Assembly (NCBI GenBank): GCA_944382965.1
Contig: CALWOA010000003.1
Location: forward strand, 79,155 to 143,154
DNA length: 64,000 nucleotides
Reading direction: 5' to 3'
DNA from: an uncultured Oscillospiraceae bacterium
GTDB taxonomy: Bacteria > Bacillota > Clostridia > Oscillospirales > Oscillospiraceae
Shown here: positions 1-64,000 of the stretch, one piece after another
How positions within the stretch are numbered: position 1 is the first letter of the stretch
Layout: every line of letters starts with the position of its first letter
Notes under the pieces: generated by a model
What the model saw: the letters and a program-made list of their open reading frames with translations, nothing else
Databases searched by the model: none
Told to the model about the DNA's origin: nothing
Position numbers and translations under genes: made by a program

Positions 1-466
1 CCTGCAGTCCCTCTTCACTGGGGGACAGGGCTATGTAGTCCTCCGCTTCGTCCACCTCAGCACCTAAGGCCAGGAAGCCCTTGATATGCTGGTCAATGGG
101 CCGGGAGGCAAAATTACAGCCGCCGGGCAGAGCCACATGGGCTTTTCCAAACCGGCCCAGCAGCGCACCCATCAGATAGTAGCTGGCCCGCATTTTGGTA
201 ACCAACCGGTCCTCCGGCTGCGTACACTGAACCTCAGAGCAGTCAATTTCAACGACCCCCTGCTCCGGGGTTGTAATCTTTGCACCCATCCGATCCAGAA
301 TGCTCAGTAAAATCCGGACGTCGGAAATATCGGGCACATTCTCGATCCGGCACTTGCCACTGACCAGCAGCGCCGCAGGCAGAATTGCCACGGCTGCGTT
401 TTTCGCGCCGCTGATGGTGACGGTACCGTTCAAGGGATTGCCGCCGTTGATTTCGTATTTGGCCAA
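1..466 (-). CDS. murA: UDP-N-acetylglucosamine 1-carboxyvinyltransferase (MurA), 3' end outside window
   Basis: This is the first committed enzyme of peptidoglycan synthesis; it transfers enolpyruvate from PEP to UDP-GlcNAc in the cytoplasm. Only the first ~155 residues are present because the gene runs off the left edge. Visible family signatures are the substrate-binding SGAKNA motif with Lys22/Asn23 and the PGGC segment carrying the catalytic cysteine (about residue 117), followed by SRPIDQH. I place the start at a TTG at 466, about eight bases after an AAGGAGAGG Shine-Dalgarno site; no ATG fits the conserved N-terminus MAKYEINGG. Clostridia often carry two MurA paralogues and the fragment does not show which this is. 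Confidence 0.93.
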   Translation of the reverse strand, partial: MAKYEINGGNPLNGTVTISGAKNAAVAILPAALLVSGKCRIENVPDISDVRILLSILDRMGAKITTPEQGVVEIDCSEVQCTQPEDRLVTKMRASYYLMGALLGRFGKAHVALPGGCNFASRPIDQHIKGFLALGAEVDEAEDYIALSPSEEGLQ

Positions 467-602
467 GGAATATCCTCTCCTTGTTGCATGAAAGATTCAA
501 TCGCCGCATAAAGGCTAGACTATTGTACCATAGAAATCGCCCTATGTAAAGTCCAAAAATCCTCCCCCACCGGGGCCGTCCCCTGGGACTGTGCCGGGGA
601 AA

Positions 603-1892
603 TCACCGCCGCAGGCCCTTGGGATAGTGATTTTTCAGCACCCGTCCATCGCCTTTGCCCCAGCCAATGCTGTACGCTCCGGCACAGACTAGGCACCATC
701 CTTTGATAGAAGATGCCAAAACATCCCCATGCAGATAGTCCCCAATCTGAGGACTGTCCGGTTCAAAACGTGCCGTATTGGCACAGTCTCTCAGCCACAG
801 CGCCAACGCGTGAGCAGGCTCAAACCGGTCTTTTTTCACCGTTCCCAGCTCCAGGCCGGGGCGCAGTACCTTCAGCCGGGCAATATCCGGCATTTCTTCC
901 GGTGCCAGGAACAGGCTCTGTCCAAAGGAAATCGCCTTCCCTGCCGGCAGAGAAATTCCCAGTTCCCCCGCAAAGTTCTGCCACTGCTGAGGCAGGGACT
1001 TTCCCTGGCTGAGGGGTACTTCTTCCGCTTCCCCGTCCGTTTTGCGCAGCACCGCAGCGAAGTGTCCTTCTCCTTTCAGCTTGTGGGGCCACATCCGGTA
1101 GCAGCCCGGGTCCGTGGCAGCAAACCAGGGAGCCTCCACCTGCTCCGGCTGAAACTCCGGGTGACTTTCCAGGAAGTTCGCCACCGCCTGTTCGTCTTCT
1201 TCCGGGGCAAAAGTACAAGTAGAGTACACCAGCCGTCCTCCGGGGCGCACCAGTTGGGCAGCGCTGTGCAGGATCTCCCCCTGGCGGCGGGCGCACATCT
1301 CTACCACTTCCTGACTCCAGTCGGTAATTGCGGCCTCTTCCTTTCGGAACATGCCTTCCCCGGAGCAGGGAGCGTCCACCAGTACCCGGTCAAAAAAGCC
1401 CGGGAATCGGCTGGCCAGAGTCGCCGGATGTTCATTGGTCACCAACGCATTGGGCACCGCCATCCGTTCGATGTTCCGGGAGAGAATCTTTGCCCGGGCT
1501 GGGTGAATTTCGTTGCACAGCAAAAACCCTTTTCCCAGCATTCTGCCGGCAATCTGGGTACTTTTCCCCCCGGGGGCGGCGCAGAGGTCGCAGATCCGCT
1601 CTCCCGGCTGGGGATCCAGCAGAGAAACCGGCGCCATGGCACTGGCCTCTTGTAGGTAGTATACGCCGGCTTCGTGGTAAACGTGCAGGCCGGGCCGGGA
1701 TTCCGGGTCATAGTAAACTCCCGCTTCCTCCCAGGGCACCGGCTCCTGGGCAAAGGACAGATCGGGCCGCTCCCCTTTCAGCGGATTAAACCGCAGAGCA
1801 ACCGCCCGGGGACGCTCCAAAGTCTGTAAAAACTGAGGATATTCCTCCCCAAGCTGAAGCTGCATTCGGTCAAGAAAGGCTTTCGGCAGCAT
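603..1892 (-). CDS. RsmB/RsmF-family (NOL1/NOP2/Sun) RNA cytosine-C5 methyltransferase
   Basis: The predicted protein of 429 residues is an S-adenosylmethionine-dependent m5C methyltransferase acting on ribosomal (or possibly transfer) RNA. The SAM-binding CAAPGGK motif lies at residues 104-110. The two catalytic cysteines are in DAPCSGEG (Cys176) and STCTF (Cys226). The C-terminal ~130 residues match the RsmF-type extension that follows the catalytic core. The frame is open further upstream to 1970, but I choose the ATG at 1892 because a GGAG site lies eight bases before it and a promoter -10 falls inside the longer version. Which base is modified cannot be told from sequence. Confidence 0.9.
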   Translation of the reverse strand: MLPKAFLDRMQLQLGEEYPQFLQTLERPRAVALRFNPLKGERPDLSFAQEPVPWEEAGVYYDPESRPGLHVYHEAGVYYLQEASAMAPVSLLDPQPGERICDLCAAPGGKSTQIAGRMLGKGFLLCNEIHPARAKILSRNIERMAVPNALVTNEHPATLASRFPGFFDRVLVDAPCSGEGMFRKEEAAITDWSQEVVEMCARRQGEILHSAAQLVRPGGRLVYSTCTFAPEEDEQAVANFLESHPEFQPEQVEAPWFAATDPGCYRMWPHKLKGEGHFAAVLRKTDGEAEEVPLSQGKSLPQQWQNFAGELGISLPAGKAISFGQSLFLAPEEMPDIARLKVLRPGLELGTVKKDRFEPAHALALWLRDCANTARFEPDSPQIGDYLHGDVLASSIKGWCLVCAGAYSIGWGKGDGRVLKNHYPKGLRR

Positions 1893-1923
1893 ACACACTT
1901 CTCCATTTCTGTAAGATAGCAGC

Positions 1924-1952
1924 ATTATACCACAGCCGGGCGCTTTTTTCCA
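1924..1952 (-). promoter_or_regulatory. Sigma-A-type promoter of the RNA methyltransferase gene
   Basis: On the minus strand TGGAAA (-35, 1952-1947) and TATAAT (-10, 1929-1924) are 17 bases apart. Transcription would begin just upstream of the 1892 start codon, which supports that start. Confidence 0.6.
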
Positions 1953-2066
1953 CCGCAATTCCGTCTCCACCTTTCAGCTGAGAAAAAAATGTAAAATTCT
2001 TCTGCCGGGGATTGTTTAAGCGGCAGGAAATAGGGCTATACTCAGCTTCGGAGGTGCTAATTTACC

Positions 2067-2753
2067 ATGAACGACAACAAACACACCGGTTGCGGCTTTG
2101 CTGGTAAGGGCTACTACATAGCCCTGATCCTGTGTGCTGCGGCCATCGGAATCACCGGCTATTTGTACTACCAGAACGCAAGCCAGACGGAAAACGTTTC
2201 CCTCCAGGAAACGCAGGAAGTGCTGGTGGGCACCATGGGCACCGAAGATGTGGCAGTCATCGCCACCCAGCCCCAGACCAAGCCCACCACTACTCCCACA
2301 GAAACCACGGCTCCTGCCACCACGGAAAAGAAGCCCCTGAAAACCATGTCCCCGGTCGAAGGGGAAATGATCAGCGGCTATTCCATGGAAGCGCTGAGCT
2401 ACAACCAGACCACCCGGGACTGGCGGGTGCACAACGGCATTGATCTGGCTGCCGAGGAAGGCGCCGAAGTCTGTGCCGCCGCCGACGGTGAGGTGTACAC
2501 CACCTATGAAGATGACATTCTGGGCTATACCGTGGTGATCCGACACAGTGACGGCTACACCAGCTGCTACTCCAGCCTGGATGAAAACATCGCCGTCAAC
2601 CCCGGCGACCAGGTGACCATGGGGCAGACCATCGGCTATGCCGGCTCCAGCGCCATTGTGGAAACCACCCTGGGCAGCCACGTGCATTTCAGTGTCACCC
2701 AGAATGACCAGCCCATCGACCCGTCCGAATTCCTGGCCATCGGTCAGGGCTGA
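2067..2753 (+). CDS. Membrane-anchored M23 (LytM) family protein, SpoIIQ-like
   Basis: The 228-residue protein has one N-terminal membrane segment (about residues 16-36), a Thr/Pro-rich linker (about 70-90) and a C-terminal M23/LytM domain (about 95-225). All expected zinc ligands are visible: HNGID gives His122 and Asp126, and HVH gives His205 and His207, so the domain may be an active peptidoglycan endopeptidase. The SYNQTTRDWRVHNGID region resembles clostridial SpoIIQ, the forespore protein needed for engulfment, but no spoIIIA or other sporulation gene is next to it, so the SpoIIQ label is inference. A TATACT -10 lies at 2037-2042 and GGAGGTG precedes the start. Confidence 0.82.
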   Translation: MNDNKHTGCGFAGKGYYIALILCAAAIGITGYLYYQNASQTENVSLQETQEVLVGTMGTEDVAVIATQPQTKPTTTPTETTAPATTEKKPLKTMSPVEGEMISGYSMEALSYNQTTRDWRVHNGIDLAAEEGAEVCAAADGEVYTTYEDDILGYTVVIRHSDGYTSCYSSLDENIAVNPGDQVTMGQTIGYAGSSAIVETTLGSHVHFSVTQNDQPIDPSEFLAIGQG

Positions 2754-2782
2754 GACCACTTTCTTCTTTCCTCCTTGATTCT

Positions 2783-2820
2783 CTGCCGGGAGCCTTCCGC
2801 AGGTTCCCGGCAGACTTTTT
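2783..2820 (+). terminator. Intrinsic terminator after the M23 gene
   Basis: Inverted repeat CTGCCGGGAGCC / GGTTCCCGGCAG (2783-2813) with a short loop, followed by ACTTTTTAA. Confidence 0.8.
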
Positions 2821-2942
2821 AAGCTCTCCTTTGCTTTGTATACCCTGCAAAAATTGCAGGGTAAATTTTTGTGTGTTTTGTATAGGAAAACAGGTGTCCG
2901 CCAGGAAATTTACGCATTTTTGCATTGTGACGAAAATAAGCA

Positions 2943-2971
2943 TTGCAATCGGGGTTCCTTTCGTGTATAAT
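2943..2971 (+). promoter_or_regulatory. Sigma-A promoter of the EF-G-like gene
   Basis: TTGCAA at 2943-2948 and TATAAT at 2966-2971 are 17 bases apart; the start codon follows about 60 bases downstream after a GAAAGGAG site. Confidence 0.8.
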
Positions 2972-3035
2972 GTCACCATTCGGGTGTCTTCGCCCACTTG
3001 GAAGGATTCCCCTTCCCGAAAGGAGTTAGATCAAC

Positions 3036-5099
3036 ATGTACACCGTTAATTCCATCCGCAACGTCTGCTTGCTCGGTCACAGTGGCAGCGGCAAATCCGC
3101 CCTGGCTGAGAGCTTACTCTACATGACCGGTGCCATCGACCGTATGGGCAAAAATGCCGACGGCAACACCGTTTCTGATTATGATCCCGAGGAGATCCGC
3201 CGCAATATTTCCATTTCCACTTCCGTAATCCCCCTGGATTACCACAATGTGCGCATCAACCTGCTGGACACTCCCGGTGCCTTTGACTTCTCCGGCGCCG
3301 TAATGGAAGCCCTCCGGGCCGCCGATGCCGCCATTCTGGTCTGCTCCGCCAAGGACGGTATTACCGTCGGCTTTGAGAAGGCCTGGAAGTACTGCGAAGA
3401 GCGGAATATGCCCCGCTTTGTCTACATCTCCAAGGTAGACGAGGATCACTCTGACTATAACGCCACCTTTGAAGCCCTCCGGGAAAAGTACGGCAACAAG
3501 ATTGCTCCCGTCGTAGTTCCCATCTGGGACGCCAGCCACAAGGTCACCGGCATCATCGACGTGCTGAACAAGCGCGCCTACGAGATGCAGAACCTGAAGC
3601 GCGTGGAAATCGACGTTCCCGAAGACAAGGTTTCCGTGGTGGAAGAGTTCAACGACGCACTGAAGGAAGCCGTTGCCGAAACCGACGAAGCACTGATGGA
3701 CCGCTTCTTTGAAGGCGACGACTTTACTTACCGGGAAATGATTACCGGACTGCATCAGGGCGTCAGCGAACTGAGCCTGTTCCCGGTATTCTGCGGCTCC
3801 GGCCTGACCTGCTTGGGCAGCCTGATGCTGATGGATCACATCATCGACCTGCTGCCTAACCCTGTTCAGGGCAACTACCACAAGGCCACCACTGCCGACG
3901 GCAAGGTAGAGGAGTTCGTTGTCTCCCCCGGCGGCGTTCCCTGCGCCTTCGTCTGGAAGACCGTATCCGACCAGTACGGCAAGTACTCCTTCGTCAAGGT
4001 GCTCTCCGGTGAAATCACCTCCGATACCACTCTGATCAACGCCCGTACCGGCGAAACCGAGAAGCTGGGCCGTCTGTACACCATGTGCGGCAAAAAGGCT
4101 ACAGAAGTCAAGGCCCTGACCTGCGGCGACATCGGCGCCTTCGGCAAGATGGACAAGGTCAAGACCGGCGACACCCTGTGCGACCCCAGAAAGGTGGTCT
4201 CCCTGAAGCAGATTCCCTACGCCCAGCCCTGCTACTCCATGGCCATTGCCCCCAAGATCAAGGGTCAGGAAGATAAGGTCGGCACCGGCCTGAACCGTCT
4301 GAACGAGGAAGATCCCTCCTTCACCCTGGTCAACAATGCCGAGACCAAGCAGCTGGTGCTCTCCGGCGCCGGTGACCAGCAGCTGGATGTGCTGGTTTCC
4401 AAGCTCAAGAGCCGCTTCGGCGTAGACGCCGTCCTGTCCCCGGCAAAGGTTGCCTACCGGGAGAAGATCAAGAAGAAGGTGGAGGCTCACGGCCGTCACA
4501 AGAAGCAGACCGGCGGCAGCGGCCAGTTCGGTGACGTTTGGATTCGCTTCGAGCCCCAGGACGAGCAGGATGAGCTGATCTTTGCAGAAGAAGTCTTCGG
4601 CGGCAGCGTTCCCAGAAACTTCTACCCCGCTGTAGAAAAGGGCGTGCAGGAAGCCGTTCAGAAGGGCCCCCTGGCTGGCTATCCCATGGTCGGTCTGAAG
4701 GCCGTGCTGTACGATGGCTCCTACCATCCCGTGGACTCCAATGAAATGGCCTTTAAGCTGGCCGCCATCCTGGCCTACAAGGAAGCCATGCCCAACGCCA
4801 GCCCCACCCTGCTGGAGCCCATCGGCTCTCTGAAGGTCAGCGTCCCCGAAGCTTACGTCGGTGACGTCATGGGCGATCTGAGCAAGCGCCGTGGCCGTCC
4901 CATGGGCATGAACCCCGACCGTGACGGCAACACCGTCATCGAGGCAGAAGTCCCCATGGCAGAAATGGGCAGCTACGCCATTGATCTGCGGGCCATGACC
5001 CAGGCCCGGGGCAGCTTCACTCTGGACTTTGTCCGCTACGAGGAAGTGCCCAAGGCCAACCAGGCCAAGATTATTGCCGACGCCAAGAACGACGACTAA
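3036..5099 (+). CDS. Elongation factor G-like GTPase (EF-G2 type)
   Basis: At 687 residues it is full length for the EF-G family, with GTPase, domain II, and EF-G III-V domains in order. It differs from canonical FusA at the GTP-binding motifs: the P-loop reads GHSGSGKS instead of GHIDAGKT, and the base-recognition motif is SKVD rather than NKxD; DTPG is kept. These are the marks of the EF-G2/EF-G-like paralogue, whose role in translation is poorly defined. It stands alone between its own promoter and a bidirectional terminator, not with rpsL, rpsG and tuf, which also argues against it being the housekeeping EF-G. A tetracycline-protection role is not indicated. Confidence 0.88.
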   Translation: MYTVNSIRNVCLLGHSGSGKSALAESLLYMTGAIDRMGKNADGNTVSDYDPEEIRRNISISTSVIPLDYHNVRINLLDTPGAFDFSGAVMEALRAADAAILVCSAKDGITVGFEKAWKYCEERNMPRFVYISKVDEDHSDYNATFEALREKYGNKIAPVVVPIWDASHKVTGIIDVLNKRAYEMQNLKRVEIDVPEDKVSVVEEFNDALKEAVAETDEALMDRFFEGDDFTYREMITGLHQGVSELSLFPVFCGSGLTCLGSLMLMDHIIDLLPNPVQGNYHKATTADGKVEEFVVSPGGVPCAFVWKTVSDQYGKYSFVKVLSGEITSDTTLINARTGETEKLGRLYTMCGKKATEVKALTCGDIGAFGKMDKVKTGDTLCDPRKVVSLKQIPYAQPCYSMAIAPKIKGQEDKVGTGLNRLNEEDPSFTLVNNAETKQLVLSGAGDQQLDVLVSKLKSRFGVDAVLSPAKVAYREKIKKKVEAHGRHKKQTGGSGQFGDVWIRFEPQDEQDELIFAEEVFGGSVPRNFYPAVEKGVQEAVQKGPLAGYPMVGLKAVLYDGSYHPVDSNEMAFKLAAILAYKEAMPNASPTLLEPIGSLKVSVPEAYVGDVMGDLSKRRGRPMGMNPDRDGNTVIEAEVPMAEMGSYAIDLRAMTQARGSFTLDFVRYEEVPKANQAKIIADAKNDD

Positions 5100-5112
5100 A
5101 CTGAAAAAAGTA

Positions 5113-5140
5113 CCCGGCGCAGCCAAATGGCTGCGCCGGG
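5113..5140. terminator. Bidirectional terminator between convergent genes
   Basis: A perfect 12-base inverted repeat CCCGGCGCAGCC / GGCTGCGCCGGG with a four-base loop. T-rich sequence follows on the minus strand (TACTTTTTTC) and a weaker T-rich stretch on the plus strand, serving the EF-G-like gene and corC-like gene. Confidence 0.85.
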
Positions 5141-5145
5141 ATTTG

Positions 5146-6423
5146 TTATGCTTTTTTCACCGCAGTCTCCTGCTCCTGGGTCGGTTCTTTTTTTCCCACC
5201 TTGACGGTAGCCAGTTCCACCCGGTGATCGTCGGTCTGGGTAGCGGTGATGGTCAGGTTTTCATAAGTAAACCAGTCTCCCTGCCGGGGGATGCCCTCCA
5301 TCTGTTCCATAATCCAGCCGCCGAGAGATACCCGTTCGGAGTCCGTCTCAATGTCAAAGAAATCGCAGAAATCATCCAATGTCACTGTGCAGTCCACAGA
5401 GTAGGTGTTTTCATCCAGCTTGCGGATCGGCTCTTTCACTTCGTCGTGTTCGTCCCAGATTTCGCCAACCAGCTCTTCCAGAATATCCTCCATGGTGACG
5501 ATGCCCAAGGTGCCGCCGTACTCGTCAATAATCACCGCCAGGTGGGACTTGCTGGACTGGAGCAGCTGCAGCAAATCGTCTACCTTTTCCGACTGGTGGA
5601 TGAACAGAGGCGGGGTCATAATCTGGCTGATGGGGTTGGGATTCACGCCCATACCCTGATAAAAGTCTTTCTGATGAATCACGCCTACGATCTTATCCAC
5701 GCTGCCTTCATAAACCAGCAGCCGGGAGAACCGGGATTCGGTGAAGGCTTTGGCTACCTCTTCCTTGGTTGCGTCAATGCTGACAGCCTCCAGATCCACC
5801 CGATGGGTCAGAATATCCCGGGCTTCCAGGTCACCGAATTCCACAGCATTGCGCAGCAACTCCCCTTCGCTTTCATCAATGGCCCCTTCCTGCTCCACTT
5901 CTTCCAGCAAAAGCAGCAGCTCTTCCTGAGACATCTTCTCCTCCTGACCGGAGTGGAACAAGGCGCCGACCAAGTCTTTCCACCGGGAAAACAGGTAATT
6001 CAGGGGAGTCAGTACCACCATCAGGCCGTGAATCAGCGGTGCAGAGAACATGGCGAACTTTTCCGGGTAGTCCTTGGCAATGCTTTTGGGGGTAATTTCA
6101 CCGAAGATCAGCACCACAACGGTAATCACCGCCGTGGACACGGTAGCGCCCATATCCCCCAGCAAATCCACAAAAAACAGCGTGCCGATGGAGGCAGTAG
6201 CAATGTTGACAATGTTGTTGCCGATGAGCACGGTGGAAATCAGCTTGTCATAGCTTTCCGCCAGATCCAGGGTCTGCTTGGCCCGCTTGTTTCCTTTTTC
6301 CGCCAGGGCCTTCAGCCTGGTTTTATTCAAGGATGCGAAGGCGGTCTCTGTAGCGGAAAAATACGCCGACAGAATCACGCACACCAGCATCCCCACAATA
6401 CTTCCGATATGTTCCGTAATCAT
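5146..6423 (-). CDS. HlyC/CorC (CNNM-type) family transporter with CBS pair
   Basis: The 425-residue protein has an N-terminal DUF21/CNNM membrane domain with about four hydrophobic segments (residues 1-190), two CBS domains (about 205-330) that in this family bind adenine nucleotides, and a C-terminal CorC_HlyC domain (about 340-415). Members are implicated in magnesium (or sodium) efflux and magnesium homeostasis; substrate here is inferred from family only. The start at 6423 has an AAAGGAAG site. About 180 bases of leader separate it from a consensus promoter and contain a small ORF and terminator-like hairpin, suggesting regulation by attenuation. Confidence 0.88.
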   Translation of the reverse strand: MITEHIGSIVGMLVCVILSAYFSATETAFASLNKTRLKALAEKGNKRAKQTLDLAESYDKLISTVLIGNNIVNIATASIGTLFFVDLLGDMGATVSTAVITVVVLIFGEITPKSIAKDYPEKFAMFSAPLIHGLMVVLTPLNYLFSRWKDLVGALFHSGQEEKMSQEELLLLLEEVEQEGAIDESEGELLRNAVEFGDLEARDILTHRVDLEAVSIDATKEEVAKAFTESRFSRLLVYEGSVDKIVGVIHQKDFYQGMGVNPNPISQIMTPPLFIHQSEKVDDLLQLLQSSKSHLAVIIDEYGGTLGIVTMEDILEELVGEIWDEHDEVKEPIRKLDENTYSVDCTVTLDDFCDFFDIETDSERVSLGGWIMEQMEGIPRQGDWFTYENLTITATQTDDHRVELATVKVGKKEPTQEQETAVKKA

Positions 6424-6467
6424 AAAAAATTCTTCCTTTCAATTCCGGTTTGTTTCGTAAAAGCAAC

Positions 6468-6511
6468 AAAAAAAGACATACCCATCCCTACAAACGGGAC
6501 ACAGGCATGCC
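6468..6511 (-). terminator. Candidate attenuator hairpin in the corC leader
   Basis: Reading on the minus strand, GGCATGCC (6511-6504) pairs with GGTATGTC (6482-6475) using three G-U pairs, with an inner CCC/GGG pair, and is followed at once by seven T residues (6474-6468). It lies downstream of a strong promoter and before the corC-like start codon, so it should act as a conditional terminator. Confidence 0.6.
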
Positions 6512-6571
6512 GCACGAAAACAAACGCAAATTGTCAGGGTTACCGCCGTCTGTACTACCGCAACTGTCCAT
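6488..6571 (-). CDS. Putative 27-residue leader peptide upstream of corC-like gene
   Basis: An ATG at 6571 lies eight bases after GGAAGGTGA, in the 5' leader produced by the promoter at 6608-6636. It encodes 27 residues (MDSCGSTDGG... ending in PVSRL) and its stop codon falls inside the loop of the attenuator hairpin, so a translating ribosome would cover the 5' arm of the terminator. That arrangement is typical of leader-peptide attenuation. No homologue is recognised, and the ORF could be a chance frame in a structured leader RNA. Confidence 0.4.
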   Translation of the reverse strand: MDSCGSTDGGNPDNLRLFSCGMPVSRL

Positions 6572-6607
6572 TGAATCTATCACCTTCCTTAAAATAAAAT
6601 TGTCTGT

Positions 6608-6636
6608 ATTATACCAGAGGGGTAGGCCAGTGTCAA
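6608..6636 (-). promoter_or_regulatory. Consensus sigma-A promoter of the corC leader
   Basis: On the minus strand a perfect TTGACA (6636-6631), 17-base spacer and perfect TATAAT (6613-6608). Confidence 0.85.
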
Positions 6637-6663
6637 TGCGCCACCGGTTAAGATACAGCAAAG

Positions 6664-6698
6664 CCCCCACAAGAGCAGATTATCCGCTTTTGTGGGGG
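6664..6698 (-). terminator. Terminator-like hairpin after ftsH
   Basis: Nine-base inverted repeat CCCCCACAA / TTGTGGGGG just past the ftsH stop codon; the following minus-strand sequence (CTTTGCTG) is only weakly T-rich. Confidence 0.6.
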
Positions 6699-6706
6699 TG
6701 CTTGGT

Positions 6707-8623
6707 TTATTCTTCCGCAGTTTGGGTTTCCTCAGATTCCTGGGACTGGGGCAGCTTGTTCTTGTCGGCGTTGATGAAGGCCATCAGCTCGTCGCCGGTG
6801 ATGGTCTCCTTGACCAGCAGGAACTCGGAAATCTCGTCCAGCAGTCCCCGGTTGTCCGTGAGAATCCGCTTGGCATCGGTGTAGGCGTTCTCCAGAATCT
6901 GCTTGACTTCCTCGTCCACCTGGGCAGCGGTACTCTGGGCGCAGTCCATATAGGCCTGGCCGTCCAGGTACTGGTTCTGGACGGAAGCGGTGGTCATCAG
7001 GCCGAACTTCTCGCTCATGCCGTACTGGGTCACCATGTTCCGGGCCAGGGATGTGGCACGCTGGATGTCGTTGGCAGCGCCGGTGGTCTGGATGCCGAAC
7101 ACCACCTGCTCTGCGGCACGGCCGCCCACCAGGGTCCGCAGCTCCGTGCGCAGCTCGTCGGCAGTGCTGAGGAACTTCTCCTCTTCCGGCATCTGCATGG
7201 TGTAGCCCAGAGCGCCGGAGGTATGGGGCACAATGGTAATCTTGGACACCGGCTGGGAGTGCTTCTCCAGAGCCGCCACCAGGGCGTGTCCCACTTCGTG
7301 GTAGGCAACCAGCCGCTTTTCCATATCGGTAAGCACGGTGTTTTTCTTTTCCGTACCGGCGATGACGGTTTCAAAGGACACCAGCAGGTCCTCCTGGTTC
7401 ACCGCCTGGCGGCCCTTACGCACAGCCCGCAGGGCAGCCTCGTTGACCAGGTTGGCCAGGTCTGCGCCCACAGCACCGGCAGTGGCCTGGGCAATCTTGC
7501 GCAGATCCACATCCTCGCTGAGCCGGATTTTCCGGGTATGCACCTTCAGGGTATCCAGACGGCCCTGGAGGTTGGGACGGTCCACGATGATCCGCCGGTC
7601 AAACCGGCCGGGCCGCAGCAGCGCCTTGTCCAGCACTTCAGGACGATTGGTTGCTGCCAGACAGACAATGCCCTTGGAAGGCTCAAAGCCGTCGATTTCG
7701 CTGAGCAGCTGGTTCAGGGTCTGCTCCTGCTCGGAGTTGTTGCCGAATCGGTTATCCCGAGAACGGCCCACAGCGTCAATTTCGTCAATGAAGATAATAC
7801 AGGGCGCCACCTTCGCCGCCTGCTGGAACAGATCCCGCACCCGGCTGGCGCCCATGCCCACGAACATCTCCACAAAATCCGAACCGGAGATGGAGAAGAA
7901 AGGCACATCCGCCTCACCGGCTACCGCTTTGGCAAGCAGGGTCTTACCGGTACCGGGAGAGCCAACCAGCAGTGCGCCCTTGGGCAGTTTGGCGCCGATG
8001 GCGGTATATTTCTGGGGATTGTGGAGGAAATCAATGATTTCCTGCAGGGATTCCTTGGCTTCGTCCTGACCAGCCACATCCTTGAAGGTGACACCGGTCT
8101 GCTTTTCCATATAGACCTTGGCCTTGCTCTTTCCGAAGCCGCCCATCATGCCTTCGCCGCCCATGCGCTTGGTCAGCATGTTCATGATGAAGAACAGTCC
8201 GCCGATCATGATGACGTAAGACAGGATCATCATGATGAGGGAGTTGTCCTCCACAATTTTCTCATTGACCGTGACACCCTGGGCTGCCAATTCCGCGCCC
8301 ATGGCGGCCCAGTCACCGCCGTCCGGCAGGCCGGTGTAGCAGGCCTTTTGCTCCGCAGGGGGCTTAGCCGCCTCCTCCTTGGTCATATACAATACCCGGT
8401 CTGTCTGAAATTCCACTTCTGCCAGCTGTCCAGAGTCCTTGGCTTTCAGGAATTGATCGTAGGTAGTCTGTGTATACTGGCTGCTTTCTACCAGGTTCAT
8501 CACCCAGCTGAATACCAGTACCAGAGCCAGTGCGATCATTAAAGGGGTAAAATAACTGCCCTTTGGCCGGTTGCCGTCGGGCTTTTGTGGATTATTGGAA
8601 TCATTTCCGCGATTGGGATCCAT
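6707..8623 (-). CDS. ftsH: ATP-dependent zinc metalloprotease FtsH
   Basis: A membrane-bound AAA+ protease that degrades misfolded membrane proteins and selected regulators. The 638-residue protein has two membrane segments (about 26-44 and 128-150) flanking an external domain. The AAA module carries Walker A GSPGTGKT at 221-228, Walker B IIFIDEID, and the second region of homology. The M41 zinc site is HEVGH, where the usual form is HEAGH, so both histidines and the glutamate are kept. The C-terminus is acidic and glutamine-rich. The gene is monocistronic with its own promoter. Confidence 0.97.
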   Translation of the reverse strand: MDPNRGNDSNNPQKPDGNRPKGSYFTPLMIALALVLVFSWVMNLVESSQYTQTTYDQFLKAKDSGQLAEVEFQTDRVLYMTKEEAAKPPAEQKACYTGLPDGGDWAAMGAELAAQGVTVNEKIVEDNSLIMMILSYVIMIGGLFFIMNMLTKRMGGEGMMGGFGKSKAKVYMEKQTGVTFKDVAGQDEAKESLQEIIDFLHNPQKYTAIGAKLPKGALLVGSPGTGKTLLAKAVAGEADVPFFSISGSDFVEMFVGMGASRVRDLFQQAAKVAPCIIFIDEIDAVGRSRDNRFGNNSEQEQTLNQLLSEIDGFEPSKGIVCLAATNRPEVLDKALLRPGRFDRRIIVDRPNLQGRLDTLKVHTRKIRLSEDVDLRKIAQATAGAVGADLANLVNEAALRAVRKGRQAVNQEDLLVSFETVIAGTEKKNTVLTDMEKRLVAYHEVGHALVAALEKHSQPVSKITIVPHTSGALGYTMQMPEEEKFLSTADELRTELRTLVGGRAAEQVVFGIQTTGAANDIQRATSLARNMVTQYGMSEKFGLMTTASVQNQYLDGQAYMDCAQSTAAQVDEEVKQILENAYTDAKRILTDNRGLLDEISEFLLVKETITGDELMAFINADKNKLPQSQESEETQTAEE

Positions 8624-8658
8624 ATCCGCTCGCCTCCTTGGGTTGTTACATTTTTCCC

Positions 8659-8687
8659 ATCATAGCATATTTTTCCGCTGTAGGCAA
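8659..8687 (-). promoter_or_regulatory. Sigma-A promoter of ftsH
   Basis: Minus-strand TTGCCT (8687-8682) and TATGAT (8664-8659) with a 17-base spacer, about 35 bases before the ftsH start codon. Confidence 0.7.
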
Positions 8688-8769
8688 CGAAGGATTCTGA
8701 GATTTGCCGTAAACTTTCTGTGAATGGGTGGAAAAAGCTGCATTTGTCCGTCTCGCCCGAAAAAAAGAG

Positions 8770-8798
8770 TTGAGCAATAGAAAATAATCTGCTATACT
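8770..8798 (+). promoter_or_regulatory. Sigma-A promoter of rlmB
   Basis: TTGAGC (8770-8775) and TATACT (8793-8798), 17-base spacer; divergent from the ftsH promoter. Confidence 0.7.
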
Positions 8799-8890
8799 GT
8801 TATCATCTATCGCTATGTCAGGGAGTATTACACAGAGGTTTCCTCACTTTTCCCGGCATAGAGAGGAAGCTGATTCTGGAGTTGAAACCT

Positions 8891-9703
8891 ATGAATGAAA
8901 AACGCCGTCCCCAGGGACGGGATGTCCCACGCCGGGCAGACCGGTTTGCTGAGCGAAGCAGCGTAGAAGAAGTAGAGGGCCAGCTGGAAGGCCGCAACGC
9001 CATCCAGGAGGCATTGAAAAGCGGACGTACCATTGATAAGGTCTTTGTGGCCTCCGGCGATACCGACCGGGGATTGCAGCGACTGGCCGCCCAGGCCAAG
9101 GAAGCCGGCGCCGTGGTGGTTCCGGTGGACCGCCGGAAGCTGGACGCCATGTCCACCACCCGCTCCCACCAAGGTATTATTGCCCTGGTAGCCGCCCACG
9201 ATTACTACACCATTGACGACCTTTTGGAAGAGGCTGCCAACCGGGGCCAGGCACCGCTGCTGGTGATCTGTGACGAACTGTCCGATCCTCATAATCTGGG
9301 TGCCATTTTGCGAAGCGCCGAATGCGCCGGTGCCCACGGTGTCATTATCCCCAAGCGCCGCAGCGTAGGGCTCACCGCCACGGTGGCCAAGGCCTCTGCC
9401 GGTGCCATGGAGTATATGAAGGTGGCCCGGGTCACCAACATCAACAACGCCATTGCCGAACTAAAGGAGAAAGGCGTGTGGATTTACGGCACCGCCGCCG
9501 AAGGCTCCATTCCCATGTACCAGGCTGACCTGACCGGACCTTCTGCTATTGTCATCGGCAACGAAGGCGACGGCATGAGCCAGCTGGTTCGCAAAAACTG
9601 CGATGTAATGGTACACATTCCCATGAATGGGCGCATCAGTTCCCTGAACGCGTCCGCCGCCGCATCTATTTTATTGTACGAGGCGGTACGCCAGCGCCGA
9701 TAA
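8891..9703 (+). CDS. rlmB: 23S rRNA 2'-O-ribose methyltransferase, RlmB/TrmH family
   Basis: A SPOUT-class enzyme that methylates a ribose in the 23S rRNA peptidyl-transferase region. The N-terminal ~100 residues are an RNA-binding substrate domain containing EGRNAIQEALKSG; the C-terminal SpoU domain shows all three motifs: SDPHNLGAILRSAE, VIGNEGDGMS and SLNASAAASILLYE, which together form the trefoil knot and SAM pocket. I choose the ATG at 8891 because GGAG lies nine bases upstream; a TTG three codons earlier is possible. The next gene begins 16 bases downstream and is likely co-transcribed. Confidence 0.92.
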   Translation: MNEKRRPQGRDVPRRADRFAERSSVEEVEGQLEGRNAIQEALKSGRTIDKVFVASGDTDRGLQRLAAQAKEAGAVVVPVDRRKLDAMSTTRSHQGIIALVAAHDYYTIDDLLEEAANRGQAPLLVICDELSDPHNLGAILRSAECAGAHGVIIPKRRSVGLTATVAKASAGAMEYMKVARVTNINNAIAELKEKGVWIYGTAAEGSIPMYQADLTGPSAIVIGNEGDGMSQLVRKNCDVMVHIPMNGRISSLNASAAASILLYEAVRQRR

Positions 9704-9718
9704 CCAGGAGGATACCCA

Positions 9719-11827
9719 ATGATGGATAACAAAGACGAACTCCAGGAATTTGACCTGGATGACATTCTCAACGAATTTCACGAAGAACCTCAGGAGGAAG
9801 CCCCGGAACTGCCGGAACTGACCGACATGCCGGAATTATCTTCCGACGAGGACTCCCAGGAGGATGACCTGGACTTGCCGGATCTGTCTGCCCCGGAAGA
9901 CGCCGAGGGTGCTGAGGACGCTGAAGATGACGACTTGGATCTGTCCGGATTGGATCTGCCGGAACTGGAACAAGCCGATATGGATTCCGACGAAACAGCG
10001 GACGACACCGCAGCCTACGAGCCTTTCTCCGAGGATTCCGAGGAAGTGACGGCCTCTGAGGATGATACCCTGGAATTTGACCTGTCGGAAGAGGAGTCTC
10101 ACTCCGCACCGGCAGAGCCTGCTTTCCAGACGGAAGAAACCTTCATCCCGGCCCCCATTGTATTCACTCCCCGCTCCCGGCTGAAAGAACTGAAAAAGAA
10201 GCTGGTAGCCGGCCCGGAAAAGCGGTATTACGCTTTGTCGGAGGTGGGCACCACCAAGCTGCAGATTGCCCTGCTGATTAACGTACTGCTGGTAGCCCTG
10301 TGCGCCGGCGTGACCACCTTGTTTGTGCTGGATATGATTCCGGAAAACCGGCTGCGGCTGGTGATTTTCAGCCAGGTGCTTTGCATGATGCTCTCTGCCC
10401 TGTTCGGCAGTTCCCTGATGATGGACAGCATCGGCGACCTTCTGAAAGGCCACTTCACCCTGAACACCCTGCTGACACTGACCTTTGCCGCCTGCATGGT
10501 TGACGGTGCTTTCTGTCTGATGGAGCTGCGGGTTCCCTGCTGCGCCGCTTTCTGCCTGGAAATGACCATGGCTCTGTGGGCAAGATTGCAGCAGCGCAAT
10601 ACCGAGCTGTCTCAGATGGACACCATGCGTAAGGCTGTGCGTCTGCATGGTTTGGTGCGGGTCAGCGATTACTTCCAGGGCAAGGACGGCCTGCTGCGTA
10701 CCGAAGGCGAAGTGGAAGATTTTATGGAAACCTATGACCGCACTTCCGGCCCTCAGCTGGTGCAGTCGATTTACGGTGGTCTAAGCCTGCTGGCCTGCAT
10801 CTGCATCGCCGTATTTGCCGGTCTGTTCCACGGCCTTAGCATGGGCGTGCAGATTCTGTCCACCAGCCTGCTGGTGGCAGTGCCCGCCACGTTCTTCATC
10901 TCCGTTTCCCGCCCCACCGCTATTTTGGAGCAGCGGCTGCATATGGTAGGCGCTGTGCTGTGCGGCTGGCAGGGTGTGAAGGGTCTGGGCGGCAAAGTGG
11001 CTTTCCCTCTGAATGACCACGATCTGTTCCCCCAGGGTAGCACCAAGCTCAACGGCGTAAAATTCTACGGCAACCGCAATCCGGATGACGTAGTCAGCTA
11101 TTCCACTTCCCTGATCAGCATTGCCGGCGGCGATCTGGTGCCGGTATTCAAGCAGCTGCTGTCCAGCAGGGGCGCTTCCGAATATCCTGTGGAAAATTTC
11201 CAGAACTACGGTGACGGCGGCATCGGCGGTGAAATCTGCGGCGAACCGGTTCTGCTGGGAAGTTTGAACTTCCTGCAGGATATGGGCGTGGAAATTCCGG
11301 AAGGCACCATGGTCAACCAGGCGGTCTATGTGGCAGTGGATGGTCAGCTGTGTGCCGTCTATGCCATTACCTACGCCAAGATGCGCTCCTCCGCTGCCGG
11401 TCTGGTGACCCTGTGCGGCTACTCCAAGCTGACCCCGGTAATGCTCTGCGACGACTTTATGTTAACCGAAAGCTTCCTGCAAGCCAAGTTTGACATCAAA
11501 ACTCGCCGTATGGCCTTCCCCGATCGGGAAGTTTCCCAGCAGCTGCGTCAGGTTCAGCCCGCTCCGGAAGCCCCGGTACTGGCTATGACCACCCGGGAAG
11601 AGCTGGTCAGTGCAGCCTATGCCGTCACCGGTGCCCGTGCCCTGCGCACCGCGGCAAAGCTGGGTGTCACCATCCATCTGATCGGTGGTATTCTGGGTAT
11701 GCTGATCATGCTGGTGCTGGCCCTGCTGGGCAACACCGACCTGCTGACTCCCACCAACATTCTGCTGTATCAGCTGGTCTGGGCAATTCCGGGACTGCTG
11801 GTTACCGAATGGACGAGAATCGTATAA
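9719..11827 (+). CDS. Degenerate P-type-ATPase-like membrane protein with acidic N-terminus
   Basis: The 702-residue protein begins with a ~140-residue acidic, Asp/Glu/Leu-rich, low-complexity cytoplasmic region. Four membrane segments follow (about 180-300), then two more (about 345-400), a soluble domain, and two C-terminal segments (about 640-700). The order matches a P1B-type metal ATPase: RPTAILEQ occupies the place after the CPx helix, GKVAFPLNDHD sits where the phosphorylated aspartate motif VxFDKTGT should be, and GDGGIGGEICGEPVLLGS resembles the nucleotide-binding G-x-G loop. The CPx, DKTGT and GDGxND motifs are all missing, so it cannot act as an ion-pumping ATPase by the known mechanism. 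RBS CAGGAGG. Function unknown. Confidence 0.75.
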   Translation: MMDNKDELQEFDLDDILNEFHEEPQEEAPELPELTDMPELSSDEDSQEDDLDLPDLSAPEDAEGAEDAEDDDLDLSGLDLPELEQADMDSDETADDTAAYEPFSEDSEEVTASEDDTLEFDLSEEESHSAPAEPAFQTEETFIPAPIVFTPRSRLKELKKKLVAGPEKRYYALSEVGTTKLQIALLINVLLVALCAGVTTLFVLDMIPENRLRLVIFSQVLCMMLSALFGSSLMMDSIGDLLKGHFTLNTLLTLTFAACMVDGAFCLMELRVPCCAAFCLEMTMALWARLQQRNTELSQMDTMRKAVRLHGLVRVSDYFQGKDGLLRTEGEVEDFMETYDRTSGPQLVQSIYGGLSLLACICIAVFAGLFHGLSMGVQILSTSLLVAVPATFFISVSRPTAILEQRLHMVGAVLCGWQGVKGLGGKVAFPLNDHDLFPQGSTKLNGVKFYGNRNPDDVVSYSTSLISIAGGDLVPVFKQLLSSRGASEYPVENFQNYGDGGIGGEICGEPVLLGSLNFLQDMGVEIPEGTMVNQAVYVAVDGQLCAVYAITYAKMRSSAAGLVTLCGYSKLTPVMLCDDFMLTESFLQAKFDIKTRRMAFPDREVSQQLRQVQPAPEAPVLAMTTREELVSAAYAVTGARALRTAAKLGVTIHLIGGILGMLIMLVLALLGNTDLLTPTNILLYQLVWAIPGLLVTEWTRIV

Positions 11828-11834
11828 TTTTTCA

Positions 11835-11870
11835 CCGGGAGGCCCCCAGGGGCCTCCCGGTATTTCTTTT
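11835..11870 (+). terminator. Intrinsic terminator after the ATPase-like gene
   Basis: Palindromic GC-rich hairpin CCGGGAGGCCCC / GGGGCCTCCCGG (11835-11860) followed by TATTTCTTTT. Confidence 0.88.
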
Positions 11871-11897
11871 AGCTACGGGGAATTTACTGAAAAAAGG

Positions 11898-11926
11898 TTG
11901 CAAATTGTAAACTTTTGCGTTATAAT
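11898..11926 (+). promoter_or_regulatory. Sigma-A promoter of the lipoprotein gene
   Basis: TTGCAA (11898-11903), 17-base spacer, TATAAT (11921-11926). Confidence 0.8.
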
Positions 11927-11970
11927 GGGAGGACATTCGGAAATTGAGCCTTATGCAAGGAGGAACCTAT

Positions 11971-12798
11971 ATGAATCGCAAGCCTCTTCTGACACGGATT
12001 GCCCTGGTAACCCTGCTGGCCCTGGCCCTGACCGGCTGCGGCAAGAAGCAGGAGCAAGCCCAGTCTACCCAGCCCACCCAGGCAGCTTCCCAAGCCGTTG
12101 TATCCAACGAAGCCGGAATGTCCTGGTCCATGAATGCCACCACCTGGAGCAGCCCCAACGGTGCCACCGTCAACCTGACCCTCACCCCGGGGGATGACAG
12201 TTATGACGGCGTTACCTTTGTGGTTCGCCTGGAGGGCGAAGATGTGGCCAGCGTTCCCTGTGAGCGGGACGGCAGCAACTATGTGGCTTCCGCGGACCTG
12301 AATGCCGCCGATGGCTACTGCTATTATGCCCTGATTTCCGCCGACGGCACCACCTCGGAAATTGCCCTGAATACCCCCACCAAGCTTACGGATGAGACTT
12401 TGGTCAATATGGCCTCGGCGTTGGATTCTTACTGCAATGTGCTGGTGGAATCTTCCGACTTTGACGGCAAGAACCTGACCCTCACCGGGGGCGAAGTCCA
12501 GGTGCAGCTGCCCCGGATCACCAACGACGGCCAGGCCATTACCCCCAAGGAGGCACTGATGATCCTGACCATGGACGGTGAGGACGTAGCCCAGCAGGCC
12601 ATTACCCTGACTTCTACGGACGGCTCCAACCGCTACGGCTGCGCTTTGACCGATGTATCCTTCCCGATACCGGAAATGGAGGAAGATCATCAGCTGTATC
12701 TGCGGCTGGATGTGACGCTGTCCAACGATCAGATTCTCTCCGCTCCGGGCGGTACTTGGTACTATTCCGGCGGAGAACTGCTGCTGGCTGTGGGCTGA
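11971..12798 (+). CDS. Predicted lipoprotein of unknown function
   Basis: The start at 11971 follows AAGGAGG by seven bases. The 275-residue product has a basic N-terminus, a hydrophobic core and a lipobox LTGC, so it should be lipidated at the cysteine and anchored to the outer face of the membrane. A Gln/Thr/Ser-rich linker follows. The rest is rich in Asp, Gly, Thr and beta-type alternation (GDDSYDGVTFVVRLEGEDV and a similar LMILTMDGEDVAQ segment), suggesting two related beta-sandwich domains. I do not recognise the family. It has its own promoter and terminator, so it is a single-gene unit. Confidence 0.82.
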   Translation: MNRKPLLTRIALVTLLALALTGCGKKQEQAQSTQPTQAASQAVVSNEAGMSWSMNATTWSSPNGATVNLTLTPGDDSYDGVTFVVRLEGEDVASVPCERDGSNYVASADLNAADGYCYYALISADGTTSEIALNTPTKLTDETLVNMASALDSYCNVLVESSDFDGKNLTLTGGEVQVQLPRITNDGQAITPKEALMILTMDGEDVAQQAITLTSTDGSNRYGCALTDVSFPIPEMEEDHQLYLRLDVTLSNDQILSAPGGTWYYSGGELLLAVG

Positions 12799-12820
12799 TT
12801 TTCTCAATTTAACAGCGAAT

Positions 12821-12853
12821 AAGGTACCGCTCTTGGCAGCGGTACCTTTTGCA
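12821..12853 (+). terminator. Intrinsic terminator after the lipoprotein gene
   Basis: Inverted repeat AAGGTACCGCT / AGCGGTACCTT (12821-12848) followed by a short T-rich stretch. The rest of the 12.80-13.14 kb gap is AT-rich and holds only the trmL promoter. Confidence 0.75.
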
Positions 12854-13052
12854 TTTTGACCAAATCCACATTTTGGGAAAAAGAATGAGAAAAACATCCG
12901 CTTTTCTTCCATTTTTCCCGGTTTTACCCCAGCACATTTTCGGTAGATTTCTTTCCTCCCAGGCCAACTTCTGCATTTTCAACAAATTTCCGTCTATTGC
13001 CCCCAAATTTATGTGAATACTATAAAAACTTGAAAAAATGGAATTTTCACAA

Positions 13053-13081
13053 TTGATTTTATGGCACATTTGTCTTACAAT
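13053..13081 (+). promoter_or_regulatory. Sigma-A promoter of trmL (and probably pgk)
   Basis: TTGATT (13053-13058) and TACAAT (13076-13081), 17-base spacer. Confidence 0.7.
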
Positions 13082-13139
13082 AGGTGGCGAACGGATTCAA
13101 ATAGTCTGTCCAAGTTCTGTCCTGCCGAGGTGAGGGTTT

Positions 13140-13622
13140 TTGCTGAATATCGTACTGGTGGAACCGGAGATTCCCCAGAACTGCGGCAACATTGCCCGCA
13201 CCTGTGCCGCCACCGGAGCAAGGCTCCATCTGATCCGCCCCCTGGGCTTTGATATCTCGGAAAAAGCCGTCCGCCGGGCCGGATTGGATTACTGGCACCT
13301 GGTGTCGGTTTCGGTTTACGATAACCTTGCCGATTTCTTTGCCAAAAACACCGTGGAGGAAATGTGGTGTCTTTCCACAAAGGCCCCCCGCAGTTACACC
13401 CAGGCCCAGTTTCATGATGGGTGCTACCTGTTCTTCGGCAAGGAAACCAAAGGTCTGCCGGAACCGTTTCTGGAAGCGCACTACGACCAGTGCGTCCGCA
13501 TCCCCATGCGCAGCGATGCCCGCAGTCTGAACCTGAGCAATGCGGTGGCCATCACCGTATATGAAGCTCTGCGGCAGCTGTCTTTCCCCGATTTGCAGGA
13601 TTATGGAAAAATGCGGGTCTGA
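13140..13622 (+). CDS. trmL: tRNA (cytidine/uridine-34 2'-O)-methyltransferase TrmL
   Basis: This small SPOUT enzyme methylates the ribose of the wobble base in tRNA-Leu anticodons. The 160-residue protein is the normal length for the single-domain family. Visible motifs are EPEIPQNCGNIARTC at the N-terminus, FGKETKGLP in the middle and SLNLSNAVAITVYEALRQ near the C-terminus, which make up the knotted SAM site. The start is a TTG at 13140, six bases after GAGGTGA; no ATG fits the conserved N-terminus. pgk follows 61 bases downstream with no obvious terminator between. Confidence 0.92.
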   Translation: MLNIVLVEPEIPQNCGNIARTCAATGARLHLIRPLGFDISEKAVRRAGLDYWHLVSVSVYDNLADFFAKNTVEEMWCLSTKAPRSYTQAQFHDGCYLFFGKETKGLPEPFLEAHYDQCVRIPMRSDARSLNLSNAVAITVYEALRQLSFPDLQDYGKMRV

Positions 13623-13683
13623 CCTTTCAGGCAGCGTTGCCTCCTGCCCGGAAGATCCCCGATAATGTTATGGAGGAGTAACT

Positions 13684-14883
13684 ATGAACTACAACAAGAA
13701 GTCTATTGAAGACATCGACGTAGCCGGCAAGCGCGTGCTGTGCCGCTGTGATTTCAACGTTCCCACCAAGAACGGTGTCATCACCTCCGACAAGCGGATT
13801 GTTGCCGCTCTGCCCACCATCCAGTACCTGATCGCCCACAAGGCCAAGGTCATTCTGTGCTCCCACATGGGCAAGCCCAAGGGCGAATGGAAGCCCGAGC
13901 TGAGCCTGAAGGTGGTTGCCGACCGTCTGAGCCAGCTGCTGGGTCAGGAAGTCATCATGGCTGCCGACGTAGCAGGCGAGGATGCCAAGGCCAAGGCCGC
14001 CGCTCTGGGCGAAGGCCAGGTCATGCTGCTGGAGAACACCCGTTACATGAAGGGCGAAACCAAGAACGATCCCGAGCTGAGCAAGGAACTGGCTTCCATG
14101 GCCGACATCTTTGTCAACGACGCTTTCGGTACCGCTCACCGTGCCCACTCCTCCACCGCTGGTGTGGCTGATTACCTGCCCGCTGTGTGCGGCTACCTGG
14201 TGCAGAAGGAAGTCTCCATCATGGGCAAGGCTCTGGCCAACCCCGAGCGTCCCTTCGTTGCTATCCTGGGCGGCGCCAAGGTTTCCGACAAGCTCAATGT
14301 TATCAACAACCTGCTGGAGAAGGTGGATACCCTGATCATCGGCGGCGGTATGGCTTACACCTTCCTGGCTGCCAAGGGCTACTCCGTGGGCAACTCCCTG
14401 CTGGACGAGACCAAGATCGACTACTGCAAGGAAATGATGGCCAAGGCAGAAGCCAAGGGCGTCAAGCTGCTGCTGCCCATCGACACCGTGGTAGCTGACG
14501 GCTTCCCCTCTCCCATTGACGGCCCCGTTTCCGTGGAAACCGTGAATGTGGACTCCATCCCCGCCGGCAAGGAAGGCCTGGATATCGGCGAGAAGACCCG
14601 TGCTCTGTTTGCTGACGCTGTGAAGAGCGCCAAGACCGTGGTTTGGAACGGCCCCATGGGCGTGTTCGAGAACCCCACCCTGGCTGCCGGCACCATTGCT
14701 GTTGCCCAGGCTCTGGCTGATTCCGATGCCATCACCATCGTCGGCGGCGGCGACAGCGCTGCTGCCTGCGAGCAGCTGGGCTTCGCTGACAAGATCACCC
14801 ACATCTCCACCGGCGGCGGCGCTTCCCTGGAGTTCCTGGAAGGCCTGGAGCTGCCCGGTATTGCCTGCCTGCAGGATAAGTAA
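13684..14883 (+). CDS. pgk: Phosphoglycerate kinase
   Basis: Glycolytic enzyme that transfers phosphate from 1,3-bisphosphoglycerate to ADP. The 399-residue protein is standard length. The N-terminal RCDFNVP substrate motif, the SHMGKPKG basic-patch segment, and the C-terminal nucleotide motif VGGGDSAAA are all visible. The start follows GGAGGAGTAAC. It is followed by a terminator and then tpiA, the usual clostridial pairing of lower-glycolysis genes. Codon use is strongly biased toward C-ending codons and AAG/GAG, as expected for a highly expressed gene. Confidence 0.98.
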
Positions 14884-14905
14884 GGCTTCTATTTCGCGTT
14901 TTGTA

Positions 14906-14934
14906 GGGGCCGGTGCGTGCATCGGCCCCTTTCC
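14906..14934 (+). terminator. Intrinsic terminator after pgk
   Basis: GGGGCCG / CGGCCCC hairpin (14906-14929) followed by TTTCCCC; the T-tract is short so read-through to tpiA is possible. Confidence 0.65.
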
Positions 14935-15042
14935 CCGGTCTGCCTTTCCCCTGTTTGGGATCTGTGTTTCTTAGAGTAACCATTAAATCAGTATATTCAC
15001 ATGGTGTTAGCACATCCATGTTTAATAAAAGGAGAAAAGAAA

Positions 15043-15819
15043 ATGAATCGTAAGTATCGTAAGACCGTCATTGCCGGTAACTGGAAGATGAACAAGACCC
15101 CCTCCGAAACCAAGGAGTTTATGACCCAGCTGAAGGCTATTATGCCCAAGGGCCGTTGGTGCGATGTAGCTCTGTGCGTTCCCGCCGTGTGCATCCCCGC
15201 TGCTGTCCGCGCTATGCGGGAGACCCGCGTGGGTATCGGCGCCGAGAACTGCAACGCCAATCCCTCCGGCGCTTACACCGGCGAAATCGCCACCAACATG
15301 CTGACCGATGCCGGCTGCAAGTACGTCATCATCGGCCACTCCGAGCGCCGCGCCATGGGCGAAACCGACGCCGATATCAATGCCAAGGTTCTGGCCGCTC
15401 TGGAAGCTGGCCTGATCCCCATTCTGTGCTGCGGCGAGAGCCTGGAGCAGCGCAACAGCGGCGTTACCGCTGAGTGGATCACCATGCAGATCAAGCTGGG
15501 TCTGGCTGGCGTGCCCGAAGACAAGATCCGCAAGGTCATCATCGCCTACGAGCCCATCTGGGCCATCGGTACCGGCCTGACCGCTACCCCCGAGCAGGCT
15601 GAGGAAGTCTGCGAGATGATCCGCAGCGTGGTGCGCAAGCTGTACTCTTCCAAGAACGCCCGCGCCATCTCCATCCTGTACGGCGGTTCCATGAACGAGA
15701 AGAACGCCTTCGAGCTGCTGGCTCAGCCCGACATCGACGGCGGCCTGATCGGCGGCGCTTCCCTGGTTCCCGAGAAGTTCGTCAAGATCATCGAAGCTGC
15801 CAACCAGCCCACCGTGTAA
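15043..15819 (+). CDS. tpiA: Triosephosphate isomerase
   Basis: Interconverts dihydroxyacetone phosphate and glyceraldehyde 3-phosphate. The 258-residue product is full length. The catalytic residues are all visible: Lys in GNWKMNKT, His in IIGHSERR and Glu in AYEPIWAIGTG; the phosphate-gripping segment ILYGGSM is near the C-terminus. I choose the ATG at 15043 because AAAGGAG lies just upstream; the frame is open further back without an RBS. Highly biased codon use matches pgk. Confidence 0.98.
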   Translation: MNRKYRKTVIAGNWKMNKTPSETKEFMTQLKAIMPKGRWCDVALCVPAVCIPAAVRAMRETRVGIGAENCNANPSGAYTGEIATNMLTDAGCKYVIIGHSERRAMGETDADINAKVLAALEAGLIPILCCGESLEQRNSGVTAEWITMQIKLGLAGVPEDKIRKVIIAYEPIWAIGTGLTATPEQAEEVCEMIRSVVRKLYSSKNARAISILYGGSMNEKNAFELLAQPDIDGGLIGGASLVPEKFVKIIEAANQPTV

Positions 15820-15831
15820 TTTCGCTTTCTC

Positions 15832-15867
15832 AAGGGAGCAGCCCATGGCTGCTCCCTTGCGTTTTTA
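15832..15867 (+). terminator. Intrinsic terminator after tpiA
   Basis: Perfect 12-base inverted repeat AAGGGAGCAGCC / GGCTGCTCCCTT (15832-15858) followed by GCGTTTTTA. Confidence 0.85.
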
Positions 15868-15879
15868 TGGAGGATACCC

Positions 15880-16914
15880 ATGCAAACCTTACTGCTTTCC
15901 GCCGATCAGCCCCAGACGGCTGCCATAGCGGCGGAACTGATTCAAAAAGGGGAACTGGTGGCCATTCCCACGGAAACCGTCTACGGTCTGGGCGCCAACG
16001 GTCTGGACGAGGAGGCAGTGGCCAAGATTTTTCTTGCCAAGGGCCGTCCCCAGGATAACCCCTTGATTCTGCATATCTGCGGTGCTGAGCAGATCGAACT
16101 GTTCTGCCACCACATTCCCCAAAGCGCCTATGATCTGGCCCAGGCTTTCTGGCCCGGCCCGCTGACCATTGTGCTGCCTGCCCGGGATGTTGTTCCCCGG
16201 CGTACCACCGGCGGACTGGATACAGTAGCGGTGCGCTGCCCGGACAACGCCGTCACCCGGGAAATCATCCGCCTGTCCGGGGTTCCCATTGCGGCTCCCT
16301 CCGCCAACATTTCCGGCAAACCCTCCACCACCACCGCAGAGCATGTGCTCCACGACCACGACGGCAAAATCGCCGCCATTGTGGACGGCGGGCCCTGCCG
16401 GGTGGGAGTGGAATCCACCATTGTGGATCTGACCGAGGAGCGGCCCCGGCTGCTGCGTCCCGGCGGCATCGGCCCGGAGCAGCTGCTGGAAGTTCTGGGA
16501 GATCTGGTTATTGACAAAGCCGTCACTGCTCAGATTGACAAAGATACCGTGGTGAAAGCCCCCGGCATGAAATACCGCCACTATGCTCCCGTGGAGCCGG
16601 TGGTCATTGTCTCCGGCAGCCGGGAAAAGGCCGCCGCTTATATTCACCGCCACTTCACCCCGGGAGACCGGGTGCTGTGCTTTGAAGAAGAGCTGCCCCT
16701 GTATGAAGGCTGCAATCCCCTGTCCTACGGTCAGGAAGCGGATGTGAACACCCTTTCCGCCGGACTGTTTGCCGCCCTGCGGGAATTGGATGACCCCAAA
16801 ATTCACCAGGTCTATGCCCGGTGCCCGGTAGGCGGGGGCGTAGCCTACGCCGTGCAGAACCGGCTGCGCAAGGCCGCCGCCTTCCACATTGTGGACGCGG
16901 AGGAAGAAGCATGA
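15880..16914 (+). CDS. sua5: Threonylcarbamoyl-AMP synthase, Sua5 type
   Basis: Makes threonylcarbamoyl-AMP from threonine, bicarbonate and ATP for the t6A modification of ANN-decoding tRNAs. The 344-residue protein is the long Sua5 form: an N-terminal YrdC/TsaC domain (about 1-205), with IPTETVYGLGANG and KGRPQDNPLILH, and a C-terminal Sua5 domain (about 215-340). SPAGxxR-type residues appear in the AAPSANISGKPS motif. Its stop overlaps the coaE start in ATGA, so the two are translationally coupled; both overlap into the aminopeptidase gene, giving a three-gene unit. Confidence 0.94.
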   Translation: MQTLLLSADQPQTAAIAAELIQKGELVAIPTETVYGLGANGLDEEAVAKIFLAKGRPQDNPLILHICGAEQIELFCHHIPQSAYDLAQAFWPGPLTIVLPARDVVPRRTTGGLDTVAVRCPDNAVTREIIRLSGVPIAAPSANISGKPSTTTAEHVLHDHDGKIAAIVDGGPCRVGVESTIVDLTEERPRLLRPGGIGPEQLLEVLGDLVIDKAVTAQIDKDTVVKAPGMKYRHYAPVEPVVIVSGSREKAAAYIHRHFTPGDRVLCFEEELPLYEGCNPLSYGQEADVNTLSAGLFAALRELDDPKIHQVYARCPVGGGVAYAVQNRLRKAAAFHIVDAEEEA

Positions 16915-17522
16915 TTTTGGGCATCACCGGCGGCACCGGCTGCGGAAAAACCACCCTGCTGGGGCTTATTGCAAAGCAAGGCGGGATTGTGCTGGACTGC
17001 GACGCCATTTACCATCAGCTTCTTTCCACCGATGCCCAGCTCCTGGCCCAGATTGAGACTCGGTTCCCGGGCACTGTGGAAAATGGGATTTTGCAGCGGA
17101 AAAAGCTGGGAAACCTGGTCTTTTCTGACCCCGGCGCTCTGAAGGATCTGAATAAAATCACCCACAGCGCCGTGGTTTTCCAGGTGCACCGCAGTCTGAC
17201 CCCAAAACCCGCCCTGGCTGCCATTGACGCCATTGCCCTGTTTGAAAGCGGGTTGGATCAGCTGTGCGACATTACCGTAGCCGTCACCGCCCCCACGGAA
17301 GACCGGGTGCGGCGGCTCATGGCCCGGGATGGCATCAGCGAAGACTATGCCCGCCGCCGCATTGCCGCCCAGCCGGAAGAAAGCTGGTTCCGGGAAAAAT
17401 GCGGCTATGTTCTGAACAACGACGGAAGTCCGGCACAGTTCCGTGACAAATGCCTTGCTTTTTTACAGCAACTCGGTATAATAGGAGAAGAAATCATACC
17501 CAAAGGAGAGATTGATTTATGA
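16911..17522 (+). CDS. coaE: Dephospho-CoA kinase
   Basis: Last enzyme of coenzyme A synthesis; phosphorylates the 3'-hydroxyl of dephospho-CoA. The 203-residue protein starts with the P-loop GGTGCGKTT (residues 7-15), followed by LDCDAIYHQLL in place of the usual DADxIxHxL motif. The lid region RRLMARDGISEDYARRRIAAQ is typical of the family. The start ATG overlaps the sua5 stop codon by four bases, and its own stop overlaps the next start the same way. A promoter for the downstream aminopeptidase lies inside its 3' end. Confidence 0.92.
   Translation: MILGITGGTGCGKTTLLGLIAKQGGIVLDCDAIYHQLLSTDAQLLAQIETRFPGTVENGILQRKKLGNLVFSDPGALKDLNKITHSAVVFQVHRSLTPKPALAAIDAIALFESGLDQLCDITVAVTAPTEDRVRRLMARDGISEDYARRRIAAQPEESWFREKCGYVLNNDGSPAQFRDKCLAFLQQLGIIGEEIIPKGEIDL
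17455..17482 (+). promoter_or_regulatory. Internal promoter in coaE for the aminopeptidase gene
   Basis: TTGCTT (17455-17460), 16-base spacer, TATAAT (17477-17482), 36 bases before the aminopeptidase start. Confidence 0.55.
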
Positions 17523-18904
17523 CGACTGAAGAACTCCGGGAATCTCTGCTGATGAAGCCCAAGAACGGCCTGCGTCAGCTGAATCCTCAGCAGCGTGAAG
17601 AAATGGAAACCTACTGCAAAGGCTACATGGCCTTTATCGATGCCTGCAAGACCGAGCGGGAAGCAACCGCCTGGGCTGTGCGGGAAGCAGAAAAGCGGGG
17701 CTACCGCCCCTTTGTCCCTGGCATGGATGTCAAGCCCGGCGACAAGATCTACTACAACAACCGGGATAAGTCCATCGCCCTGGCGGTGATCGGCTCCGAG
17801 TCTCTGGCAAAGGGCATCAACATCTGCGCCGCCCATGTGGACTCCCCCCGGATGGACATTAAGCCCAATCCTCTGTACGAGGACGGCGAAATCGCCTACT
17901 TCAAGACCCACTACTACGGCGGCATCAAGAAGTACCAGTGGCCCACCATCCCCCTGGCCCTCCACGGTGTGGTGTACCGCAAGGACGGCAGCGTCATTAC
18001 CATCACCATCGGCGAAGATGACAATGATCCCGTGCTGATGGTCACGGACCTGCTGATTCACCTGGCCGGCGATCAGATGCAGAAGACTCTGGCCAAGGGC
18101 ATCGAAGGCGAGCAGCTGAACGTACTGCTGGGTACCGAGCCTCTGGAAGGCGAAGGCGCCGACCTGGTGAAGCTGAACATCATGAAGCTGCTCAACGAGA
18201 AGTACGGCCTGATCGAGTCCGACTTCCTGTCTGCCGAGTTGACCGTTGTCCCCGCCGGCCGCTGCCGGGAGGTTGGTCTGGACCGGAGCCTGCTGGGCGC
18301 CTACGGTCACGACGACCGGGTCTGCGCTTACGCCGAGCTGGACGCCCTGTTTGCCACCGAGAATCCTGCCAAGACTGCCGTTTGCATTCTGGCTGACAAG
18401 GAAGAGATCGGCTCCGTGGGCATCTCCGGTATGCAGAGCCAGTTCTTTGAGCACTTTGTGGGCGGCCTGTGCGATGCCCAGGGTGTGAAACTGGCTGACT
18501 GCTTTGCCAACTCCTTCTGCCTGTCTGCCGACGTGTCCAACGCCTTCGACCCCAACTTCCCCGAGGTCAGCGACAAGCGCAACAACTCCCAGCTCAACTA
18601 CGGTGTTGCCATCTGCAAGTACACCGGTTCCCGGGGCAAGGGCGGCGCTTCCGATGCTTCCGCCGAAGCCATGGGCCATGTGCGTACTACGCTGAACAAT
18701 GCCGGTGTCATCTGGCAGATTGCTACCCTGGGCAAGGTTGACCAGGGCGGCGGCGGTACTGTGGCCGCTTACATGGCCAACCGGAACATCGTCACCGTGG
18801 ATGCCGGTGTTCCGGTGCTGAGCATGCACGCTCCCATTGAGCTGGTTTCCAAGCTGGACTGCTACGAAACCATGCTGGCCTGCAAGGCAATTTACAACGC
18901 CTGA
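17519..18904 (+). CDS. M18 family aminopeptidase
   Basis: A zinc-dependent cytosolic aminopeptidase that trims neutral or acidic N-terminal residues from peptides. The 461-residue product has the family motifs AAHVDSPRMD (zinc histidine and aspartate), DKEEIGS (catalytic and zinc glutamates), SADVSNAFDPNF (zinc aspartate) and a C-terminal SMHAPIEL segment holding the last zinc histidine. CAAAGGAGAG precedes the start. It overlaps coaE by four bases but also has its own promoter. The exact peptide specificity cannot be judged. Confidence 0.9.
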   Translation: MTTEELRESLLMKPKNGLRQLNPQQREEMETYCKGYMAFIDACKTEREATAWAVREAEKRGYRPFVPGMDVKPGDKIYYNNRDKSIALAVIGSESLAKGINICAAHVDSPRMDIKPNPLYEDGEIAYFKTHYYGGIKKYQWPTIPLALHGVVYRKDGSVITITIGEDDNDPVLMVTDLLIHLAGDQMQKTLAKGIEGEQLNVLLGTEPLEGEGADLVKLNIMKLLNEKYGLIESDFLSAELTVVPAGRCREVGLDRSLLGAYGHDDRVCAYAELDALFATENPAKTAVCILADKEEIGSVGISGMQSQFFEHFVGGLCDAQGVKLADCFANSFCLSADVSNAFDPNFPEVSDKRNNSQLNYGVAICKYTGSRGKGGASDASAEAMGHVRTTLNNAGVIWQIATLGKVDQGGGGTVAAYMANRNIVTVDAGVPVLSMHAPIELVSKLDCYETMLACKAIYNA

Positions 18905-18915
18905 TAAAAACGCAC

Positions 18916-18962
18916 TTCGCGCGGCGCCGTCTCACTTTGGGACGAACGCCGCGCGAATTTTA
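18916..18962 (+). terminator. Intrinsic terminator after the aminopeptidase gene
   Basis: 11-base inverted repeat TTCGCGCGGCG / CGCCGCGCGAA (18916-18957) with a 20-base loop followed by TTTTATG. Confidence 0.75.
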
Positions 18963-18971
18963 TGTATGTTT

Positions 18972-19523
18972 TTACAATTCCGGACCGCCTCTGTAAACGC
19001 CCGGAACACCTTCCAGATTCTCCGGCAGCATACTCAGCTTTTTACCGGCCCGCACCGCCTGGAACAGCTCCCAGAGCACCCAAATATGGAACAGGAAATC
19101 CACCACCAGGTTTTCCACGGGGTTGTCCATCAGCAGCCAGGTAAAGCCCGCCAGAAAAAGCGTGTCCAGCAGGAACAGCACCAGTGCCGCCACCAGCCAG
19201 CCGTAGCGCTTCTTGCTCAGCAGCCAGCACAGCAGGAAGATTCCCAGAATCACCACACTAATTCCCAGTGCAGTCAGCGTGTAGGTTCCGGTGACGTCCC
19301 AGCTGCCGTTGGTGAAGGCATTGTCAATTCCCTTACCGAAGGCAGTCAGATAGTAAGGAAGGGATGCGGAAAACAGGAAGTAGGAGTTGAAATCCAGCAG
19401 CAGAAATGCAACATTGACCACTGTGAAGATCAGCACCAGCATCAGGCTGTACCTTCCGCCACGCATTTTGTTTTCCCAGTATTCCCGGGTACCTTTTTGG
19501 GGTTTGTCCGTTTTGTTTGCCAT
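18972..19523 (-). CDS. Integral membrane protein of unknown function
   Basis: The 183-residue protein has a short charged N-terminus (MANKTDKPQKG) and about four hydrophobic segments, the first at residues 26-46. The C-terminal tail ends in PGVYRGGPEL. I place the start at 19523, where GAGGAG lies about eight bases upstream; the frame is open 21 codons further but crosses the promoter. No domain name is recognised. It has its own promoter, divergent from the queT promoter. Confidence 0.75.
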   Translation of the reverse strand: MANKTDKPQKGTREYWENKMRGGRYSLMLVLIFTVVNVAFLLLDFNSYFLFSASLPYYLTAFGKGIDNAFTNGSWDVTGTYTLTALGISVVILGIFLLCWLLSKKRYGWLVAALVLFLLDTLFLAGFTWLLMDNPVENLVVDFLFHIWVLWELFQAVRAGKKLSMLPENLEGVPGVYRGGPEL

Positions 19524-19557
19524 AATGGTTTCTCCTCTCTTTTTTGTATCCATTGCT

Positions 19558-19586
19558 ACTATAGCAAAGGCCGTTCCGGATTGCAA
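19558..19586 (-). promoter_or_regulatory. Sigma-A promoter of the membrane protein gene
   Basis: Minus-strand TTGCAA (19586-19581), 17-base spacer, TATAGT (19563-19558). Confidence 0.7.
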
Positions 19587-19622
19587 TAACGTGTGAGCAA
19601 AAACTCCACATTTTCTCCCGTC

Positions 19623-19651
19623 TTGACATTTTCTCTTCCCCAGAGTATAAT
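19623..19651 (+). promoter_or_regulatory. Consensus promoter of queT
   Basis: Perfect TTGACA (19623-19628), 17-base spacer, perfect TATAAT (19646-19651), ending 15 bases before the riboswitch. Confidence 0.85.
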
Positions 19652-19666
19652 ATCTCCAATTTCATA

Positions 19667-19707
19667 GGACAGTTCGTGACCATCCTGTCGGTAAACAAAA
19701 CTAGGGA
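19667..19707 (+). promoter_or_regulatory. PreQ1-I riboswitch
   Basis: Stem GACAG (19668-19672) pairs with CTGTC (19685-19689) around the loop TTCGTGACCATC, and an A-rich tail TAAACAAAACTAGGGA follows. This is the compact H-type pseudoknot plan of preQ1 class I riboswitches, with the conserved CUA near the end of the A-rich strand. A terminator follows and the gene downstream is a queuosine-precursor transporter, so ligand binding should reduce transcription. Confidence 0.85.
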
Positions 19708-19713
19708 ATTTCA

Positions 19714-19739
19714 GATGGGCGCAGTGCGCTCATTTTTTT
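19714..19739 (+). terminator. Riboswitch-controlled terminator upstream of queT
   Basis: ATGGGCGC / GCGCTCAT hairpin with one G-U pair and a three-base loop, followed by seven T residues. Confidence 0.8.
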
Positions 19740-19785
19740 GTTGTTCTGGTCACAGCTGCGCCATTTTTCAAAGGAGCAATGCCAA

Positions 19786-20295
19786 ATGACCAAACAAATT
19801 CGATTCCTGACCCAGGCTGCGATTATCGCCGCCCTGTACGCTGTACTGACCCATATGCAGAACCTGCTGGTACCCGGCAGCACCACCTGGATGATCCAGA
19901 TGCGCATGTCGGAAGCCCTGTGCGTGCTGGCCTTCTTCACCCCCGCCGCTATTCCCGGCCTGACCCTGGGCTGCCTGGTGTTCAACATCACCTACGCTGC
20001 CGCACTGCCGCTGGATTTTGTCATCGGTTCCGCCGCCACCTTGGCAACAGCGGAAATCATGTGGCTGACCCGGAATGTAACCGTCAAGGGTTATCCCCTG
20101 CTGGGCATGCTGATGCCCGCCCTGAGCAATGCCATTTTCGTCGGCTGGGAGCTGTCGGTGTACATCGGCGGCGGCTTCTGGATCAATGCGCTGTATGTGG
20201 CCCTGGGCGAAGCGGCTGTGCTGCTGAGCTTGGGAAGCGTTCTGTACTACGCTGTAAAAAAGCGCCACTTGGATGCGGCGCTGCTTCGTCTATAA
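19786..20295 (+). CDS. queT: QueT-family transporter (ECF S component) for queuosine precursor
   Basis: The 169-residue, highly hydrophobic protein has five or six membrane segments and the QueT-type N-terminus (FLTQAAIIAALYAVLT) with a GSTTWMIQMRMSEAL segment. QueT proteins are substrate-binding S components that work with a shared ECF energy module to import a queuosine precursor such as preQ1 or preQ0. The preQ1-I riboswitch in the leader independently supports that ligand. The start at 19786 follows AAAGGAG by nine bases. No ECF A/A'/T genes are nearby, as expected for group II ECF systems. Confidence 0.92.
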   Translation: MTKQIRFLTQAAIIAALYAVLTHMQNLLVPGSTTWMIQMRMSEALCVLAFFTPAAIPGLTLGCLVFNITYAAALPLDFVIGSAATLATAEIMWLTRNVTVKGYPLLGMLMPALSNAIFVGWELSVYIGGGFWINALYVALGEAAVLLSLGSVLYYAVKKRHLDAALLRL

Positions 20296-20305
20296 ACCTA
20301 TTTTT

Positions 20306-20339
20306 CCGGGAACCCAAATGGGTTCCCGGCTTGTTTTTA
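20306..20339 (+). terminator. Intrinsic terminator after queT
   Basis: Perfect inverted repeat CCGGGAACCC / GGGTTCCCGG (20306-20329) followed by CTTGTTTTTA. The T-tract also supplies the -35 of the next promoter. Confidence 0.88.
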
Positions 20340-20359
20340 TGGACAAACTATGGTATGAT
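20331..20359 (+). promoter_or_regulatory. Promoter of the DUF2156 gene, overlapping the queT terminator
   Basis: TTGTTT (20331-20336), 17-base spacer, TATGAT (20354-20359). Confidence 0.65.
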
Positions 20360-20381
20360 ACCTTGTTGAAGGAGTGAAATT

Positions 20382-21296
20382 ATGATCGATTTTAAACGAT
20401 TGCAAGTAGACCAGAAACAACAATACGAATCCATTCTCTTCAGCGTTCCCAACCGGGGCTGTGAGTATTCCTTTGCCAACCTGATTCTCTGGGGCCACCA
20501 GAAGGTGGCTTTTGTCCATGGCTGCGCCGCCTTTTTCTCCCACTTCTACGGCCGCAGCGTCTACCCCTATCCCATCGGTAGCGGTGACCGTCGGGCGGTG
20601 ATTTCCCTGATTATGGAAGACGCCCAGCAGCGGGGCATTCCCTGCCGGATTACCAACATGCTGCCGTCGGACTGGGAAGAACTGAACAGCTGGTTTCCCG
20701 ACCGCTTCTTCCGCCGCACCGACCGGGACGGCTTTGACTACGTCTACGCTGTAGATGACCTGGCAGATCTGCGGGGCCGGAAATTCCAGAAAAAGCGCAA
20801 CCACTTCAACCGCTTCCGGGCAGAGCACCCGGACTATACCGTGGTTCCCCTGACCCCGGAGAATATCCCCCAGGCCCAGTGCATGGTGGAAGACTGGTAC
20901 ACCCACCGGGTACAGGAAGACCCTCACGGTGACTATATGCTGGAAAATATCGCCATGTCCCGGGCCTTCCGGTGCTACTCCGGCCTGGAGATGGAGGGTC
21001 TGATGCTGATGGAGGGTGAAAAAATTCTGGCAGTCACCATGGGCTCCCGGATGGCTCCGGATACCTTTGATGTCCACTTTGAAAAGGCCCGGGAAGATGT
21101 GGACGGTGCCTACAACGCCATCAACTGCGAATTTGCCCGGTATCTGCGTCTGAAGCATCCGGAAGTAAAGTTCCTGGATCGGGAGGATGACATGGGCCTG
21201 GAAGGTCTTCGCAAGGCCAAGCTCTCCTACAATCCAAGCTTCATGGTAGAAAAATCCTGGGCTTACCTCCACGAGGAAATCGTCCATGATCGTTAA
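20382..21296 (+). CDS. DUF2156 (phosphatidylglycerol lysyltransferase C-terminal-like) protein
   Basis: The 304-residue soluble protein is a double GNAT-fold DUF2156 member. This domain forms the aminoacyl-transfer half of MprF-type lysyltransferases, but stand-alone forms without the membrane flippase, like this one, are common in Clostridia and their acceptor is unknown. Recognisable parts are CEYSFANLILWG, KKRNHFNRFRAEHPDY and FLDREDDMGLEGLRKAKLSYNP near the C-terminus. AAGGAG precedes the start. It overlaps the following GNAT gene by 11 bases, so the two are probably made together. Confidence 0.85.
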   Translation: MIDFKRLQVDQKQQYESILFSVPNRGCEYSFANLILWGHQKVAFVHGCAAFFSHFYGRSVYPYPIGSGDRRAVISLIMEDAQQRGIPCRITNMLPSDWEELNSWFPDRFFRRTDRDGFDYVYAVDDLADLRGRKFQKKRNHFNRFRAEHPDYTVVPLTPENIPQAQCMVEDWYTHRVQEDPHGDYMLENIAMSRAFRCYSGLEMEGLMLMEGEKILAVTMGSRMAPDTFDVHFEKAREDVDGAYNAINCEFARYLRLKHPEVKFLDREDDMGLEGLRKAKLSYNPSFMVEKSWAYLHEEIVHDR

Positions 21297-22020
21297 GCAG
21301 CTCAAGGACCTTTGGCAGCTGGCCTTTGCCGATTCTCCCCAGGCTATCAACGCCTTCTTTTCCACCGCTTACAGCCCGGCACGGTGCCAGGTCCTGATGG
21401 AGGACGACCGGGTCGTGGCAGCGCTTCACTGGCTGGACACCCAGTACCGGGGGCAGAAGCTTGCCTACCTCTACGCCGTTGCCACCCATCCGGATTTCCG
21501 CCGCCGGGGACTGTGCCGCACCCTGATGAACCACACCGAAAAACTGCTCAAAGCCCAGGGGTATGCAGGTGCTCTGCTGTCCCCTGCCAGCGATGGTCTG
21601 CGAAAAATGTATGGCAGCATGGGCTACCGGGATTGCTGTTACTGCGCTAAATTGTCTGTTCCCGCCGCTGCCGAGCCTGCAGTACTGCGCCCGGTGGGCA
21701 TAGACGAATACACCCGCCTTCGGCGGCAGTATCTGCCGGAAGACGGGGTTATCCAGGAAGGGGAAAATTTAACGTATCTTGCAAGCTTTGCCAAATTCTA
21801 CGCAGGGGACGACTTTCTGCTGGCCGCTTCCGTGGAAGGAGCCGCCTTGCAAGGTGTGGAGCTTTTGGGAAATACCCAGGCTGCCGGCGGAATTACCGCC
21901 GCCCTGGGCTGCACCGAAGGAACCTTCCGCACTCCGGGAAATGAGACCATGCTGGCCATGTTCCTGCCCCTGAACCCTTCGGCCCAGGCGCCGGGGTATC
22001 TGGGTTTTCCCTTCGATTAA
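21286..22020 (+). CDS. GNAT family N-acetyltransferase
   Basis: The 244-residue protein has an N-terminal GNAT domain (about 1-115), with the acetyl-CoA motif YAVATHPDFRRRGLCRTLM showing the R/Q-x-x-G-x-G/A pattern as RRRGLC. A second, less conserved half (about 120-244) resembles the C-terminal extension of Eis-like or DUF-type GNATs. Substrate is unknown. The start codon lies within the end of the DUF2156 gene, indicating coupling. It ends four bases into the convergent TraX-like gene. Confidence 0.88.
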   Translation: MIVKQLKDLWQLAFADSPQAINAFFSTAYSPARCQVLMEDDRVVAALHWLDTQYRGQKLAYLYAVATHPDFRRRGLCRTLMNHTEKLLKAQGYAGALLSPASDGLRKMYGSMGYRDCCYCAKLSVPAAAEPAVLRPVGIDEYTRLRRQYLPEDGVIQEGENLTYLASFAKFYAGDDFLLAASVEGAALQGVELLGNTQAAGGITAALGCTEGTFRTPGNETMLAMFLPLNPSAQAPGYLGFPFD

Positions 22021-22715
22021 GCATACAGCGCCAATCCCAGCAGATAAATCACCACCAGATGGGCCGGATAATACAGATAGAATACCATACCCATGGCATG
22101 TTTGCCCCGCTGACCGTTGTACGCCATCATCAGCGGCACCGCCGCCAGGGCAAACCATTGGGCCCACCCATAGGCAAATCCCAGCAAACCAAGTCCCAGG
22201 GCGAACATTCCCAGTTTCTTCCATTTACTTTGCGGGAAATACACCAGCGCCGGTAGCAGTACGCCCCAGATGCCGTAATCCACGGCAAAATCCGTACCCG
22301 GGAGCAAATCCGGCAGTATTTCACAGACAAACACCGCCAATGCCAGTGCCGCTGCGCCTATCCCCCATTTTTTCCGCTTTTGGGCATAATCCAGAGCATA
22401 AATGAAACCGATTCCCATGCTGAAGGTCACCAGAATGCACTGATACAGTGACCCCATGGCAAAAAAATACACCGCCTGGCACACCGCCGCCAGCATCAGC
22501 ACCCGCAAAAGATACTTTTTCCGGTTACGGGTATAGCGGCAGCCTTCGGCGATCATGTAAGCATAAATCGGCAGCGCCAGCCGCCCGATGATGCGCAGAA
22601 TCAGCATCTGGGGCAGCAGGTACACCCCAATGTGATCCAATGTCATAGCCGCCATGGCGATGAGTTTCAGCTGATTTCCGGTCAGGCCGGTTCTTTCTTT
22701 CAGGGCAATTCCCAT
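22017..22715 (-). CDS. TraX family membrane protein
   Basis: The 232-residue protein is almost entirely membrane-embedded (about eight segments) and starts with the family signature GLTGNQLKLIAMAAMTLDHIG, followed by RIIGRLALPIYAYMIAEG. The family is named after F-plasmid TraX, which acetylates pilin; chromosomal Bacillota members are predicted acyltransferases of unknown substrate and are not evidence of conjugation. The start follows a strong AAAGGGGGG site. It is convergent with the GNAT gene, sharing four bases. Confidence 0.88.
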   Translation of the reverse strand: MGIALKERTGLTGNQLKLIAMAAMTLDHIGVYLLPQMLILRIIGRLALPIYAYMIAEGCRYTRNRKKYLLRVLMLAAVCQAVYFFAMGSLYQCILVTFSMGIGFIYALDYAQKRKKWGIGAAALALAVFVCEILPDLLPGTDFAVDYGIWGVLLPALVYFPQSKWKKLGMFALGLGLLGFAYGWAQWFALAAVPLMMAYNGQRGKHAMGMVFYLYYPAHLVVIYLLGLALYA

Positions 22716-22811
22716 GGATAGCCCCCCTTTCCGGGCTATCTTAGCATCCCGGCGGCAGACTTGTCAACGTCGGGGCGGCGAAATTCCGTTTCAGAATTGT
22801 GAGGCTTCTTT

Positions 22812-23321
22812 ATGAAGACGCTTTATCTCATTGGCGGCACCATGGGTGTGGGAAAAACCACCGTGTGCCGGGAACTGAAAAATCAATTGCCGGGCAGCGT
22901 CTTTTTAGACGGCGACTGGTGCTGGGACATGAATCCTTTTGTTGTCACCGAAGAGACCAAAGCCATGGTCTTGGACAATATTACGACCCTGCTGGGAAAT
23001 TTTCTCCGGTGTTCTGCTTACGACCATGTGATTTTTTGCTGGGTGATGCACCAGCAGGCCATTCTGGATGAAATTCTGGGCAGACTGGACCTGACCGATG
23101 TGACGGTGGTTCCGGTATCCCTGGTATGTACCCGGGAGGTGCTGCTAAAGCGGCTGAATCAGGATGTGTCCGTCGGGCTGCGGCAGCCGGATATTTTGCT
23201 GAGAAGTCCCCAGCGGCTTTCCCTGTATGATGCCCTGGACACGATAAAAATCGACACCTCCTGCGCCACCGTTCCCGAAATCGTCCAGACCATTCTCCGA
23301 CTTACCAAAAATGGAACATAA
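22812..23321 (+). CDS. P-loop nucleotide kinase-like protein
   Basis: The 169-residue protein has a Walker A motif GGTMGVGKTT at residues 8-17, LDGDWCWDMNPF shortly after (an acidic substrate-site motif as in shikimate- and gluconate-kinase-like proteins), and SLVCTREVLLKRL later, matching the AAA_33/zeta-like kinase fold. The substrate cannot be judged. Upstream ribosome binding is weak (GTGAGG). It stands alone between the TraX-like gene and a long intergenic region. Confidence 0.82.
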   Translation: MKTLYLIGGTMGVGKTTVCRELKNQLPGSVFLDGDWCWDMNPFVVTEETKAMVLDNITTLLGNFLRCSAYDHVIFCWVMHQQAILDEILGRLDLTDVTVVPVSLVCTREVLLKRLNQDVSVGLRQPDILLRSPQRLSLYDALDTIKIDTSCATVPEIVQTILRLTKNGT

Positions 23322-23330
23322 AAAAGAAAT

Positions 23331-23370
23331 AACCCTTGGCTGTCTTCCCAATCGAATCAGCCAAGGGTTA
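23331..23370 (+). terminator. Hairpin after the kinase gene
   Basis: 12-base inverted repeat AACCCTTGGCTG / CAGCCAAGGGTT with a 15-base loop. No T-tract follows on the plus strand; an A-rich flank gives a T-tract on the minus strand. Confidence 0.55.
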
Positions 23371-23819
23371 TCTCTGTTCACTCTTGATATCTAACATCCT
23401 TGATTAACCTCTCTTTCTGCAGGATCAGACACGGCTTCTGCTGACAAAAATTGAATCCCTTCCAATAATATTGCGGTTGAGGAAACGGAAGCGGTGCCTG
23501 TCAGATTCCAAAGCGGCTGCTCCGGAACCAAGGATTACCAATCCAATTGGTCATTCCTTTTATGCCTTAACTATACCACGTCCTACCAAAAACGCAAGAT
23601 GGAATTGTGTACAAACTGTCCAGTTTTCTTCCATACAAAACGCAGAAATTGGGCGCAATGCCGTTTTTTCTGTTGACCAGTGGCGAAAAGGATGATAGTA
23701 TGAATATATTGGGGTGGTTTTCTTTCCGGCTGCCTGCCGGATGGAAAAGCTACGCGGAATTTTGGCAACATACACATGCCGCCCCGGCAAAAATCCGACA
23801 GAAATTGGCTTTCTGCGAC
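23371..23819. other. Intergenic stretch without a supported gene
   Basis: No frame with a start codon and ribosome-binding site is convincing here. On the minus strand an ATG at about 23561 opens only 17 codons (MTNWIGNPWFRSS...), and beyond its stop the same frame reads without interruption to about 23383 with protein-like composition. This may be a decayed gene remnant. Confidence 0.4.
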
Positions 23820-23848
23820 TTGACGTGTTTTTTGCCCCATGGTATAAT
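23820..23848 (+). promoter_or_regulatory. Promoter of the purine operon
   Basis: TTGACG (23820-23825), 17-base spacer, perfect TATAAT (23843-23848), placing the transcription start just before the ZTP riboswitch. Confidence 0.85.
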
Positions 23849-23865
23849 GTGGATGTAGTTTCTAC

Positions 23866-23938
23866 AACCCCTTATGACTGACGGATCAGTGGAGCACCAC
23901 ACGGAGTAAGGGCGTTTCAATAGCCGACCGTCTGGGCA
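23866..23938 (+). promoter_or_regulatory. ZTP (pfl motif) riboswitch
   Basis: The sequence carries the two conserved halves of the pfl/ZTP aptamer: TGACTGACGG followed by an AGTGG/CCAC hairpin and ACGGAGTAAG, then a linker and the hallmark GCCGACCGTCTGGGCA. The last GGGC also forms the base of a terminator stem. ZTP riboswitches sense ZMP/ZTP, the AICAR-derived signal of 10-formyl-THF shortage, and turn genes on when it accumulates. Its position in front of purE fits exactly. Confidence 0.9.
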
Positions 23939-23977
23939 CACTTTCCCTTCTTTTTGGGACAAGTGCGCCCTTTTTTA
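23934..23977 (+). terminator. Riboswitch-controlled terminator of the purine operon
   Basis: GGGCACACTT (23934-23943) pairs with AAGTGCGCCC (23961-23970) with one mismatch, with an inner CCC/GGG pair, followed by six T residues. The first arm overlaps the conserved GGGC of the aptamer, so aptamer and terminator are mutually exclusive. Confidence 0.85.
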
Positions 23978-24001
23978 TTTACTTTTCTTTGGAGGTAACA
24001 C

Positions 24002-24496
24002 ATGAAAAAAGTCGGTATCGTCATGGGCAGCGACAGTGATCTTCCTATCCTGCGCAAGACCATGGACACTCTGGCCTCTTTGGACATTCCCTACGAGTGC
24101 CACGTCTATTCTGCCCACCGCACCCCGGTGGAGGCCCGGGATTTTGCCCTGTCCGCCCGGGAAAATGGCTTTGGCGTCATCATTGCCGCAGCCGGTATGG
24201 CTGCCCATCTGGCTGGCGCCATTGCAGCCAACACCACCCTGCCTGTGATTGGCATACCCTGTAAGTCTACCTGTCTCGACGGCATTGACGCACTCCTTTC
24301 TACGGTTATGATGCCCTCCGGTATTCCGGTGGCCACCGTTGCCATCAACGGAGGCGTGAATGCCGCTTTGTTGTCCGCCCAGATTCTGGCGGTGGAGGAC
24401 AAGGATCTGGCCGCCAAGTTGGATGCCAAGCGCGCCGCCGATGCCAAAAAGGTTCTGGAAAAGGACGCCGCCCTCCAGGCGGAGCTGAATGCGTAA
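24002..24496 (+). CDS. purE: N5-carboxyaminoimidazole ribonucleotide mutase (PurE class I)
   Basis: First gene of the purine operon; moves the carboxyl group to the carbon of the imidazole ring to give CAIR. The 164-residue protein shows MGSDSDLP at the nucleotide site, SAHRTP with the catalytic histidine, and AGMAAHLAG. Full length for PurE. A GGAGG site precedes the ATG. No purK lies in the operon, so the bicarbonate-fixing step must be encoded elsewhere or bypassed at high CO2. Confidence 0.96.
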
Positions 24497-24544
24497 GCCC
24501 ATTCTTTCAACATAAACATCTATTTTCAGAAAGAGGTAATTATC

Positions 24545-25234
24545 ATGGAAAATCTCAAGCTGCTCTACACCGGTAAGACCAAGAATGTTTACGCCCTGCC
24601 CAACGGCAACTGCCTGCTGAAGTTCAAGGACGACTGCACCGGCAAGGACGGTGTCTTTGATCCCGGTGAAAACAGCGTCGGCCTGACCATCGAGGGCGTA
24701 GGTGATGTGAACCTGCGCATGTCCATCTACTTCTTTGAAAAGATCAACGCCGCCGGCATCCGCACCCACTATGTTTCCGCCAACCTAGACGACACCACCA
24801 TGGAAGTGCTGCCCGCCAAGGTCTTCGGCAAGGGTCTGGAAGTCATCTGCCGGTACAAGGCTGTGGGTTCCTTCTATCGCCGCTATTCCGACTACATCGA
24901 AGAAGGCGCCGACCTGCCCGCTTACGTAGAAACCACCTTCAAGAACGACGCCAAGGGCGATCCCCTGGTTACCAAGGACGGTCTGGTAGACCTGGGCGTT
25001 ATGACTGCCGAGCAGTACGACTCCCTGAAGGAAATGACCCAGGCCATCACCAAGATTGTTGCCGACGATCTGAAGGCCAAGGGCCTGGATCTGTACGACA
25101 TCAAGTTCGAGTTCGGCTACGACGCCGACGGCAAGGTCATGCTCATCGACGAAATTGCTTCCGGCAACATGCGTGTTTACAAGGACGGCAAGTACATCGA
25201 CCCCATGACTCTGAACACCCTGTTCTTCGCTTGA
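24545..25234 (+). CDS. purC: SAICAR synthetase
   Basis: Joins aspartate to CAIR with ATP. The 229-residue protein has the family N-terminus [11 protein letters not shown], the [13 protein letters not shown] segment and the ATP/Mg-binding [16 protein letters not shown] motif near the C-terminus. GAAAGAGGT precedes the start. It lies 48 bases after purE, in step with the rest of the operon. Confidence 0.96.
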
Positions 25235-25331
25235 TTTCCCTCTCCGGTCACGGCAGCCTGAAACAGCTGCCGTGACCCATGATTCCCTGTTACCTTCAAT
25301 CTGCACATAGAATCAAGGAGGATATTCCCTT

Positions 25332-26753
25332 ATGGGTGGTTTCTTCGGAGCAATTTCCCACAATGACTGTGTCCATGACGTTTTCTTCGGCACGGACTAC
25401 CATTCCCACCTGGGCACCCGCCGGGGCGGTCTGGCGTTCTACGACCCGGAGAAAGGGTTCCAGCGCCAGATTCATAACATTGAAAATACCCCTTTCCGCA
25501 CCAAATTTGAAAATGACCTGTCCAAGATGAGCGGCACCATCGGCATCGGCTGTATTTCCGACACCGATCCCCAGCCGCTGCTGTTCCGCAGCCATCTGGG
25601 ACTGTTTGCCCTGTCCACCGTGGGCATTATCAACAACGCCGAGGAGCTGGTGGAAAAGACCTTCTCCGGTCCCGGCCATCAGTTCATGGCCATGTCCTCC
25701 GGCAAAGTCAATGCCACGGAACTGACCGCGGCCCTGATTAACCGCTGTGACAATCTGATTGACGGCATCCACTATGCCCAGTCCGTCATTGACGGCTCCT
25801 GCACCATTTTGCTGCTGACCGCCAACTCCATCATCGCCGCCCGGGATCGGGTGGGCCGTCTGCCTGTTCTGGTGGGCAAGAAAGAGGGCGGTCACTGCGT
25901 CAGCTTTGAGTCCTTCGCCTGCCAGAAGCTGGGCTACCAGGTCTGCTACAACTTAGGCCCTGGTGAGATTGTGGAAATCTCTCCCGACGGCATTCGCCAG
26001 CTGGCAGCTCCCGGGGAGAAGATGAAAATCTGCGCCTTCCTGTGGACTTACTACGGCTACCCCAACTCCAACTACGAAGGCAAAAACGTGGAGGTCATGC
26101 GCTGCCGCAACGGTGAGATCATGGCCCGGGACGAAGAAAAAAACGGCACCATGCCGGATGTGGACTACGTTGCCGGTGTGCCGGACTCCGGTCTGCCCCA
26201 TGCCATTGGCTATGCCAACCAGTCCCACAAGCCCTTCGCCCGTCCTTTCGTGAAATATACCCCCACCTGGGCCCGTTCCTTCATGCCCTCCAATCAGCAG
26301 ATGCGCAACATGATTGCGGAGATGAAGCAGATTCCCGTACCGGAACTGATTGAGGACAAGAAGCTGCTGCTGGTGGACGACTCCATCGTCCGAGGCACCC
26401 AGCTGCGGGAAACCGTGGAATTTCTGTACAAGAGCGGCGCCAAGGAAGTGCATATGCGCTCTGCCTGCCCGCCCATTATGTACGGCTGCAAATACCTGAA
26501 CTTCTCCCGGAGCAATTCCGAAATGGAGCTGCTGGCCCGGAAAGTGATCCAGGAGCTGGAAGGCGACGAGGGCCAGAAGCACATCGAAGAATACGCCGAC
26601 GGCTCGACCCAGCGGGGCAAAGCCATGCGGCAGGCCATCTGCCAGCAGATGGGCTTCGATTCCCTGGGCTATCAGTCCCTGGACGGTCTGCTGGAGGCCA
26701 TCGGTCTGGATCGCAGCAAGGTCTGCACCTACTGCTGGACCGGCGAAGAATAA
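25332..26753 (+). CDS. purF: Amidophosphoribosyltransferase (PurF) lacking the N-terminal nucleophile cysteine
   Basis: PurF makes phosphoribosylamine from PRPP, normally using glutamine. The 473-residue protein keeps the phosphoribosyltransferase half: VAGVPDSGLPHA and the PRPP loop LVDDSIVRGTQ. The N-terminal Ntn glutaminase half is recognisable (HLGTRRGGLAFYDPE), but the protein begins MGGFFG where an active PurF has Met (or a short propeptide) followed by CGIFG; the catalytic Cys1 is replaced by Gly, and the nearest cysteine is at residue 13. Glutamine hydrolysis by the known mechanism should therefore fail, leaving ammonia-dependent activity or a partner amidotransferase. The start has AAGGAGG upstream. 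It is the only PurF in the operon. Confidence 0.9.
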   Translation: MGGFFGAISHNDCVHDVFFGTDYHSHLGTRRGGLAFYDPEKGFQRQIHNIENTPFRTKFENDLSKMSGTIGIGCISDTDPQPLLFRSHLGLFALSTVGIINNAEELVEKTFSGPGHQFMAMSSGKVNATELTAALINRCDNLIDGIHYAQSVIDGSCTILLLTANSIIAARDRVGRLPVLVGKKEGGHCVSFESFACQKLGYQVCYNLGPGEIVEISPDGIRQLAAPGEKMKICAFLWTYYGYPNSNYEGKNVEVMRCRNGEIMARDEEKNGTMPDVDYVAGVPDSGLPHAIGYANQSHKPFARPFVKYTPTWARSFMPSNQQMRNMIAEMKQIPVPELIEDKKLLLVDDSIVRGTQLRETVEFLYKSGAKEVHMRSACPPIMYGCKYLNFSRSNSEMELLARKVIQELEGDEGQKHIEEYADGSTQRGKAMRQAICQQMGFDSLGYQSLDGLLEAIGLDRSKVCTYCWTGEE

Positions 26754-26784
26754 GTCCCATTACCAACGATAAAGGAGCACTCCC

Positions 26785-27837
26785 ATGGAACATACCAATT
26801 CCTACTCCGCCAGTTACGCCGCCGCCGGTGTGGACATCACCGCCGGTTACAAGGCCGTGGAACTGATGAAAAAGCACGTTGCCCGCACCCGCAACGAAGG
26901 CTGCCTGGATGATGTGGGCGGCTTCGGCGGTTGCTTCGGTCTGCCCATCGCCGGAATGGAAGAGCCTGTGCTGGTCTCCGGCACCGACGGTGTGGGCACC
27001 AAGCTGAAGCTGGCCATTCTCATGGACAAGCACGACACCATTGGCATCGACTGCGTGGCCATGTGTGTCAATGATATCATCTGTGTGGGCGCCAAGCCCC
27101 TGTTCTTCCTGGACTACATTGCCTGCGGCAAGAACGTCCCGGAGAAAATTGCCGAGATCGTCGGCGGCGTAGCAGAAGGCTGCGTCCAGGCTGGCAGCGC
27201 CCTGATTGGCGGCGAAACCGCCGAGCATCCGGGCATGATGCCGGAAGACGAATATGACCTGGCAGGGTTTGCCGTGGGCGTGGTGGACAAGAAGAAGATT
27301 CTGGACAAGAACACCATGGCAGCCGGCGATGTGGTCATCGCCCTGCCCTCCACCGGCATTCACTCCAACGGCTTCTCATTGTGCCGGAAGGTCTTTGACA
27401 TCGACAACAACAATCCCCAGCTCTATGTCCCTCGTGAGGAACTGGGCGGCAAAACCATTGCCGAGGCTCTGCTGACCCCCACCAAGATCTACGTCAAGCC
27501 GGTTCTGGCCCTGCTGGAGAAGGTCAACGTCAAGGGCATCAGCCACATCACCGGCGGCGGCTTCTACGAGAACATTCCCCGTTCCATCCCCGATGGACTG
27601 GGTGCCAAGATCGACAAGTCCGCTGTCAAGGTTCTGCCCATCTTTGACCTGATTGCAAAGTTTGGCAACATCCCTGAGCGGGATATGTTCAACACCTACA
27701 ACATGGGCGTGGGCATGAGCATCGTGGTACCGGCTGACCAGGTTGAGCTGGCCCTGTCCACCCTGAAGGACAACGGCGAAGATGCCTATGTCATCGGCAC
27801 CATTGTGGAAAGCGAAGAAAAGGTGATTCTGGCGTGA
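26785..27837 (+). CDS. purM: Phosphoribosylformylglycinamidine cyclo-ligase (AIR synthetase)
   Basis: Closes the imidazole ring to give AIR. The 350-residue protein has the family features [13 protein letters not shown] (residues ~73-86), [14 protein letters not shown] and [13 protein letters not shown]. Full length. A GGAG site precedes the ATG, and the stop codon overlaps the purN start in GTGA, so the two are translationally coupled. Confidence 0.97.
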
Positions 27838-28433
27838 AAACCAAAATTGCCGTTCTGGTCTCCGGCGGCGGCACCAACCTTCAGGCACTGATTGATACCC
27901 AGGGGAATGTGCTGCAAAGCGGTGAGATTGTGCTGGTAGTGTCCAATAACGCCGGTGCTTACGCCCTGGAGCGGGCCAAAAAGGCCGGCATTCCCACCGC
28001 CGTGGTGCTGAAAAAAGACTGCGGCTCCCAGGAAGCCTTTGAAGAAAAGCTGAAAGCCCTGCTGACCCAGTATGGGATCGAGGTCATCATCCTGGCGGGA
28101 TTTATGACCATTCTCACCGAGAACTTCACCCGCTGCTATCCCAAGCGGATTCTCAACGTCCACCCTTCCCTGATTCCCTCCTTCTGCGGTGCGGGATTCT
28201 ACGGGCTGCGGGTGCATCAGGCCGCACTGGATTACGGCGTGAAGGTCACCGGCGCCACCGTCCATTTTGTCAACGAAATTCCCGACGGCGGGCAGATCAT
28301 CGCCCAAAAGGCAGTGGAAATTGCCCCCGACGACACCCCGGAAACCCTCCAGCGGCGGGTGATGGAGCAGGCGGAATGGGTCCTGCTGCCCCAGGCGGCG
28401 GAAGCTATTTGCGCCCAACTGCAAACTCTTTGA
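27834..28433 (+). CDS. purN: Phosphoribosylglycinamide formyltransferase
   Basis: Uses 10-formyl-THF to formylate GAR. The 199-residue protein begins at a GTG overlapping the purM stop. Motifs visible are [13 protein letters not shown] (phosphate loop), [10 protein letters not shown], and [15 protein letters not shown] with the catalytic histidine; the final aspartate is in VNEIPDGG. Being formyl-THF dependent, it links this operon to the folate one-carbon pool that the ZTP riboswitch reports on. Confidence 0.96.
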
Positions 28434-28460
28434 TTTTTCTCAGGAATGGAGCGATTGTAC

Positions 28461-29174
28461 ATGAATGTCTATGAAGTCAAATCCATGTCCCAGCGTCTTT
28501 CCGGTAACACCTACCCCGGCCGGGGCATTGTGCTGGGCCTGACCCCGGATGGCAAAACTTCCGTTGCCGCCTACTTCATCATGGGCCGCAGCGTCAACAG
28601 CCGCAACCGGGTATTCATTCAGGAGCCGGACGGCATCCGTACGGAAGCCTACGACCCCAGCAAAATGGTGGACCCCAGTCTGATTATCTATCATCCCGTC
28701 CGGGAATTCGGCCGGGGCCTGATCGTCACCAACGGTGACCAGACCGACACCATCCGGGAATACCTGGAAAACGGCCTTCCCATGGAGCAGGCTCTGCGCA
28801 GCCGGAAGTTTGAGCACGACGGCCCCAACTGGACCCCCCGGATCTCCGGCCTGCTCAGCCCCGACGGCAGCTACAAGATGTCCATTCTCAAATCCGCCGA
28901 CCCGGAAGGCACCGACTGCGCCCGGTTTACCTTCGAGTATCCCGGCCTGCCCGGTCTGGGTCATTTCCTGCACACCTATGTCTGCGACGGAAACCCTGTG
29001 ATTCCCACCTTCCAGGGCGAGCCGGAACGGGTGAGCATCCCGGCAGACATTGATGCCTTTACCCAGGAACTGTGGGAAAATCTGGATGAAAACAACAAGA
29101 TTTCCCTGTTTGTCCGCTACACCGATCTGGAGACCCGGAAGTACGAGCAGCGGATCCTCAACAAGCACGGCTGA
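28461..29174 (+). CDS. Stand-alone IMP cyclohydrolase (PurO-like family)
   Basis: The 237-residue protein belongs to the IMP cyclohydrolase-like family related to archaeal PurO, not to the N-terminal domain of bifunctional PurH. Recognisable parts are LSGNTYPGRGIVLG, AAYFIMGRSVNSRNR and GDQTDTI. It should close the second purine ring, converting FAICAR to IMP. The start at 28461 has GGAG nine bases upstream. It sits directly before the separate AICAR transformylase gene, so the two PurH activities are split here. Activity is inferred from family and context. Confidence 0.85.
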   Translation: MNVYEVKSMSQRLSGNTYPGRGIVLGLTPDGKTSVAAYFIMGRSVNSRNRVFIQEPDGIRTEAYDPSKMVDPSLIIYHPVREFGRGLIVTNGDQTDTIREYLENGLPMEQALRSRKFEHDGPNWTPRISGLLSPDGSYKMSILKSADPEGTDCARFTFEYPGLPGLGHFLHTYVCDGNPVIPTFQGEPERVSIPADIDAFTQELWENLDENNKISLFVRYTDLETRKYEQRILNKHG

Positions 29175-29207
29175 AATACCAAAGAACGATTTAGGGAGGA
29201 ATGTTTC

Positions 29208-30392
29208 ATGAATGAATTTGCCCTGAAATATGGCTGCAACCCCAACCAGAAGCCCTCGCGGATCTACATGAGCGACGGCTCCGACCTGCCCCTGACCATC
29301 CTCAACGGCCGCCCCGGCTACATCAACTTCCTGGATGCCCTGAACTCCTGGCAGCTGGTGAAAGAGCTGAAGGAAGCCACCGGCATGGTCGCCGTTACCT
29401 CTTTCAAACATGTCTCCCCCACCTCCGCAGCCGTGGGCAAACCCCTGAGCGATACTTTGAAGAAGGCCTGCTTTGTAGACGATGTTCCGGAACTGGAGGA
29501 GAGCCCTCTGGCCTGCGCCTACGCCCGGGCAAGAGGCACCGACCGGATGTGCTCTTTCGGTGACTGGGTAGCCCTGTCCGATGTCTGCGACGTTACCACC
29601 GCCAAGCTCATCGCCCGGGAAGTTTCCGACGGCGTCATCGCCCCGGGATACACCGACGAGGCTCTGGCTATTCTGAAGACCAAGCGCAAGGGCGGCTACA
29701 ACGTGGTTGCCATTGACCCGAATTACGTTCCTGCCGAGCAGGAAACCAAGCAGGTCTTCGGCATCACCTTCCAGCAGGGCCGCAACAACTTCAAGATCGG
29801 CCCCCATCTGCTGGAGAACATCGTCACCGAAAACAAGGATCTGCCGGAAAGCGCCAAAATTGACCTGATTGTGGCCCTGATTACCCTGAAGTACACCCAG
29901 TCCAATTCCGTCTGCTTTGCCTATGACGGTCAGGCTGTGGGTGTGGGCGCCGGTCAGCAGTCCCGGATTCACTGCACCCGGCTGGCTGGCTCCAAGGCCG
30001 ATACCTTCTTCCTGCGCCAGCATCCCAAGACGTTGAATCTGCCCTTCCGGGAAGATCTGAGTCGTCCCAACCGGGACAACGTCATTGACGGCTATATCAA
30101 TGGCAACGAAGAAGATGTGTGCGCCGACGGTATCTGGCAGAACTACTTCACCCGTCAGCCCGAGCGGCTGACCGCAGAGGACAAGCGGACTTTCCTGGCA
30201 AGCTTCGACGGCGTTGCCCTGGGTTCCGACGCATTCTTCCCCTTCTCCGACAATATCAAGCGCGCCCGGGCCTCCGGCGTCAAGTACGTTGCCCAGCCCG
30301 GCGGCTCCATCCGGGACGACCTGGTCATTGCCGAGTGCGATAAGCATGGCATGGTCATGGCCTTCACCGGCATGCGGCTTTTCCATCACTAA
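29208..30392 (+). CDS. Stand-alone AICAR formyltransferase (PurH C-terminal domain type)
   Basis: The 394-residue protein corresponds to the transformylase half of PurH without its IMP cyclohydrolase half. The catalytic Lys-His pair is in SFKHVSPTSAAVG, and PGGSIRDD and the C-terminal RLFHH are typical. It formylates AICAR (ZMP) with 10-formyl-THF; when formyl-THF is low its substrate accumulates and becomes the ZTP riboswitch ligand that controls this operon. An AGGGAGGA site precedes the start. A stable hairpin lies between it and purD. Confidence 0.93.
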   Translation: MNEFALKYGCNPNQKPSRIYMSDGSDLPLTILNGRPGYINFLDALNSWQLVKELKEATGMVAVTSFKHVSPTSAAVGKPLSDTLKKACFVDDVPELEESPLACAYARARGTDRMCSFGDWVALSDVCDVTTAKLIAREVSDGVIAPGYTDEALAILKTKRKGGYNVVAIDPNYVPAEQETKQVFGITFQQGRNNFKIGPHLLENIVTENKDLPESAKIDLIVALITLKYTQSNSVCFAYDGQAVGVGAGQQSRIHCTRLAGSKADTFFLRQHPKTLNLPFREDLSRPNRDNVIDGYINGNEEDVCADGIWQNYFTRQPERLTAEDKRTFLASFDGVALGSDAFFPFSDNIKRARASGVKYVAQPGGSIRDDLVIAECDKHGMVMAFTGMRLFHH

Positions 30393-30403
30393 GCCCGTTT
30401 TTC

Positions 30404-30445
30404 ATAGGGGACAGCCCCAAAAAGGCTGCCCCCTATCGGTGCGTT
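30404..30445 (+). terminator. Hairpin between the AICAR formyltransferase gene and purD
   Basis: ATAGGGGaCAGCC pairs with GGCTGcCCCCTAT (30404-30436) around an A-rich loop; a GCGTTTTTGG stretch follows. It may reduce, rather than end, transcription into purD and purL. Confidence 0.6.
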
Positions 30446-30472
30446 TTTGGATAAACAGAAAATGAGGTGCTT

Positions 30473-31738
30473 ATGAAATTACTGGTTGTAGGCGGCGGTG
30501 GCCGGGAACACGCCATCATCCGCTCCCTGAAGAAAAATCCCCAGGTGGAAACCATCTACGCCCTGCCCGGCAACGGCGGCATTGCAGCGGATGCCACCTG
30601 TGTCCCCATCGGCGCTACGGAGATTGACAAGATCGTATCCTTCGCCGTGGAAAACGCCATTGACTACGCTGTGGTGGCTCCGGATGATCCTCTGGTTCTG
30701 GGCTGTGTGGACGCCCTGGAAGAAAAGGGCATCCCCTGCTTCGGCCCCTGGGCCAACGCCGCCATCATTGAAGGCAGCAAGGTTTTCTCCAAGAACCTGA
30801 TGCACAAATACGGCATTCCCACCGCCGAGTATGCTGTGTTTGACCAGATGGATGCTGCACTTTCCTACCTGGACACCGCCCCCATCTCCACGGTGGTCAA
30901 GGCCGACGGTCTGGCTCTGGGTAAAGGCGTTATCATCGCCGAAACCCGGGAAGCGGCCAAAACCGCCGTTCGGGACATGATGGAAGCCGGTGTTTTCGGC
31001 AAGTCCGGCAGCCGGGTGGTCATTGAGGAGTTCCTCACCGGTCCGGAAGTGTCCGTGCTGGCCTTCACCGACGGCAAGGTGGTCAAGCCCATGGTCTCCT
31101 CCATGGACCACAAGCGGGCCGGAGACAACGACACCGGTCTGAACACCGGCGGCATGGGCACCGTGGCCCCCAACCCCTACTACACCCCCGAAATTGCCCA
31201 GCGGTGCATGCAGGAAATCTTCCTGCCCACCATCGCCGCCATGAACGCCGAAGGCCGCACCTTCCGGGGCTGCCTGTATTTTGGTCTGATGCTGACCCCC
31301 AACGGACCCAAGGTCATTGAGTACAACTGCCGTTTCGGCGATCCGGAAACCCAGGTGGTGCTGCCCCTGCTGGAGAGCGACCTGCTGACCATTATGAAGT
31401 CTTGCACCAACGGCACTTTGGCAGACACCGAAGTCCGCTTTGCCGATAAGCATGCCTGCTGCGTGATTCTGGCCTCCAAGGGCTATCCCCAGAGCTACCA
31501 GAAGGGATTCCCCATCACCATGACCGAGGAAGCCGCCCAGCACACCTATGTTGCCGGCGCCAAACTGGAAAATGGCCAGCTTCTCACCTCCGGCGGCCGG
31601 GTCACCGGCACCACCGCCATTGCCGACACCCTGGAGCAGGCCATCCGGGAAGCCTACCGGATCAGCGACGGTGTCCGCTTTGAAAACGCCTACCGCAGAA
31701 GCGACATCGGCCAGCGGGCATTGCAGGCTCTCAAGTAA
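30473..31738 (+). CDS. purD: Phosphoribosylamine-glycine ligase
   Basis: An ATP-grasp enzyme that joins glycine to phosphoribosylamine. The 421-residue protein starts LLVVGGGGREHAI, has KADGLALGKGV in the ATP-grasp region and GTVAPNPYYTPE, and ends with the typical C-terminal domain. The ATG at 30473 follows GAGGTG closely. It is separated from the preceding gene by a hairpin but shares orientation and likely the operon transcript. Confidence 0.97.
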   Translation: MKLLVVGGGGREHAIIRSLKKNPQVETIYALPGNGGIAADATCVPIGATEIDKIVSFAVENAIDYAVVAPDDPLVLGCVDALEEKGIPCFGPWANAAIIEGSKVFSKNLMHKYGIPTAEYAVFDQMDAALSYLDTAPISTVVKADGLALGKGVIIAETREAAKTAVRDMMEAGVFGKSGSRVVIEEFLTGPEVSVLAFTDGKVVKPMVSSMDHKRAGDNDTGLNTGGMGTVAPNPYYTPEIAQRCMQEIFLPTIAAMNAEGRTFRGCLYFGLMLTPNGPKVIEYNCRFGDPETQVVLPLLESDLLTIMKSCTNGTLADTEVRFADKHACCVILASKGYPQSYQKGFPITMTEEAAQHTYVAGAKLENGQLLTSGGRVTGTTAIADTLEQAIREAYRISDGVRFENAYRRSDIGQRALQALK

Positions 31739-31770
31739 GGAAACAATAGAGAAACTAGGAGGATTACCCC

Positions 31771-34700
31771 ATGGTTTATCGTGTATTTGTAGAAAAGAAG
31801 GAAGGCCTGGACAACGAAGCCCGGGGCCTGCTCAGCGAAGCCAAGAATCTTCTGGGCATGGCGAATCTGGAGCATGTGCGGCTGTTCAACCGCTATGACG
31901 CGGAAAACATCTCCCGGGAGCTGTTTGACTACGCCGTAAAAACCGTGTTCTCCGAGCCCCAGCTGGATACCGCCAGCGAAAGCGTATCCCTGCCCGGTGC
32001 TTATGTTTTTGCTGTGGAATCTCTGCCCGGTCAGTTCGACCAGCGGGCCGACTCCGCCGCCCAGTGCATCCAGATCATCTCCCAGGGCGAGCGTCCCCTG
32101 ATCCGCACCGCCAAGGTCTACGCCCTGTACGGCAAGCTCACGGAGGCAGAAATCGCCGAATTCAAGAAGTACGTCATTAACCCCGTGGAGTGCCGGGAAG
32201 CATCCCTGGAAGTCCCCGAAACCTTGGCTATCCAGTACGAGATTCCCACCCAGGTTGCAACCCTGGACGGCTTTACCAAGCTGGACCGGGAAGGGCTGGA
32301 CAACTTCATCCGTCAGTATGGCCTGGCCATGGACCTGGATGACATTACCTTCTGCCAGTCCTACTTCATCAGCGAGCACCGTGACCCCACCATCACGGAA
32401 ATCCGGATGATCGACACTTATTGGTCTGACCACTGCCGTCACACCACCTTCGGCACCATCATTGACAGCGTCCACTTTGAGGACGCACTGCTGCAGAAGA
32501 CCTATGAAACCTACCTGGAAACCCGCAACGCCCTGGGCCGCCAGGCAAAGCCCATCTGCCTGATGGATCTGGCTACCGTAGCCGTGCGGCATCTGAAAGC
32601 TGCCGGAAAGCTCAATAAGCTGGACGAGAGTGAGGAAATCAACGCCTGCACCGTGAAGGTCAACGTTACCGTGGACGGCGTGGAAGAGCCCTGGCTGCTG
32701 CTGTTCAAGAACGAAACCCACAACCATCCCACGGAAATCGAGCCCTTCGGCGGCGCTGCCACCTGCATCGGCGGCGCTATCCGGGACCCTCTGTCCGGCA
32801 GAAGCTATGTCTACGGCGCCATGCGTGTCACCGGCGCTGCCGACCCCTTAAAGCCCGTTTCCGAAACCATTCCCGGCAAGCTGCCCCAGCGTAAGCTGGT
32901 CACCACCGCTGCTGCCGGTTACTCCTCCTACGGCAACCAGATCGGTCTGGCTACCGGCATTGTGGACGAAATCTACCATCCCGGCTATGCTGCCAAGCGG
33001 ATGGAAATCGGCGCCGTCATTGCCGCCGCTCCTGCGGAGAATGTCCGCCGGGAACGTCCCGATCCCGGTGACGTGGTGATCCTGTTGGGCGGCAACACCG
33101 GCCGTGACGGCATCGGCGGTGCCACCGGTTCTTCCAAGGCCCACAACACCCAGTCCGTGGAAACCTGCGGCTCCGAGGTGCAGAAGGGCAACGCTCCGGA
33201 AGAGCGCAAGCTCCAGCGTCTGTTCCGCAACGCCGAGGCTTCCCGCCTCATCAAGCGCTGCAATGACTTCGGTGCCGGCGGTGTCTCCGTTGCCATTGGC
33301 GAACTGGCAGACGGCCTGGTCATCGACCTGAACGCCGTGCCCAAGAAGTACGAAGGCCTGGACGGCACCGAGCTGGCCATCTCCGAATCCCAGGAGCGTA
33401 TGGCCGTGGTGGTGGAAGCCAAGGACGTTAACCGTTTCCTGGAACTGGCCCTCACCGAGAACCTGAACGCTGTGCCCGTGGCCACCGTTACCGAAGAGCC
33501 CCGTCTGGTGATGAACTGGAACGGCAAGACCATCTGTGACATCAGCCGGGAGTTCCTGAACTCCAACGGTGCGGACAAGCACATCACCGCCTCCGCCGCA
33601 GTTCCCCAGGGCTATGACAAGGCTGTGTCCGGCAGCTTTACCGATAACTTCATGGCAGTTGCCTCCGACCTGAACACCTGCTCCAAGCGGGGTCTGTCCG
33701 AGCGGTTCGACTCCACCATCGGTGCCGGCACCGTGCTGATGCCCTTTGGCGGCAAGAATCAGCTGACTCCCATTCAGGCCATGGTGCAGAAGATCAGCGT
33801 GGAGAAGAAGCACACAGACGATTGCTCCTTCATGTCCTTCGGCTACAACCCCTTCATCACCTCCGCTTCCCCCTACCATGGCGCTTACCTGGCAGTGGTG
33901 GAATCCGTGTGCAAGCTCATCGCCTCCGGCGCTTCCTTTGAAGATACCTACCTGACCTTCCAGGAGTACTTTGAGCGCCTGGGCAAGGACCCCAGCCGCT
34001 GGGGCAAGCCTCTGGCTGCTCTGCTGGGTGCCTTCCAGGCCCAGATGGATCTGGGCATCGCCGCCATCGGCGGCAAGGACTCCATGTCCGGCTCCTTCGA
34101 GAAGCTGGATGTGCCCCCCACTCTGGTCTCCTTCGCCGTTACCACCGGCAAAACCCAGGACGTGGTCTCCCCCGAATTCAAGGCCGCCGGTCATACCGTG
34201 TGCCTGCTGGAAACCGCCAAGGACGCAAACGGTCTGCCGGTGACGGAAGACCTGCTGAAGAATTTCGCCCTGGTGCATGAGCTGCTGCAATCCGGCAAGG
34301 CCGTTGCCTGCTACACACCCGGCATGGGCGGCGTGGCAGAAGCAGTGATGAAGATGGGCTTCGGCAACGGTCTGGGAATGGCCTTCGCTGAGGATGTAAC
34401 CCTGGATACCCTCTTCGGCTATCGCTACGGCTGCTTCGTACTGGAAATGGCAGAGGACACCGTAGGCACGGTTCTGGGCACCGTTACCCAGGACGGCAGT
34501 TTCTCCTACCATGGAGAAACTCTTTCCCAGGAGCAAGTGCTGAATGCCTACGAGGACAAGCTGGAATCCGTCTACAGCTGCAACATCCCCACCCGGGAGC
34601 AGAAGATGGAGAACTTCTCCTACGTCGCTTCCCAGCGCAAGGCCTCGGCTGTAAAGGTTGCCAAGCCCAAGGTGCTGATCCCCGCCTTCCCCGGCACCAA

Positions 34701-35460
34701 CTGCGAATATGACTCTGCCAAGGCTGTCCGGGATGCAGGCGCCGAACCGGAGATCATCGTCATCAACAACCTCTCCGCCGAGGGCATTACCCGCAGCGTA
34801 GAGCGCTTTGCCCGGGAACTGAAGAACGCCCAGATGGTATTCATCCCCGGCGGCTTCTCCGGCGGCGACGAGCCTGACGGCTCCGGTAAGTTCATCACCG
34901 CCTTCTTCCGCAACGCAGCCATTAAGGAAGGGGTCACCGACCTGCTGGAGAACCGGGACGGCCTGATGTGCGGTATCTGCAATGGCTTCCAGGCTCTGAT
35001 TAAACTGGGTCTGGTGCCCTACGGCAAGATCATCGACACCGACGAGACCTGCCCCACCCTGACCTTCAACAACATCAGCCGTCACCAGAGCCGGATTGTC
35101 CGCACCCGGGTGGCTTCCAACAAGTCCCCCTGGCTGGCGCTGACCAACGTAGGTGATGTGTACAACGTGCCCATCTCCCACGGCGAAGGCAAGTTCCTGG
35201 CTTCCGAAGAGCTGATCCGCCAGCTGGCAGCCAACGGCCAGATTGCCACCCAGTATGTGGACCTGGAAGGCAATGCCACCGCTGACGTGCACTTCAACCC
35301 CAACGGCTCCCTGTATGCCATCGAAGGCATCACCTCCCCCGACGGCCGTGTCTTCGGCAAGATGGGCCACAGCGAACGTATCGGCAAGGGACTGTACAAG
35401 AACGTCCCCGGCGAATATGACATCCGGATGTTTGAGGCCGCAGTGAAGTACTTTAAGTAA
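31771..35460 (+). CDS. purL: Phosphoribosylformylglycinamidine synthase, single-chain PurL
   Basis: Converts FGAR to FGAM with glutamine and ATP. At 1229 residues it is the large, single-chain type: an N-terminal PurS-like segment (about 1-90), a linker, two AIR-synthetase-like halves with NETHNHPTEI (about 310) and IGGKDSMSGSFE (about 770), and a C-terminal PurQ-like glutaminase domain with the nucleophile cysteine in MCGICNGFQAL. It ends the operon. Unlike PurF in the same operon, its glutaminase cysteine is intact. AGGAGG precedes the start. Confidence 0.97.
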   Translation: MVYRVFVEKKEGLDNEARGLLSEAKNLLGMANLEHVRLFNRYDAENISRELFDYAVKTVFSEPQLDTASESVSLPGAYVFAVESLPGQFDQRADSAAQCIQIISQGERPLIRTAKVYALYGKLTEAEIAEFKKYVINPVECREASLEVPETLAIQYEIPTQVATLDGFTKLDREGLDNFIRQYGLAMDLDDITFCQSYFISEHRDPTITEIRMIDTYWSDHCRHTTFGTIIDSVHFEDALLQKTYETYLETRNALGRQAKPICLMDLATVAVRHLKAAGKLNKLDESEEINACTVKVNVTVDGVEEPWLLLFKNETHNHPTEIEPFGGAATCIGGAIRDPLSGRSYVYGAMRVTGAADPLKPVSETIPGKLPQRKLVTTAAAGYSSYGNQIGLATGIVDEIYHPGYAAKRMEIGAVIAAAPAENVRRERPDPGDVVILLGGNTGRDGIGGATGSSKAHNTQSVETCGSEVQKGNAPEERKLQRLFRNAEASRLIKRCNDFGAGGVSVAIGELADGLVIDLNAVPKKYEGLDGTELAISESQERMAVVVEAKDVNRFLELALTENLNAVPVATVTEEPRLVMNWNGKTICDISREFLNSNGADKHITASAAVPQGYDKAVSGSFTDNFMAVASDLNTCSKRGLSERFDSTIGAGTVLMPFGGKNQLTPIQAMVQKISVEKKHTDDCSFMSFGYNPFITSASPYHGAYLAVVESVCKLIASGASFEDTYLTFQEYFERLGKDPSRWGKPLAALLGAFQAQMDLGIAAIGGKDSMSGSFEKLDVPPTLVSFAVTTGKTQDVVSPEFKAAGHTVCLLETAKDANGLPVTEDLLKNFALVHELLQSGKAVACYTPGMGGVAEAVMKMGFGNGLGMAFAEDVTLDTLFGYRYGCFVLEMAEDTVGTVLGTVTQDGSFSYHGETLSQEQVLNAYEDKLESVYSCNIPTREQKMENFSYVASQRKASAVKVAKPKVLIPAFPGTNCEYDSAKAVRDAGAEPEIIVINNLSAEGITRSVERFARELKNAQMVFIPGGFSGGDEPDGSGKFITAFFRNAAIKEGVTDLLENRDGLMCGICNGFQALIKLGLVPYGKIIDTDETCPTLTFNNISRHQSRIVRTRVASNKSPWLALTNVGDVYNVPISHGEGKFLASEELIRQLAANGQIATQYVDLEGNATADVHFNPNGSLYAIEGITSPDGRVFGKMGHSERIGKGLYKNVPGEYDIRMFEAAVKYFK

Positions 35461-35466
35461 GCAGCA

Positions 35467-35500
35467 AATCCCCGGGCAGAAATCTGTCCGGGGATTGTGT
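35467..35500 (+). terminator. Hairpin after purL
   Basis: 14-base stem AATCCCCGGGCAGA / TCTGTCCGGGGATT with a two-base loop and one G-U pair; no T-tract, so termination may be partial. Confidence 0.55.
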
Positions 35501-35526
35501 CACACAGAAATTGTGGGAGAACCATC

Positions 35527-35865
35527 ATGGAATATTTTGGTGTATTTGCTTTTGTCCTGGTTATGTGCTATCTTTCCGTTCCCGGCAAGGTAAAAAAGCT
35601 GGAGGCAAAAGTAAAACGATTGGAAAAACAAAGGAACGGTGCATACGCTATGTCGAAACTGATGCAGCAACTGATCGGAAAAACCTGTACCCTCATTTCG
35701 GAAAAGGGCCTGTCCATCGCCGGAAAGTGTGAATTTACCTGCGAAATCCTGGATTGCGATGAAGAATGGGTCAAAATTCGTCTGGACCAGAAAAAAGGCG
35801 GCAAAGTCGTAAAAATGATGCGTCTGGAGGACATTGAATCCGTAGAACTGGCAGACGAACAGTAA
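35527..35865 (+). CDS. Small membrane-anchored protein with a C-terminal beta domain
   Basis: The 112-residue product has one N-terminal membrane segment (residues 3-19), a basic heptad-like helix (KVKKLEAKVKRLEKQ), and a C-terminal ~55-residue domain beginning LIGKTCTLISEKG that reads as a small beta barrel, similar to proteins annotated only as uncharacterised in Clostridia. The start at 35527 follows GGGAG. It could be co-transcribed with purL by read-through of the hairpin. Function unknown. Confidence 0.75.
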   Translation: MEYFGVFAFVLVMCYLSVPGKVKKLEAKVKRLEKQRNGAYAMSKLMQQLIGKTCTLISEKGLSIAGKCEFTCEILDCDEEWVKIRLDQKKGGKVVKMMRLEDIESVELADEQ

Positions 35866-35892
35866 GGGTCCTCCTAAAAACAACACAAATCC

Positions 35893-35925
35893 CCCGGGCA
35901 GCGAAATTGCTGCCCGGGTTTTTTA
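35893..35925 (+). terminator. Intrinsic terminator
   Basis: CCCGGGCAGC / GCTGCCCGGG (35893-35918) followed by six T residues; a textbook Rho-independent terminator. Confidence 0.92.
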
Positions 35926-35946
35926 CGGCCAAAATGGAAAGGAAGC

Positions 35947-35974
35947 TTGACATTTAAAAATGCCATGCTATATT
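35947..35974 (+). promoter_or_regulatory. Promoter of the XRE regulator gene
   Basis: Perfect TTGACA (35947-35952), 16-base spacer, TATATT (35969-35974). Confidence 0.75.
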
Positions 35975-36016
35975 GAAGCTACGGAAAAGAAACTTTCCAT
36001 ATGAAAGGAGAATCTC

Positions 36017-36220
36017 ATGAAAAACCGACTGGAGCAGCTTCGCAAGCAGCGAGGAATCAAGCAGGAAGATCTGGCCGCCGCCCTGGAGGTATCCCGCCAG
36101 ACCATCGGCTCCTTGGAAAACGGCCGATATAATCCTTCCATCTTGTTGGCCTTCAAAATCGCTCGCTATTTCCAAATGTCCATTGAAGAAATCTTTATTT
36201 ATGAGGAGGACGAATCATGA
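36017..36220 (+). CDS. XRE-family HTH regulator
   Basis: A 67-residue protein that is just a helix-turn-helix domain of the short Cro/YgzD-like type: RLEQLRKQRGIKQEDLAAALEVSRQTIGSLENGRYNPS. Such proteins in Bacillota are usually paired with a small membrane protein, as here, where its stop overlaps the next start in ATGA. It most likely represses its own two-gene unit. AAAGGAG lies before the start. Confidence 0.9.
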   Translation: MKNRLEQLRKQRGIKQEDLAAALEVSRQTIGSLENGRYNPSILLAFKIARYFQMSIEEIFIYEEDES

Positions 36221-36648
36221 AATCGAAGATCGCAAACTCTGTAGCCATGATTCTCGGTTTGTGTCTGCTGGCTATTGGCTTATTTTTGCTGAAAACAATC
36301 GCTGATCCCCAAGGCGTAATGCTGGCATTGCCCTATGTCTGTATTGGGGTTGGCTGCGGCCTGTTTGGTCAAGGGATGGGGAATCGGATTTCCCAGCGGG
36401 CACTACGCAGTGATCCGGAGCTGAAGAAAAGACTGGATATCGAAAAGAAGGATGAGCGCAATATTGCAATTGCAAGCAAGGCCAAGAGCAAGGCGTTTGA
36501 CGCAATGACCTTTGTTTTCAGTGCTTTGATGCTTTGCTTTGCCCTGATGGGAGTGGATATGATTCCTCTTCTTCTGCTTGTCTTCGCTTATCTACTTGTT
36601 CACGGCCTAGCTCTTTACTACCGGTTTCAGCTTGAAAAAGAAATGTAA
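36217..36648 (+). CDS. Membrane protein partner of the XRE regulator
   Basis: The 143-residue protein has two membrane hairpins (about residues 8-55 and 93-135) separated by a charged cytoplasmic segment (KKRLDIEKKDERNIAIASKAKSKA). The central ERN segment is typical of the DUF6442-like small membrane proteins coupled to short XRE regulators. The start overlaps the regulator stop. Its role, perhaps in sensing membrane stress, is unknown. Confidence 0.78.
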   Translation: MKSKIANSVAMILGLCLLAIGLFLLKTIADPQGVMLALPYVCIGVGCGLFGQGMGNRISQRALRSDPELKKRLDIEKKDERNIAIASKAKSKAFDAMTFVFSALMLCFALMGVDMIPLLLLVFAYLLVHGLALYYRFQLEKEM

Positions 36649-36658
36649 CAGCAAAAAA

Positions 36659-36693
36659 TCCCTCCTGACCAGATACATTCCGGTCAGGAGGGA
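36659..36693. terminator. Bidirectional terminator between the XRE unit and the jag operon
   Basis: 12-base inverted repeat TCCCTCCTGACC / GGTCAGGAGGGA. Minus-strand flank GATTTTTTGC terminates the rpmH-jag operon; plus-strand flank ATCTTTATT is weaker. Confidence 0.8.
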
Positions 36694-36709
36694 ATCTTTA
36701 TTCATAAGA

Positions 36710-37603
36710 TTACCGAACGTACTCGATAATCACCCGGCGGTTGGGTTCTACGCCGGTGGAATGGGTGGTGATGTTCTCCATATCCTGCAAAGCAGCGTGG
36801 ATCACATGCCGCTCATAGGCGTTCATGGGCTCCAGGGTGGTGCGGCGGCGGGCCTTCAGCACCTGCTGGGCTTTCTTCCGGGCATAGCGGCGCAGGCTTT
36901 CCTCCCGCTTTTCCCGGTAGCACTCCGCGTCCACGTTGATACGGATGTGGCCGTCCAAATCCCGGTTGATGGTGTAGTTGGCCAAGTGCTGAATGGCATC
37001 CAGGGTATCACCCCGGCGGCCGATCAGGTAACCCAGGTCATCGCCTACCAGGTCAACCTTGTATGTATTGCCCTCTACCTTCCAGCAGTGGGGCACGGCC
37101 TTGGAATCCATATGCTCCAGCAGGCCCTTCAGGAACAGCTCGATCTTCTCCTCGGTGGAGCCGCTTTCGGCAGGGGCGTACACCTTGGGTTCCGCCTTCA
37201 CCTTGGCAGGCTTGGGCTCCTTGGGGGTCTTGGGAGGCTTGGGGGCCTCCGACTTCTTCTCAGCCTTGGGTTCCTGCTTGGGCTTGTCCGCCTTGGGCTC
37301 CTTGGCAGCCGGTTCCGGCTTGGGCATTTCCTTGGGCTGCTCCGGCTTCTTCACCGGGGCGGCTACCTTGGGCTTGGAGCGAGAAGCGGAGCTCAGGGCC
37401 ACCTTGGGAGCTTCCGGCACCGGGTCCGGTGCCTCATAGCTGACCTGCACCTTGGCAGGCTGTGCGCCGAAGCCCAGGAAGCCTGCCTTTGCCTGCTGCA
37501 GAACCGTAACAGACACACTGTCCCGATCCAGTCCCAGCTGGGTCAGGGCTGCCTCAATGGCCAGGTCAATGGTTTTGCCGGTGGTAACAATGGTCTTTTC
37601 CAT
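36710..37603 (-). CDS. jag: Jag/KhpB RNA-binding protein
   Basis: The 297-residue protein has an N-terminal Jag domain (about 1-55, KAGFLGFG motif), a long low-complexity Lys/Pro/Glu/Ala-rich linker (about 60-150), a KH domain (LVGDDLGYLIGRRGDTLDAIQ) and a C-terminal R3H domain (NAYERHVIHAAL...GVEPNRRVII). Jag/KhpB partners with KhpA and affects cell elongation and division through RNA binding. The linker is longer than in most Bacillota. It is the last gene of the rpmH operon and begins just after yidC. Confidence 0.93.
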   Translation of the reverse strand: MEKTIVTTGKTIDLAIEAALTQLGLDRDSVSVTVLQQAKAGFLGFGAQPAKVQVSYEAPDPVPEAPKVALSSASRSKPKVAAPVKKPEQPKEMPKPEPAAKEPKADKPKQEPKAEKKSEAPKPPKTPKEPKPAKVKAEPKVYAPAESGSTEEKIELFLKGLLEHMDSKAVPHCWKVEGNTYKVDLVGDDLGYLIGRRGDTLDAIQHLANYTINRDLDGHIRINVDAECYREKREESLRRYARKKAQQVLKARRRTTLEPMNAYERHVIHAALQDMENITTHSTGVEPNRRVIIEYVR

Positions 37604-37606
37604 AGC

Positions 37607-38851
37607 TTATTCCTCCGTAGGCTTCGCAGCGTAGCGGTTGGGATCATAGCTGCGGCCCTTGCAGTAAGGACGATCGGCGATTCCGGAGAGGGTGGTCTTT
37701 TCTTCCTCTTCCTCCAGGATGCCCTTTCTGGCAGCATATTCCTTGGCGGCAGCGGCCTTGGCAGCCTGCTCCTGGTCACGCTGCTGCTTCTGCAGCTTCT
37801 TCTTGCTGGTATTGGTGGTGATGCCGTCGGGGTTGGCAGCCCGGCGCTCGGCACGGATACGCTCCTTCTCGGCTTCCAGGCGCTCCTCTTCCAGAGCCTT
37901 CTGCAGCCGCACAGCGTCCTCGGCATCGTAGATCTTGCGGTAGTGGTTGGTCATGATGGGGTCGGAGATCATACGCACCACGCCGCCGACAAACCAGTAC
38001 AGGGACAGTCCGGCGGAGACGGTGAAGCCAATCCACAAGCTCATCAGGGGCATCATCCACATCATGGCCTGCATGGACTGGTTCTGCTGAGACTTCTTGG
38101 CAGTTTCCTCGTCCTGGATGCCCTTTTCGTTGGTGATAACGGAGTTGTTGGTCTTCTGGGCGATCCACATCTGGGCCACCTGAGACAGGCAGGACACCAC
38201 AGGAATCAGGAAGGCACCGATGTGCGCCCAGTCCCAAGCCCAGGAAGCGGAGAAGATATTGAACTGGGGAATCGCACCCAGGTTAATGCCCAGGAAATTG
38301 AAGTTGATACCTGCCAGAGTCGCTTCGCTGATGGCAGGGATGGCAGCCTTCAGTTCTTCCGTAAACTGGGGGATGGCCTGGGCGGCAATTACCTGGTCAT
38401 AGTAACTGTTGCCGGAGAAGATTCCGGGGGCATTGTCCTTGATAACCGCCACAATCTGCTGAGCCACATCGGCAGACTCCATCAGAATGTAGGTGATGGG
38501 TTCCCGGATAACCGCAAACAGAGGCCACAGAATCAGCAGGGGGATAAAGCTCCACAGGCAGCCGCCGCCCATGGAAGCGCCTTCATCCCGGTACAGCTTC
38601 TGAACCAGTTCATTCTGCTTCTGGGGGTCGTCGGCATAGCGGGCCTGAATCTCCTGAACCCGAGGGGTCAGGCGGGACATCTTCATCATGCTCTTCTTGC
38701 CCTTGGCGTTAATGGGCATGAGGATCAGCTGAACCAGGATGCCGAACAGGATCATGGCCACACCGTAGTTGCCGGTGAAGTGGTACAGCAGGTTCAGCAG
38801 GTAGCCGAAGGGCACGGTTACAATGTCGGATAACTGGAATGCAAGAAACAT
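37607..38851 (-). CDS. yidC: YidC/OxaA membrane protein insertase
   Basis: Inserts and folds membrane proteins alone or with Sec. The 414-residue protein has the Gram-positive plan with about five membrane segments and no large periplasmic domain. Recognisable core segments are YGVAMILFGILVQLILMPI, the cytoplasmic hairpin (KKSMMKMSRLTPRVQEIQARYADDPQKQNE, in two parts here) and GLSLYWFVGGVVRM. The C-terminal tail (about 310-414) is highly charged and Ala/Arg/Glu-rich, longer than usual, and could bind ribosomes. No lipobox is evident at the N-terminus. Confidence 0.94.
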   Translation of the reverse strand: MFLAFQLSDIVTVPFGYLLNLLYHFTGNYGVAMILFGILVQLILMPINAKGKKSMMKMSRLTPRVQEIQARYADDPQKQNELVQKLYRDEGASMGGGCLWSFIPLLILWPLFAVIREPITYILMESADVAQQIVAVIKDNAPGIFSGNSYYDQVIAAQAIPQFTEELKAAIPAISEATLAGINFNFLGINLGAIPQFNIFSASWAWDWAHIGAFLIPVVSCLSQVAQMWIAQKTNNSVITNEKGIQDEETAKKSQQNQSMQAMMWMMPLMSLWIGFTVSAGLSLYWFVGGVVRMISDPIMTNHYRKIYDAEDAVRLQKALEEERLEAEKERIRAERRAANPDGITTNTSKKKLQKQQRDQEQAAKAAAAKEYAARKGILEEEEEKTTLSGIADRPYCKGRSYDPNRYAAKPTEE

Positions 38852-38878
38852 TGACTTTCCTCCTCAAAATTATGGAAG

Positions 38879-39094
38879 TCAGGGTACGGGGTCATAGACA
38901 TCTCCCTTGTAGAAGGGATTGCAGCGCAGAAAGCGGCGCAGGGCAAGCCAGCCGCCTTTCCATGCCCCATACTTGCGGATTGCTTCGGCAGCGTAAGCGC
39001 TGCAGGTGGGCCGAAACCGGCATCGGGCCGGCAGTCCCGGGGAAATATAGCGCTGATAAATCTGAATTAGAAACAACAGAAGATTTTTAACCAT
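38879..39094 (-). CDS. yidD: YidD membrane protein insertion efficiency factor
   Basis: The 71-residue protein contains the family signature [27 protein letters not shown], with the three cysteines of the hemolytic-factor/YidD family, and RFLRCNPF. It is membrane-associated and helps YidC-dependent insertion. It sits between rnpA and yidC, its canonical place. Confidence 0.95.
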
Positions 39095-39102
39095 AGGACC
39101 GC

Positions 39103-39450
39103 TTACGCCTCCAAGGGCTCCCTCAGGAGTCCGGCTTTTTTCGCCAAAGCCAGATAGCTTCTGGTCAGGCGCTGAAAGTCCGCATCCACAGCCTTGCTCC
39201 GGGCAACCACCACAATGTCCCAGCCTGGCTGGAACTGCTCCTCATGGAGCCGGTAAATTTCCCGCAGACGACGGCGGGTGCGGTTGCGCACATGGGCCTT
39301 GCCCAGCTTCTTGCTGACGGTAATGCCCACCCGGTTGCAAGCCGTTCGGTTTTTCCTGGCATAGAGCACCAGGTATCCGTCAGCAAATCCAGAGGTATGG
39401 TACAGCCGGCGAAAAATGTGGTTGAGTTTTAATGCACTGGAATACTTCAT
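39103..39450 (-). CDS. rnpA: Ribonuclease P protein component
   Basis: The 115-residue basic protein assists the RNase P RNA in maturing tRNA 5' ends. The RNR signature [13 protein letters not shown] and [15 protein letters not shown] are visible. I choose the ATG at 39450 because GGAGAGAGG precedes it; an in-frame ATG 18 codons upstream has no RBS. It follows rpmH and precedes yidD as in most bacteria. Confidence 0.95.
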
Positions 39451-39571
39451 AACCTCTCTCCAACCCCATTGCGTCCTAAAAAGGGAGCGGGGCGAATACT
39501 TCATTCACCCCGCTGTAGCTCCCGTTTCGCTCATTGGCGCTTATTTTCCTTGACCCACATCGTTAAGCGCA

Positions 39572-39706
39572 TCAGGCGGACAGAACCTTGCGGCCCTTGG
39601 CACGGCGGCGGGCCAAAACCTTACGGCCGTTGGCGGTAGCCATTCTCTGGCGGAAACCGTGAACCTTGGAACGATGACGACGGCTGGGCTGATAGGTACG
39701 CTTCAT
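39572..39706 (-). CDS. rpmH: Ribosomal protein bL34
   Basis: A 44-residue, very basic protein ([19 protein letters not shown]... ending RKVLSA), full length and unmistakable for L34. An AGGAGG site lies about 12 bases upstream of the ATG at 39706. It heads the rpmH-rnpA-yidD-yidC-jag operon from a consensus promoter. Confidence 0.98.
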
Positions 39707-39799
39707 AATCGGATACACCTCCTGTCAAAAATCAATATGCTCGACAGCCAAAAGGCCGCAGCAACACATAGGTAATGACGATAACAGTCATGCTTGACC

Positions 39800-39828
39800 A
39801 TTATAACCGAAAAATGCGGTTTGGTCAA
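39800..39828 (-). promoter_or_regulatory. Promoter of the rpmH operon
   Basis: Minus-strand TTGACC (39828-39823), 17-base spacer, TATAAT (39805-39800). No DnaA-box cluster is seen around it. Confidence 0.85.
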
Positions 39829-39871
39829 TCTTTTTTTCGGATTTTTATGGCTTTGGGAAAGACTTTGGAAT

Positions 39872-40996
39872 CTATCCGGAAATTTGCAGGTTCGGCCCCT
39901 GGAAGGTTCCGTCCAGCTTGGACATGACCCGGTCATACGCTTCGCTGCCCGGGTCGTAAGGCGTAGGCTGGTAATTGTTCCGGTCGGATACAGAACTGAC
40001 GCTGGCGGGCACCAGAGTACGCTGGCCCAGAGAAATGCTGCCGTCGCTCTGGCGGATCACTTCCTGCTGAATCAGTGCCGTGTCAAAATCCTGAGGATAT
40101 CCGTTGCCCCCGAAGCTGAAATTGCCCAGGGAGTAGAAAATCACCCCATCGCCGTATTCTTCCACCGGCTGCAGCACATGGGGATGAGATCCCCACACAA
40201 TATCCGCCCCGGCGTCAATGGCCGCATGACCCACGTCAATTTGCTCCTGGGTGGGGCGGTAGCTTCCTTCGGTGCCCCAGTGGGGGGCCACGATCACCAG
40301 TTCCGCACCCTGCTCCCGCAGGGCCTGAATCTCCTGGGTCATATCCTGCACATCCAGCAAGTAGTACACCATGCCGTACAGGCCCACTTTCAGGCCGCCT
40401 TCCAACGTCAGCAGCACGGAGCTGTCCCGCTGGACGTAGGGAATTCCAACCTCCTCCAAAACCGCCAGAGTGGAATCGTAGCCGGTCTGCCCATAGTCAA
40501 AGGCGTGGTTATTGGCTACCGTCACCGCCTGGATGCTGTTTTCCGTGAGGATGCTGCCATACTCCGTCGGGCCCCGGAAGGTGTGCTTTTTCTGAACGGG
40601 ATTGCCTTCATCGCACAATGGGCCTTCCAGATTCAGGAAGGTTCCGTCATCGGTGTTAACATAATCCGCCACATTCCGGAAGGGATATCCATAATCCTGA
40701 CCCACCGTTTTGGTAAAGCCGTATTCGGCGTAGGCATTGACCTGATTGGTGCCGAAGGTGCAGTCCCCCACAAAGGTCAGCAGGAAAGTCTCCGGCTGGG
40801 GCTCCGTGGGAGCCGGCTGGGTGGTTTCCGGAATCGGTTGGGTAGTCGGCGCGGCTGTGGGCACGGTCTGCTCCGTCTGCACGGCTTGGGTTGTGGTAGC
40901 TGTGGGAATCAGCTGCCGCCAGCCGCAGCCAGAGACCAGCGTCAACACCAGACACAGCCCCGCAGTGGCTGTGCCCAACTTTTTCCAATCAGCCAT
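39872..40996 (-). CDS. CapA-family (PGA_cap) lipoprotein
   Basis: The ~374-residue protein has a signal peptide with lipobox (LTLVSGC), a Thr/Pro/Gln/Glu-rich linker, and a PGA_cap/metallophosphatase-fold domain with FVGDCTFG, NLEGPL, TVANNHAFDYG and GSHPHVLQP, the metal-binding signatures. The family was named for CapA of poly-gamma-glutamate capsule synthesis, but members without capBC, as here, are of uncertain function. The start at 40996 overlaps the typA stop; a GTG at 41008 is an alternative. Probably co-transcribed with typA. Confidence 0.88.
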   Translation of the reverse strand: MADWKKLGTATAGLCLVLTLVSGCGWRQLIPTATTTQAVQTEQTVPTAAPTTQPIPETTQPAPTEPQPETFLLTFVGDCTFGTNQVNAYAEYGFTKTVGQDYGYPFRNVADYVNTDDGTFLNLEGPLCDEGNPVQKKHTFRGPTEYGSILTENSIQAVTVANNHAFDYGQTGYDSTLAVLEEVGIPYVQRDSSVLLTLEGGLKVGLYGMVYYLLDVQDMTQEIQALREQGAELVIVAPHWGTEGSYRPTQEQIDVGHAAIDAGADIVWGSHPHVLQPVEEYGDGVIFYSLGNFSFGGNGYPQDFDTALIQQEVIRQSDGSISLGQRTLVPASVSSVSDRNNYQPTPYDPGSEAYDRVMSKLDGTFQGPNLQISG

Positions 40997-42824
40997 TTTC
41001 CTGAGCACGGCGCTTCATCAGGTTGCGCATCCGCAGGCCGTGATCCAGCTCCCGCTTGCGAATCCGCAGGCTCTTGGGAGTGCATTCCAGCAGCTCATCG
41101 TCTGCCAGGAATTCCAGGCACTGCTCCAGGGAGAATACCTTAGGGGGCGTCAGCCGCAGGGCTTCATCGGAACCGGCGGCACGCATGTTGGTCAGCTGCT
41201 TGCGCTTGCAGACGTTAACCGTCATATCCTCATTCCGGCTGCAAATGCCCACCACCATACCGGCGTACACCGGGGTGCCGGGGCCAATGAACAGGCTGCC
41301 CCGCTCCTGAGCGGCGGCCAGACCGTAGGTCACAGCCTCACCGGTTTCAAAGGCAATCAGAGAGCCGGTAAGCCGGCGCTCAATTTCGCCCTTCATGGGG
41401 GCGTAGGTCTCCAGGACGGAAGACATGATGCCTTCGCCCCGGGTATCGGTCAAAAATTCGTTGCGGTAGCCGAACAGTCCCCGGGAAGGTACCAGGAACT
41501 CCAGACGGTAACGGCTGCCCATAGGGGTCATGCCCAGCAGGTCTGCCTTCCGGCGGCCCATTTTTTCAATTACGGAACCCATGCAGGCTTCCGGCACATC
41601 GGCCACCATCCGCTCGATGGGCTCGCACACCTTGCCGTCGATGACCTTGGTCAGCACACGGGGGGTAGATACGGAGAACTCATAGCCTTCCCGGCGCATG
41701 GTTTCCATCAGGATGGACAGGTGCATTTCACCACGGCCTGCCACGTTGAAGGCATCGGTACCTTGCTCGGTAACATGCAGGGACACATCCTTCAGCAGTT
41801 CTTTCTCCAGCCGATCCCGCAGATTCCGGGAGGTGACGAACTTGCCTTCCTTGCCGGCGAAGGGAGAATCGTTGACGGCAAAGGTCATCTCAATGGTGGG
41901 GTCGGAAATCTTCACAAAGGGCAGAGGCTCCACGCACTCGGGAGCACACAGGGTACGGCCGATGGTGATGTCCGCCATACCGCTCAGAGCCACGATTTCA
42001 CCAGCGCTGGCCTGCTGAATGGGATTCTTGCCCAGGCCGTCAAACTCATACAGGGCAACCACTTTGCCCTTCTGCCGTACTTCCGGGTTGTGGTAGTCGC
42101 AGATGGTCACTTCCTGGTTAACCTTGATGGTACCCCGTTCCACACGGCCCACCGCAATCCGGCCTACATATTCATTGTAGTCAATGGAGGACACCAGCAG
42201 CTGCAAAGGAGCCTCTGCATCGCCCTGGGGTGCGGGGATATAGTTGACGATGGTTTCAAACAGGGGGGTCAGGTCGGTGCCTGCCACATCGGGGCCGTAG
42301 GAAGCGGTACCCTGACGGCCGGAGCAGAACACCGTGGGGGAATTGAACTGCTCGTCGGTAGCGTCCAGATCCAGCAGCAGCTCCAGAACTTCCTCCATTA
42401 CTTCGGAGATCCGGGCATCAGGCTTGTCAATCTTGTTAACGGCAACAATGACCTTGTGGCCCAGCTCCAGGGCCTTCTGCAGCACGAACCGGGTTTGGGG
42501 CATGGGGCCTTCAGCAGCATCCACCAGCAGGATAACGCCGTTGACCATTTTCAGAATCCGTTCCACCTCGCCGCCAAAGTCGGCATGGCCCGGGGTATCC
42601 ACAATGTTGATCTTGTAATCTTTGTAGTGTACAGAGGTGTTCTTGGCCAGGATGGTGATACCACGTTCCCGTTCCAGATCACCGGAGTCCATCACTCGTT
42701 CCACGGTGGCCTGATTTTCCCGGTAGATGCCGCCCTGCTTCAGCATCTCATCCACCAGGGTGGTCTTGCCATGGTCAACGTGGGCAATGATGGCGATATT
42801 TCGGATTTTCTCCTGAGGTACCAT
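40989..42824 (-). CDS. typA: Translational GTPase TypA/BipA
   Basis: A ribosome-associated GTPase that aids 50S assembly and stress adaptation. The 611-residue protein has the EF-G-like G domain with AHVDHGKTTL (G1), RGITI (G2), DTPGHADFGGE (G3) and NKID (G4), domain II, and the TypA-specific C-terminal domain (LTPPKVFSLEQCLEFLADDELLE region near residue 560). Full length. GAAGGAG precedes the start, and its own promoter lies 51 bases upstream. Confidence 0.97.
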   Translation of the reverse strand: MVPQEKIRNIAIIAHVDHGKTTLVDEMLKQGGIYRENQATVERVMDSGDLERERGITILAKNTSVHYKDYKINIVDTPGHADFGGEVERILKMVNGVILLVDAAEGPMPQTRFVLQKALELGHKVIVAVNKIDKPDARISEVMEEVLELLLDLDATDEQFNSPTVFCSGRQGTASYGPDVAGTDLTPLFETIVNYIPAPQGDAEAPLQLLVSSIDYNEYVGRIAVGRVERGTIKVNQEVTICDYHNPEVRQKGKVVALYEFDGLGKNPIQQASAGEIVALSGMADITIGRTLCAPECVEPLPFVKISDPTIEMTFAVNDSPFAGKEGKFVTSRNLRDRLEKELLKDVSLHVTEQGTDAFNVAGRGEMHLSILMETMRREGYEFSVSTPRVLTKVIDGKVCEPIERMVADVPEACMGSVIEKMGRRKADLLGMTPMGSRYRLEFLVPSRGLFGYRNEFLTDTRGEGIMSSVLETYAPMKGEIERRLTGSLIAFETGEAVTYGLAAAQERGSLFIGPGTPVYAGMVVGICSRNEDMTVNVCKRKQLTNMRAAGSDEALRLTPPKVFSLEQCLEFLADDELLECTPKSLRIRKRELDHGLRMRNLMKRRAQENG

Positions 42825-42874
42825 ATAATAAACGCTCCTTCGGGTTGTTAGATCTTTGAAACTCTCGACTGAAA

Positions 42875-42903
42875 ATTATAGCACCTAACCAAAAGTTTTG
42901 CAA
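42875..42903 (-). promoter_or_regulatory. Promoter of typA-capA
   Basis: Minus-strand TTGCAA (42903-42898), 17-base spacer, TATAAT (42880-42875). Confidence 0.8.
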
Positions 42904-42977
42904 GATATTTGGTGAAATTTACGAAGAAAAATTCTGTTTTTCATCCAGTTGCTTCCCCAACTGCCTGCAACACAGAA

Positions 42978-43003
42978 AGCCTCTTTGCTTGCGCAAAGAG
43001 GCT
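42978..43003 (-). terminator. Terminator at the end of the acsV unit
   Basis: 11-base stem AGCCTCTTTGC / GCAAAGAGGCT with a four-base loop, close after the DUF3786 gene. T-rich sequence follows on both strands, stronger on plus (TTTTCTTTTAC). Confidence 0.75.
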
Positions 43004-43009
43004 TTTCTT

Positions 43010-43621
43010 TTACATATACTGCTTGATGGTGGAAATCAGAATATCTCCGGCCACCACCCGGTCCTCGGCAGCAAAGCCCTCGGCAAAGTTGTCCGAGTAG
43101 AGTACCTGGGCATTGGGCGGGAATTCCTCGTCCCCTTCCCACACCAGCAGCTGCATCCGGTAGCCGCCGATCAGGGAAAATTCAAAGCCCGCGTCTCCAT
43201 GGGCAACAGGCTGGGCGCCCATTTTCTCCGCTGCTGCCCGGAATGCCGCCACCCGGGTACCGAAAGTATAAGCCGCCCGGGTCAATACCCGCCCGGTATA
43301 GGGCTGGATGTACATTTCTCCCCAGGGCATTTCCCGGAAGGTTTTCCACTGGCCCGCCCAGAATACATCCCGGCTTTCCAGCAGGTAGCGAAGCAGGAAG
43401 GTCTGGGTAGGCAGAGGCGGCAGAGCGCCCCCATCCAGCGCCCGGATAGCGTAGTCCGGGTGGGAAATTGCGAAGGTTCTGCCAAGCATGGTCAGGGTAA
43501 ACTCGTTACCGTCCCAGGATACGTCCTGCAGACGCTGCTTTACGCTTTCCGGGTCCAACTCCCGGAATTTCTCCTGGTAGTGGGCAAAGGGTACTTCTTC
43601 TTTATGATTTTCAATCTGCAT
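43010..43621 (-). CDS. DUF3786 domain protein
   Basis: The 203-residue soluble protein matches my recollection of the DUF3786 family (WDGNEFTLTMLGRTFAISHPDY, FLLRYLL, and FGTRVAAFRAAAEKMG regions). The family has no known activity, and I recall it from anaerobes with corrinoid enzymes, though this is not verified here. It is third in a tight minus-strand unit acsV-VOC-DUF3786, with 44 bases between genes and a GAGGAAAC site, which suggests a role linked to corrinoid protein handling. Confidence 0.7.
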   Translation of the reverse strand: MQIENHKEEVPFAHYQEKFRELDPESVKQRLQDVSWDGNEFTLTMLGRTFAISHPDYAIRALDGGALPPLPTQTFLLRYLLESRDVFWAGQWKTFREMPWGEMYIQPYTGRVLTRAAYTFGTRVAAFRAAAEKMGAQPVAHGDAGFEFSLIGGYRMQLLVWEGDEEFPPNAQVLYSDNFAEGFAAEDRVVAGDILISTIKQYM

Positions 43622-43665
43622 ATTGTTTCCTCTTGTATTGTCAGTCTGTATCGTAGGTATTGCCT

Positions 43666-44046
43666 TTATTCGTGCAGTTCTAACGGCAGACCGTCCGGGT
43701 CCCGGAAGAAGGTCATCCGGCGATTGGTATATGGATCTACACGGATGGGTTCCGTTTCAATGCCTTTGTCACGCAGCCATGCCGCTGCCGTTTCCACATT
43801 GTCCACATGGAAAGCCAAGTGCCGCAGCCCCCGAGCCTCCGGATTGGTGACACGAATGGGCGGATTTTCCTCTACAAACAGTTCTATCTCCACGTCCCCC
43901 ACCTGCAGGGTCAGGATGTAGTCCCGCCGCTCCGGGCGGTAGACCTCCCGCAACAGGGGAAGTTCCAGTTTATTTACATAAAACTCTTTCGCTGCCTGAT
44001 AGTCCGATGTGATAATCGCCACATGGTGGATCTGATCCAGCTGCAT
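43666..44046 (-). CDS. VOC (glyoxalase/bleomycin-resistance fold) family protein
   Basis: The 126-residue protein is a single VOC module pair: DQIHHVAIITSDYQAAKEFY at the start, VGDVEIELF with a metal-type glutamate, GLRHLAFHVDNVE and FFRDPDGLPLELHE at the end. It resembles the SMU1112c/YaeR group of glyoxalase-like proteins; the four metal positions (His, Glu, His, Glu) are kept. AGGAG overlaps the acsV stop region, so translation follows directly after acsV. Substrate unknown; methylmalonyl-CoA epimerase is less likely on motif grounds. Confidence 0.82.
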   Translation of the reverse strand: MQLDQIHHVAIITSDYQAAKEFYVNKLELPLLREVYRPERRDYILTLQVGDVEIELFVEENPPIRVTNPEARGLRHLAFHVDNVETAAAWLRDKGIETEPIRVDPYTNRRMTFFRDPDGLPLELHE

Positions 44047-44047
44047 A

Positions 44048-45973
44048 TTACTTCTCCTGCACGCTGTTGGGAAACAGTCGGGCATCGGTATGGGGCAGGA
44101 AGCAGGCTGCCACGAAAGAATCCATGTATCCAGGATAGGTACTCAGTTCCAGATAGGTCATGTTGGCGGCCACCTCGGCGGTCTTGGCGGCGGCTTCATC
44201 GCTGACCACCATAGCGTAGGCACCGCTGAGGGAGGAGTTGCCGATGTAATGGAACTTGCTTAGGTCCACATCCGGGAACATGCCGATATTTACCGCATTT
44301 TTCATATTGATGCCGCTGCCGATGCCGCCGGCAACATAGACGCTGTCAATCATATCCACCGTCATATCCACGCTCTTGAGCAGGGTGTCAATGGCGGAGA
44401 AAATAGCGCCCTTGGCCCGGATAAAGTTGTCGATATCCACTTCGTTGATGGAAATTTCCCGACCGGTTTCGCTCTCCTCTGCGTGTGCCAGCACAAAGCG
44501 GCCCATACCGTGGCTGTCCCGTTTCACCCGGCTGCCCTCCCGGACAAACAGGCCCTTGGCATTGATGATGCCGGTGCGGAACAATTCGGAAATGATGTCG
44601 ATGATGCCGCTGCCGCAGATACCTACCGCCTTCTGTCCCTCGTCACCAACAATGCTTAAGGTGGGTTCCATGGTAGCTTTGTCAATGGTACAGGCCTCCA
44701 CCGCACCGTCGGTGGCACGCATGCCGCAGGAAATGTCGCCGCCTTCAAAGGCTGGACCTGCCGAGCAGGCGCAGCTCATCAGGAAGTCCCGGTTGCCGAA
44801 CACGATTTCGCCGTTGGTGCCCAGATCAATGAACAGGCTCATTTCATCCTTGTCCCAGATCCCGGAAGCCAGAGTACCGGCGGTGATGTCACCTCCGACG
44901 TAGGAGCCGATGTTGGGCGCAATCAGCACCGGAGCCACAGGGTTTGCCAGCAGGTTTACATCCCCTGCCCGCATTCCCTCCCAGGAGAAGAAGCTGGGAA
45001 CATACGGCTCCATCCGGACGGACTCAGCGTCCACGCCCACAAACAGGTGGTTCATGGTGGTGTTGGCGCCCACAGCCAGGCGAAGGATATCCCGTTTGGT
45101 AATGCCGGCGCTCTTGCACAGGTTGCCTAAGATAGGGTTCAGGGTTTCCTTGATAATGGCCTTTTGCAGTTTCACCCGTCCGCCAGGGTGTCCCTGCTCG
45201 ATGATCCGGTTGATGACGTCGGCGCCGTAGCGAATCTGGCCGTTGCCGGAGGAACCTTTGGCCAGAATCTTGCCGGTGGCCAGATCTGTCAGCACCATGG
45301 TCACGGTGGTAGTACCGATATCGATGGCGGCACCTACAATGGCGGTATCATCTTTGCCGCAGATTTCCATGCAGCAGAAGGTATCTTCCTTGCGGTAGCC
45401 CTTGACGCAGACGGAGAAATTCTCTTCCCGCAGCGTGGCAGCCAGCTTCACCATCACGCAGAAGGGAATCTCCACATGGGATACCCCCAGAGCATCCTCA
45501 ATGGCCCAGGTCAGCCGTTCGTTATCCGGCATGGTATCTTCCAAAGTGGGTGCAGCCAGGTCCAGCTGCACTGCCAGGAAGGAATTTTCAAAATGGATGC
45601 CGCTTTCCTTCAGCTGTTCCTGGCATTCCTGGAAAATGGCAATCTCCTTGGGACTGCTCAGGTCAGCGGTTTTCATCCGGGACTGATATGCGCTGGCAAT
45701 ATCCGGCACAAACACAGTGCAGTCGCCTACAATTCGGCTGTTGCAGCTGAGCCGCCAGCCGGCTTCGTACTCTTCGTCACTGATATGGCGGCTCTGTATG
45801 GACTCCAACTCTCCCTCTACCAGCTGAACACGGCATTTGCCGCAGGAGCCGTTGCCGGAGCAGGGCGCGTCAATGGCCACGTTGGCCCGCCGGGCCAGTT
45901 CCAGCAAATTATCTCCGGCGTTGCAATCGATGGTTACGGGATTGGCTCCCTGGATTTGGAAAGTTACTTTCAT
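44048..45973 (-). CDS. acsV: Corrinoid protein reductive activator (RACo/AcsV type)
   Basis: The 641-residue protein has an N-terminal [2Fe-2S] ferredoxin domain with Cys38, Cys44, Cys47 (CSGNGSCGKC) and Cys77, a linker region, and a large C-terminal ASKHA ATPase domain (DUF4445) with AIDIGTTTVTMVL, GANTTMNHLF, SLFIDLGTNGEIV and GSGIID. In acetogens this protein uses ATP to drive electrons uphill and re-reduce inactive Co(II) corrinoid iron-sulfur protein to Co(I). The nearby acsC-E and acsD support that partner; RamA-type activators of methyltransferase corrinoids have a different Fe-S arrangement. AAAGGA precedes the start. Confidence 0.9.
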   Translation of the reverse strand: MKVTFQIQGANPVTIDCNAGDNLLELARRANVAIDAPCSGNGSCGKCRVQLVEGELESIQSRHISDEEYEAGWRLSCNSRIVGDCTVFVPDIASAYQSRMKTADLSSPKEIAIFQECQEQLKESGIHFENSFLAVQLDLAAPTLEDTMPDNERLTWAIEDALGVSHVEIPFCVMVKLAATLREENFSVCVKGYRKEDTFCCMEICGKDDTAIVGAAIDIGTTTVTMVLTDLATGKILAKGSSGNGQIRYGADVINRIIEQGHPGGRVKLQKAIIKETLNPILGNLCKSAGITKRDILRLAVGANTTMNHLFVGVDAESVRMEPYVPSFFSWEGMRAGDVNLLANPVAPVLIAPNIGSYVGGDITAGTLASGIWDKDEMSLFIDLGTNGEIVFGNRDFLMSCACSAGPAFEGGDISCGMRATDGAVEACTIDKATMEPTLSIVGDEGQKAVGICGSGIIDIISELFRTGIINAKGLFVREGSRVKRDSHGMGRFVLAHAEESETGREISINEVDIDNFIRAKGAIFSAIDTLLKSVDMTVDMIDSVYVAGGIGSGINMKNAVNIGMFPDVDLSKFHYIGNSSLSGAYAMVVSDEAAAKTAEVAANMTYLELSTYPGYMDSFVAACFLPHTDARLFPNSVQEK

Positions 45974-46021
45974 ACACGCAAGTCCTTTCGGTTAGATTTT
46001 ATTAAACTATCACCCGGTGGG

Positions 46022-47356
46022 TTATTCCTTCGGTTGAATCGCAGTAATGGAATTTAAGCCATAGTATCTGGCCATATCATTGTTCGGCCATTCGTCAGGA
46101 GATTTTGTGTCCAAATATTTTATTTCAAACACCGGACTTTGCTCCGTAGAACCCACTACATTTTCTAATTCAATATCCAGTTTTCCCTGATCCTTACACG
46201 CATAAATGTACGCTTCATTGTTTTTCATGCGCACATAGTTGTCCCGGATATCTGCAACTCCCACCAAAAAATCAGGTATGCACACAATAAGCGTCACCGC
46301 CATAATACATACCCCAGCGGTTCGGTATCGCAAATTTTCCAGCAGAGAATACAATGCAATTCCATCTGCGGCGACCAGGAAAATCACCGCGCTGGCTGCC
46401 GTCCGCTCTTTATAATAGCTGGCAAAAACCATAATGAAATTGGCTGCCAAAGAGCCTGCCAGGAATGCCAACGAAAGCAAATTCCTTTTCAGATCTGTTC
46501 TCTGGGATATGTTCAGGATCAGCATGACCGCATACGCAAGCAGAAGAATACCAAATTCTTCGTATACTTCCACTGCCCGGATCAGGTTTTGAAACAATAC
46601 ATAGAAAGACATTTCCGCTGCCTTATTCTCCAGTTGGGCAGGGGCCATATAGATACTGATATAACCCATGCAGGCACACAATACGGCAACGAACACATAG
46701 CCGCTGACGTTCCGTTTCCGAAAAAACGCCGTCATAGCCGTCAGCAGCATGGCAATAAAGATTGCTGCGGCAGAAGTGTTTTCATAGTAAGCCCCCGCAG
46801 CAAATGCCAGAAGTAAAAATCCAGCCTTTTTCCATCCTCCAGACAGCAGCTCGCCGCTTTCGGCACAGAACATCCGTATAAACGGCAAAAGAAACAGCAG
46901 GCAAACCACAATTCCCCATAGGTAATTGCAGGAACCATCCTGCCATAGGTTCACTTGTCCAAACAAAGGCTGATACATCCAGATTGCAGAAAAAACGACG
47001 GCCGAAAAAAATGCATTCCGCTTCACACCATATCCACTTATATAGCAAAGCAGCGCAATCTGCGCCGTAAACATACCGGCATTGACAATGTCAAAAACCC
47101 ATCTGGGCAGGATTGCAAAGAACTGCACAAAACTATGTGCAATCAGTCGGCCATTGGAAATTCCCGCATGCGCCTGCATAGATGGAATGATTTGCAGGAC
47201 ACTTTCCATGGGTTTTCCATCAGCAAAACTAAAAAAATAGGTATAATCATCCGCCAAATAAAGCGTATGCATATTCAAAAGCAGCATCAACAGGAAGATA
47301 CACCCCAAACTGATCCTGTGTATTCTTCCTGGTTGAATCCACTTGCGTAACTTCAT
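46022..47356 (-). CDS. Polytopic membrane protein (DUF6056/GtrII-like)
   Basis: The ~444-residue protein has about eleven membrane segments and an early ADDYTYF motif of the kind seen in DUF6056 and other GT-C-like membrane proteins involved in surface glycan assembly. The C-terminal ~80 residues are soluble. Base composition is visibly more AT-rich than its neighbours and codon use is less biased. It interrupts the run of corrinoid-pathway genes, so it is probably a later arrival without a role in that pathway. The start at 47356 has GGAG 11 bases upstream; family assignment is tentative. Confidence 0.68.
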   Translation of the reverse strand: MKLRKWIQPGRIHRISLGCIFLLMLLLNMHTLYLADDYTYFFSFADGKPMESVLQIIPSMQAHAGISNGRLIAHSFVQFFAILPRWVFDIVNAGMFTAQIALLCYISGYGVKRNAFFSAVVFSAIWMYQPLFGQVNLWQDGSCNYLWGIVVCLLFLLPFIRMFCAESGELLSGGWKKAGFLLLAFAAGAYYENTSAAAIFIAMLLTAMTAFFRKRNVSGYVFVAVLCACMGYISIYMAPAQLENKAAEMSFYVLFQNLIRAVEVYEEFGILLLAYAVMLILNISQRTDLKRNLLSLAFLAGSLAANFIMVFASYYKERTAASAVIFLVAADGIALYSLLENLRYRTAGVCIMAVTLIVCIPDFLVGVADIRDNYVRMKNNEAYIYACKDQGKLDIELENVVGSTEQSPVFEIKYLDTKSPDEWPNNDMARYYGLNSITAIQPKE

Positions 47357-47450
47357 TGTGAAAACGACTCCTTCTTTGCCGCAATTTCTCCAACTACCAT
47401 AAGGCTCTTCCAATTTTCGTGCTGCATCAAGCCATTGGTTGGGGAATTTT

Positions 47451-47882
47451 TTATTGCCTGGCTTTGCTATTTTTCTTTTGACTGACCTTTTGCCTCAGCT
47501 GTTTCACCAACTCCGGAAATCCCTCCGAAGCGTTGCACAGCGTATACTCCTGATCTGCTACGATGGTTATTTTCCACATTTTTTTGGAGGAAGTCGTTGC
47601 TTTTCCGGTGCTGTCAAAGCCCTGAAGCTTTTTGATTTTGCCAAAGGGAATGGCCAGAAAACCATCCTTGGTATCCAGCAGCAGACGGCGGGAGGTCAGA
47701 ATCCAGCGGCTGCCATGGTTGGGGCAGATTACTTTAACGTTCTCCCGGGGCTGCAGCACCGTCTCCAGCTTCCGGGTAAAATCCCGCTCTTTTCGTTTGC
47801 GCTTTTTCACAACGGCAGACCGGATAGCCAGCGCCGCAAGAATCACTGCGGCAAATCCGGACAAATACTGCCAATATTCCAT
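47451..47882 (-). CDS. Membrane-anchored protein with PH-like domain
   Basis: The 143-residue product has one N-terminal membrane segment (residues 5-22), a basic stretch (KKRKRKERDF) and a ~90-residue domain with NHGSRWILTSRRLLLDTKDGFLAIPFGKIKKLQGFDS, the pattern of bacterial PH-like (bPH) domains. GAGAGGAAC precedes the start at 47882. It lies after the acsC-E terminator, so it may be separately transcribed. Function unknown. Confidence 0.7.
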   Translation of the reverse strand: MEYWQYLSGFAAVILAALAIRSAVVKKRKRKERDFTRKLETVLQPRENVKVICPNHGSRWILTSRRLLLDTKDGFLAIPFGKIKKLQGFDSTGKATTSSKKMWKITIVADQEYTLCNASEGFPELVKQLRQKVSQKKNSKARQ

Positions 47883-47915
47883 TGTGCGTTCCTCTCCTGG
47901 GGTAAGATACAAAGG

Positions 47916-47942
47916 GGCTGGGAGGGAGGTTCCCTCCCAGCC
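47916..47942 (-). terminator. Terminator after acsC-acsE
   Basis: Perfect 11-base stem GGCTGGGAGGG / CCCTCCCAGCC with a five-base loop; minus-strand flank CCTTTGT has only a short T-tract. Confidence 0.65.
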
Positions 47943-47981
47943 GTAAATGCGTGGGATTTGTTCTGTTACAGCAGTCCAGCC

Positions 47982-50258
47982 TTACAGATCCAGGTAGGAG
48001 TCGGAGTACAGAACGTGGTTCTTGAAGATATCGCAGGACTTGATGGTCTCCATCAGGCGCAGGTCGCAGGGGTTGACGATAGCGGAGGTCAGGCCCTGCA
48101 TCATAGCCATGGCAACCAGAGCGGAGTCCATGATGGGACGGACGTTCTTGGGAGCGCCGTTGGAGTTGTTGGACAGACCGCCGGTGGACTTCAGGCCTTC
48201 GTCAGCGAACAGCTTGATGGCGTTCAGCACGTCCATCTGCTTGTCCTGCATGCCCTTGACAACCAGGAACAGGGGGTCAAACCACAGGTCGTCGGAGGTC
48301 ATGCCCAGACTCAGGCCGCGCTCGAGCATGTTGTGGCAGTGCTTCATGCGCTCTTCATTGTCCTTTGCAATGCCGTCGGCAGAGCACAGGGCGATACAGA
48401 TCGCGTCGTTGGCAGCAGCCAGGTCGATGTAGGAGATACGGGAGCCGGCGTCAGCAGAGTTGACGATGGGCTTGCCGTTGGCACGGTTGTAGACCTTGAT
48501 ACCGGCTTCGATAGCCTTCTTGTTGGCGGTATCCAGAGCCAGAGGCACATTGTTGAAGTTCTCCTGCAGCAGCTTGACAGCCCACATCATACGCTCGGGA
48601 CCATCCTTCTCAGCAGGTCCGATGTTGACGTCCAGGTAGGTAGCGCCGGCAGCGATCTGCTCAGCAGCACGCTTCAGAATAGGAGCGGGATCGCGCTCGT
48701 CCATAGCCTTGCGGATAGCGGGAGAGATGCAGTGGATCCGTTCGCCGATGGTGACGAAGGTCTTGCTCTCGGGGTTGTGGCCCTTGTAGGTAACACCCAT
48801 GTCCACAACTTCGATGGCGGGCACCTTGGTAGCCAGCAGCTCGTCGAAGGACAGCTCCTTGACCTCTTCGGCGGGAGCAGCAGCGGCGCGGGCGGCAGCC
48901 TCAGCGGCAGCAACCTTGGCAGCGGCTTCGTATTCCTTATCCTTCATGTACTTGGGCAGCTGCACAGCCTCGGTAGGACCAACAACCACGTGCCAGTCAG
49001 GCAGCTTCTCCTGAATCTCGCCCTTCATAACGGCAACCTTGCCGGGGATGATCAGGGTACGGTTCTTGATCTTGTTAGCGATGTCCAGCTCCTCGAAGGT
49101 CTTCTTGACGGAGGAGGAGGAGAACTTGCCGGCAGCCCAGGCAGTCAGAACGGACATGCCGGAAGCGTCGGTGATGATCAGGTTCACAGGCTGGTTGGAA
49201 CGCTCCAGTTCGCCGGAAACCAGGAAGTAGGTCAGAGCGAAGTCCACGGTCAAAGCGCAGGGGCTGTTCTCATCGGCGCCGTTCAGGGGGTAGATCTTGG
49301 CTTCCACCTTCATGGGCTTCTGAGGATCGGTGAAGATGTTCTGACGCAGACCGTACAGAGGCAGAGCCTGAGCGTAGGTCATGTTCTCCATGACGATGAT
49401 GGAAGCGTACCTCTCCACGAACATGGAAGCGTAAGCGGTCTGCAGGCGGTCGTCGCCCTGAGCCAGCTTGGCCAGGTTCACGATGGAGGGATAGCCGAAG
49501 GAACGGTCGCCGTCCTTCAGAGCGGTGCGGCGCACCAGAACAGCATTGGCCAGGGTCTCCTTGGCGGTCTTGCCGGTGACATCCAGAACCAGGTTCTTGT
49601 TGCCCTTGGCTTCCAGATTCTTCACGGTGTCGTACAGATCGGACAGGTTCTCAGCCCAGACGCCCAGGGTCACACCGGCAGCGGTGGCGACCTCGTTCAG
49701 AGCTTCCCAGTTGGCGGGAGTAGCGCCGTCCAGGATCACGTCCTTGCCGGCAACTGCCAGAGCAGCCTTGGCGCACTCAGCGTCCCAGCACTCCAGTACC
49801 AGGCTGCGGCCGGTAGCAGCAGCCTTCTCCACCAGCTTGGTGTAAGCAGCGGCGTCGCTGCCGGTGTTGCGGACGAACAGGAATTCAACGTACATCCGCT
49901 CGCCGATACGCTCGTAGTCAACCTTTGCCATTTCAGCCAGCTTGGCGTCAACCTCAGCCTCGCTCATGTCGGTGCTGATGGCAACGGCAAACAGGTTCTT
50001 ATTAACCAGGGTCTTCTCGTGACGGTACAGAACAGTCTCGCCGCCCATCTTGTGATCACCGACGGTGATGGTCTTCATGGGAGGTGCGGTCTGCTCGTTG
50101 AGCATTGCCTTCGCCTCGTCAGAGAAGTAGGGGCACTTGTCAATGGAAACAGCGCCCTGAGCCACCTTCATGCAGAAAGCCATACAGGTGGGGCTGCCGC
50201 ACTCCTTACAGTTCTTCTTAGGAGACAGCTTAAAAATGTCAAGACCTTTCAAAGCCAT
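47982..50258 (-). CDS. AcsC-AcsE fusion: corrinoid iron-sulfur protein large subunit joined to methyl-THF methyltransferase
   Basis: The 758-residue protein joins two Wood-Ljungdahl proteins usually made from separate genes. Residues 1 to ~440 are AcsC: an N-terminal [4Fe-4S] domain with Cys17, Cys20, Cys25 and Cys42 (CKECGSPTC...KCP), a TIM-barrel core and the corrinoid-binding C-terminal region. Residues ~443-467 form an Ala/Glu-rich helical linker. Residues ~490-758 are AcsE: GERIHCISPAIRKAMDERDP, YLDVNIGPAEKDGPERM, LALDTANKKAIEAG, VNSADA, DPLFLVV and GLSNNSNG, the dihydropteroate-synthase-like barrel that binds methyl-THF. The fusion would tether methyl donor enzyme and corrinoid acceptor. 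No stop or frameshift is seen between the halves, and bias in codon use suggests high expression. Confidence 0.93.
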   Translation of the reverse strand: MALKGLDIFKLSPKKNCKECGSPTCMAFCMKVAQGAVSIDKCPYFSDEAKAMLNEQTAPPMKTITVGDHKMGGETVLYRHEKTLVNKNLFAVAISTDMSEAEVDAKLAEMAKVDYERIGERMYVEFLFVRNTGSDAAAYTKLVEKAAATGRSLVLECWDAECAKAALAVAGKDVILDGATPANWEALNEVATAAGVTLGVWAENLSDLYDTVKNLEAKGNKNLVLDVTGKTAKETLANAVLVRRTALKDGDRSFGYPSIVNLAKLAQGDDRLQTAYASMFVERYASIIVMENMTYAQALPLYGLRQNIFTDPQKPMKVEAKIYPLNGADENSPCALTVDFALTYFLVSGELERSNQPVNLIITDASGMSVLTAWAAGKFSSSSVKKTFEELDIANKIKNRTLIIPGKVAVMKGEIQEKLPDWHVVVGPTEAVQLPKYMKDKEYEAAAKVAAAEAAARAAAAPAEEVKELSFDELLATKVPAIEVVDMGVTYKGHNPESKTFVTIGERIHCISPAIRKAMDERDPAPILKRAAEQIAAGATYLDVNIGPAEKDGPERMMWAVKLLQENFNNVPLALDTANKKAIEAGIKVYNRANGKPIVNSADAGSRISYIDLAAANDAICIALCSADGIAKDNEERMKHCHNMLERGLSLGMTSDDLWFDPLFLVVKGMQDKQMDVLNAIKLFADEGLKSTGGLSNNSNGAPKNVRPIMDSALVAMAMMQGLTSAIVNPCDLRLMETIKSCDIFKNHVLYSDSYLDL

Positions 50259-50279
50259 TGTATGTATCCTCCTTCCGAA

Positions 50280-51221
50280 TTAGACAAGTTCCGTGATGAA
50301 CTTCTTGATGGTAGCAATGGCAGCGGGATGGCGCATAATCACAGCGTCAGCACCGCCGGTCAGGTTGGCAGCGGCAGTGGAGACTTCCATCTCGATCGCG
50401 CGCTCTTCCTGGCAGCCCCAGGCGGGTTCATCTTCTTCGGAAGCGGTGGACTCCTTCACGCTCCAGCTGTCGGGAGACACGGGAGCCACAATGGGCATCT
50501 GCAGATCGGCATCGGACTGAGCCAGAGCAGCCAGACGGACACGGTCCAGAGTGGAAGCCACATACTCGAAGCCGTAGCCAACAGCAGCGGTACCAATGTT
50601 CATAACGATGTTTTCAGGAGCGATGGACAGGCCCTTGAGCATGATGTTCAGCTGCTTAGCCAGGTTGATATCGTCAGCGGTTTCAGCGCCGACCTTCTGG
50701 CCGTAAGCCAGAACAGCGGAAGCACCTACGGTCTTGTAGTCCTCGTTCTTAGCGGACATGACCAGGATGTTCTTGCCCTGCAGAGCCTCGGAGATCTTGG
50801 AGAACAGCTCTCCGTCCTTCTCCATGTTCTTGCAGCCCATGATGACGATGGGCATGGAAACAGCCTCGGCAACAGCCTTGGCATCCGCCACGCACTCGGC
50901 AACGGAGCGGTTGGCGCCGTTGGGGTCAGCAGACTCAAAGTGCAGGCACAGGAAATCAACACCGGGCATGGTCTCGGCCTTCTTGGCGTAGTCAGCCATG
51001 GTGGTGCAGCCAGCGTAGAACTCCTTCAGAGCGGGAGCGTTCCAGGAACCCGCCAGGTCGGAAATTTCTACACCAATCTTGGGTGCGTTTTCGATGGGTG
51101 CATCGAAGGTGTAAAACGGCATCACGTTCTGGCCGCCGATGACGATTGCCTTGTCACCGGTGCCCAGGGTCACGGCATTGATCTTGCCGCTGAAGGGAGC
51201 CGTCTTGGGAGTGAAAGCCAT
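50280..51221 (-). CDS. acsD: Corrinoid iron-sulfur protein small subunit
   Basis: AcsD pairs with AcsC to hold the corrinoid that carries the methyl group. The 313-residue TIM-barrel protein shows the family segments TLGTGDKAIVIGGQNVMPFYTFD at the start, VDFLCLHFESADPNGANRS, IGTAAVGYGFEYVAST and the conserved WGCQEERAIEMEVSTA. It ends 21 bases before acsC-E, consistent with matched synthesis of the two subunits. A GGGGGAT site precedes the start. Length is normal for AcsD. Confidence 0.95.
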   Translation of the reverse strand: MAFTPKTAPFSGKINAVTLGTGDKAIVIGGQNVMPFYTFDAPIENAPKIGVEISDLAGSWNAPALKEFYAGCTTMADYAKKAETMPGVDFLCLHFESADPNGANRSVAECVADAKAVAEAVSMPIVIMGCKNMEKDGELFSKISEALQGKNILVMSAKNEDYKTVGASAVLAYGQKVGAETADDINLAKQLNIMLKGLSIAPENIVMNIGTAAVGYGFEYVASTLDRVRLAALAQSDADLQMPIVAPVSPDSWSVKESTASEEDEPAWGCQEERAIEMEVSTAAANLTGGADAVIMRHPAAIATIKKFITELV

Positions 51222-51317
51222 AATGAATTATCCCCCTTGTTATTTGATAAATAAAATGGACTTTTTAATCATGCGCCCCGCATAAGGCAAAGCGCAGCAA
51301 TTACGAAAATAGTCGGC

Positions 51318-52085
51318 TTACAGGCCGATTTTCTGCATGATTTCCTTCAGTGCGGTCTTCATGGGGTCGTTTTCCGGCAGGCGGGCAGAGGGGCTTCCGT
51401 CACAGTCGCAGCGGTAAACCGCTTCGTCGTGAGGCAGCACGCCGAACAGCTTCAGGCCGTGCTTTTCAATCTCTTCCCGGATGCCGTCATCCAGAGCGCC
51501 GTCCGGTGCCCGGTTGATGATCAGACCCATCTGGCCGGGATTCAGGTTCATTTCCCCAATCATCTCGGCAATCCGTGCCACTGCCTGGACGCCCCGGCGG
51601 GAGCAGTCGGAGATCAGCAGCATGGTGTCCACATGGGGCAGGGTTCCCCGGGCGATGTGCTCCAGGCCTGCCTCATTGTCCATGACCACGTAGGAATAGT
51701 TGGCGGCATACTTTGCCACCTGGGACTGGAGCACGCCGTTGACATAGCAATAGCAGCCCTTGCCCTGGGTCCGACCCATGACCAGCATATCAAAGTCGTC
51801 ATCCTCGATCAGGGCGGAACTGAACTTCAGCTCGGCGTATTCGGCTTTGGTCATGCCCTTGGGGATGGTGCCTTTCAGCTCTGCCTGTGCCATTTCCTCC
51901 CGGATCTGGCCCAGAGAGGTCTCCACCTCCACGCCCAGAACTTCGTTCAGGTTGGAGTTGGCATCGGCGTCCACCACCAGGACGGGGCCGTTCTTCTTTT
52001 TGCACAGGTAGTCAATCAGCATGCCGCAGGTGGTGGTTTTGCCCACACCGCCCTTACCGGCAACGGCAATGGTATGAGGTGCCAT
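51318..52085 (-). CDS. cooC: CooC-type nickel-insertion ATPase for CODH/ACS
   Basis: CooC-family MinD-like ATPases help load nickel into carbon monoxide dehydrogenase or acetyl-CoA synthase. The 255-residue protein has the deviant Walker A AGKGGVGKTT (residues 8-17), VVDADANSNL, and the GCYCYVN segment whose Cys-x-Cys pair binds the metal across the dimer. VVMDNEAGLEHIARGT is also typical. Its presence implies a CODH or ACS enzyme somewhere in the genome, although none is in this window. It lies between metF and acsD; GGAG precedes the start. Confidence 0.92.
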   Translation of the reverse strand: MAPHTIAVAGKGGVGKTTTCGMLIDYLCKKKNGPVLVVDADANSNLNEVLGVEVETSLGQIREEMAQAELKGTIPKGMTKAEYAELKFSSALIEDDDFDMLVMGRTQGKGCYCYVNGVLQSQVAKYAANYSYVVMDNEAGLEHIARGTLPHVDTMLLISDCSRRGVQAVARIAEMIGEMNLNPGQMGLIINRAPDGALDDGIREEIEKHGLKLFGVLPHDEAVYRCDCDGSPSARLPENDPMKTALKEIMQKIGL

Positions 52086-52129
52086 AGTTTCGGTTCTCCT
52101 TAAGATAGAAAATTGCGTAAAATCAGGTT

Positions 52130-52161
52130 ACGAATCCTGCCCCCGAAGGGGCAAGATTCGT
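52130..52161 (-). terminator. Hairpin between metF and cooC
   Basis: 14-base stem ACGAATCTTGCCCC / GGGGCAGGATTCGT with one mismatch-type pair and loop TTCG. No T-tract; it could act as a processing or partial-attenuation signal. Confidence 0.55.
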
Positions 52162-52181
52162 TTGGTATGGAACTGAGGCGA

Positions 52182-53111
52182 TTAGATCAGGTCCAGCAGG
52201 CCGGCTTCCTTGGCGATGTAGGCAACATCCTCGTACTTGTTCAGTGCGTACAGGTGGATGCCGTTGATGCCGCAGGCGCGGTACTCGTCGATCTGGTTGA
52301 TGGTGTACTCGATACCAGCAGCCTTGAAGGAGGCCTTCTTGCCCTCTACGTCGGCATCGAAGGGATCCTTGACGAAGGGGTTGGGGAAGATCCAGTTCTT
52401 GGAGATGATCTCACACAGGGCACGGGGCATGACGCAGCCGTTGCGGGACAGAGCCATGTTGATGGTGGCAGCCTGGTCCAGGATGGGCATGATACCCACG
52501 TCCACCGGCATCCAGATGCCTGCGGCACGGATGGCGTCCAGCCAGTAACGGAACTGATCCATATCCCAGCACAGCTGAGTCATGATGTAGTCAGCGCCGT
52601 TGTCCTGCTTCTGCTTCAGGAAGGCGATGTCTGCTTCCAGGGAACGGCAGGCAATGTGGCCCTCGGGGGAACCAGCAACTGCGATGGTGAACTTGTCGCC
52701 GAACTCCTGACGAACGAACTTAACCAGCTCGGTAGCGTAATGCAGGTCGCCGCCGGTGCCGGTCCAGCCGAAGGGCAGGTCGCCGCGCAGGGCCAGCATG
52801 TGGTTGATGCCATGGTCCAGGTAGGTCTGCAGCTGTTCCTTGATGCCTTCCTTGGTGTTGCCGATGCAGGTGAAATGGGTCACGCCGGTGGTCTTGCCGT
52901 CCTTGACGATCTTGTCCAGGACTTCCAGGTTCTTGCCGACATTGGTGCCGCCTGCGCCGTAGGTGCAGGAGATGTAGTCGGGGTTCAGGGTGTACAGCTG
53001 GTCCAGAACGCCGCCTTCACCGCACAGTTTCTCCATGCCCACATCCGTCTTGGGAGGGAACACCTCGAAAGAGAACGCAGCGCGCTTGTCCAGGATATCC
53101 ATAACAGACAT
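52182..53111 (-). CDS. metF: Methylenetetrahydrofolate reductase
   Basis: Reduces 5,10-methylene-THF to 5-methyl-THF, the substrate of AcsE. The 309-residue protein is the compact bacterial type with FSFEVFPPK at the start, THFTCIGNT, HMLALRGDLPFGW, GADYIMTQLCWD and MPVDVGIMPIL, forming the FAD-binding barrel. No metV partner follows it here. It is first in the minus-strand acs cluster, behind a promoter with an overlapping palindrome; an AGGAGG site precedes the start. Besides the acs pathway it could serve methionine synthesis. Confidence 0.95.
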   Translation of the reverse strand: MSVMDILDKRAAFSFEVFPPKTDVGMEKLCGEGGVLDQLYTLNPDYISCTYGAGGTNVGKNLEVLDKIVKDGKTTGVTHFTCIGNTKEGIKEQLQTYLDHGINHMLALRGDLPFGWTGTGGDLHYATELVKFVRQEFGDKFTIAVAGSPEGHIACRSLEADIAFLKQKQDNGADYIMTQLCWDMDQFRYWLDAIRAAGIWMPVDVGIMPILDQAATINMALSRNGCVMPRALCEIISKNWIFPNPFVKDPFDADVEGKKASFKAAGIEYTINQIDEYRACGINGIHLYALNKYEDVAYIAKEAGLLDLI

Positions 53112-53183
53112 ACTTTTTTACCTCCTAATATTTACATCAATGGATAACGGTATATCATCGCATGGGCGCACTGCGTCCATATC

Positions 53184-53202
53184 GATACAACGATATCGTA
53201 TC
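53184..53202. promoter_or_regulatory. Palindrome overlapping the metF/acs promoter
   Basis: GATAC (53184-53188) and GTATC (53198-53202) flank a perfect CGATATCG (53191-53198). It overlaps the -10 and start region and is a candidate operator. Confidence 0.5.
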
Positions 53203-53223
53203 ATAATTTCATCTTAAATTCAA
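53195..53223 (-). promoter_or_regulatory. Promoter of the metF-cooC-acs cluster
   Basis: Minus-strand TTGAAT (53223-53218), 17-base spacer, TACGAT (53200-53195), followed by an ~80-base leader to metF. Confidence 0.65.
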
Positions 53224-53274
53224 CCCAAAATTTACGATATTTGATAAAATTTTGCCAGATGCTCCCGAGCTGCC

Positions 53275-53502
53275 TCACAGGGGTGTAAAGACAAATTTCT
53301 CCATCATTCCATCCACCAAAGCATGGATGGTGACAGTGCCTTCCGCCCCCGGTTCCACGGTCAGTTCCAGCTGCTTTCCCGCCAGGCGGGATTTCAGGTA
53401 CGCTACTGGGTCGTCGCAGGCAATTTCCTCGAAGAAAACGTCCCGCATCTGATTGTTGCGGCACAGGTTTTTGATTTCATGCACCAGTTCATATTCCGCC
53501 AT
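53275..53502 (-). CDS. Small conserved-looking protein of unknown function
   Basis: A 75-residue product (MAEYELVHEIKNLCRN...) with a helical N-terminal half and a short beta-rich C-terminus. The start at 53502 has AGGAG eight bases upstream. It follows the HAD gene by 14 bases and is the last gene of the rsmA unit, ending just before the acs promoter. No family is recognised; composition and RBS make it a likely real gene. Confidence 0.72.
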   Translation of the reverse strand: MAEYELVHEIKNLCRNNQMRDVFFEEIACDDPVAYLKSRLAGKQLELTVEPGAEGTVTIHALVDGMMEKFVFTPL

Positions 53503-53516
53503 GTCAAACACTCCTT

Positions 53517-54200
53517 TTACAGTTTTTCCAGCAGCCCTTCCAGCTGGGTCAGGTTTTCAATCTGGTAATCCGGGTGAATGCTGCCGCAGTTTTCTTTTTT
53601 GGGATTGACCCAGATGGTGGTGATTCCGGCGTTGATTCCCCCCTGGATATCTGAGCTGAGGCTGTCGCCTACCATCACCGTTTTCTCCGGAGAAAACCCC
53701 GGCATTTTCGCAAAGCAGGCGTCAAAATATTCCTTGGAGGGCTTATTGAATCCCAGTTCCTGAGAAATGAACACCTGCTCAAAATACCGGTACAGATCCG
53801 CACTGGTCAAGCGGCTGTGCTGCACCCTGGCAGTGCCGTTGCTGGCCAGAAACAGCCGGTATTTGCCATAGAGCCGGTCCAGAGCTTCCTGGGCGCCGGG
53901 TAGGAAATAATGCCCCTGGGACAGATTTTTCTCATAACTGCGGGCACAGGCCACTGCATCTGCCTGCTTCCCCAGCTGGGAAAACAGCGCTCCAAACCGG
54001 TTCACCAGCACCTGATCCCGGGTCATCTTCCCCAGTTCCAGCTGCTGCCAGTGCCAGCGGTTGATATCGTGGTAAAGATCCAGAACCTCCTGGGTGGGCT
54101 CCACCCCGAAGTCCCCGATGGTTTTGGAAATGGCAATGGCTTCGGCTTTGTGAAAGTCCAGGATGGTATCGTCCAGATCCAGCATCACACATTCAATCAT
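53517..54200 (-). CDS. HAD hydrolase, YjjG-like nucleotidase
   Basis: The 227-residue protein has the HAD motif I LDLDDTILDF, a helical cap (about 15-90), motif II LFLASNGT (normally SNG/T), motif III lysine in FNKPSKEYFD, and motif IV MVGDSLSSDIQGG. It groups with YjjG, a nucleotidase that removes unusual pyrimidine monophosphates. Its start overlaps the end of the preceding DUF3795 gene by eight bases. Substrate is by family only. Confidence 0.88.
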   Translation of the reverse strand: MIECVMLDLDDTILDFHKAEAIAISKTIGDFGVEPTQEVLDLYHDINRWHWQQLELGKMTRDQVLVNRFGALFSQLGKQADAVACARSYEKNLSQGHYFLPGAQEALDRLYGKYRLFLASNGTARVQHSRLTSADLYRYFEQVFISQELGFNKPSKEYFDACFAKMPGFSPEKTVMVGDSLSSDIQGGINAGITTIWVNPKKENCGSIHPDYQIENLTQLEGLLEKL

Positions 54201-54756
54201 GGTTTTCTCCTTTTGTCTTTGCTTTGGGCTTGCGCAGTTTCAGTTCCACGCCCTGCTCTGCGGCAATCCGGTGCAGCACTGCAGATGCCAGGGCTCCCCG
54301 GGCTTTGATATCCAAATCTTGTCCCTGGCTGCGAATGGCTTCCATCCCCTGCCGCAGGGAAGGCAATTCCAGCAGATTTGCCGCCAGGCAAAACAGGGTC
54401 TTTTTCCGCCCGTCGTTGTATTGCTCCAACAGCTCGGTTAAAATCGCCATTTTTTCCCGTTGTTCCCGGTTATAGGCTTCGATGCCAATGCATTTGGCTT
54501 TTTCCAAATCCGCTGTTCTTCTCTGATGGGTGATGAAAGAGTCATATGCGTCCGGCTGGCCGCACTTTTGACAGGGATATTCCGGGCAGCAGAAACAGTA
54601 TTCCACATCCCTGTGCTCCATGGCGCACCGGGCGATGGGGCAGGACTGGTTGCCGTTTCCGCAGCCGCCGCAGTATTTTCCGAGAAACATGGGACACAAT
54701 CCGCAGTTCAAGCCGCACAGGCTCAGCAGCTGATTCTCCCGAACAAATCCTTTCAT
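54193..54756 (-). CDS. Cysteine-rich DUF3795 protein
   Basis: The 187-residue protein has an N-terminal cysteine-rich region (CGLNCGLCP, YCGGCGNG, CPIARCAME, YCFCCPEYPC) that probably binds zinc or an iron-sulfur cluster, followed by a helical domain and a basic tail. This is the DUF3795 pattern common in anaerobes; its role is unknown. Its start overlaps the end of the gene before it by four bases, and its end overlaps the HAD gene, so all are translationally linked. Confidence 0.85.
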   Translation of the reverse strand: MKGFVRENQLLSLCGLNCGLCPMFLGKYCGGCGNGNQSCPIARCAMEHRDVEYCFCCPEYPCQKCGQPDAYDSFITHQRRTADLEKAKCIGIEAYNREQREKMAILTELLEQYNDGRKKTLFCLAANLLELPSLRQGMEAIRSQGQDLDIKARGALASAVLHRIAAEQGVELKLRKPKAKTKGENHD

Positions 54757-55238
54757 ACCGTTTCCCCTTCTGACCAGGCAAGCAACTCCATGGCCTTTTG
54801 TTTCAGGGCAGAAACCGTCCCATCTCCATCAGCCAGATTCCAGTCTTCCGGCAAAGGCGCACGCAAAATGTAGTCCGACCGCTCCGGATTTTCTGTCTGC
54901 TGAAAGGGGCAGTCCTTAGTCGCCAGCAGAGGAAACCACCGCTTCTGACTGCTCCGGTTGACTCCGGACAGCCACACTTCCAGCCGGAACTGTCTGTGCA
55001 GGAATACTACTGCGATTTTCAGCCCCCGGCTTTTCAACGCCTGGCTGGTAAACTGAAAATAGGAATAATCCATGGCATTTTCCGCAATATTGCCCTGGAA
55101 CTGAAACTGGGGCATTTCTTTTTCCATCTGAACCCGCAAAAAGCGGAATAATCGCACAAATTCCCCATAGCTCTCCGCCAGGGATGTGGTCTGCACCAAC
55201 TGTCTGTAAGTTTCCAGCAAACCGGCGTCAAACTGCAA
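54753..55238 (-). CDS. Uncharacterised protein (DUF7000-like)
   Basis: The 161-residue soluble protein contains FQFQGNIAENAMDYSYFQFT and KIAVVFLHRQFRLEVWLSG..NR, a pattern I associate with the DUF7000 family of small bacterial proteins, often near GNAT or DUF3795 genes. The assignment is from memory and not verified. It follows rsmA by 11 bases and overlaps the DUF3795 gene in ATGA, so it is part of the same operon. Confidence 0.72.
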   Translation of the reverse strand: MQFDAGLLETYRQLVQTTSLAESYGEFVRLFRFLRVQMEKEMPQFQFQGNIAENAMDYSYFQFTSQALKSRGLKIAVVFLHRQFRLEVWLSGVNRSSQKRWFPLLATKDCPFQQTENPERSDYILRAPLPEDWNLADGDGTVSALKQKAMELLAWSEGETV

Positions 55239-55249
55239 AGCCTCTCACC

Positions 55250-56116
55250 TCATTGCATTCCGTAACGGTCAATTTCCGCCGCAAGCCGGGCAAATTCCGG
55301 AATGCCCAAAGTCTCTCCCCGGACATTGGCGTCAAATCCGGCAGCGGCAATCACCTCTGCCGCCCCGGTTTTTCCCAGTTCCGGGAAGCCGGAGGCCAGG
55401 CCGTTGGACAGCTTCTTGCGCCGCATGGCAAAGCTGGCCCGCACCAGCCGGAAGAAGGTCTTTTCATTGTCCACCTTCCAGGGCCGCTCCCGGTAAGTTT
55501 TCAGAGAAATCACCGCCGAAGTCACCTTGGGCTGGGGCAGGAAGCAGTGGGCCGGCACATCAAATAGCAGTTCCGGCTGGGCGTAATACTGGCAGAACAC
55601 GGAAAACGCGCCGTAGTCAGCGCTGCCCGGAGCCGCCGCAATCCGCTGGGCTACTTCCTTCTGTACCATTACGGTAACAGAGTCAAAGCAATCCGCCTCC
55701 AGCAGCGCCGTCAGGATGGGGGATGTAATATAATAGGGAAGGTTTGCACAGGCCATGGGGCGCAGGCCGGGGAATTTTTCCTTTACCAGCGCCGGAATAT
55801 CCAGTTTCAGCACATCCTCCCACAGGATTTCCAGGTTGGAAAATTCTCCCACCGTCAGATCCAGAATGGGTTTCAGGCGGCTGTCCAGCTCCACGGCGCA
55901 GACTTTCCCCGCCCGCAGGCACAGCTGCTGGGTCAGTGGGCCGATGCCCGGGCCGATTTCCAGCACACCGGCACTTTCGTCCACACCGGCATCCTCTGCA
56001 ATGGACCGGGGCACCCAGGGGGCAATGAGGAAATTCTGCCCCTTGGCCTTGGAAAAGTGGAAGCCATGCTGGGCAAGCAGGGGCTTCATCACCTGAATAT
56101 CACATACGTCAACCAT
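55250..56116 (-). CDS. rsmA: 16S rRNA dimethyladenosine transferase (RsmA/KsgA)
   Basis: Dimethylates two adjacent adenines near the 3' end of 16S rRNA during 30S maturation. The protein from the ATG at 56116 is 288 residues. It has the family N-terminus KAKGQNFLIAP, SAM motif LEIGPGIGPLTQQL, and catalytic NLPYYITSPIL, plus the helical C-terminal domain. The frame is open further upstream but crosses the promoter, so 56116 is preferred. It heads a five-gene minus-strand unit. Confidence 0.94.
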   Translation of the reverse strand: MVDVCDIQVMKPLLAQHGFHFSKAKGQNFLIAPWVPRSIAEDAGVDESAGVLEIGPGIGPLTQQLCLRAGKVCAVELDSRLKPILDLTVGEFSNLEILWEDVLKLDIPALVKEKFPGLRPMACANLPYYITSPILTALLEADCFDSVTVMVQKEVAQRIAAAPGSADYGAFSVFCQYYAQPELLFDVPAHCFLPQPKVTSAVISLKTYRERPWKVDNEKTFFRLVRASFAMRRKKLSNGLASGFPELGKTGAAEVIAAAGFDANVRGETLGIPEFARLAAEIDRYGMQ

Positions 56117-56143
56117 AACACAAACCGCCTTTCTTCTGCCCTC

Positions 56144-56172
56144 ATGATAGCAGAACAAAGGCGGTTTTGCAA
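56144..56172 (-). promoter_or_regulatory. Promoter of the rsmA unit
   Basis: Minus-strand TTGCAA (56172-56167), 17-base spacer, TATCAT (56149-56144). Confidence 0.7.
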
Positions 56173-56235
56173 TGGAAAGTTCACCCCGGCGGCGAGGCAA
56201 TAGGCAGCGCCATACCGGCGCAAATCCCACAGCCA

Positions 56236-56326
56236 AGGAAGATCCCGGCCTCTCCGGACATTTGCCCATTTCGCCCCAGCGCTCCCCTGCTGGGGCAAAG
56301 AATCGGACAGTCCCCGTGATCTTCCT
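56236..56326. ncRNA. Possible structured RNA region
   Basis: A perfect nine-base long-range inverted repeat, AGGAAGATC (56236-56244) with GATCTTCCT (56318-56326), encloses a strong GCCCCAGC/GCTGGGGC hairpin (56273-56296) and further short complementary pieces. The layout suggests a multi-branched RNA. It lies downstream of the 41-residue ORF on the minus strand, so it could be a 3' UTR or separate RNA. No known RNA family is recognised and the strand is uncertain. Confidence 0.35.
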
Positions 56327-56379
56327 ATGGCAGTGGTGGTGCAGATCCTCACCTGGCGGCCGTGGGTAATCCCATGGGC

Positions 56380-56505
56380 TCAGGCAAATGTCATCTGAGC
56401 CAGCAGCCCCATCACAGACAGAAGCAGCAGCATCGTCATCCCCAGTAGATACAGACGGATCATGGAAAATCTTCTTTTTCTTCCCGATGGTTTCAGCTTT
56501 AACAT
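56380..56505 (-). CDS. Small single-pass membrane protein (41 residues)
   Basis: An ATG at 56505 follows GGAGGGG by about five bases and encodes a basic head (MLKLKPSGRKRRFSMIR) and one hydrophobic segment (YLLGMTMLLLLSVMGLLA), ending QMTFA. A consensus promoter lies about 100 bases upstream on the same strand with nothing else between. The positive-inside pattern fits a one-pass membrane protein. No family recognised; could be a small regulator or stress peptide. Confidence 0.55.
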   Translation of the reverse strand: MLKLKPSGRKRRFSMIRLYLLGMTMLLLLSVMGLLAQMTFA

Positions 56506-56558
56506 GGCGGCCCCTCCTGCAAAATGCGGCAAACGTATCCCTCCAGAATAAAAGGTAT

Positions 56559-56575
56559 CAAAATGTTACATTTTG
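56559..56575. repeat. Perfect inverted repeat downstream of the small-protein promoter
   Basis: CAAAATGT-T-ACATTTTG, eight-base arms around one base, inside the leader of the 41-residue ORF. It shares its core TTACAT with the repeats at 56689-56789. Confidence 0.55.
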
Positions 56576-56601
56576 TTTTCCTCATTTCCTTTGGTGGCTT
56601 T

Positions 56602-56629
56602 ATTATATCAAATAGTTCTAAAATGTCAA
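56602..56629 (-). promoter_or_regulatory. Consensus promoter of the 41-residue membrane ORF
   Basis: Minus-strand perfect TTGACA (56629-56624), 16-base spacer, perfect TATAAT (56607-56602). Confidence 0.8.
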
Positions 56630-56889
56630 GCTTTTCTTTGTTTTTCGCATTTTTCGTCAACTTTTTACAGATAATTGTTTCAAAAATTATGTAAACTCAA
56701 AACCGGGATATTCGTCGTCTCCCGTCTGATTTTGCGATATCCTGTGTCAAAAAGTTACATTTGTTTACATAAGCTGTCGCATTATGTAATCTCTTGTAAA
56801 AATCAGTTACCAACCCATTATGCGCCCCCGCATTTTTCCTCCGACGGCAAAATTCCATTTTCGACCAGCTTTTTCCCGGCGCCGAGGGA
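56630..56889. repeat. AT-rich intergenic region with recurring TTACAT/ATGTAA motifs
   Basis: No gene is supported here. The hexamer TTACAT or its complement occurs at 56689-56694, 56755-56760, 56765-56770 and 56784-56789; two copies are exactly ten bases apart in the same direction. Placed between divergent promoters, these may be protein-binding sites. Confidence 0.45.
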
Positions 56890-56918
56890 TTGACTTTCGG
56901 GAAAAAATGTGCTATTTT
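56890..56918 (+). promoter_or_regulatory. Promoter of thrS
   Basis: TTGACT (56890-56895), 17-base spacer, TATTTT (56913-56918), just before the T-box leader. Confidence 0.7.
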
Positions 56919-56924
56919 TTCACT

Positions 56925-57170
56925 ATCTCAAAGGCTGTGATGAAGACATGCCTTCCCGGTAAGATTCCCAGAGAGGAGCCTTTCTGCTGCAATGGCTCTG
57001 TTTGCCTGCCGGGGCAGGTCACCACTTCTGAGCCGCATGTGCGGAAATGCCATGCCGGGTGCGCCCGTTACTGCGTCAATGAGTGACGGCCTATGGCCGT
57101 AACCAGGGTGGAACCGTGGAATACTGCTTTGTATCCCACCCCTGATTTGTTCAGGGGTGGGTATTTTTTA
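56925..57170 (+). promoter_or_regulatory. T-box leader of thrS with terminator
   Basis: The leader contains the T-box core AGGGTGGAACCG (57105-57116) and, after it, a strong terminator CCCACCCCTGA / TCAGGGGTGGG (57135-57161) with a T-tract to 57169. Uncharged tRNA-Thr should pair with the T-box and stabilise the antiterminator. The likely specifier codon is ACC (Thr) at 57021-57023, followed by a purine, though I did not fold stem I. This is a standard Bacillota control for aminoacyl-tRNA synthetases. Confidence 0.88.
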
Positions 57171-57216
57171 TACCCTCCCCGCCACACTGCCGCATACGCA
57201 ATAAGGAGGTTATCGT

Positions 57217-58977
57217 ATGTCTGAAGAAAATCTGTACACCTTTGAAAATCCCGAGTACCGGAAAACCTACTGGCACACCTGCTCCCACATCATGGCCCAG
57301 GCCGTCAAGCGGCTGTGGCCCGAGGTGCAGCTGGCCATCGGCCCCGCCATTGACGAGGGCTGGTATTACGACTTTGACGCTCCCTTCGCCTTCACCCCGG
57401 AGCATCTGAGCAAGATTGAAGCCGAGATGAAGAAGATCTGCAAGGAGCGTGTCCGCATTGAGCGCAGCGAAAAGCCCCGTGCCGAAGCCATCGCCTATAT
57501 GCAGGAAAAGAATGAGCCTTACAAGGTAGAGCTGATTGAGGATCTGCCGGAAGACGCAGCCATTTCCTTCTACACCCAGGGCGAGTTCACCGATCTGTGC
57601 GCCGGTCCTCACCTGGATCACACCGGCCGGGTCAAGCACAACGGCTTCAAGCTCACCTCCACCTGCGGCGCCTATTGGCGGGGCGATTCCAACCGGAAGA
57701 TGCTCCAGCGGATCTACGGCGTGGCCTTCCCCAGCAAGGAGGACCTGGAGGCCTACCTGCAGCGCATTGAGGAAGCCAAGAAGCGGGACCACCGGAAGCT
57801 GGGCAAGGAGCTGGGCCTGTATATGCTCCGGGATGAAGGCCCCGGATTTCCCTTCTTCCTGCCCAAGGGCATGGTGCTGCGCAATACCCTGATCGACTAC
57901 TGGCGTCAGGTCCACAAGCGCTACGGCTACGTGGAGATCTCCACCCCCATCATGCTCAACCGGCAGCTGTGGGAGCGCTCCGGCCACTGGGAGCACTACA
58001 AGGACAACATGTACACCACCGTCATTGACGATACAGACTTCGCCATCAAGCCCATGAACTGCCCCGGCGGCATGCTGGTCTACGCTTCCGAGCCCCACTC
58101 CTACCGGGACCTGCCTCTGCGGGTGGGCGAACTGGGCCTGGTGCACCGCCACGAGCTCAGCGGCGCCCTGCACGGCCTGTTCCGGGTGCGCTGCTTCACC
58201 CAGGACGACGCCCACATCTTCATGACCTGGGACCAGATGAAAGACGAGATCAAGAACGTGGTCAAGCTGTTTGACGAGGTGTACTCCGTCTTTGGCCTGA
58301 GCTACCAGATCGAAGTGTCCACCATGCCCGAGGACCACATGGGTGACGAGAAGGACTGGGATTTCGCCACCGAAACCCTGAAACAGGCGGTGACGGAGAT
58401 GGGCAAGGACTACGTCATCAACGAAGGTGACGGCGCTTTCTACGGCCCCAAGCTGGACTTCCATCTGTCCGACTCCCTGGGCCGGACCTGGCAGTGCGGC
58501 ACCATCCAGCTGGATATGCAGCTGCCGGAGCGGTTTGAACTGGAGTATGTAGGCGCCGACGGTGAGAAGCATCGCCCTGTGATGATCCACCGGGTGGTTC
58601 TGGGCTCCATCGAGCGGTTCATCGGCGTGATCACCGAGCATTTTGCCGGTGCCTTCCCCCTGTGGCTGTCTCCTGTCCAGGTGAAGGTGCTGCCGGTTAC
58701 CGACCGGGCCCACGAGTACGCCAAGAGCCTGGTTGCCCAGCTGACCGACGCCGACATCCAGGCCGAGGGCGACTACCGCAGCGAGAAGCTGGGCTACAAG
58801 ATCCGGGAAGCCCAGATGCAGAAGATCCCCTATATGCTGGTGGTCGGCGACCGGGATGTGGAAAACAACACCGTCTCCGTCCGTACCCGTACCGGCGAGG
58901 ATCTGGGCGCCATGACCATGGAAGCCTTCATCGCCAAGTGCCGTGAGGAAATCGACACCAAGAAGAAAGAAGTTTAA
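57217..58977 (+). CDS. thrS: Threonyl-tRNA synthetase lacking the TGS domain
   Basis: Charges tRNA-Thr. The 586-residue protein is shorter than the usual ~640 because it starts straight at the editing domain (HTCSHIMAQAVKRLWP, with the zinc-type histidines) and has no N-terminal TGS domain. The editing site continues with DLCAGPHLDHTG. The catalytic class II core has motif 2 around HRHELSGALHGLFRVRCFTQDDAHIF and motif 3 VLGSIERFIGVITEH; zinc ligands include Cys in MNCPGG. The anticodon-binding domain is complete. AAGGAGG precedes the start, and a T-box controls it. Confidence 0.95.
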   Translation: MSEENLYTFENPEYRKTYWHTCSHIMAQAVKRLWPEVQLAIGPAIDEGWYYDFDAPFAFTPEHLSKIEAEMKKICKERVRIERSEKPRAEAIAYMQEKNEPYKVELIEDLPEDAAISFYTQGEFTDLCAGPHLDHTGRVKHNGFKLTSTCGAYWRGDSNRKMLQRIYGVAFPSKEDLEAYLQRIEEAKKRDHRKLGKELGLYMLRDEGPGFPFFLPKGMVLRNTLIDYWRQVHKRYGYVEISTPIMLNRQLWERSGHWEHYKDNMYTTVIDDTDFAIKPMNCPGGMLVYASEPHSYRDLPLRVGELGLVHRHELSGALHGLFRVRCFTQDDAHIFMTWDQMKDEIKNVVKLFDEVYSVFGLSYQIEVSTMPEDHMGDEKDWDFATETLKQAVTEMGKDYVINEGDGAFYGPKLDFHLSDSLGRTWQCGTIQLDMQLPERFELEYVGADGEKHRPVMIHRVVLGSIERFIGVITEHFAGAFPLWLSPVQVKVLPVTDRAHEYAKSLVAQLTDADIQAEGDYRSEKLGYKIREAQMQKIPYMLVVGDRDVENNTVSVRTRTGEDLGAMTMEAFIAKCREEIDTKKKEV

Positions 58978-58995
58978 GATTCCCTTACAATTCAG

Positions 58996-59024
58996 GCCGC
59001 CCCACCCGGGGCGGCTTGTTTTTT
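58996..59024 (+). terminator. Intrinsic terminator after thrS
   Basis: Perfect GCCGCCCC / GGGGCGGC stem (58996-59015) with a four-base loop, followed by TTGTTTTTTA. Confidence 0.88.
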
Positions 59025-59044
59025 AGGGTGAAGTGTGGTAAAAT
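59016..59044 (+). promoter_or_regulatory. Promoter overlapping the thrS terminator
   Basis: TTGTTT (59016-59021) from the terminator T-tract, 17-base spacer, TAAAAT (59039-59044). Confidence 0.6.
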
Positions 59045-59086
59045 GGCAGCAATTCTTTTATGCATGTCCGTAAAGGAGCGGTTTTT

Positions 59087-59713
59087 GTGAAAAAATATAT
59101 GATCATCGTACTGGCCGTGCTGGTGACCCTGGCGCTTTGCGGATGCGGCAATGTCGCCGCAAAGGACAGTTCTTTATACGCCCAAGGTCTGGATGTGGCC
59201 AATCTTGTGGTACAGGCAGCCCAAAGTGATGCCTATCTGGATCAGCTTTCCGGCAATTCTTCTCTTCGGGAAATTCTGGAAGATGCCGCCCAAGGGGACT
59301 ATTCATCCCCCAAGGCCGTCTATGAACTGCGCTTTTCTTCCCTCCCGGTGGAAACCGATACCCTGCCGGAGCCTTTGGCGAAAGCCTGCCGTCAGCGGCT
59401 GCTGCCAACGCTGGTCTCTCAGCTCAATGCCGCAGCAGGAGCCGAAACCCTGGCAGCCGCCAGCGTCTGCACCATGGGCAAAACCTTCGTGGCCCCCAAT
59501 GTTACGGAGGATATGCTGTACCTGTACCAATACGAAACCGGCTGCCCCATCGCCGTGAGCTTTACCGCCGGAGAGGGCGGCGCCGTCAGCGCCAGCGGCT
59601 GCTTCCTGCTCTGCCCGGATGTTCCCCAGCAGGGCACAGCAGAGGAGATTGCCGACAGTTTCGCCCAGATTCTGGGCATTTCTGCGCCCCAGGTCACTGC
59701 TGTTTCCCCCTGA
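59087..59713 (+). CDS. Predicted lipoprotein of unknown function
   Basis: The start is a GTG at 59087, eight bases after AAAGGAG. The 208-residue product has a signal peptide and lipobox (LALCGC), and the mature part is rich in Ala, Gln and Leu without a recognised domain. It is followed after 33 bases by the YdcF-family gene and probably shares its transcript. Function unknown. Confidence 0.8.
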   Translation: MKKYMIIVLAVLVTLALCGCGNVAAKDSSLYAQGLDVANLVVQAAQSDAYLDQLSGNSSLREILEDAAQGDYSSPKAVYELRFSSLPVETDTLPEPLAKACRQRLLPTLVSQLNAAAGAETLAAASVCTMGKTFVAPNVTEDMLYLYQYETGCPIAVSFTAGEGGAVSASGCFLLCPDVPQQGTAEEIADSFAQILGISAPQVTAVSP

Positions 59714-59746
59714 GGACTTTTATCTGAAATTTTGCGAGGTTTCCCT

Positions 59747-60526
59747 ATGAAAGAAAACACCCTGTTTCGCCCCCTGCCCTGGCTGATCTGCGCCGTGCTG
59801 GCAGTGGCTGCCTTTATTTTGCGGTTTGTGCTGTGGGGCTATAGTTTTTCCGCCCTGGTGTGCTGCTGCCTCATTGGCATTATCGCCTTTTACGAAATTA
59901 CCCGGATGCTCCGGGGCAAATATCCCAAGGCCGTCAGGCTGCTTCGCCGGATTTTTACGGTGTGCCTGGTGATCGGTCTGCTGGTAGCGGGTTCTACCGA
60001 AGCCGTTATCATCCACGCAAGTTTCGGAAGCCCTGAGCAGCCTGTAGACTATGTGGTGGTGTTGGGCGCAAAAGTCCGGGTCACCGGCCCTTCCGCTTCC
60101 CTGTGGGATCGGATTTACGGCGCTTACAACTATCTGGAAACTCACCCGGACGCCATTGCCATTGTCTCCGGCGGTCAGGGCGAGGATGAGCCGATCACGG
60201 AAGCCCAGTCCATGTACGACGAACTGATTAACCTGGGCATTGATCCGGAACGGATCTGGATGGAGGATGAGGCCACCTCCACCTGGGAGAACCTGAATTT
60301 TACCCTGGATCTCATTGAAGAAAAAACCGGCCAGCGGCCCCAGAAATTGGGTGTGGTTTCCAGCGAGTACCACCTGTTCCGGGCCAGCCTGTTTGCGAAA
60401 AAATGCGGTGTGGAGTTTGTGGGCATTCCCGCCCGGACATCTCGCCCCGGACAGATGATTAACCACTTCATGCGGGAAGTAGCTGGCGTCTGGCACTTTA
60501 TATTACTAGGAGGACAATATGATTGA
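59747..60526 (+). CDS. YdcF/ElyC/SanA (DUF218) family membrane protein
   Basis: The 259-residue protein has two or three N-terminal membrane segments (about 8-95) and a DUF218 domain (about 100-255) with VVVLGAKVRVTGPSASLWDRI, IVSGGQGEDEPITEAQSMYDELINLG (in pieces), EDEATSTWENLNF and GVVSSEYHLFRAS. The family affects envelope integrity and cell-wall precursor handling in other bacteria. The start at 59747 has GCGAGG upstream. Its stop overlaps the start of the M42 peptidase. Confidence 0.9.
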   Translation: MKENTLFRPLPWLICAVLAVAAFILRFVLWGYSFSALVCCCLIGIIAFYEITRMLRGKYPKAVRLLRRIFTVCLVIGLLVAGSTEAVIIHASFGSPEQPVDYVVVLGAKVRVTGPSASLWDRIYGAYNYLETHPDAIAIVSGGQGEDEPITEAQSMYDELINLGIDPERIWMEDEATSTWENLNFTLDLIEEKTGQRPQKLGVVSSEYHLFRASLFAKKCGVEFVGIPARTSRPGQMINHFMREVAGVWHFILLGGQYD

Positions 60527-61559
60527 TCGTAACTATGCAGAATATGCCTGGGAGCAGACTGCCGCGCTGCTTGCCATTGACTCCCCTTCCGGCTTTACCG
60601 GAAGCGCTGCAATTTGGGTAAAGGAAGCCTTCCAGAAGCTGGGCTTTGCAGCGGAAATCACCACCAAGGGCGGCGTGCTGGCAGACCTGGGCGGCAAGGC
60701 AGAGGACGATGGTCTTCTGCTGGAAGCCCACTGTGACACCCTGGGCGGCATGGTCAGCCAGATCAAGGGCAACGGCCGGCTCCAGCTCACCGCCATCGGC
60801 GGCATGCGGGCAGAAAATGGTGAGGCGGAAAACGTCACCGTCTATACCCGCTCCGGTAAAACCATGGAAGGCACCTTCCAGCTGTGCAACGCTTCGGTGC
60901 ATGTCAACGGTGCTTACGGCGATACCAAGCGGGAGTACGCCACCATGGAAGTGGTGCTGGACGAGGAGGTTTCCTCTGCCGAAGATACCCGGAAACTGGG
61001 CATCGAGGTGGGCGACTACGTCTGCTTTGACCCCCGCACCCGGCGCACTGCCTCCGGCTATCTGAAAAGTCGGTTCCTGGACGATAAGCTGTCCGTGGGC
61101 ATTCTGCTGGGCTTTGCCAAGTATCTTTCCGACAACCACATCACCCCCGCCCGGAAAACCTACGCTCACATCACCGTTTACGAAGAAGTGGGCCACGGCG
61201 GTTCCGCTTCTGTCCCCGCCGGGGTCACGGAAGCCATTTCCGTGGATATGGGCTGCGTGGGCGAGGGCCTGAGCTGCACCGAGCGGCAGGTGAGCATCTG
61301 CGCCAAGGATTCCGGCGGCCCCTACAGCTACGAAGTGGTCGGAAAGCTCATTGACGCCGCCAAGAAAACCGGCGCTGACTACGCCGTGGATGTGTACCCT
61401 CACTACGGCTCCGACGTGGAAGCCACATTGCGCTCCGGTCACGACCTGCGCCACGGCCTGATCGGTGCCGGCGTCTACGCCAGCCACGGCTACGAACGCA
61501 GCCACATGGACGGTGTGTACAGCACCCTGAAAGTCCTCCAGGGCTATCTGGAGGTGTGA
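60519..61559 (+). CDS. M42 family metallopeptidase
   Basis: A cytosolic, dodecameric aminopeptidase of the TET/glutamyl-aminopeptidase type using two metal ions. The 346-residue protein shows LEAHCDTLGG (metal histidine and aspartate), DDKLSVG, YEEVGHGGSASVP (catalytic and metal glutamates) and a C-terminal HGYERSHMDGV metal histidine. AGGAGG precedes the ATG, which lies within the end of the YdcF gene. A GGAGGTG inside its last codons serves the next, truncated ORF. Confidence 0.92.
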   Translation: MIDRNYAEYAWEQTAALLAIDSPSGFTGSAAIWVKEAFQKLGFAAEITTKGGVLADLGGKAEDDGLLLEAHCDTLGGMVSQIKGNGRLQLTAIGGMRAENGEAENVTVYTRSGKTMEGTFQLCNASVHVNGAYGDTKREYATMEVVLDEEVSSAEDTRKLGIEVGDYVCFDPRTRRTASGYLKSRFLDDKLSVGILLGFAKYLSDNHITPARKTYAHITVYEEVGHGGSASVPAGVTEAISVDMGCVGEGLSCTERQVSICAKDSGGPYSYEVVGKLIDAAKKTGADYAVDVYPHYGSDVEATLRSGHDLRHGLIGAGVYASHGYERSHMDGVYSTLKVLQGYLEV

Positions 61560-61561
61560 GT

Positions 61562-61612
61562 ATGGCTTGGGATCGGGACAAAGAACGGAAGGCCGGGAAG
61601 GCACCAATATGA
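61562..61612 (+). pseudogene. Truncated 5' end of the gene that followed the M42 peptidase
   Basis: An ATG at 61562 is perfectly placed after GGAGGTG at the end of the M42 gene and reads MAWDRDKERKAGKAPI, then stops where AT-rich DNA begins. The start looks like a coupled core gene whose body has been lost or displaced by the insertion. It is too short to name. Confidence 0.4.
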
Positions 61613-61923
61613 AGAAAATGATCTATTTTGTTCCCACGATAATTGCGCTGCTCCTGTATATCATATTGGGATTTACAGGCAGTTTTGGTGCAATCAATCC
61701 TTTTGTTTGGTTATGGATTGCTATTATGTTTGTATCTGCTGTTGTTATGCTTAAGAGAAAGTGGTACGGATGCGCAGGTGGCTTTGTTGTTGGGTGCATG
61801 TTAATTTATATGAGTACGCAATACACCGGACAAGCAATCGATATTGAGAGGCCTTTGGGGATAATACTTTGCATCTATTATCTGATATGTGGTTTGGTCA
61901 TTTACAAAGAGAATAAGAAATAA
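61609..61923 (+). CDS. Small membrane protein
   Basis: A 104-residue, AT-rich gene encoding a protein with four hydrophobic segments (MIYFVPTIIALLLYIILG..., FVWLWIAIMFVSAVVML, GGFVVGCMLIYM and IILCIYYLICGLVIY) and a charged end KENKK. The ATG at 61609 has GGAAGG upstream. No family recognised. It marks the start of the AT-rich segment. Confidence 0.65.
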   Translation: MKKMIYFVPTIIALLLYIILGFTGSFGAINPFVWLWIAIMFVSAVVMLKRKWYGCAGGFVVGCMLIYMSTQYTGQAIDIERPLGIILCIYYLICGLVIYKENKK

Positions 61924-61936
61924 ATTCTGCTTTATT

Positions 61937-62503
61937 ATGAAGATTTCAAAGTCATTCTACGCTCAGGACAGACGGCGCATGGAATAAATATTGCCCGGAC
62001 AGCTTATCCTCAACCGCCTGTTGGAACACAGGAATTTTCCCAAGCTGATAGATTTGATACGGATTTATTTTCAGGACACGGCGGCAAAGGGGATAACAGC
62101 AAGAAACCAGCTTATCGAGATAGCAACGGCTTCCCTGTCCGACCTGATGAAAGAACACCCGGAACACCGGGCGGAAGCAAAGCAGGATTTACAGCTTTTG
62201 AACGCCCAAAAGATGGGGGAACATGAAGCAGAGATTGAAAAAATCAAAAATGTGTTCCTGGCTATCCTGCGGGATATTAAGAAAGATATTGACAACGGGG
62301 AACAGCCAGGGGAAGCTGTGACCGCCGCTATGTTCCAAGCCATGCGGGACGCACTGGCGGAGCAGAAACAAAAGCCGCTTTCCATTGACGATGTAACGGC
62401 GATGATAGCCGGACAGATCGGACAGCTTGCACCGATGGATGAAGAAACTGCCGACTTGTTCCAAAAGTTGTTAAAGAAAGTGATGAACCAAAAAAATGAC
62501 TGA
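61937..62503 (+). pseudogene. Broken mobile-element gene
   Basis: An ATG at 61937 opens MKISKSFYAQDRRRME and then a TAA (61985-61987); the same frame continues without a start codon as a ~170-residue helical stretch (PGQLILNRLLEHRNFPKLIDLI..., then KKVMNQKND). Only a TTG without RBS could restart it. The continuing part resembles proteins of conjugative elements in gut Bacillota by general character, not by a named family. I read it as one gene disrupted by a nonsense change or internal deletion. Confidence 0.5.
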
Positions 62504-62544
62504 TATTTTATCAGAGAAAATCGCAGTAGCAAGGGAGGATAGCC

Positions 62545-63159
62545 ATGAAAGAACAATGGCTGGAATGGGCAATAGAATTACAGAGTCTTGCACAAGCAGG
62601 ATTGACCTATGGAAAAGACATTTTTGATAGAGAACGCTATGAAAGGATACGGGAAATTTCTGCTGAGATAATGGCATATAAGACAGATATACCCGTTCAA
62701 AAAGCGAAAGACCTTTTCTGTAATGAAACAGGATACCAGACGCCAAAACTTGATACCAGAGCCGCTATTTTTCAAAATGGAAAAATTCTTCTTGTTAAAG
62801 AGAATAGCGGAAAATGGTCACTTCCCGGAGGTTGGGTTGATGTAAATGTGTCTGTCAAAGAAAATACTATTAAGGAGGTCAAAGAAGAAGCGGGCTTAGA
62901 TGTAACTGCTGATAAAGTGATTGCAATTCAAGACCGCTCTAAACATAACTTGCCAGTATATGCTTATGGCGTATGTAAAATATTTGTACTTTGCACCATT
63001 ATCGGAGGTGCCTTCAAAGAAAATATAGAAACTACGGGCTTTGCATATTTTTCAGAAAATGAACTGCCGGAACTGGCCACGGAAAAGAATAATGAAGAGC
63101 AAGTAAAAATGTGTTTTGAAGCATATCGAACCAAAAACTGGTCAACTCTTTTTGATTAG
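62545..63159 (+). CDS. NUDIX hydrolase with NUDIX N-terminal helical domain
   Basis: The 204-residue AT-rich gene encodes an N-terminal helical NUDIX-associated domain (about 1-60, EWAIELQSLAQAGLTYGKD) and a NUDIX domain with LPGGWVDVNVSVKENTIKEVKEEAGL. The Nudix box keeps the REVKEE-type glutamates as KEVKEE, although the first box glutamate is replaced. Likely hydrolyses a nucleoside diphosphate derivative. An AGGGAGGA site precedes the start. It is followed after 26 bases by the HAD gene. Confidence 0.88.
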   Translation: MKEQWLEWAIELQSLAQAGLTYGKDIFDRERYERIREISAEIMAYKTDIPVQKAKDLFCNETGYQTPKLDTRAAIFQNGKILLVKENSGKWSLPGGWVDVNVSVKENTIKEVKEEAGLDVTADKVIAIQDRSKHNLPVYAYGVCKIFVLCTIIGGAFKENIETTGFAYFSENELPELATEKNNEEQVKMCFEAYRTKNWSTLFD

Positions 63160-63185
63160 ACCGAGGGAAAAGGAGGAACAGTCCT

Positions 63186-63815
63186 ATGGGTTATAAGCAG
63201 ATTGTTTTTGATGTAGACGGAACTCTGATTGATACAGAATATGCCGTCATTCATTCTTTGCAAGATACTATAAGAGCAATAAACGGAAAGATAATCTCCG
63301 ATAAAGAATTAACATTTGCTTTAGGAATTACCGGCGAAAATGCTTTGCGGCGTTTAGGAGTGAGTGATATAGCGTCAGCACTATCCATGTGGGACAAAAA
63401 CATGGAAAAATACAGGGACACGATTACTGTATTTCACGGGATAAAAGAATTGCTTGAGACTATTTCGGAATTAAAATTAGGCATAGGCATTGTTACCTCT
63501 AAAACCCATGAAGAATTTAGAAGCGATTTTCAGAAATTTGATATATCATCTTACTTTGAAACCGTAGTCTGTGCTGATGATACGCTACAACACAAACCAG
63601 AATCAGACCCGCTTTTGAAATATATGGAATGGACAAAATGTCAAGCAAATGAGTTACTGTACATTGGCGATAGTATCTACGACATGCAGTGCGCTAAACA
63701 TGCAAATGTAAACTTTGGATTAGCAAAATGGGGTGCTGGAAATAGAGTGAATGCTCAAAAAGCATTCTGTACTCCTTTTGATTTAGCCAAAAGTCTTGCT
63801 TTAACAAAAAGCTAA
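63186..63815 (+). CDS. HAD hydrolase, phosphoglycolate phosphatase-like
   Basis: The 209-residue protein has HAD motif I FDVDGTLIDTEYA, a helical cap, motif II IGIVTSKTH, motif III lysine in HKPESDPLLK and motif IV LYIGDSIYDM. It belongs to the Gph/PpaX-like group. AAGGAGGA precedes the start. Together with the NUDIX gene it forms a two-gene unit of the acquired segment, perhaps handling nucleotide by-products, which is inference. Confidence 0.88.
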   Translation: MGYKQIVFDVDGTLIDTEYAVIHSLQDTIRAINGKIISDKELTFALGITGENALRRLGVSDIASALSMWDKNMEKYRDTITVFHGIKELLETISELKLGIGIVTSKTHEEFRSDFQKFDISSYFETVVCADDTLQHKPESDPLLKYMEWTKCQANELLYIGDSIYDMQCAKHANVNFGLAKWGAGNRVNAQKAFCTPFDLAKSLALTKS

Positions 63816-64000
63816 TACTTGATACAAGCAAGTAGCAAAGCCAGCCGAGCCAGTCAACGGTCAAGATGAACGGCGCATTTCATGCGCCGCCGTTGACAGT
63901 CACGCCCGTCTTTGCTAAAGGGTAATCAAGGCGGGAAAGCCCTAAAATGGCTTCCCGCCCATTTCAATTTTTAGAAAAGAAACGCTCCAAAATCAGAAAG
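63816..64000. other. Hairpin-rich non-coding DNA, possible transfer-origin-like region
   Basis: No gene is seen. GTCAACGG (63853-63860) pairs with CCGTTGAC (63890-63897) and encloses GGCGCAT/ATGCGCC (63872-63888). A second stem, GGCGGGAAaGCC with GGCTTCCCGCC (63930-63959), resembles a terminator followed by ATTTCAATTTTTA. Such paired hairpins occur in non-coding DNA of conjugative elements, but no relaxase gene is in view. Confidence 0.4.

Follow-up and report, generated by a model that had tools for sequence, protein, structure and literature searches.

The window (the whole 64,000-nucleotide stretch of DNA analysed here, from an uncultured bacterium of the Oscillospiraceae) contains on its minus strand one open frame in which AcsC, the large subunit of the corrinoid iron-sulfur protein, is joined to AcsE, the methyl-THF:corrinoid methyltransferase. 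Read along the minus strand, metF comes first, then a gene for a P-loop ATPase, then acsD and directly after it the fusion, with acsV downstream. In window coordinates the features are as follows.

52182..53111, minus strand: metF-like methylenetetrahydrofolate reductase (Pfam MTHFR 214.1 bits, cut-off 24; NCBIfam fadh2 234.1, below 293.7)
51318..52085, minus strand: CooC/MinD-type P-loop ATPase, lying between metF and acsD (Pfam CbiA and AAA_31 above cut-off; no NCBIfam cut-off reached)
50280..51221, minus strand: acsD, corrinoid iron-sulfur protein small subunit, 21 nt upstream of the fusion (NF040759 470.4 bits, cut-off 430)
47982..50258, minus strand: acsC-acsE fusion gene, an open frame of 758 codons plus stop, both domains above curated cut-offs
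48936..50258, minus strand: AcsC part (corrinoid iron-sulfur protein large subunit), residues 1-441 (NF003195; closest solved chain 9fzy_F)
50127..50222, minus strand: 4Fe-4S motif domain, residues 13-44, with Cys 17/20/25/42 (Pfam FeS)
48762..48935, minus strand: linker, residues 442-499 (58 residues), an Ala/Glu/Lys-rich part and then a conserved tail
47985..48761, minus strand: AcsE part (methyl-THF:corrinoid methyltransferase barrel), residues 500-758 (NF040758)
44048..45973, minus strand: acsV, corrinoid activation/regeneration protein of the RACo type (NF040756 929.2 bits, cut-off 800)

The uninterrupted 758-codon AcsC-AcsE frame claimed in the first-pass annotation, which did not specify a strand, is confirmed and lies on the minus strand. 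Pfam domains follow one another in the order FeS (13-44), CdhD (70-436) and Pterin_bind (522-729). The NCBIfam AcsC model (PRK04165, NF003195) is matched at 512.8 bits against a cut-off of 306, residues 1-441 aligning with model positions 1-446 of 450, and the AcsE model NF040758 at 466.4 bits against a cut-off of 370, residues 500-758 aligning with positions 3-261 of 261. The Fe-S cysteines C17, C20, C25 and C42 are kept in all 41 aligned fused rows (window included, out of 86 distinct fused sequences), as are D576, N600, D661 and N697, which align with D75, N96, D160 and N199 of 1f6y; the latter four we take to be the active-site residues of Moorella AcsE, with roles presumed accordingly. 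The completeness asserted earlier for both halves thus holds, for AcsC through a full-length profile match above cut-off together with the cysteines, and for the AcsE barrel through a profile match over residues 500-758 together with the four active-site residues. Two other models for chains of related kind stay well under threshold with the window's fusion, HgcAB-like fusion (NF043039) at 50.6 bits against a cut-off of 285 and MetH methionine synthase (TIGR02082) at 87.3 bits against a full-length cut-off of 1010.85. The plus strand is also open across the whole 47982-50258 span, within a 1271-codon frame at 47439-51254 that is antisense to acsD and the fusion; such a frame probably results from GC-rich codon usage, and it can mislead gene calling that relies on open frames. 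A DUF6056 protein is encoded on the minus strand at 46022-47413, between the fusion and acsV.

The surroundings are those of the Wood-Ljungdahl pathway. The product of the metF-like gene is the likely source of methyl-THF, and acsD precedes the fusion by 13-23 nt, in the same orientation, in 93/93 loci having a near-full AcsD match (92 fused loci plus L074, some being the same genome twice). CODH, ACS and formate-THF ligase are each matched in 15 of 16 fused genomes, the fused G257 giving no match to formate-THF ligase (FTHFS) and the 99% complete G151 none to ACS or CODH. All three are matched in the window's own genome, where CODH and ACS lie together on another contig (CooS at C9:86408-88270, and at C9:89987-90448 the genome's one ACS match; whole genes in L206) and formate-THF ligase on a third. 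In some fused genomes acsB adjoins acsD-acsCE, as at 3930-5279 of L008 (G019), downstream of the fusion, with an ACS match elsewhere as well.

Whether a locus is fused or split was called from sequence, since automated open-frame lengths can bridge stops (1081 versus 765 for overlapping stretches). The genus sample (Candidatus Faecousia, according to several record names) comprises 101 genomes, 92 with a match to the fusion protein. By our own count a whole unbroken fusion (query residues 1-2 to 756-758) is present in 47 of the 101, and 21 further genomes have a partial copy that crosses residues 441-500 without a stop, which makes 68 of 101 unbroken across the junction. Other matches in the genus are shorter pieces (that in G003 ends at residue 497) or distant methyltransferases, and every one of the nine genomes devoid of a fusion match is less than 85% complete. 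Among the best 80 of 524 related stretches, these 80 being loci from named genomes, 79 are fused by sequence, the exception being L074. Beyond the genus, the family sample of 300 genomes gave 230 with a match. The whole fusion, sequence-checked in each case, occurs in 21 genomes of 11 further Oscillospiraceae genera (L101-L121), and in other genera of the family four more genomes (G161, G221, G282 and G391) are fused across the junction and clipped by contig ends; G1366 and G392 are split on sequence check. One hundred regions chosen from family, order, class and phylum divide into 21 fused and 79 classed split. One of the latter, L123 (G255), is really a single frame over the junction that is frame-shifted within AcsC, leaving 78 regions with separate genes. 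In all, 201 entries, window included, were classed as 120 fused, 80 split and one lacking the pair of domains; many of the fused entries are the same genome found two ways, and 86 fused and 79 split sequences remain after a length filter and exact dereplication.

Outside the family no fusion is present among the matches listed for the order (295 genomes sampled), the class (391) and the phylum (398), sequence checking there being confined to the fetched regions, and the remaining sequence-checked relatives in family, order, class and phylum encode the AcsC and AcsE domains as separate genes. The suggestion of a lineage-specific version in gut Clostridia is therefore upheld, with the fusion within Oscillospiraceae and separate genes in relatives outside. 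A separate second AcsE serving as backup was considered and rejected: the cut-off of the AcsE model is exceeded exactly once per genome in 20/20, and in 16/16 fused genomes that single match is the fused copy. No description of an AcsC-AcsE fusion, let alone of one as a well-described standard form, the prospect against which the first-pass annotation had been set, was found in the literature searched, a scope lying outside most subscription papers and all preprints.

Most of the genomes are, by their record titles, MAGs, and an assembly or binning artefact accordingly has to be weighed as the origin of the joined frame. It is scarcely credible, however, given the unbroken junction in the 68 genus genomes, and again outside the genus in 21 whole and 4 partial copies, from 25 sampled genomes, together with a fused record, L037 (NZ_JAHLPU010000040.1), that is a RefSeq record with no MAG label. 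Chance and artefact are excluded because the same layout recurs in many assemblies.

The split relatives indicate what the joining would have involved. In the split loci fetched, acsC is followed by acsE, whose start lies 1 to 855 nt after acsC, and this gene order is common to split relatives and fusion; the two genes share a frame in 42 of 79. In the split pairs of other Oscillospiraceae, Clostridia and Bacillota, whose AcsE is 58-82% identical to that of the window (L123 aside), a stop, an intergenic stretch and an acsE start of its own are present in the ten printed, all of which are absent from the fusion. That start is an ATG after a GGAG-like stretch in 10/10, and separate AcsE proteins have no linker: of 80 loci classed split, 74 have their nearest upstream Met three residues ahead of the domain match. 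The fusion probably arose in an ancestor of a subset of the Oscillospiraceae, when the stop of acsC and the gap separating it from the adjacent acsE were lost. A distant AcsC (40% identical) on the minus strand of L225 (G562) is in a 623-codon frame with some 180 extra residues ahead of it, an extension that is neither AcsE nor AcsD.

On a tree of 165 rows the fused/split label switches three times, for the main fused group, L133 and L074. The AcsE halves of fused proteins form one clade (SH-aLRT 99; 40 chosen rows). In the AcsC tree (the same number of chosen rows) the split L133, from G170, is grouped with fused L100/L113 (SH-aLRT 100), within the fused group and beside the subclade with a Pro-rich linker, and a fused-only AcsC clade is rejected (p-AU 0.008; 40 chosen rows). 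In the AcsE tree L133 falls just outside one fused clade (SH-aLRT 99), its union with the L100/L113 group not being rejected (p-AU 0.29). Since the AcsC tree nests a split locus among fused ones, the fusion arose either twice or a single time, being lost again afterwards; the linker tail that fused proteins share leans towards a single origin, and the separate genes of G170 are a possible loss of the fusion. At 6790-11210 of that genome's locus L205, separate acsC and acsE are directly followed by acsB, and the AcsC groups with fused AcsC. The other exception, L074 (by coordinates the genus genome G053), has an in-frame TAG inside the linker with both halves apparently intact, and is either a recent interruption, or natural re-split, or a sequence error.

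The linker itself had been described as Ala/Glu-rich at about residues 443-467 with the barrel from about 490 to 758. The composition stands; the limits found here are 442-499, with AcsE from 500. Across fused proteins its length ranges from 41 to 63 residues, with a median of 58. Ala (43%), Glu (18%) and Lys (13%) make up much of the first 25 residues, which vary among fused proteins, and the last part, just before the barrel, is similar across fused subclades. In seven comparisons with relatives (two giving identical figures) pN/pS is 0.12-0.46 for residues 442-467 and 0.08-0.31 for 468-499, and both parts of the linker are under purifying selection at the protein level. Four in-frame start codons lie within or close to the linker, and none of them is, judged by eye, preceded by a ribosome-binding site. 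The predicted structure has a helix at 442-460, a short coil, a short helix at 471-477 and then an extended, fairly well-predicted stretch to 501.

These features bear on whether the joining has any functional consequence. A lost stop could have joined the neighbours neutrally, with the linker passive or cut after translation. For this speak the side-by-side position of acsC and acsE where they are split (42 of the 79 loci classed split have both in one frame) and the presence in the fused AcsC clade of L133 with its separate genes, as well as the linker stop in one genome. It is nonetheless improbable when the fusion has been retained across at least 11 further genera, the linker tail is conserved in fused subclades and the linker is under purifying selection.

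Much the better-favoured reading, and one we hold with good confidence, is that the fusion works with AcsD as a tethered Wood-Ljungdahl module, with the methyl-transfer parts on a single polypeptide. Weighing against it are the uncertain domain arrangement, G151 with a fusion but no ACS or CODH match, G257 with no FTHFS match, L133 and L074, which lie beside or inside the clade with the fusion absent or interrupted, and the frame-shifted L123. The predicted structure of the fusion has a mean pLDDT of 88.3 and a pTM of 0.56, the placement of the halves relative to each other being uncertain; in it the AcsC part matches 9fzy_F (TMt 0.75) and the AcsE part 1f6y_A (TMt 0.90, rmsd 1.7). A model of AcsD with the fusion has a mean pLDDT of 76.4, AcsD being poorly predicted. 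Domains, active-site residues and the partner gene acsD are the same as for separate AcsC/AcsD plus AcsE (PDB 4djd, 9fzy and 1f6y), but there are two proteins there and one polypeptide here, with a 41-63-residue linker.

The chemistry of the separate corrinoid iron-sulfur protein and of MeTr (AcsE) is established, as is that of the Wood-Ljungdahl pathway at large, and the proposed mechanism is built upon it. The gene would yield one chain of about 80 kDa pairing with AcsD. The AcsE barrel would bind methyl-THF and methylate the Co(I) corrinoid in the C-terminal domain of AcsC, a mobile domain from whose end AcsE would hang on a tether of about 58 residues. Methyl-Co(III) would next reach the nickel of AcsB, with AcsV rescuing Co(II). 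The tether would keep the methyltransferase close to its carrier in a 1:1 ratio, raising the local concentration, undocking for ACS still being needed. That one uncut polypeptide is made, that it is active, the local-concentration effect and the subunit arrangement are all what we infer. From the models the linker looks like a tether and not a rigid dock. Of the earlier proposals, fixed stoichiometry follows from the gene structure, at 1:1, conditional on the chain staying uncut, and channelling of methyl transfer is a conjecture. The idea that a covalent link replaces the large conformational docking of the separate proteins is without support here: ACS and AcsV are both encoded in the genome and would still have to be reached by the corrinoid domain, so that the tether would not abolish undocking.

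A further reading concerns the acceptor. Fusion and AcsD might act as a methionine synthase divided among several proteins, supplying its folate and cobalt functions, with the methyl group passing to a stand-alone zinc homocysteine methyltransferase. This would happen besides donation to ACS, or instead of it where ACS has been lost; we regard such dual use as no better than tentative. The MetE domain PF01717 (Meth_synt_2) is found in 0/19 genomes, as against 10/14 control genomes, and none of the 19 exceeds the cut-off of the MetH model, one that 4 of 11 control genomes with matches also miss. Homocysteine methyltransferase regions were sought in 16 fused genomes and genes extracted from 15, all of them encoding stand-alone enzymes; these are 284-313 residues long, and the motifs G-x-N-C and GGCCG are present in 15/15. 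G093, however, has no stand-alone match. By our reading, 10 of the 16 fused genomes have no folate barrel matching the MetH model other than that of the fusion (G093, G019, G010, G001, G021, G035, G055, G131, G151 and G199), and in G019, G021, G131 and G151 it and the homocysteine enzyme are the sole matches to that model. By our own count only 3 of 101 genus genomes have a MetH-length frame among their AcsE-part matches. Against this, MetH-like frames of about 800 residues are present in the fused G185 and G129 (one is present also in the split G170). Moreover the split G197 and G316 likewise have no MetH above cut-off and no MetE, and the pattern is therefore not tied to fusion.

G151 also bears on the methionine proposal. 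At 7362-11398 of its locus L204, metF-acsD-acsCE is kept in a genome that is 99% complete, and the fusion there has a 41-residue linker and all eight Fe-S and active-site residues (it is a row among the 41); its AcsD is under the model cut-off, 375 bits versus 430. As there is no ACS or CODH match in this genome, ACS cannot be the fusion's methyl acceptor there.

Gene context lends the proposal little. In the window's genome a stand-alone homocysteine methyltransferase domain is encoded at L208:5049-5912 (contig C57), with similar ones in 14 other fused genomes, and this contig is a different one from that of the acs genes; in three loci scanned the gene is away from the acs genes, with uninformative neighbours. 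Among the open frames scanned, several were assigned to no family, some of them probably being antisense. Rfam at gathering thresholds gave nothing in window 40000-60000. In 22 related loci it matched tRNAs, a TPP riboswitch (L218) and a single SAM riboswitch (L219), the last lying opposite in strand to the gene of the homocysteine enzyme, so that no SAM riboswitch was found in that search at the acs genes or on the strand of the homocysteine enzyme. Of nine homocysteine enzymes scanned, 0/9 reach a family cut-off; the best model is the N-terminal half of another bifunctional enzyme, and the methyl donor may therefore differ.

The cobalamin-dependent methionine synthase MetH too has a folate barrel and a cobalamin domain in one chain, and the idea of tethering is common to both, but its cobalamin domain, domain order and acceptor are different and the fusion has no homocysteine domain. 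MesB and MesC methionine synthases are predicted to draw methyl groups from AcsCD (PMC7857596), so that the same carrier would be giving methyl groups to methionine via MetE-type enzymes; their MetE-type catalytic domain is, however, the PF01717 found in 0/19 genomes here. If all transfer from methyl-THF to cobalt in these cells passed through AcsD and the fusion as a general hub, this pair would feed ACS and also stand in for methionine synthase in its folate and cobalamin functions, and the latter would be the job remaining in G151. We offer that as a conjecture with the odds against it; if the methionine reading is true, the route is one for which no counterpart was found in the literature searched.

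The fusion has a bearing on annotation surveys. A 2024 survey of human gut genomes used eggNOG-mapper orthology labels and had Faecousia among its Oscillospirales genera; acsE went undetected in 78% of its Oscillospirales genomes, from 7 of the 9 genera, and was found in other groups (PMC11338639). A fused gene labelled by its AcsC half alone would make acsE appear missing, and the fusion probably explains this 'missing' acsE. A rumen survey required acsE for a genome to be called an acetogen, using KO labels from METABOLIC (PMC12449052). With such a requirement fused lineages may be undercounted; that fused genomes were dropped from that particular survey is a guess.

What is present is a real, conserved joining of two known proteins in a family of mostly uncultured gut bacteria, undescribed in the literature searched. 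The fusion and its split relatives offer a ready comparison of whether tethering a methyltransferase to a mobile corrinoid domain alters the rate, affinity or order of methyl transfer.
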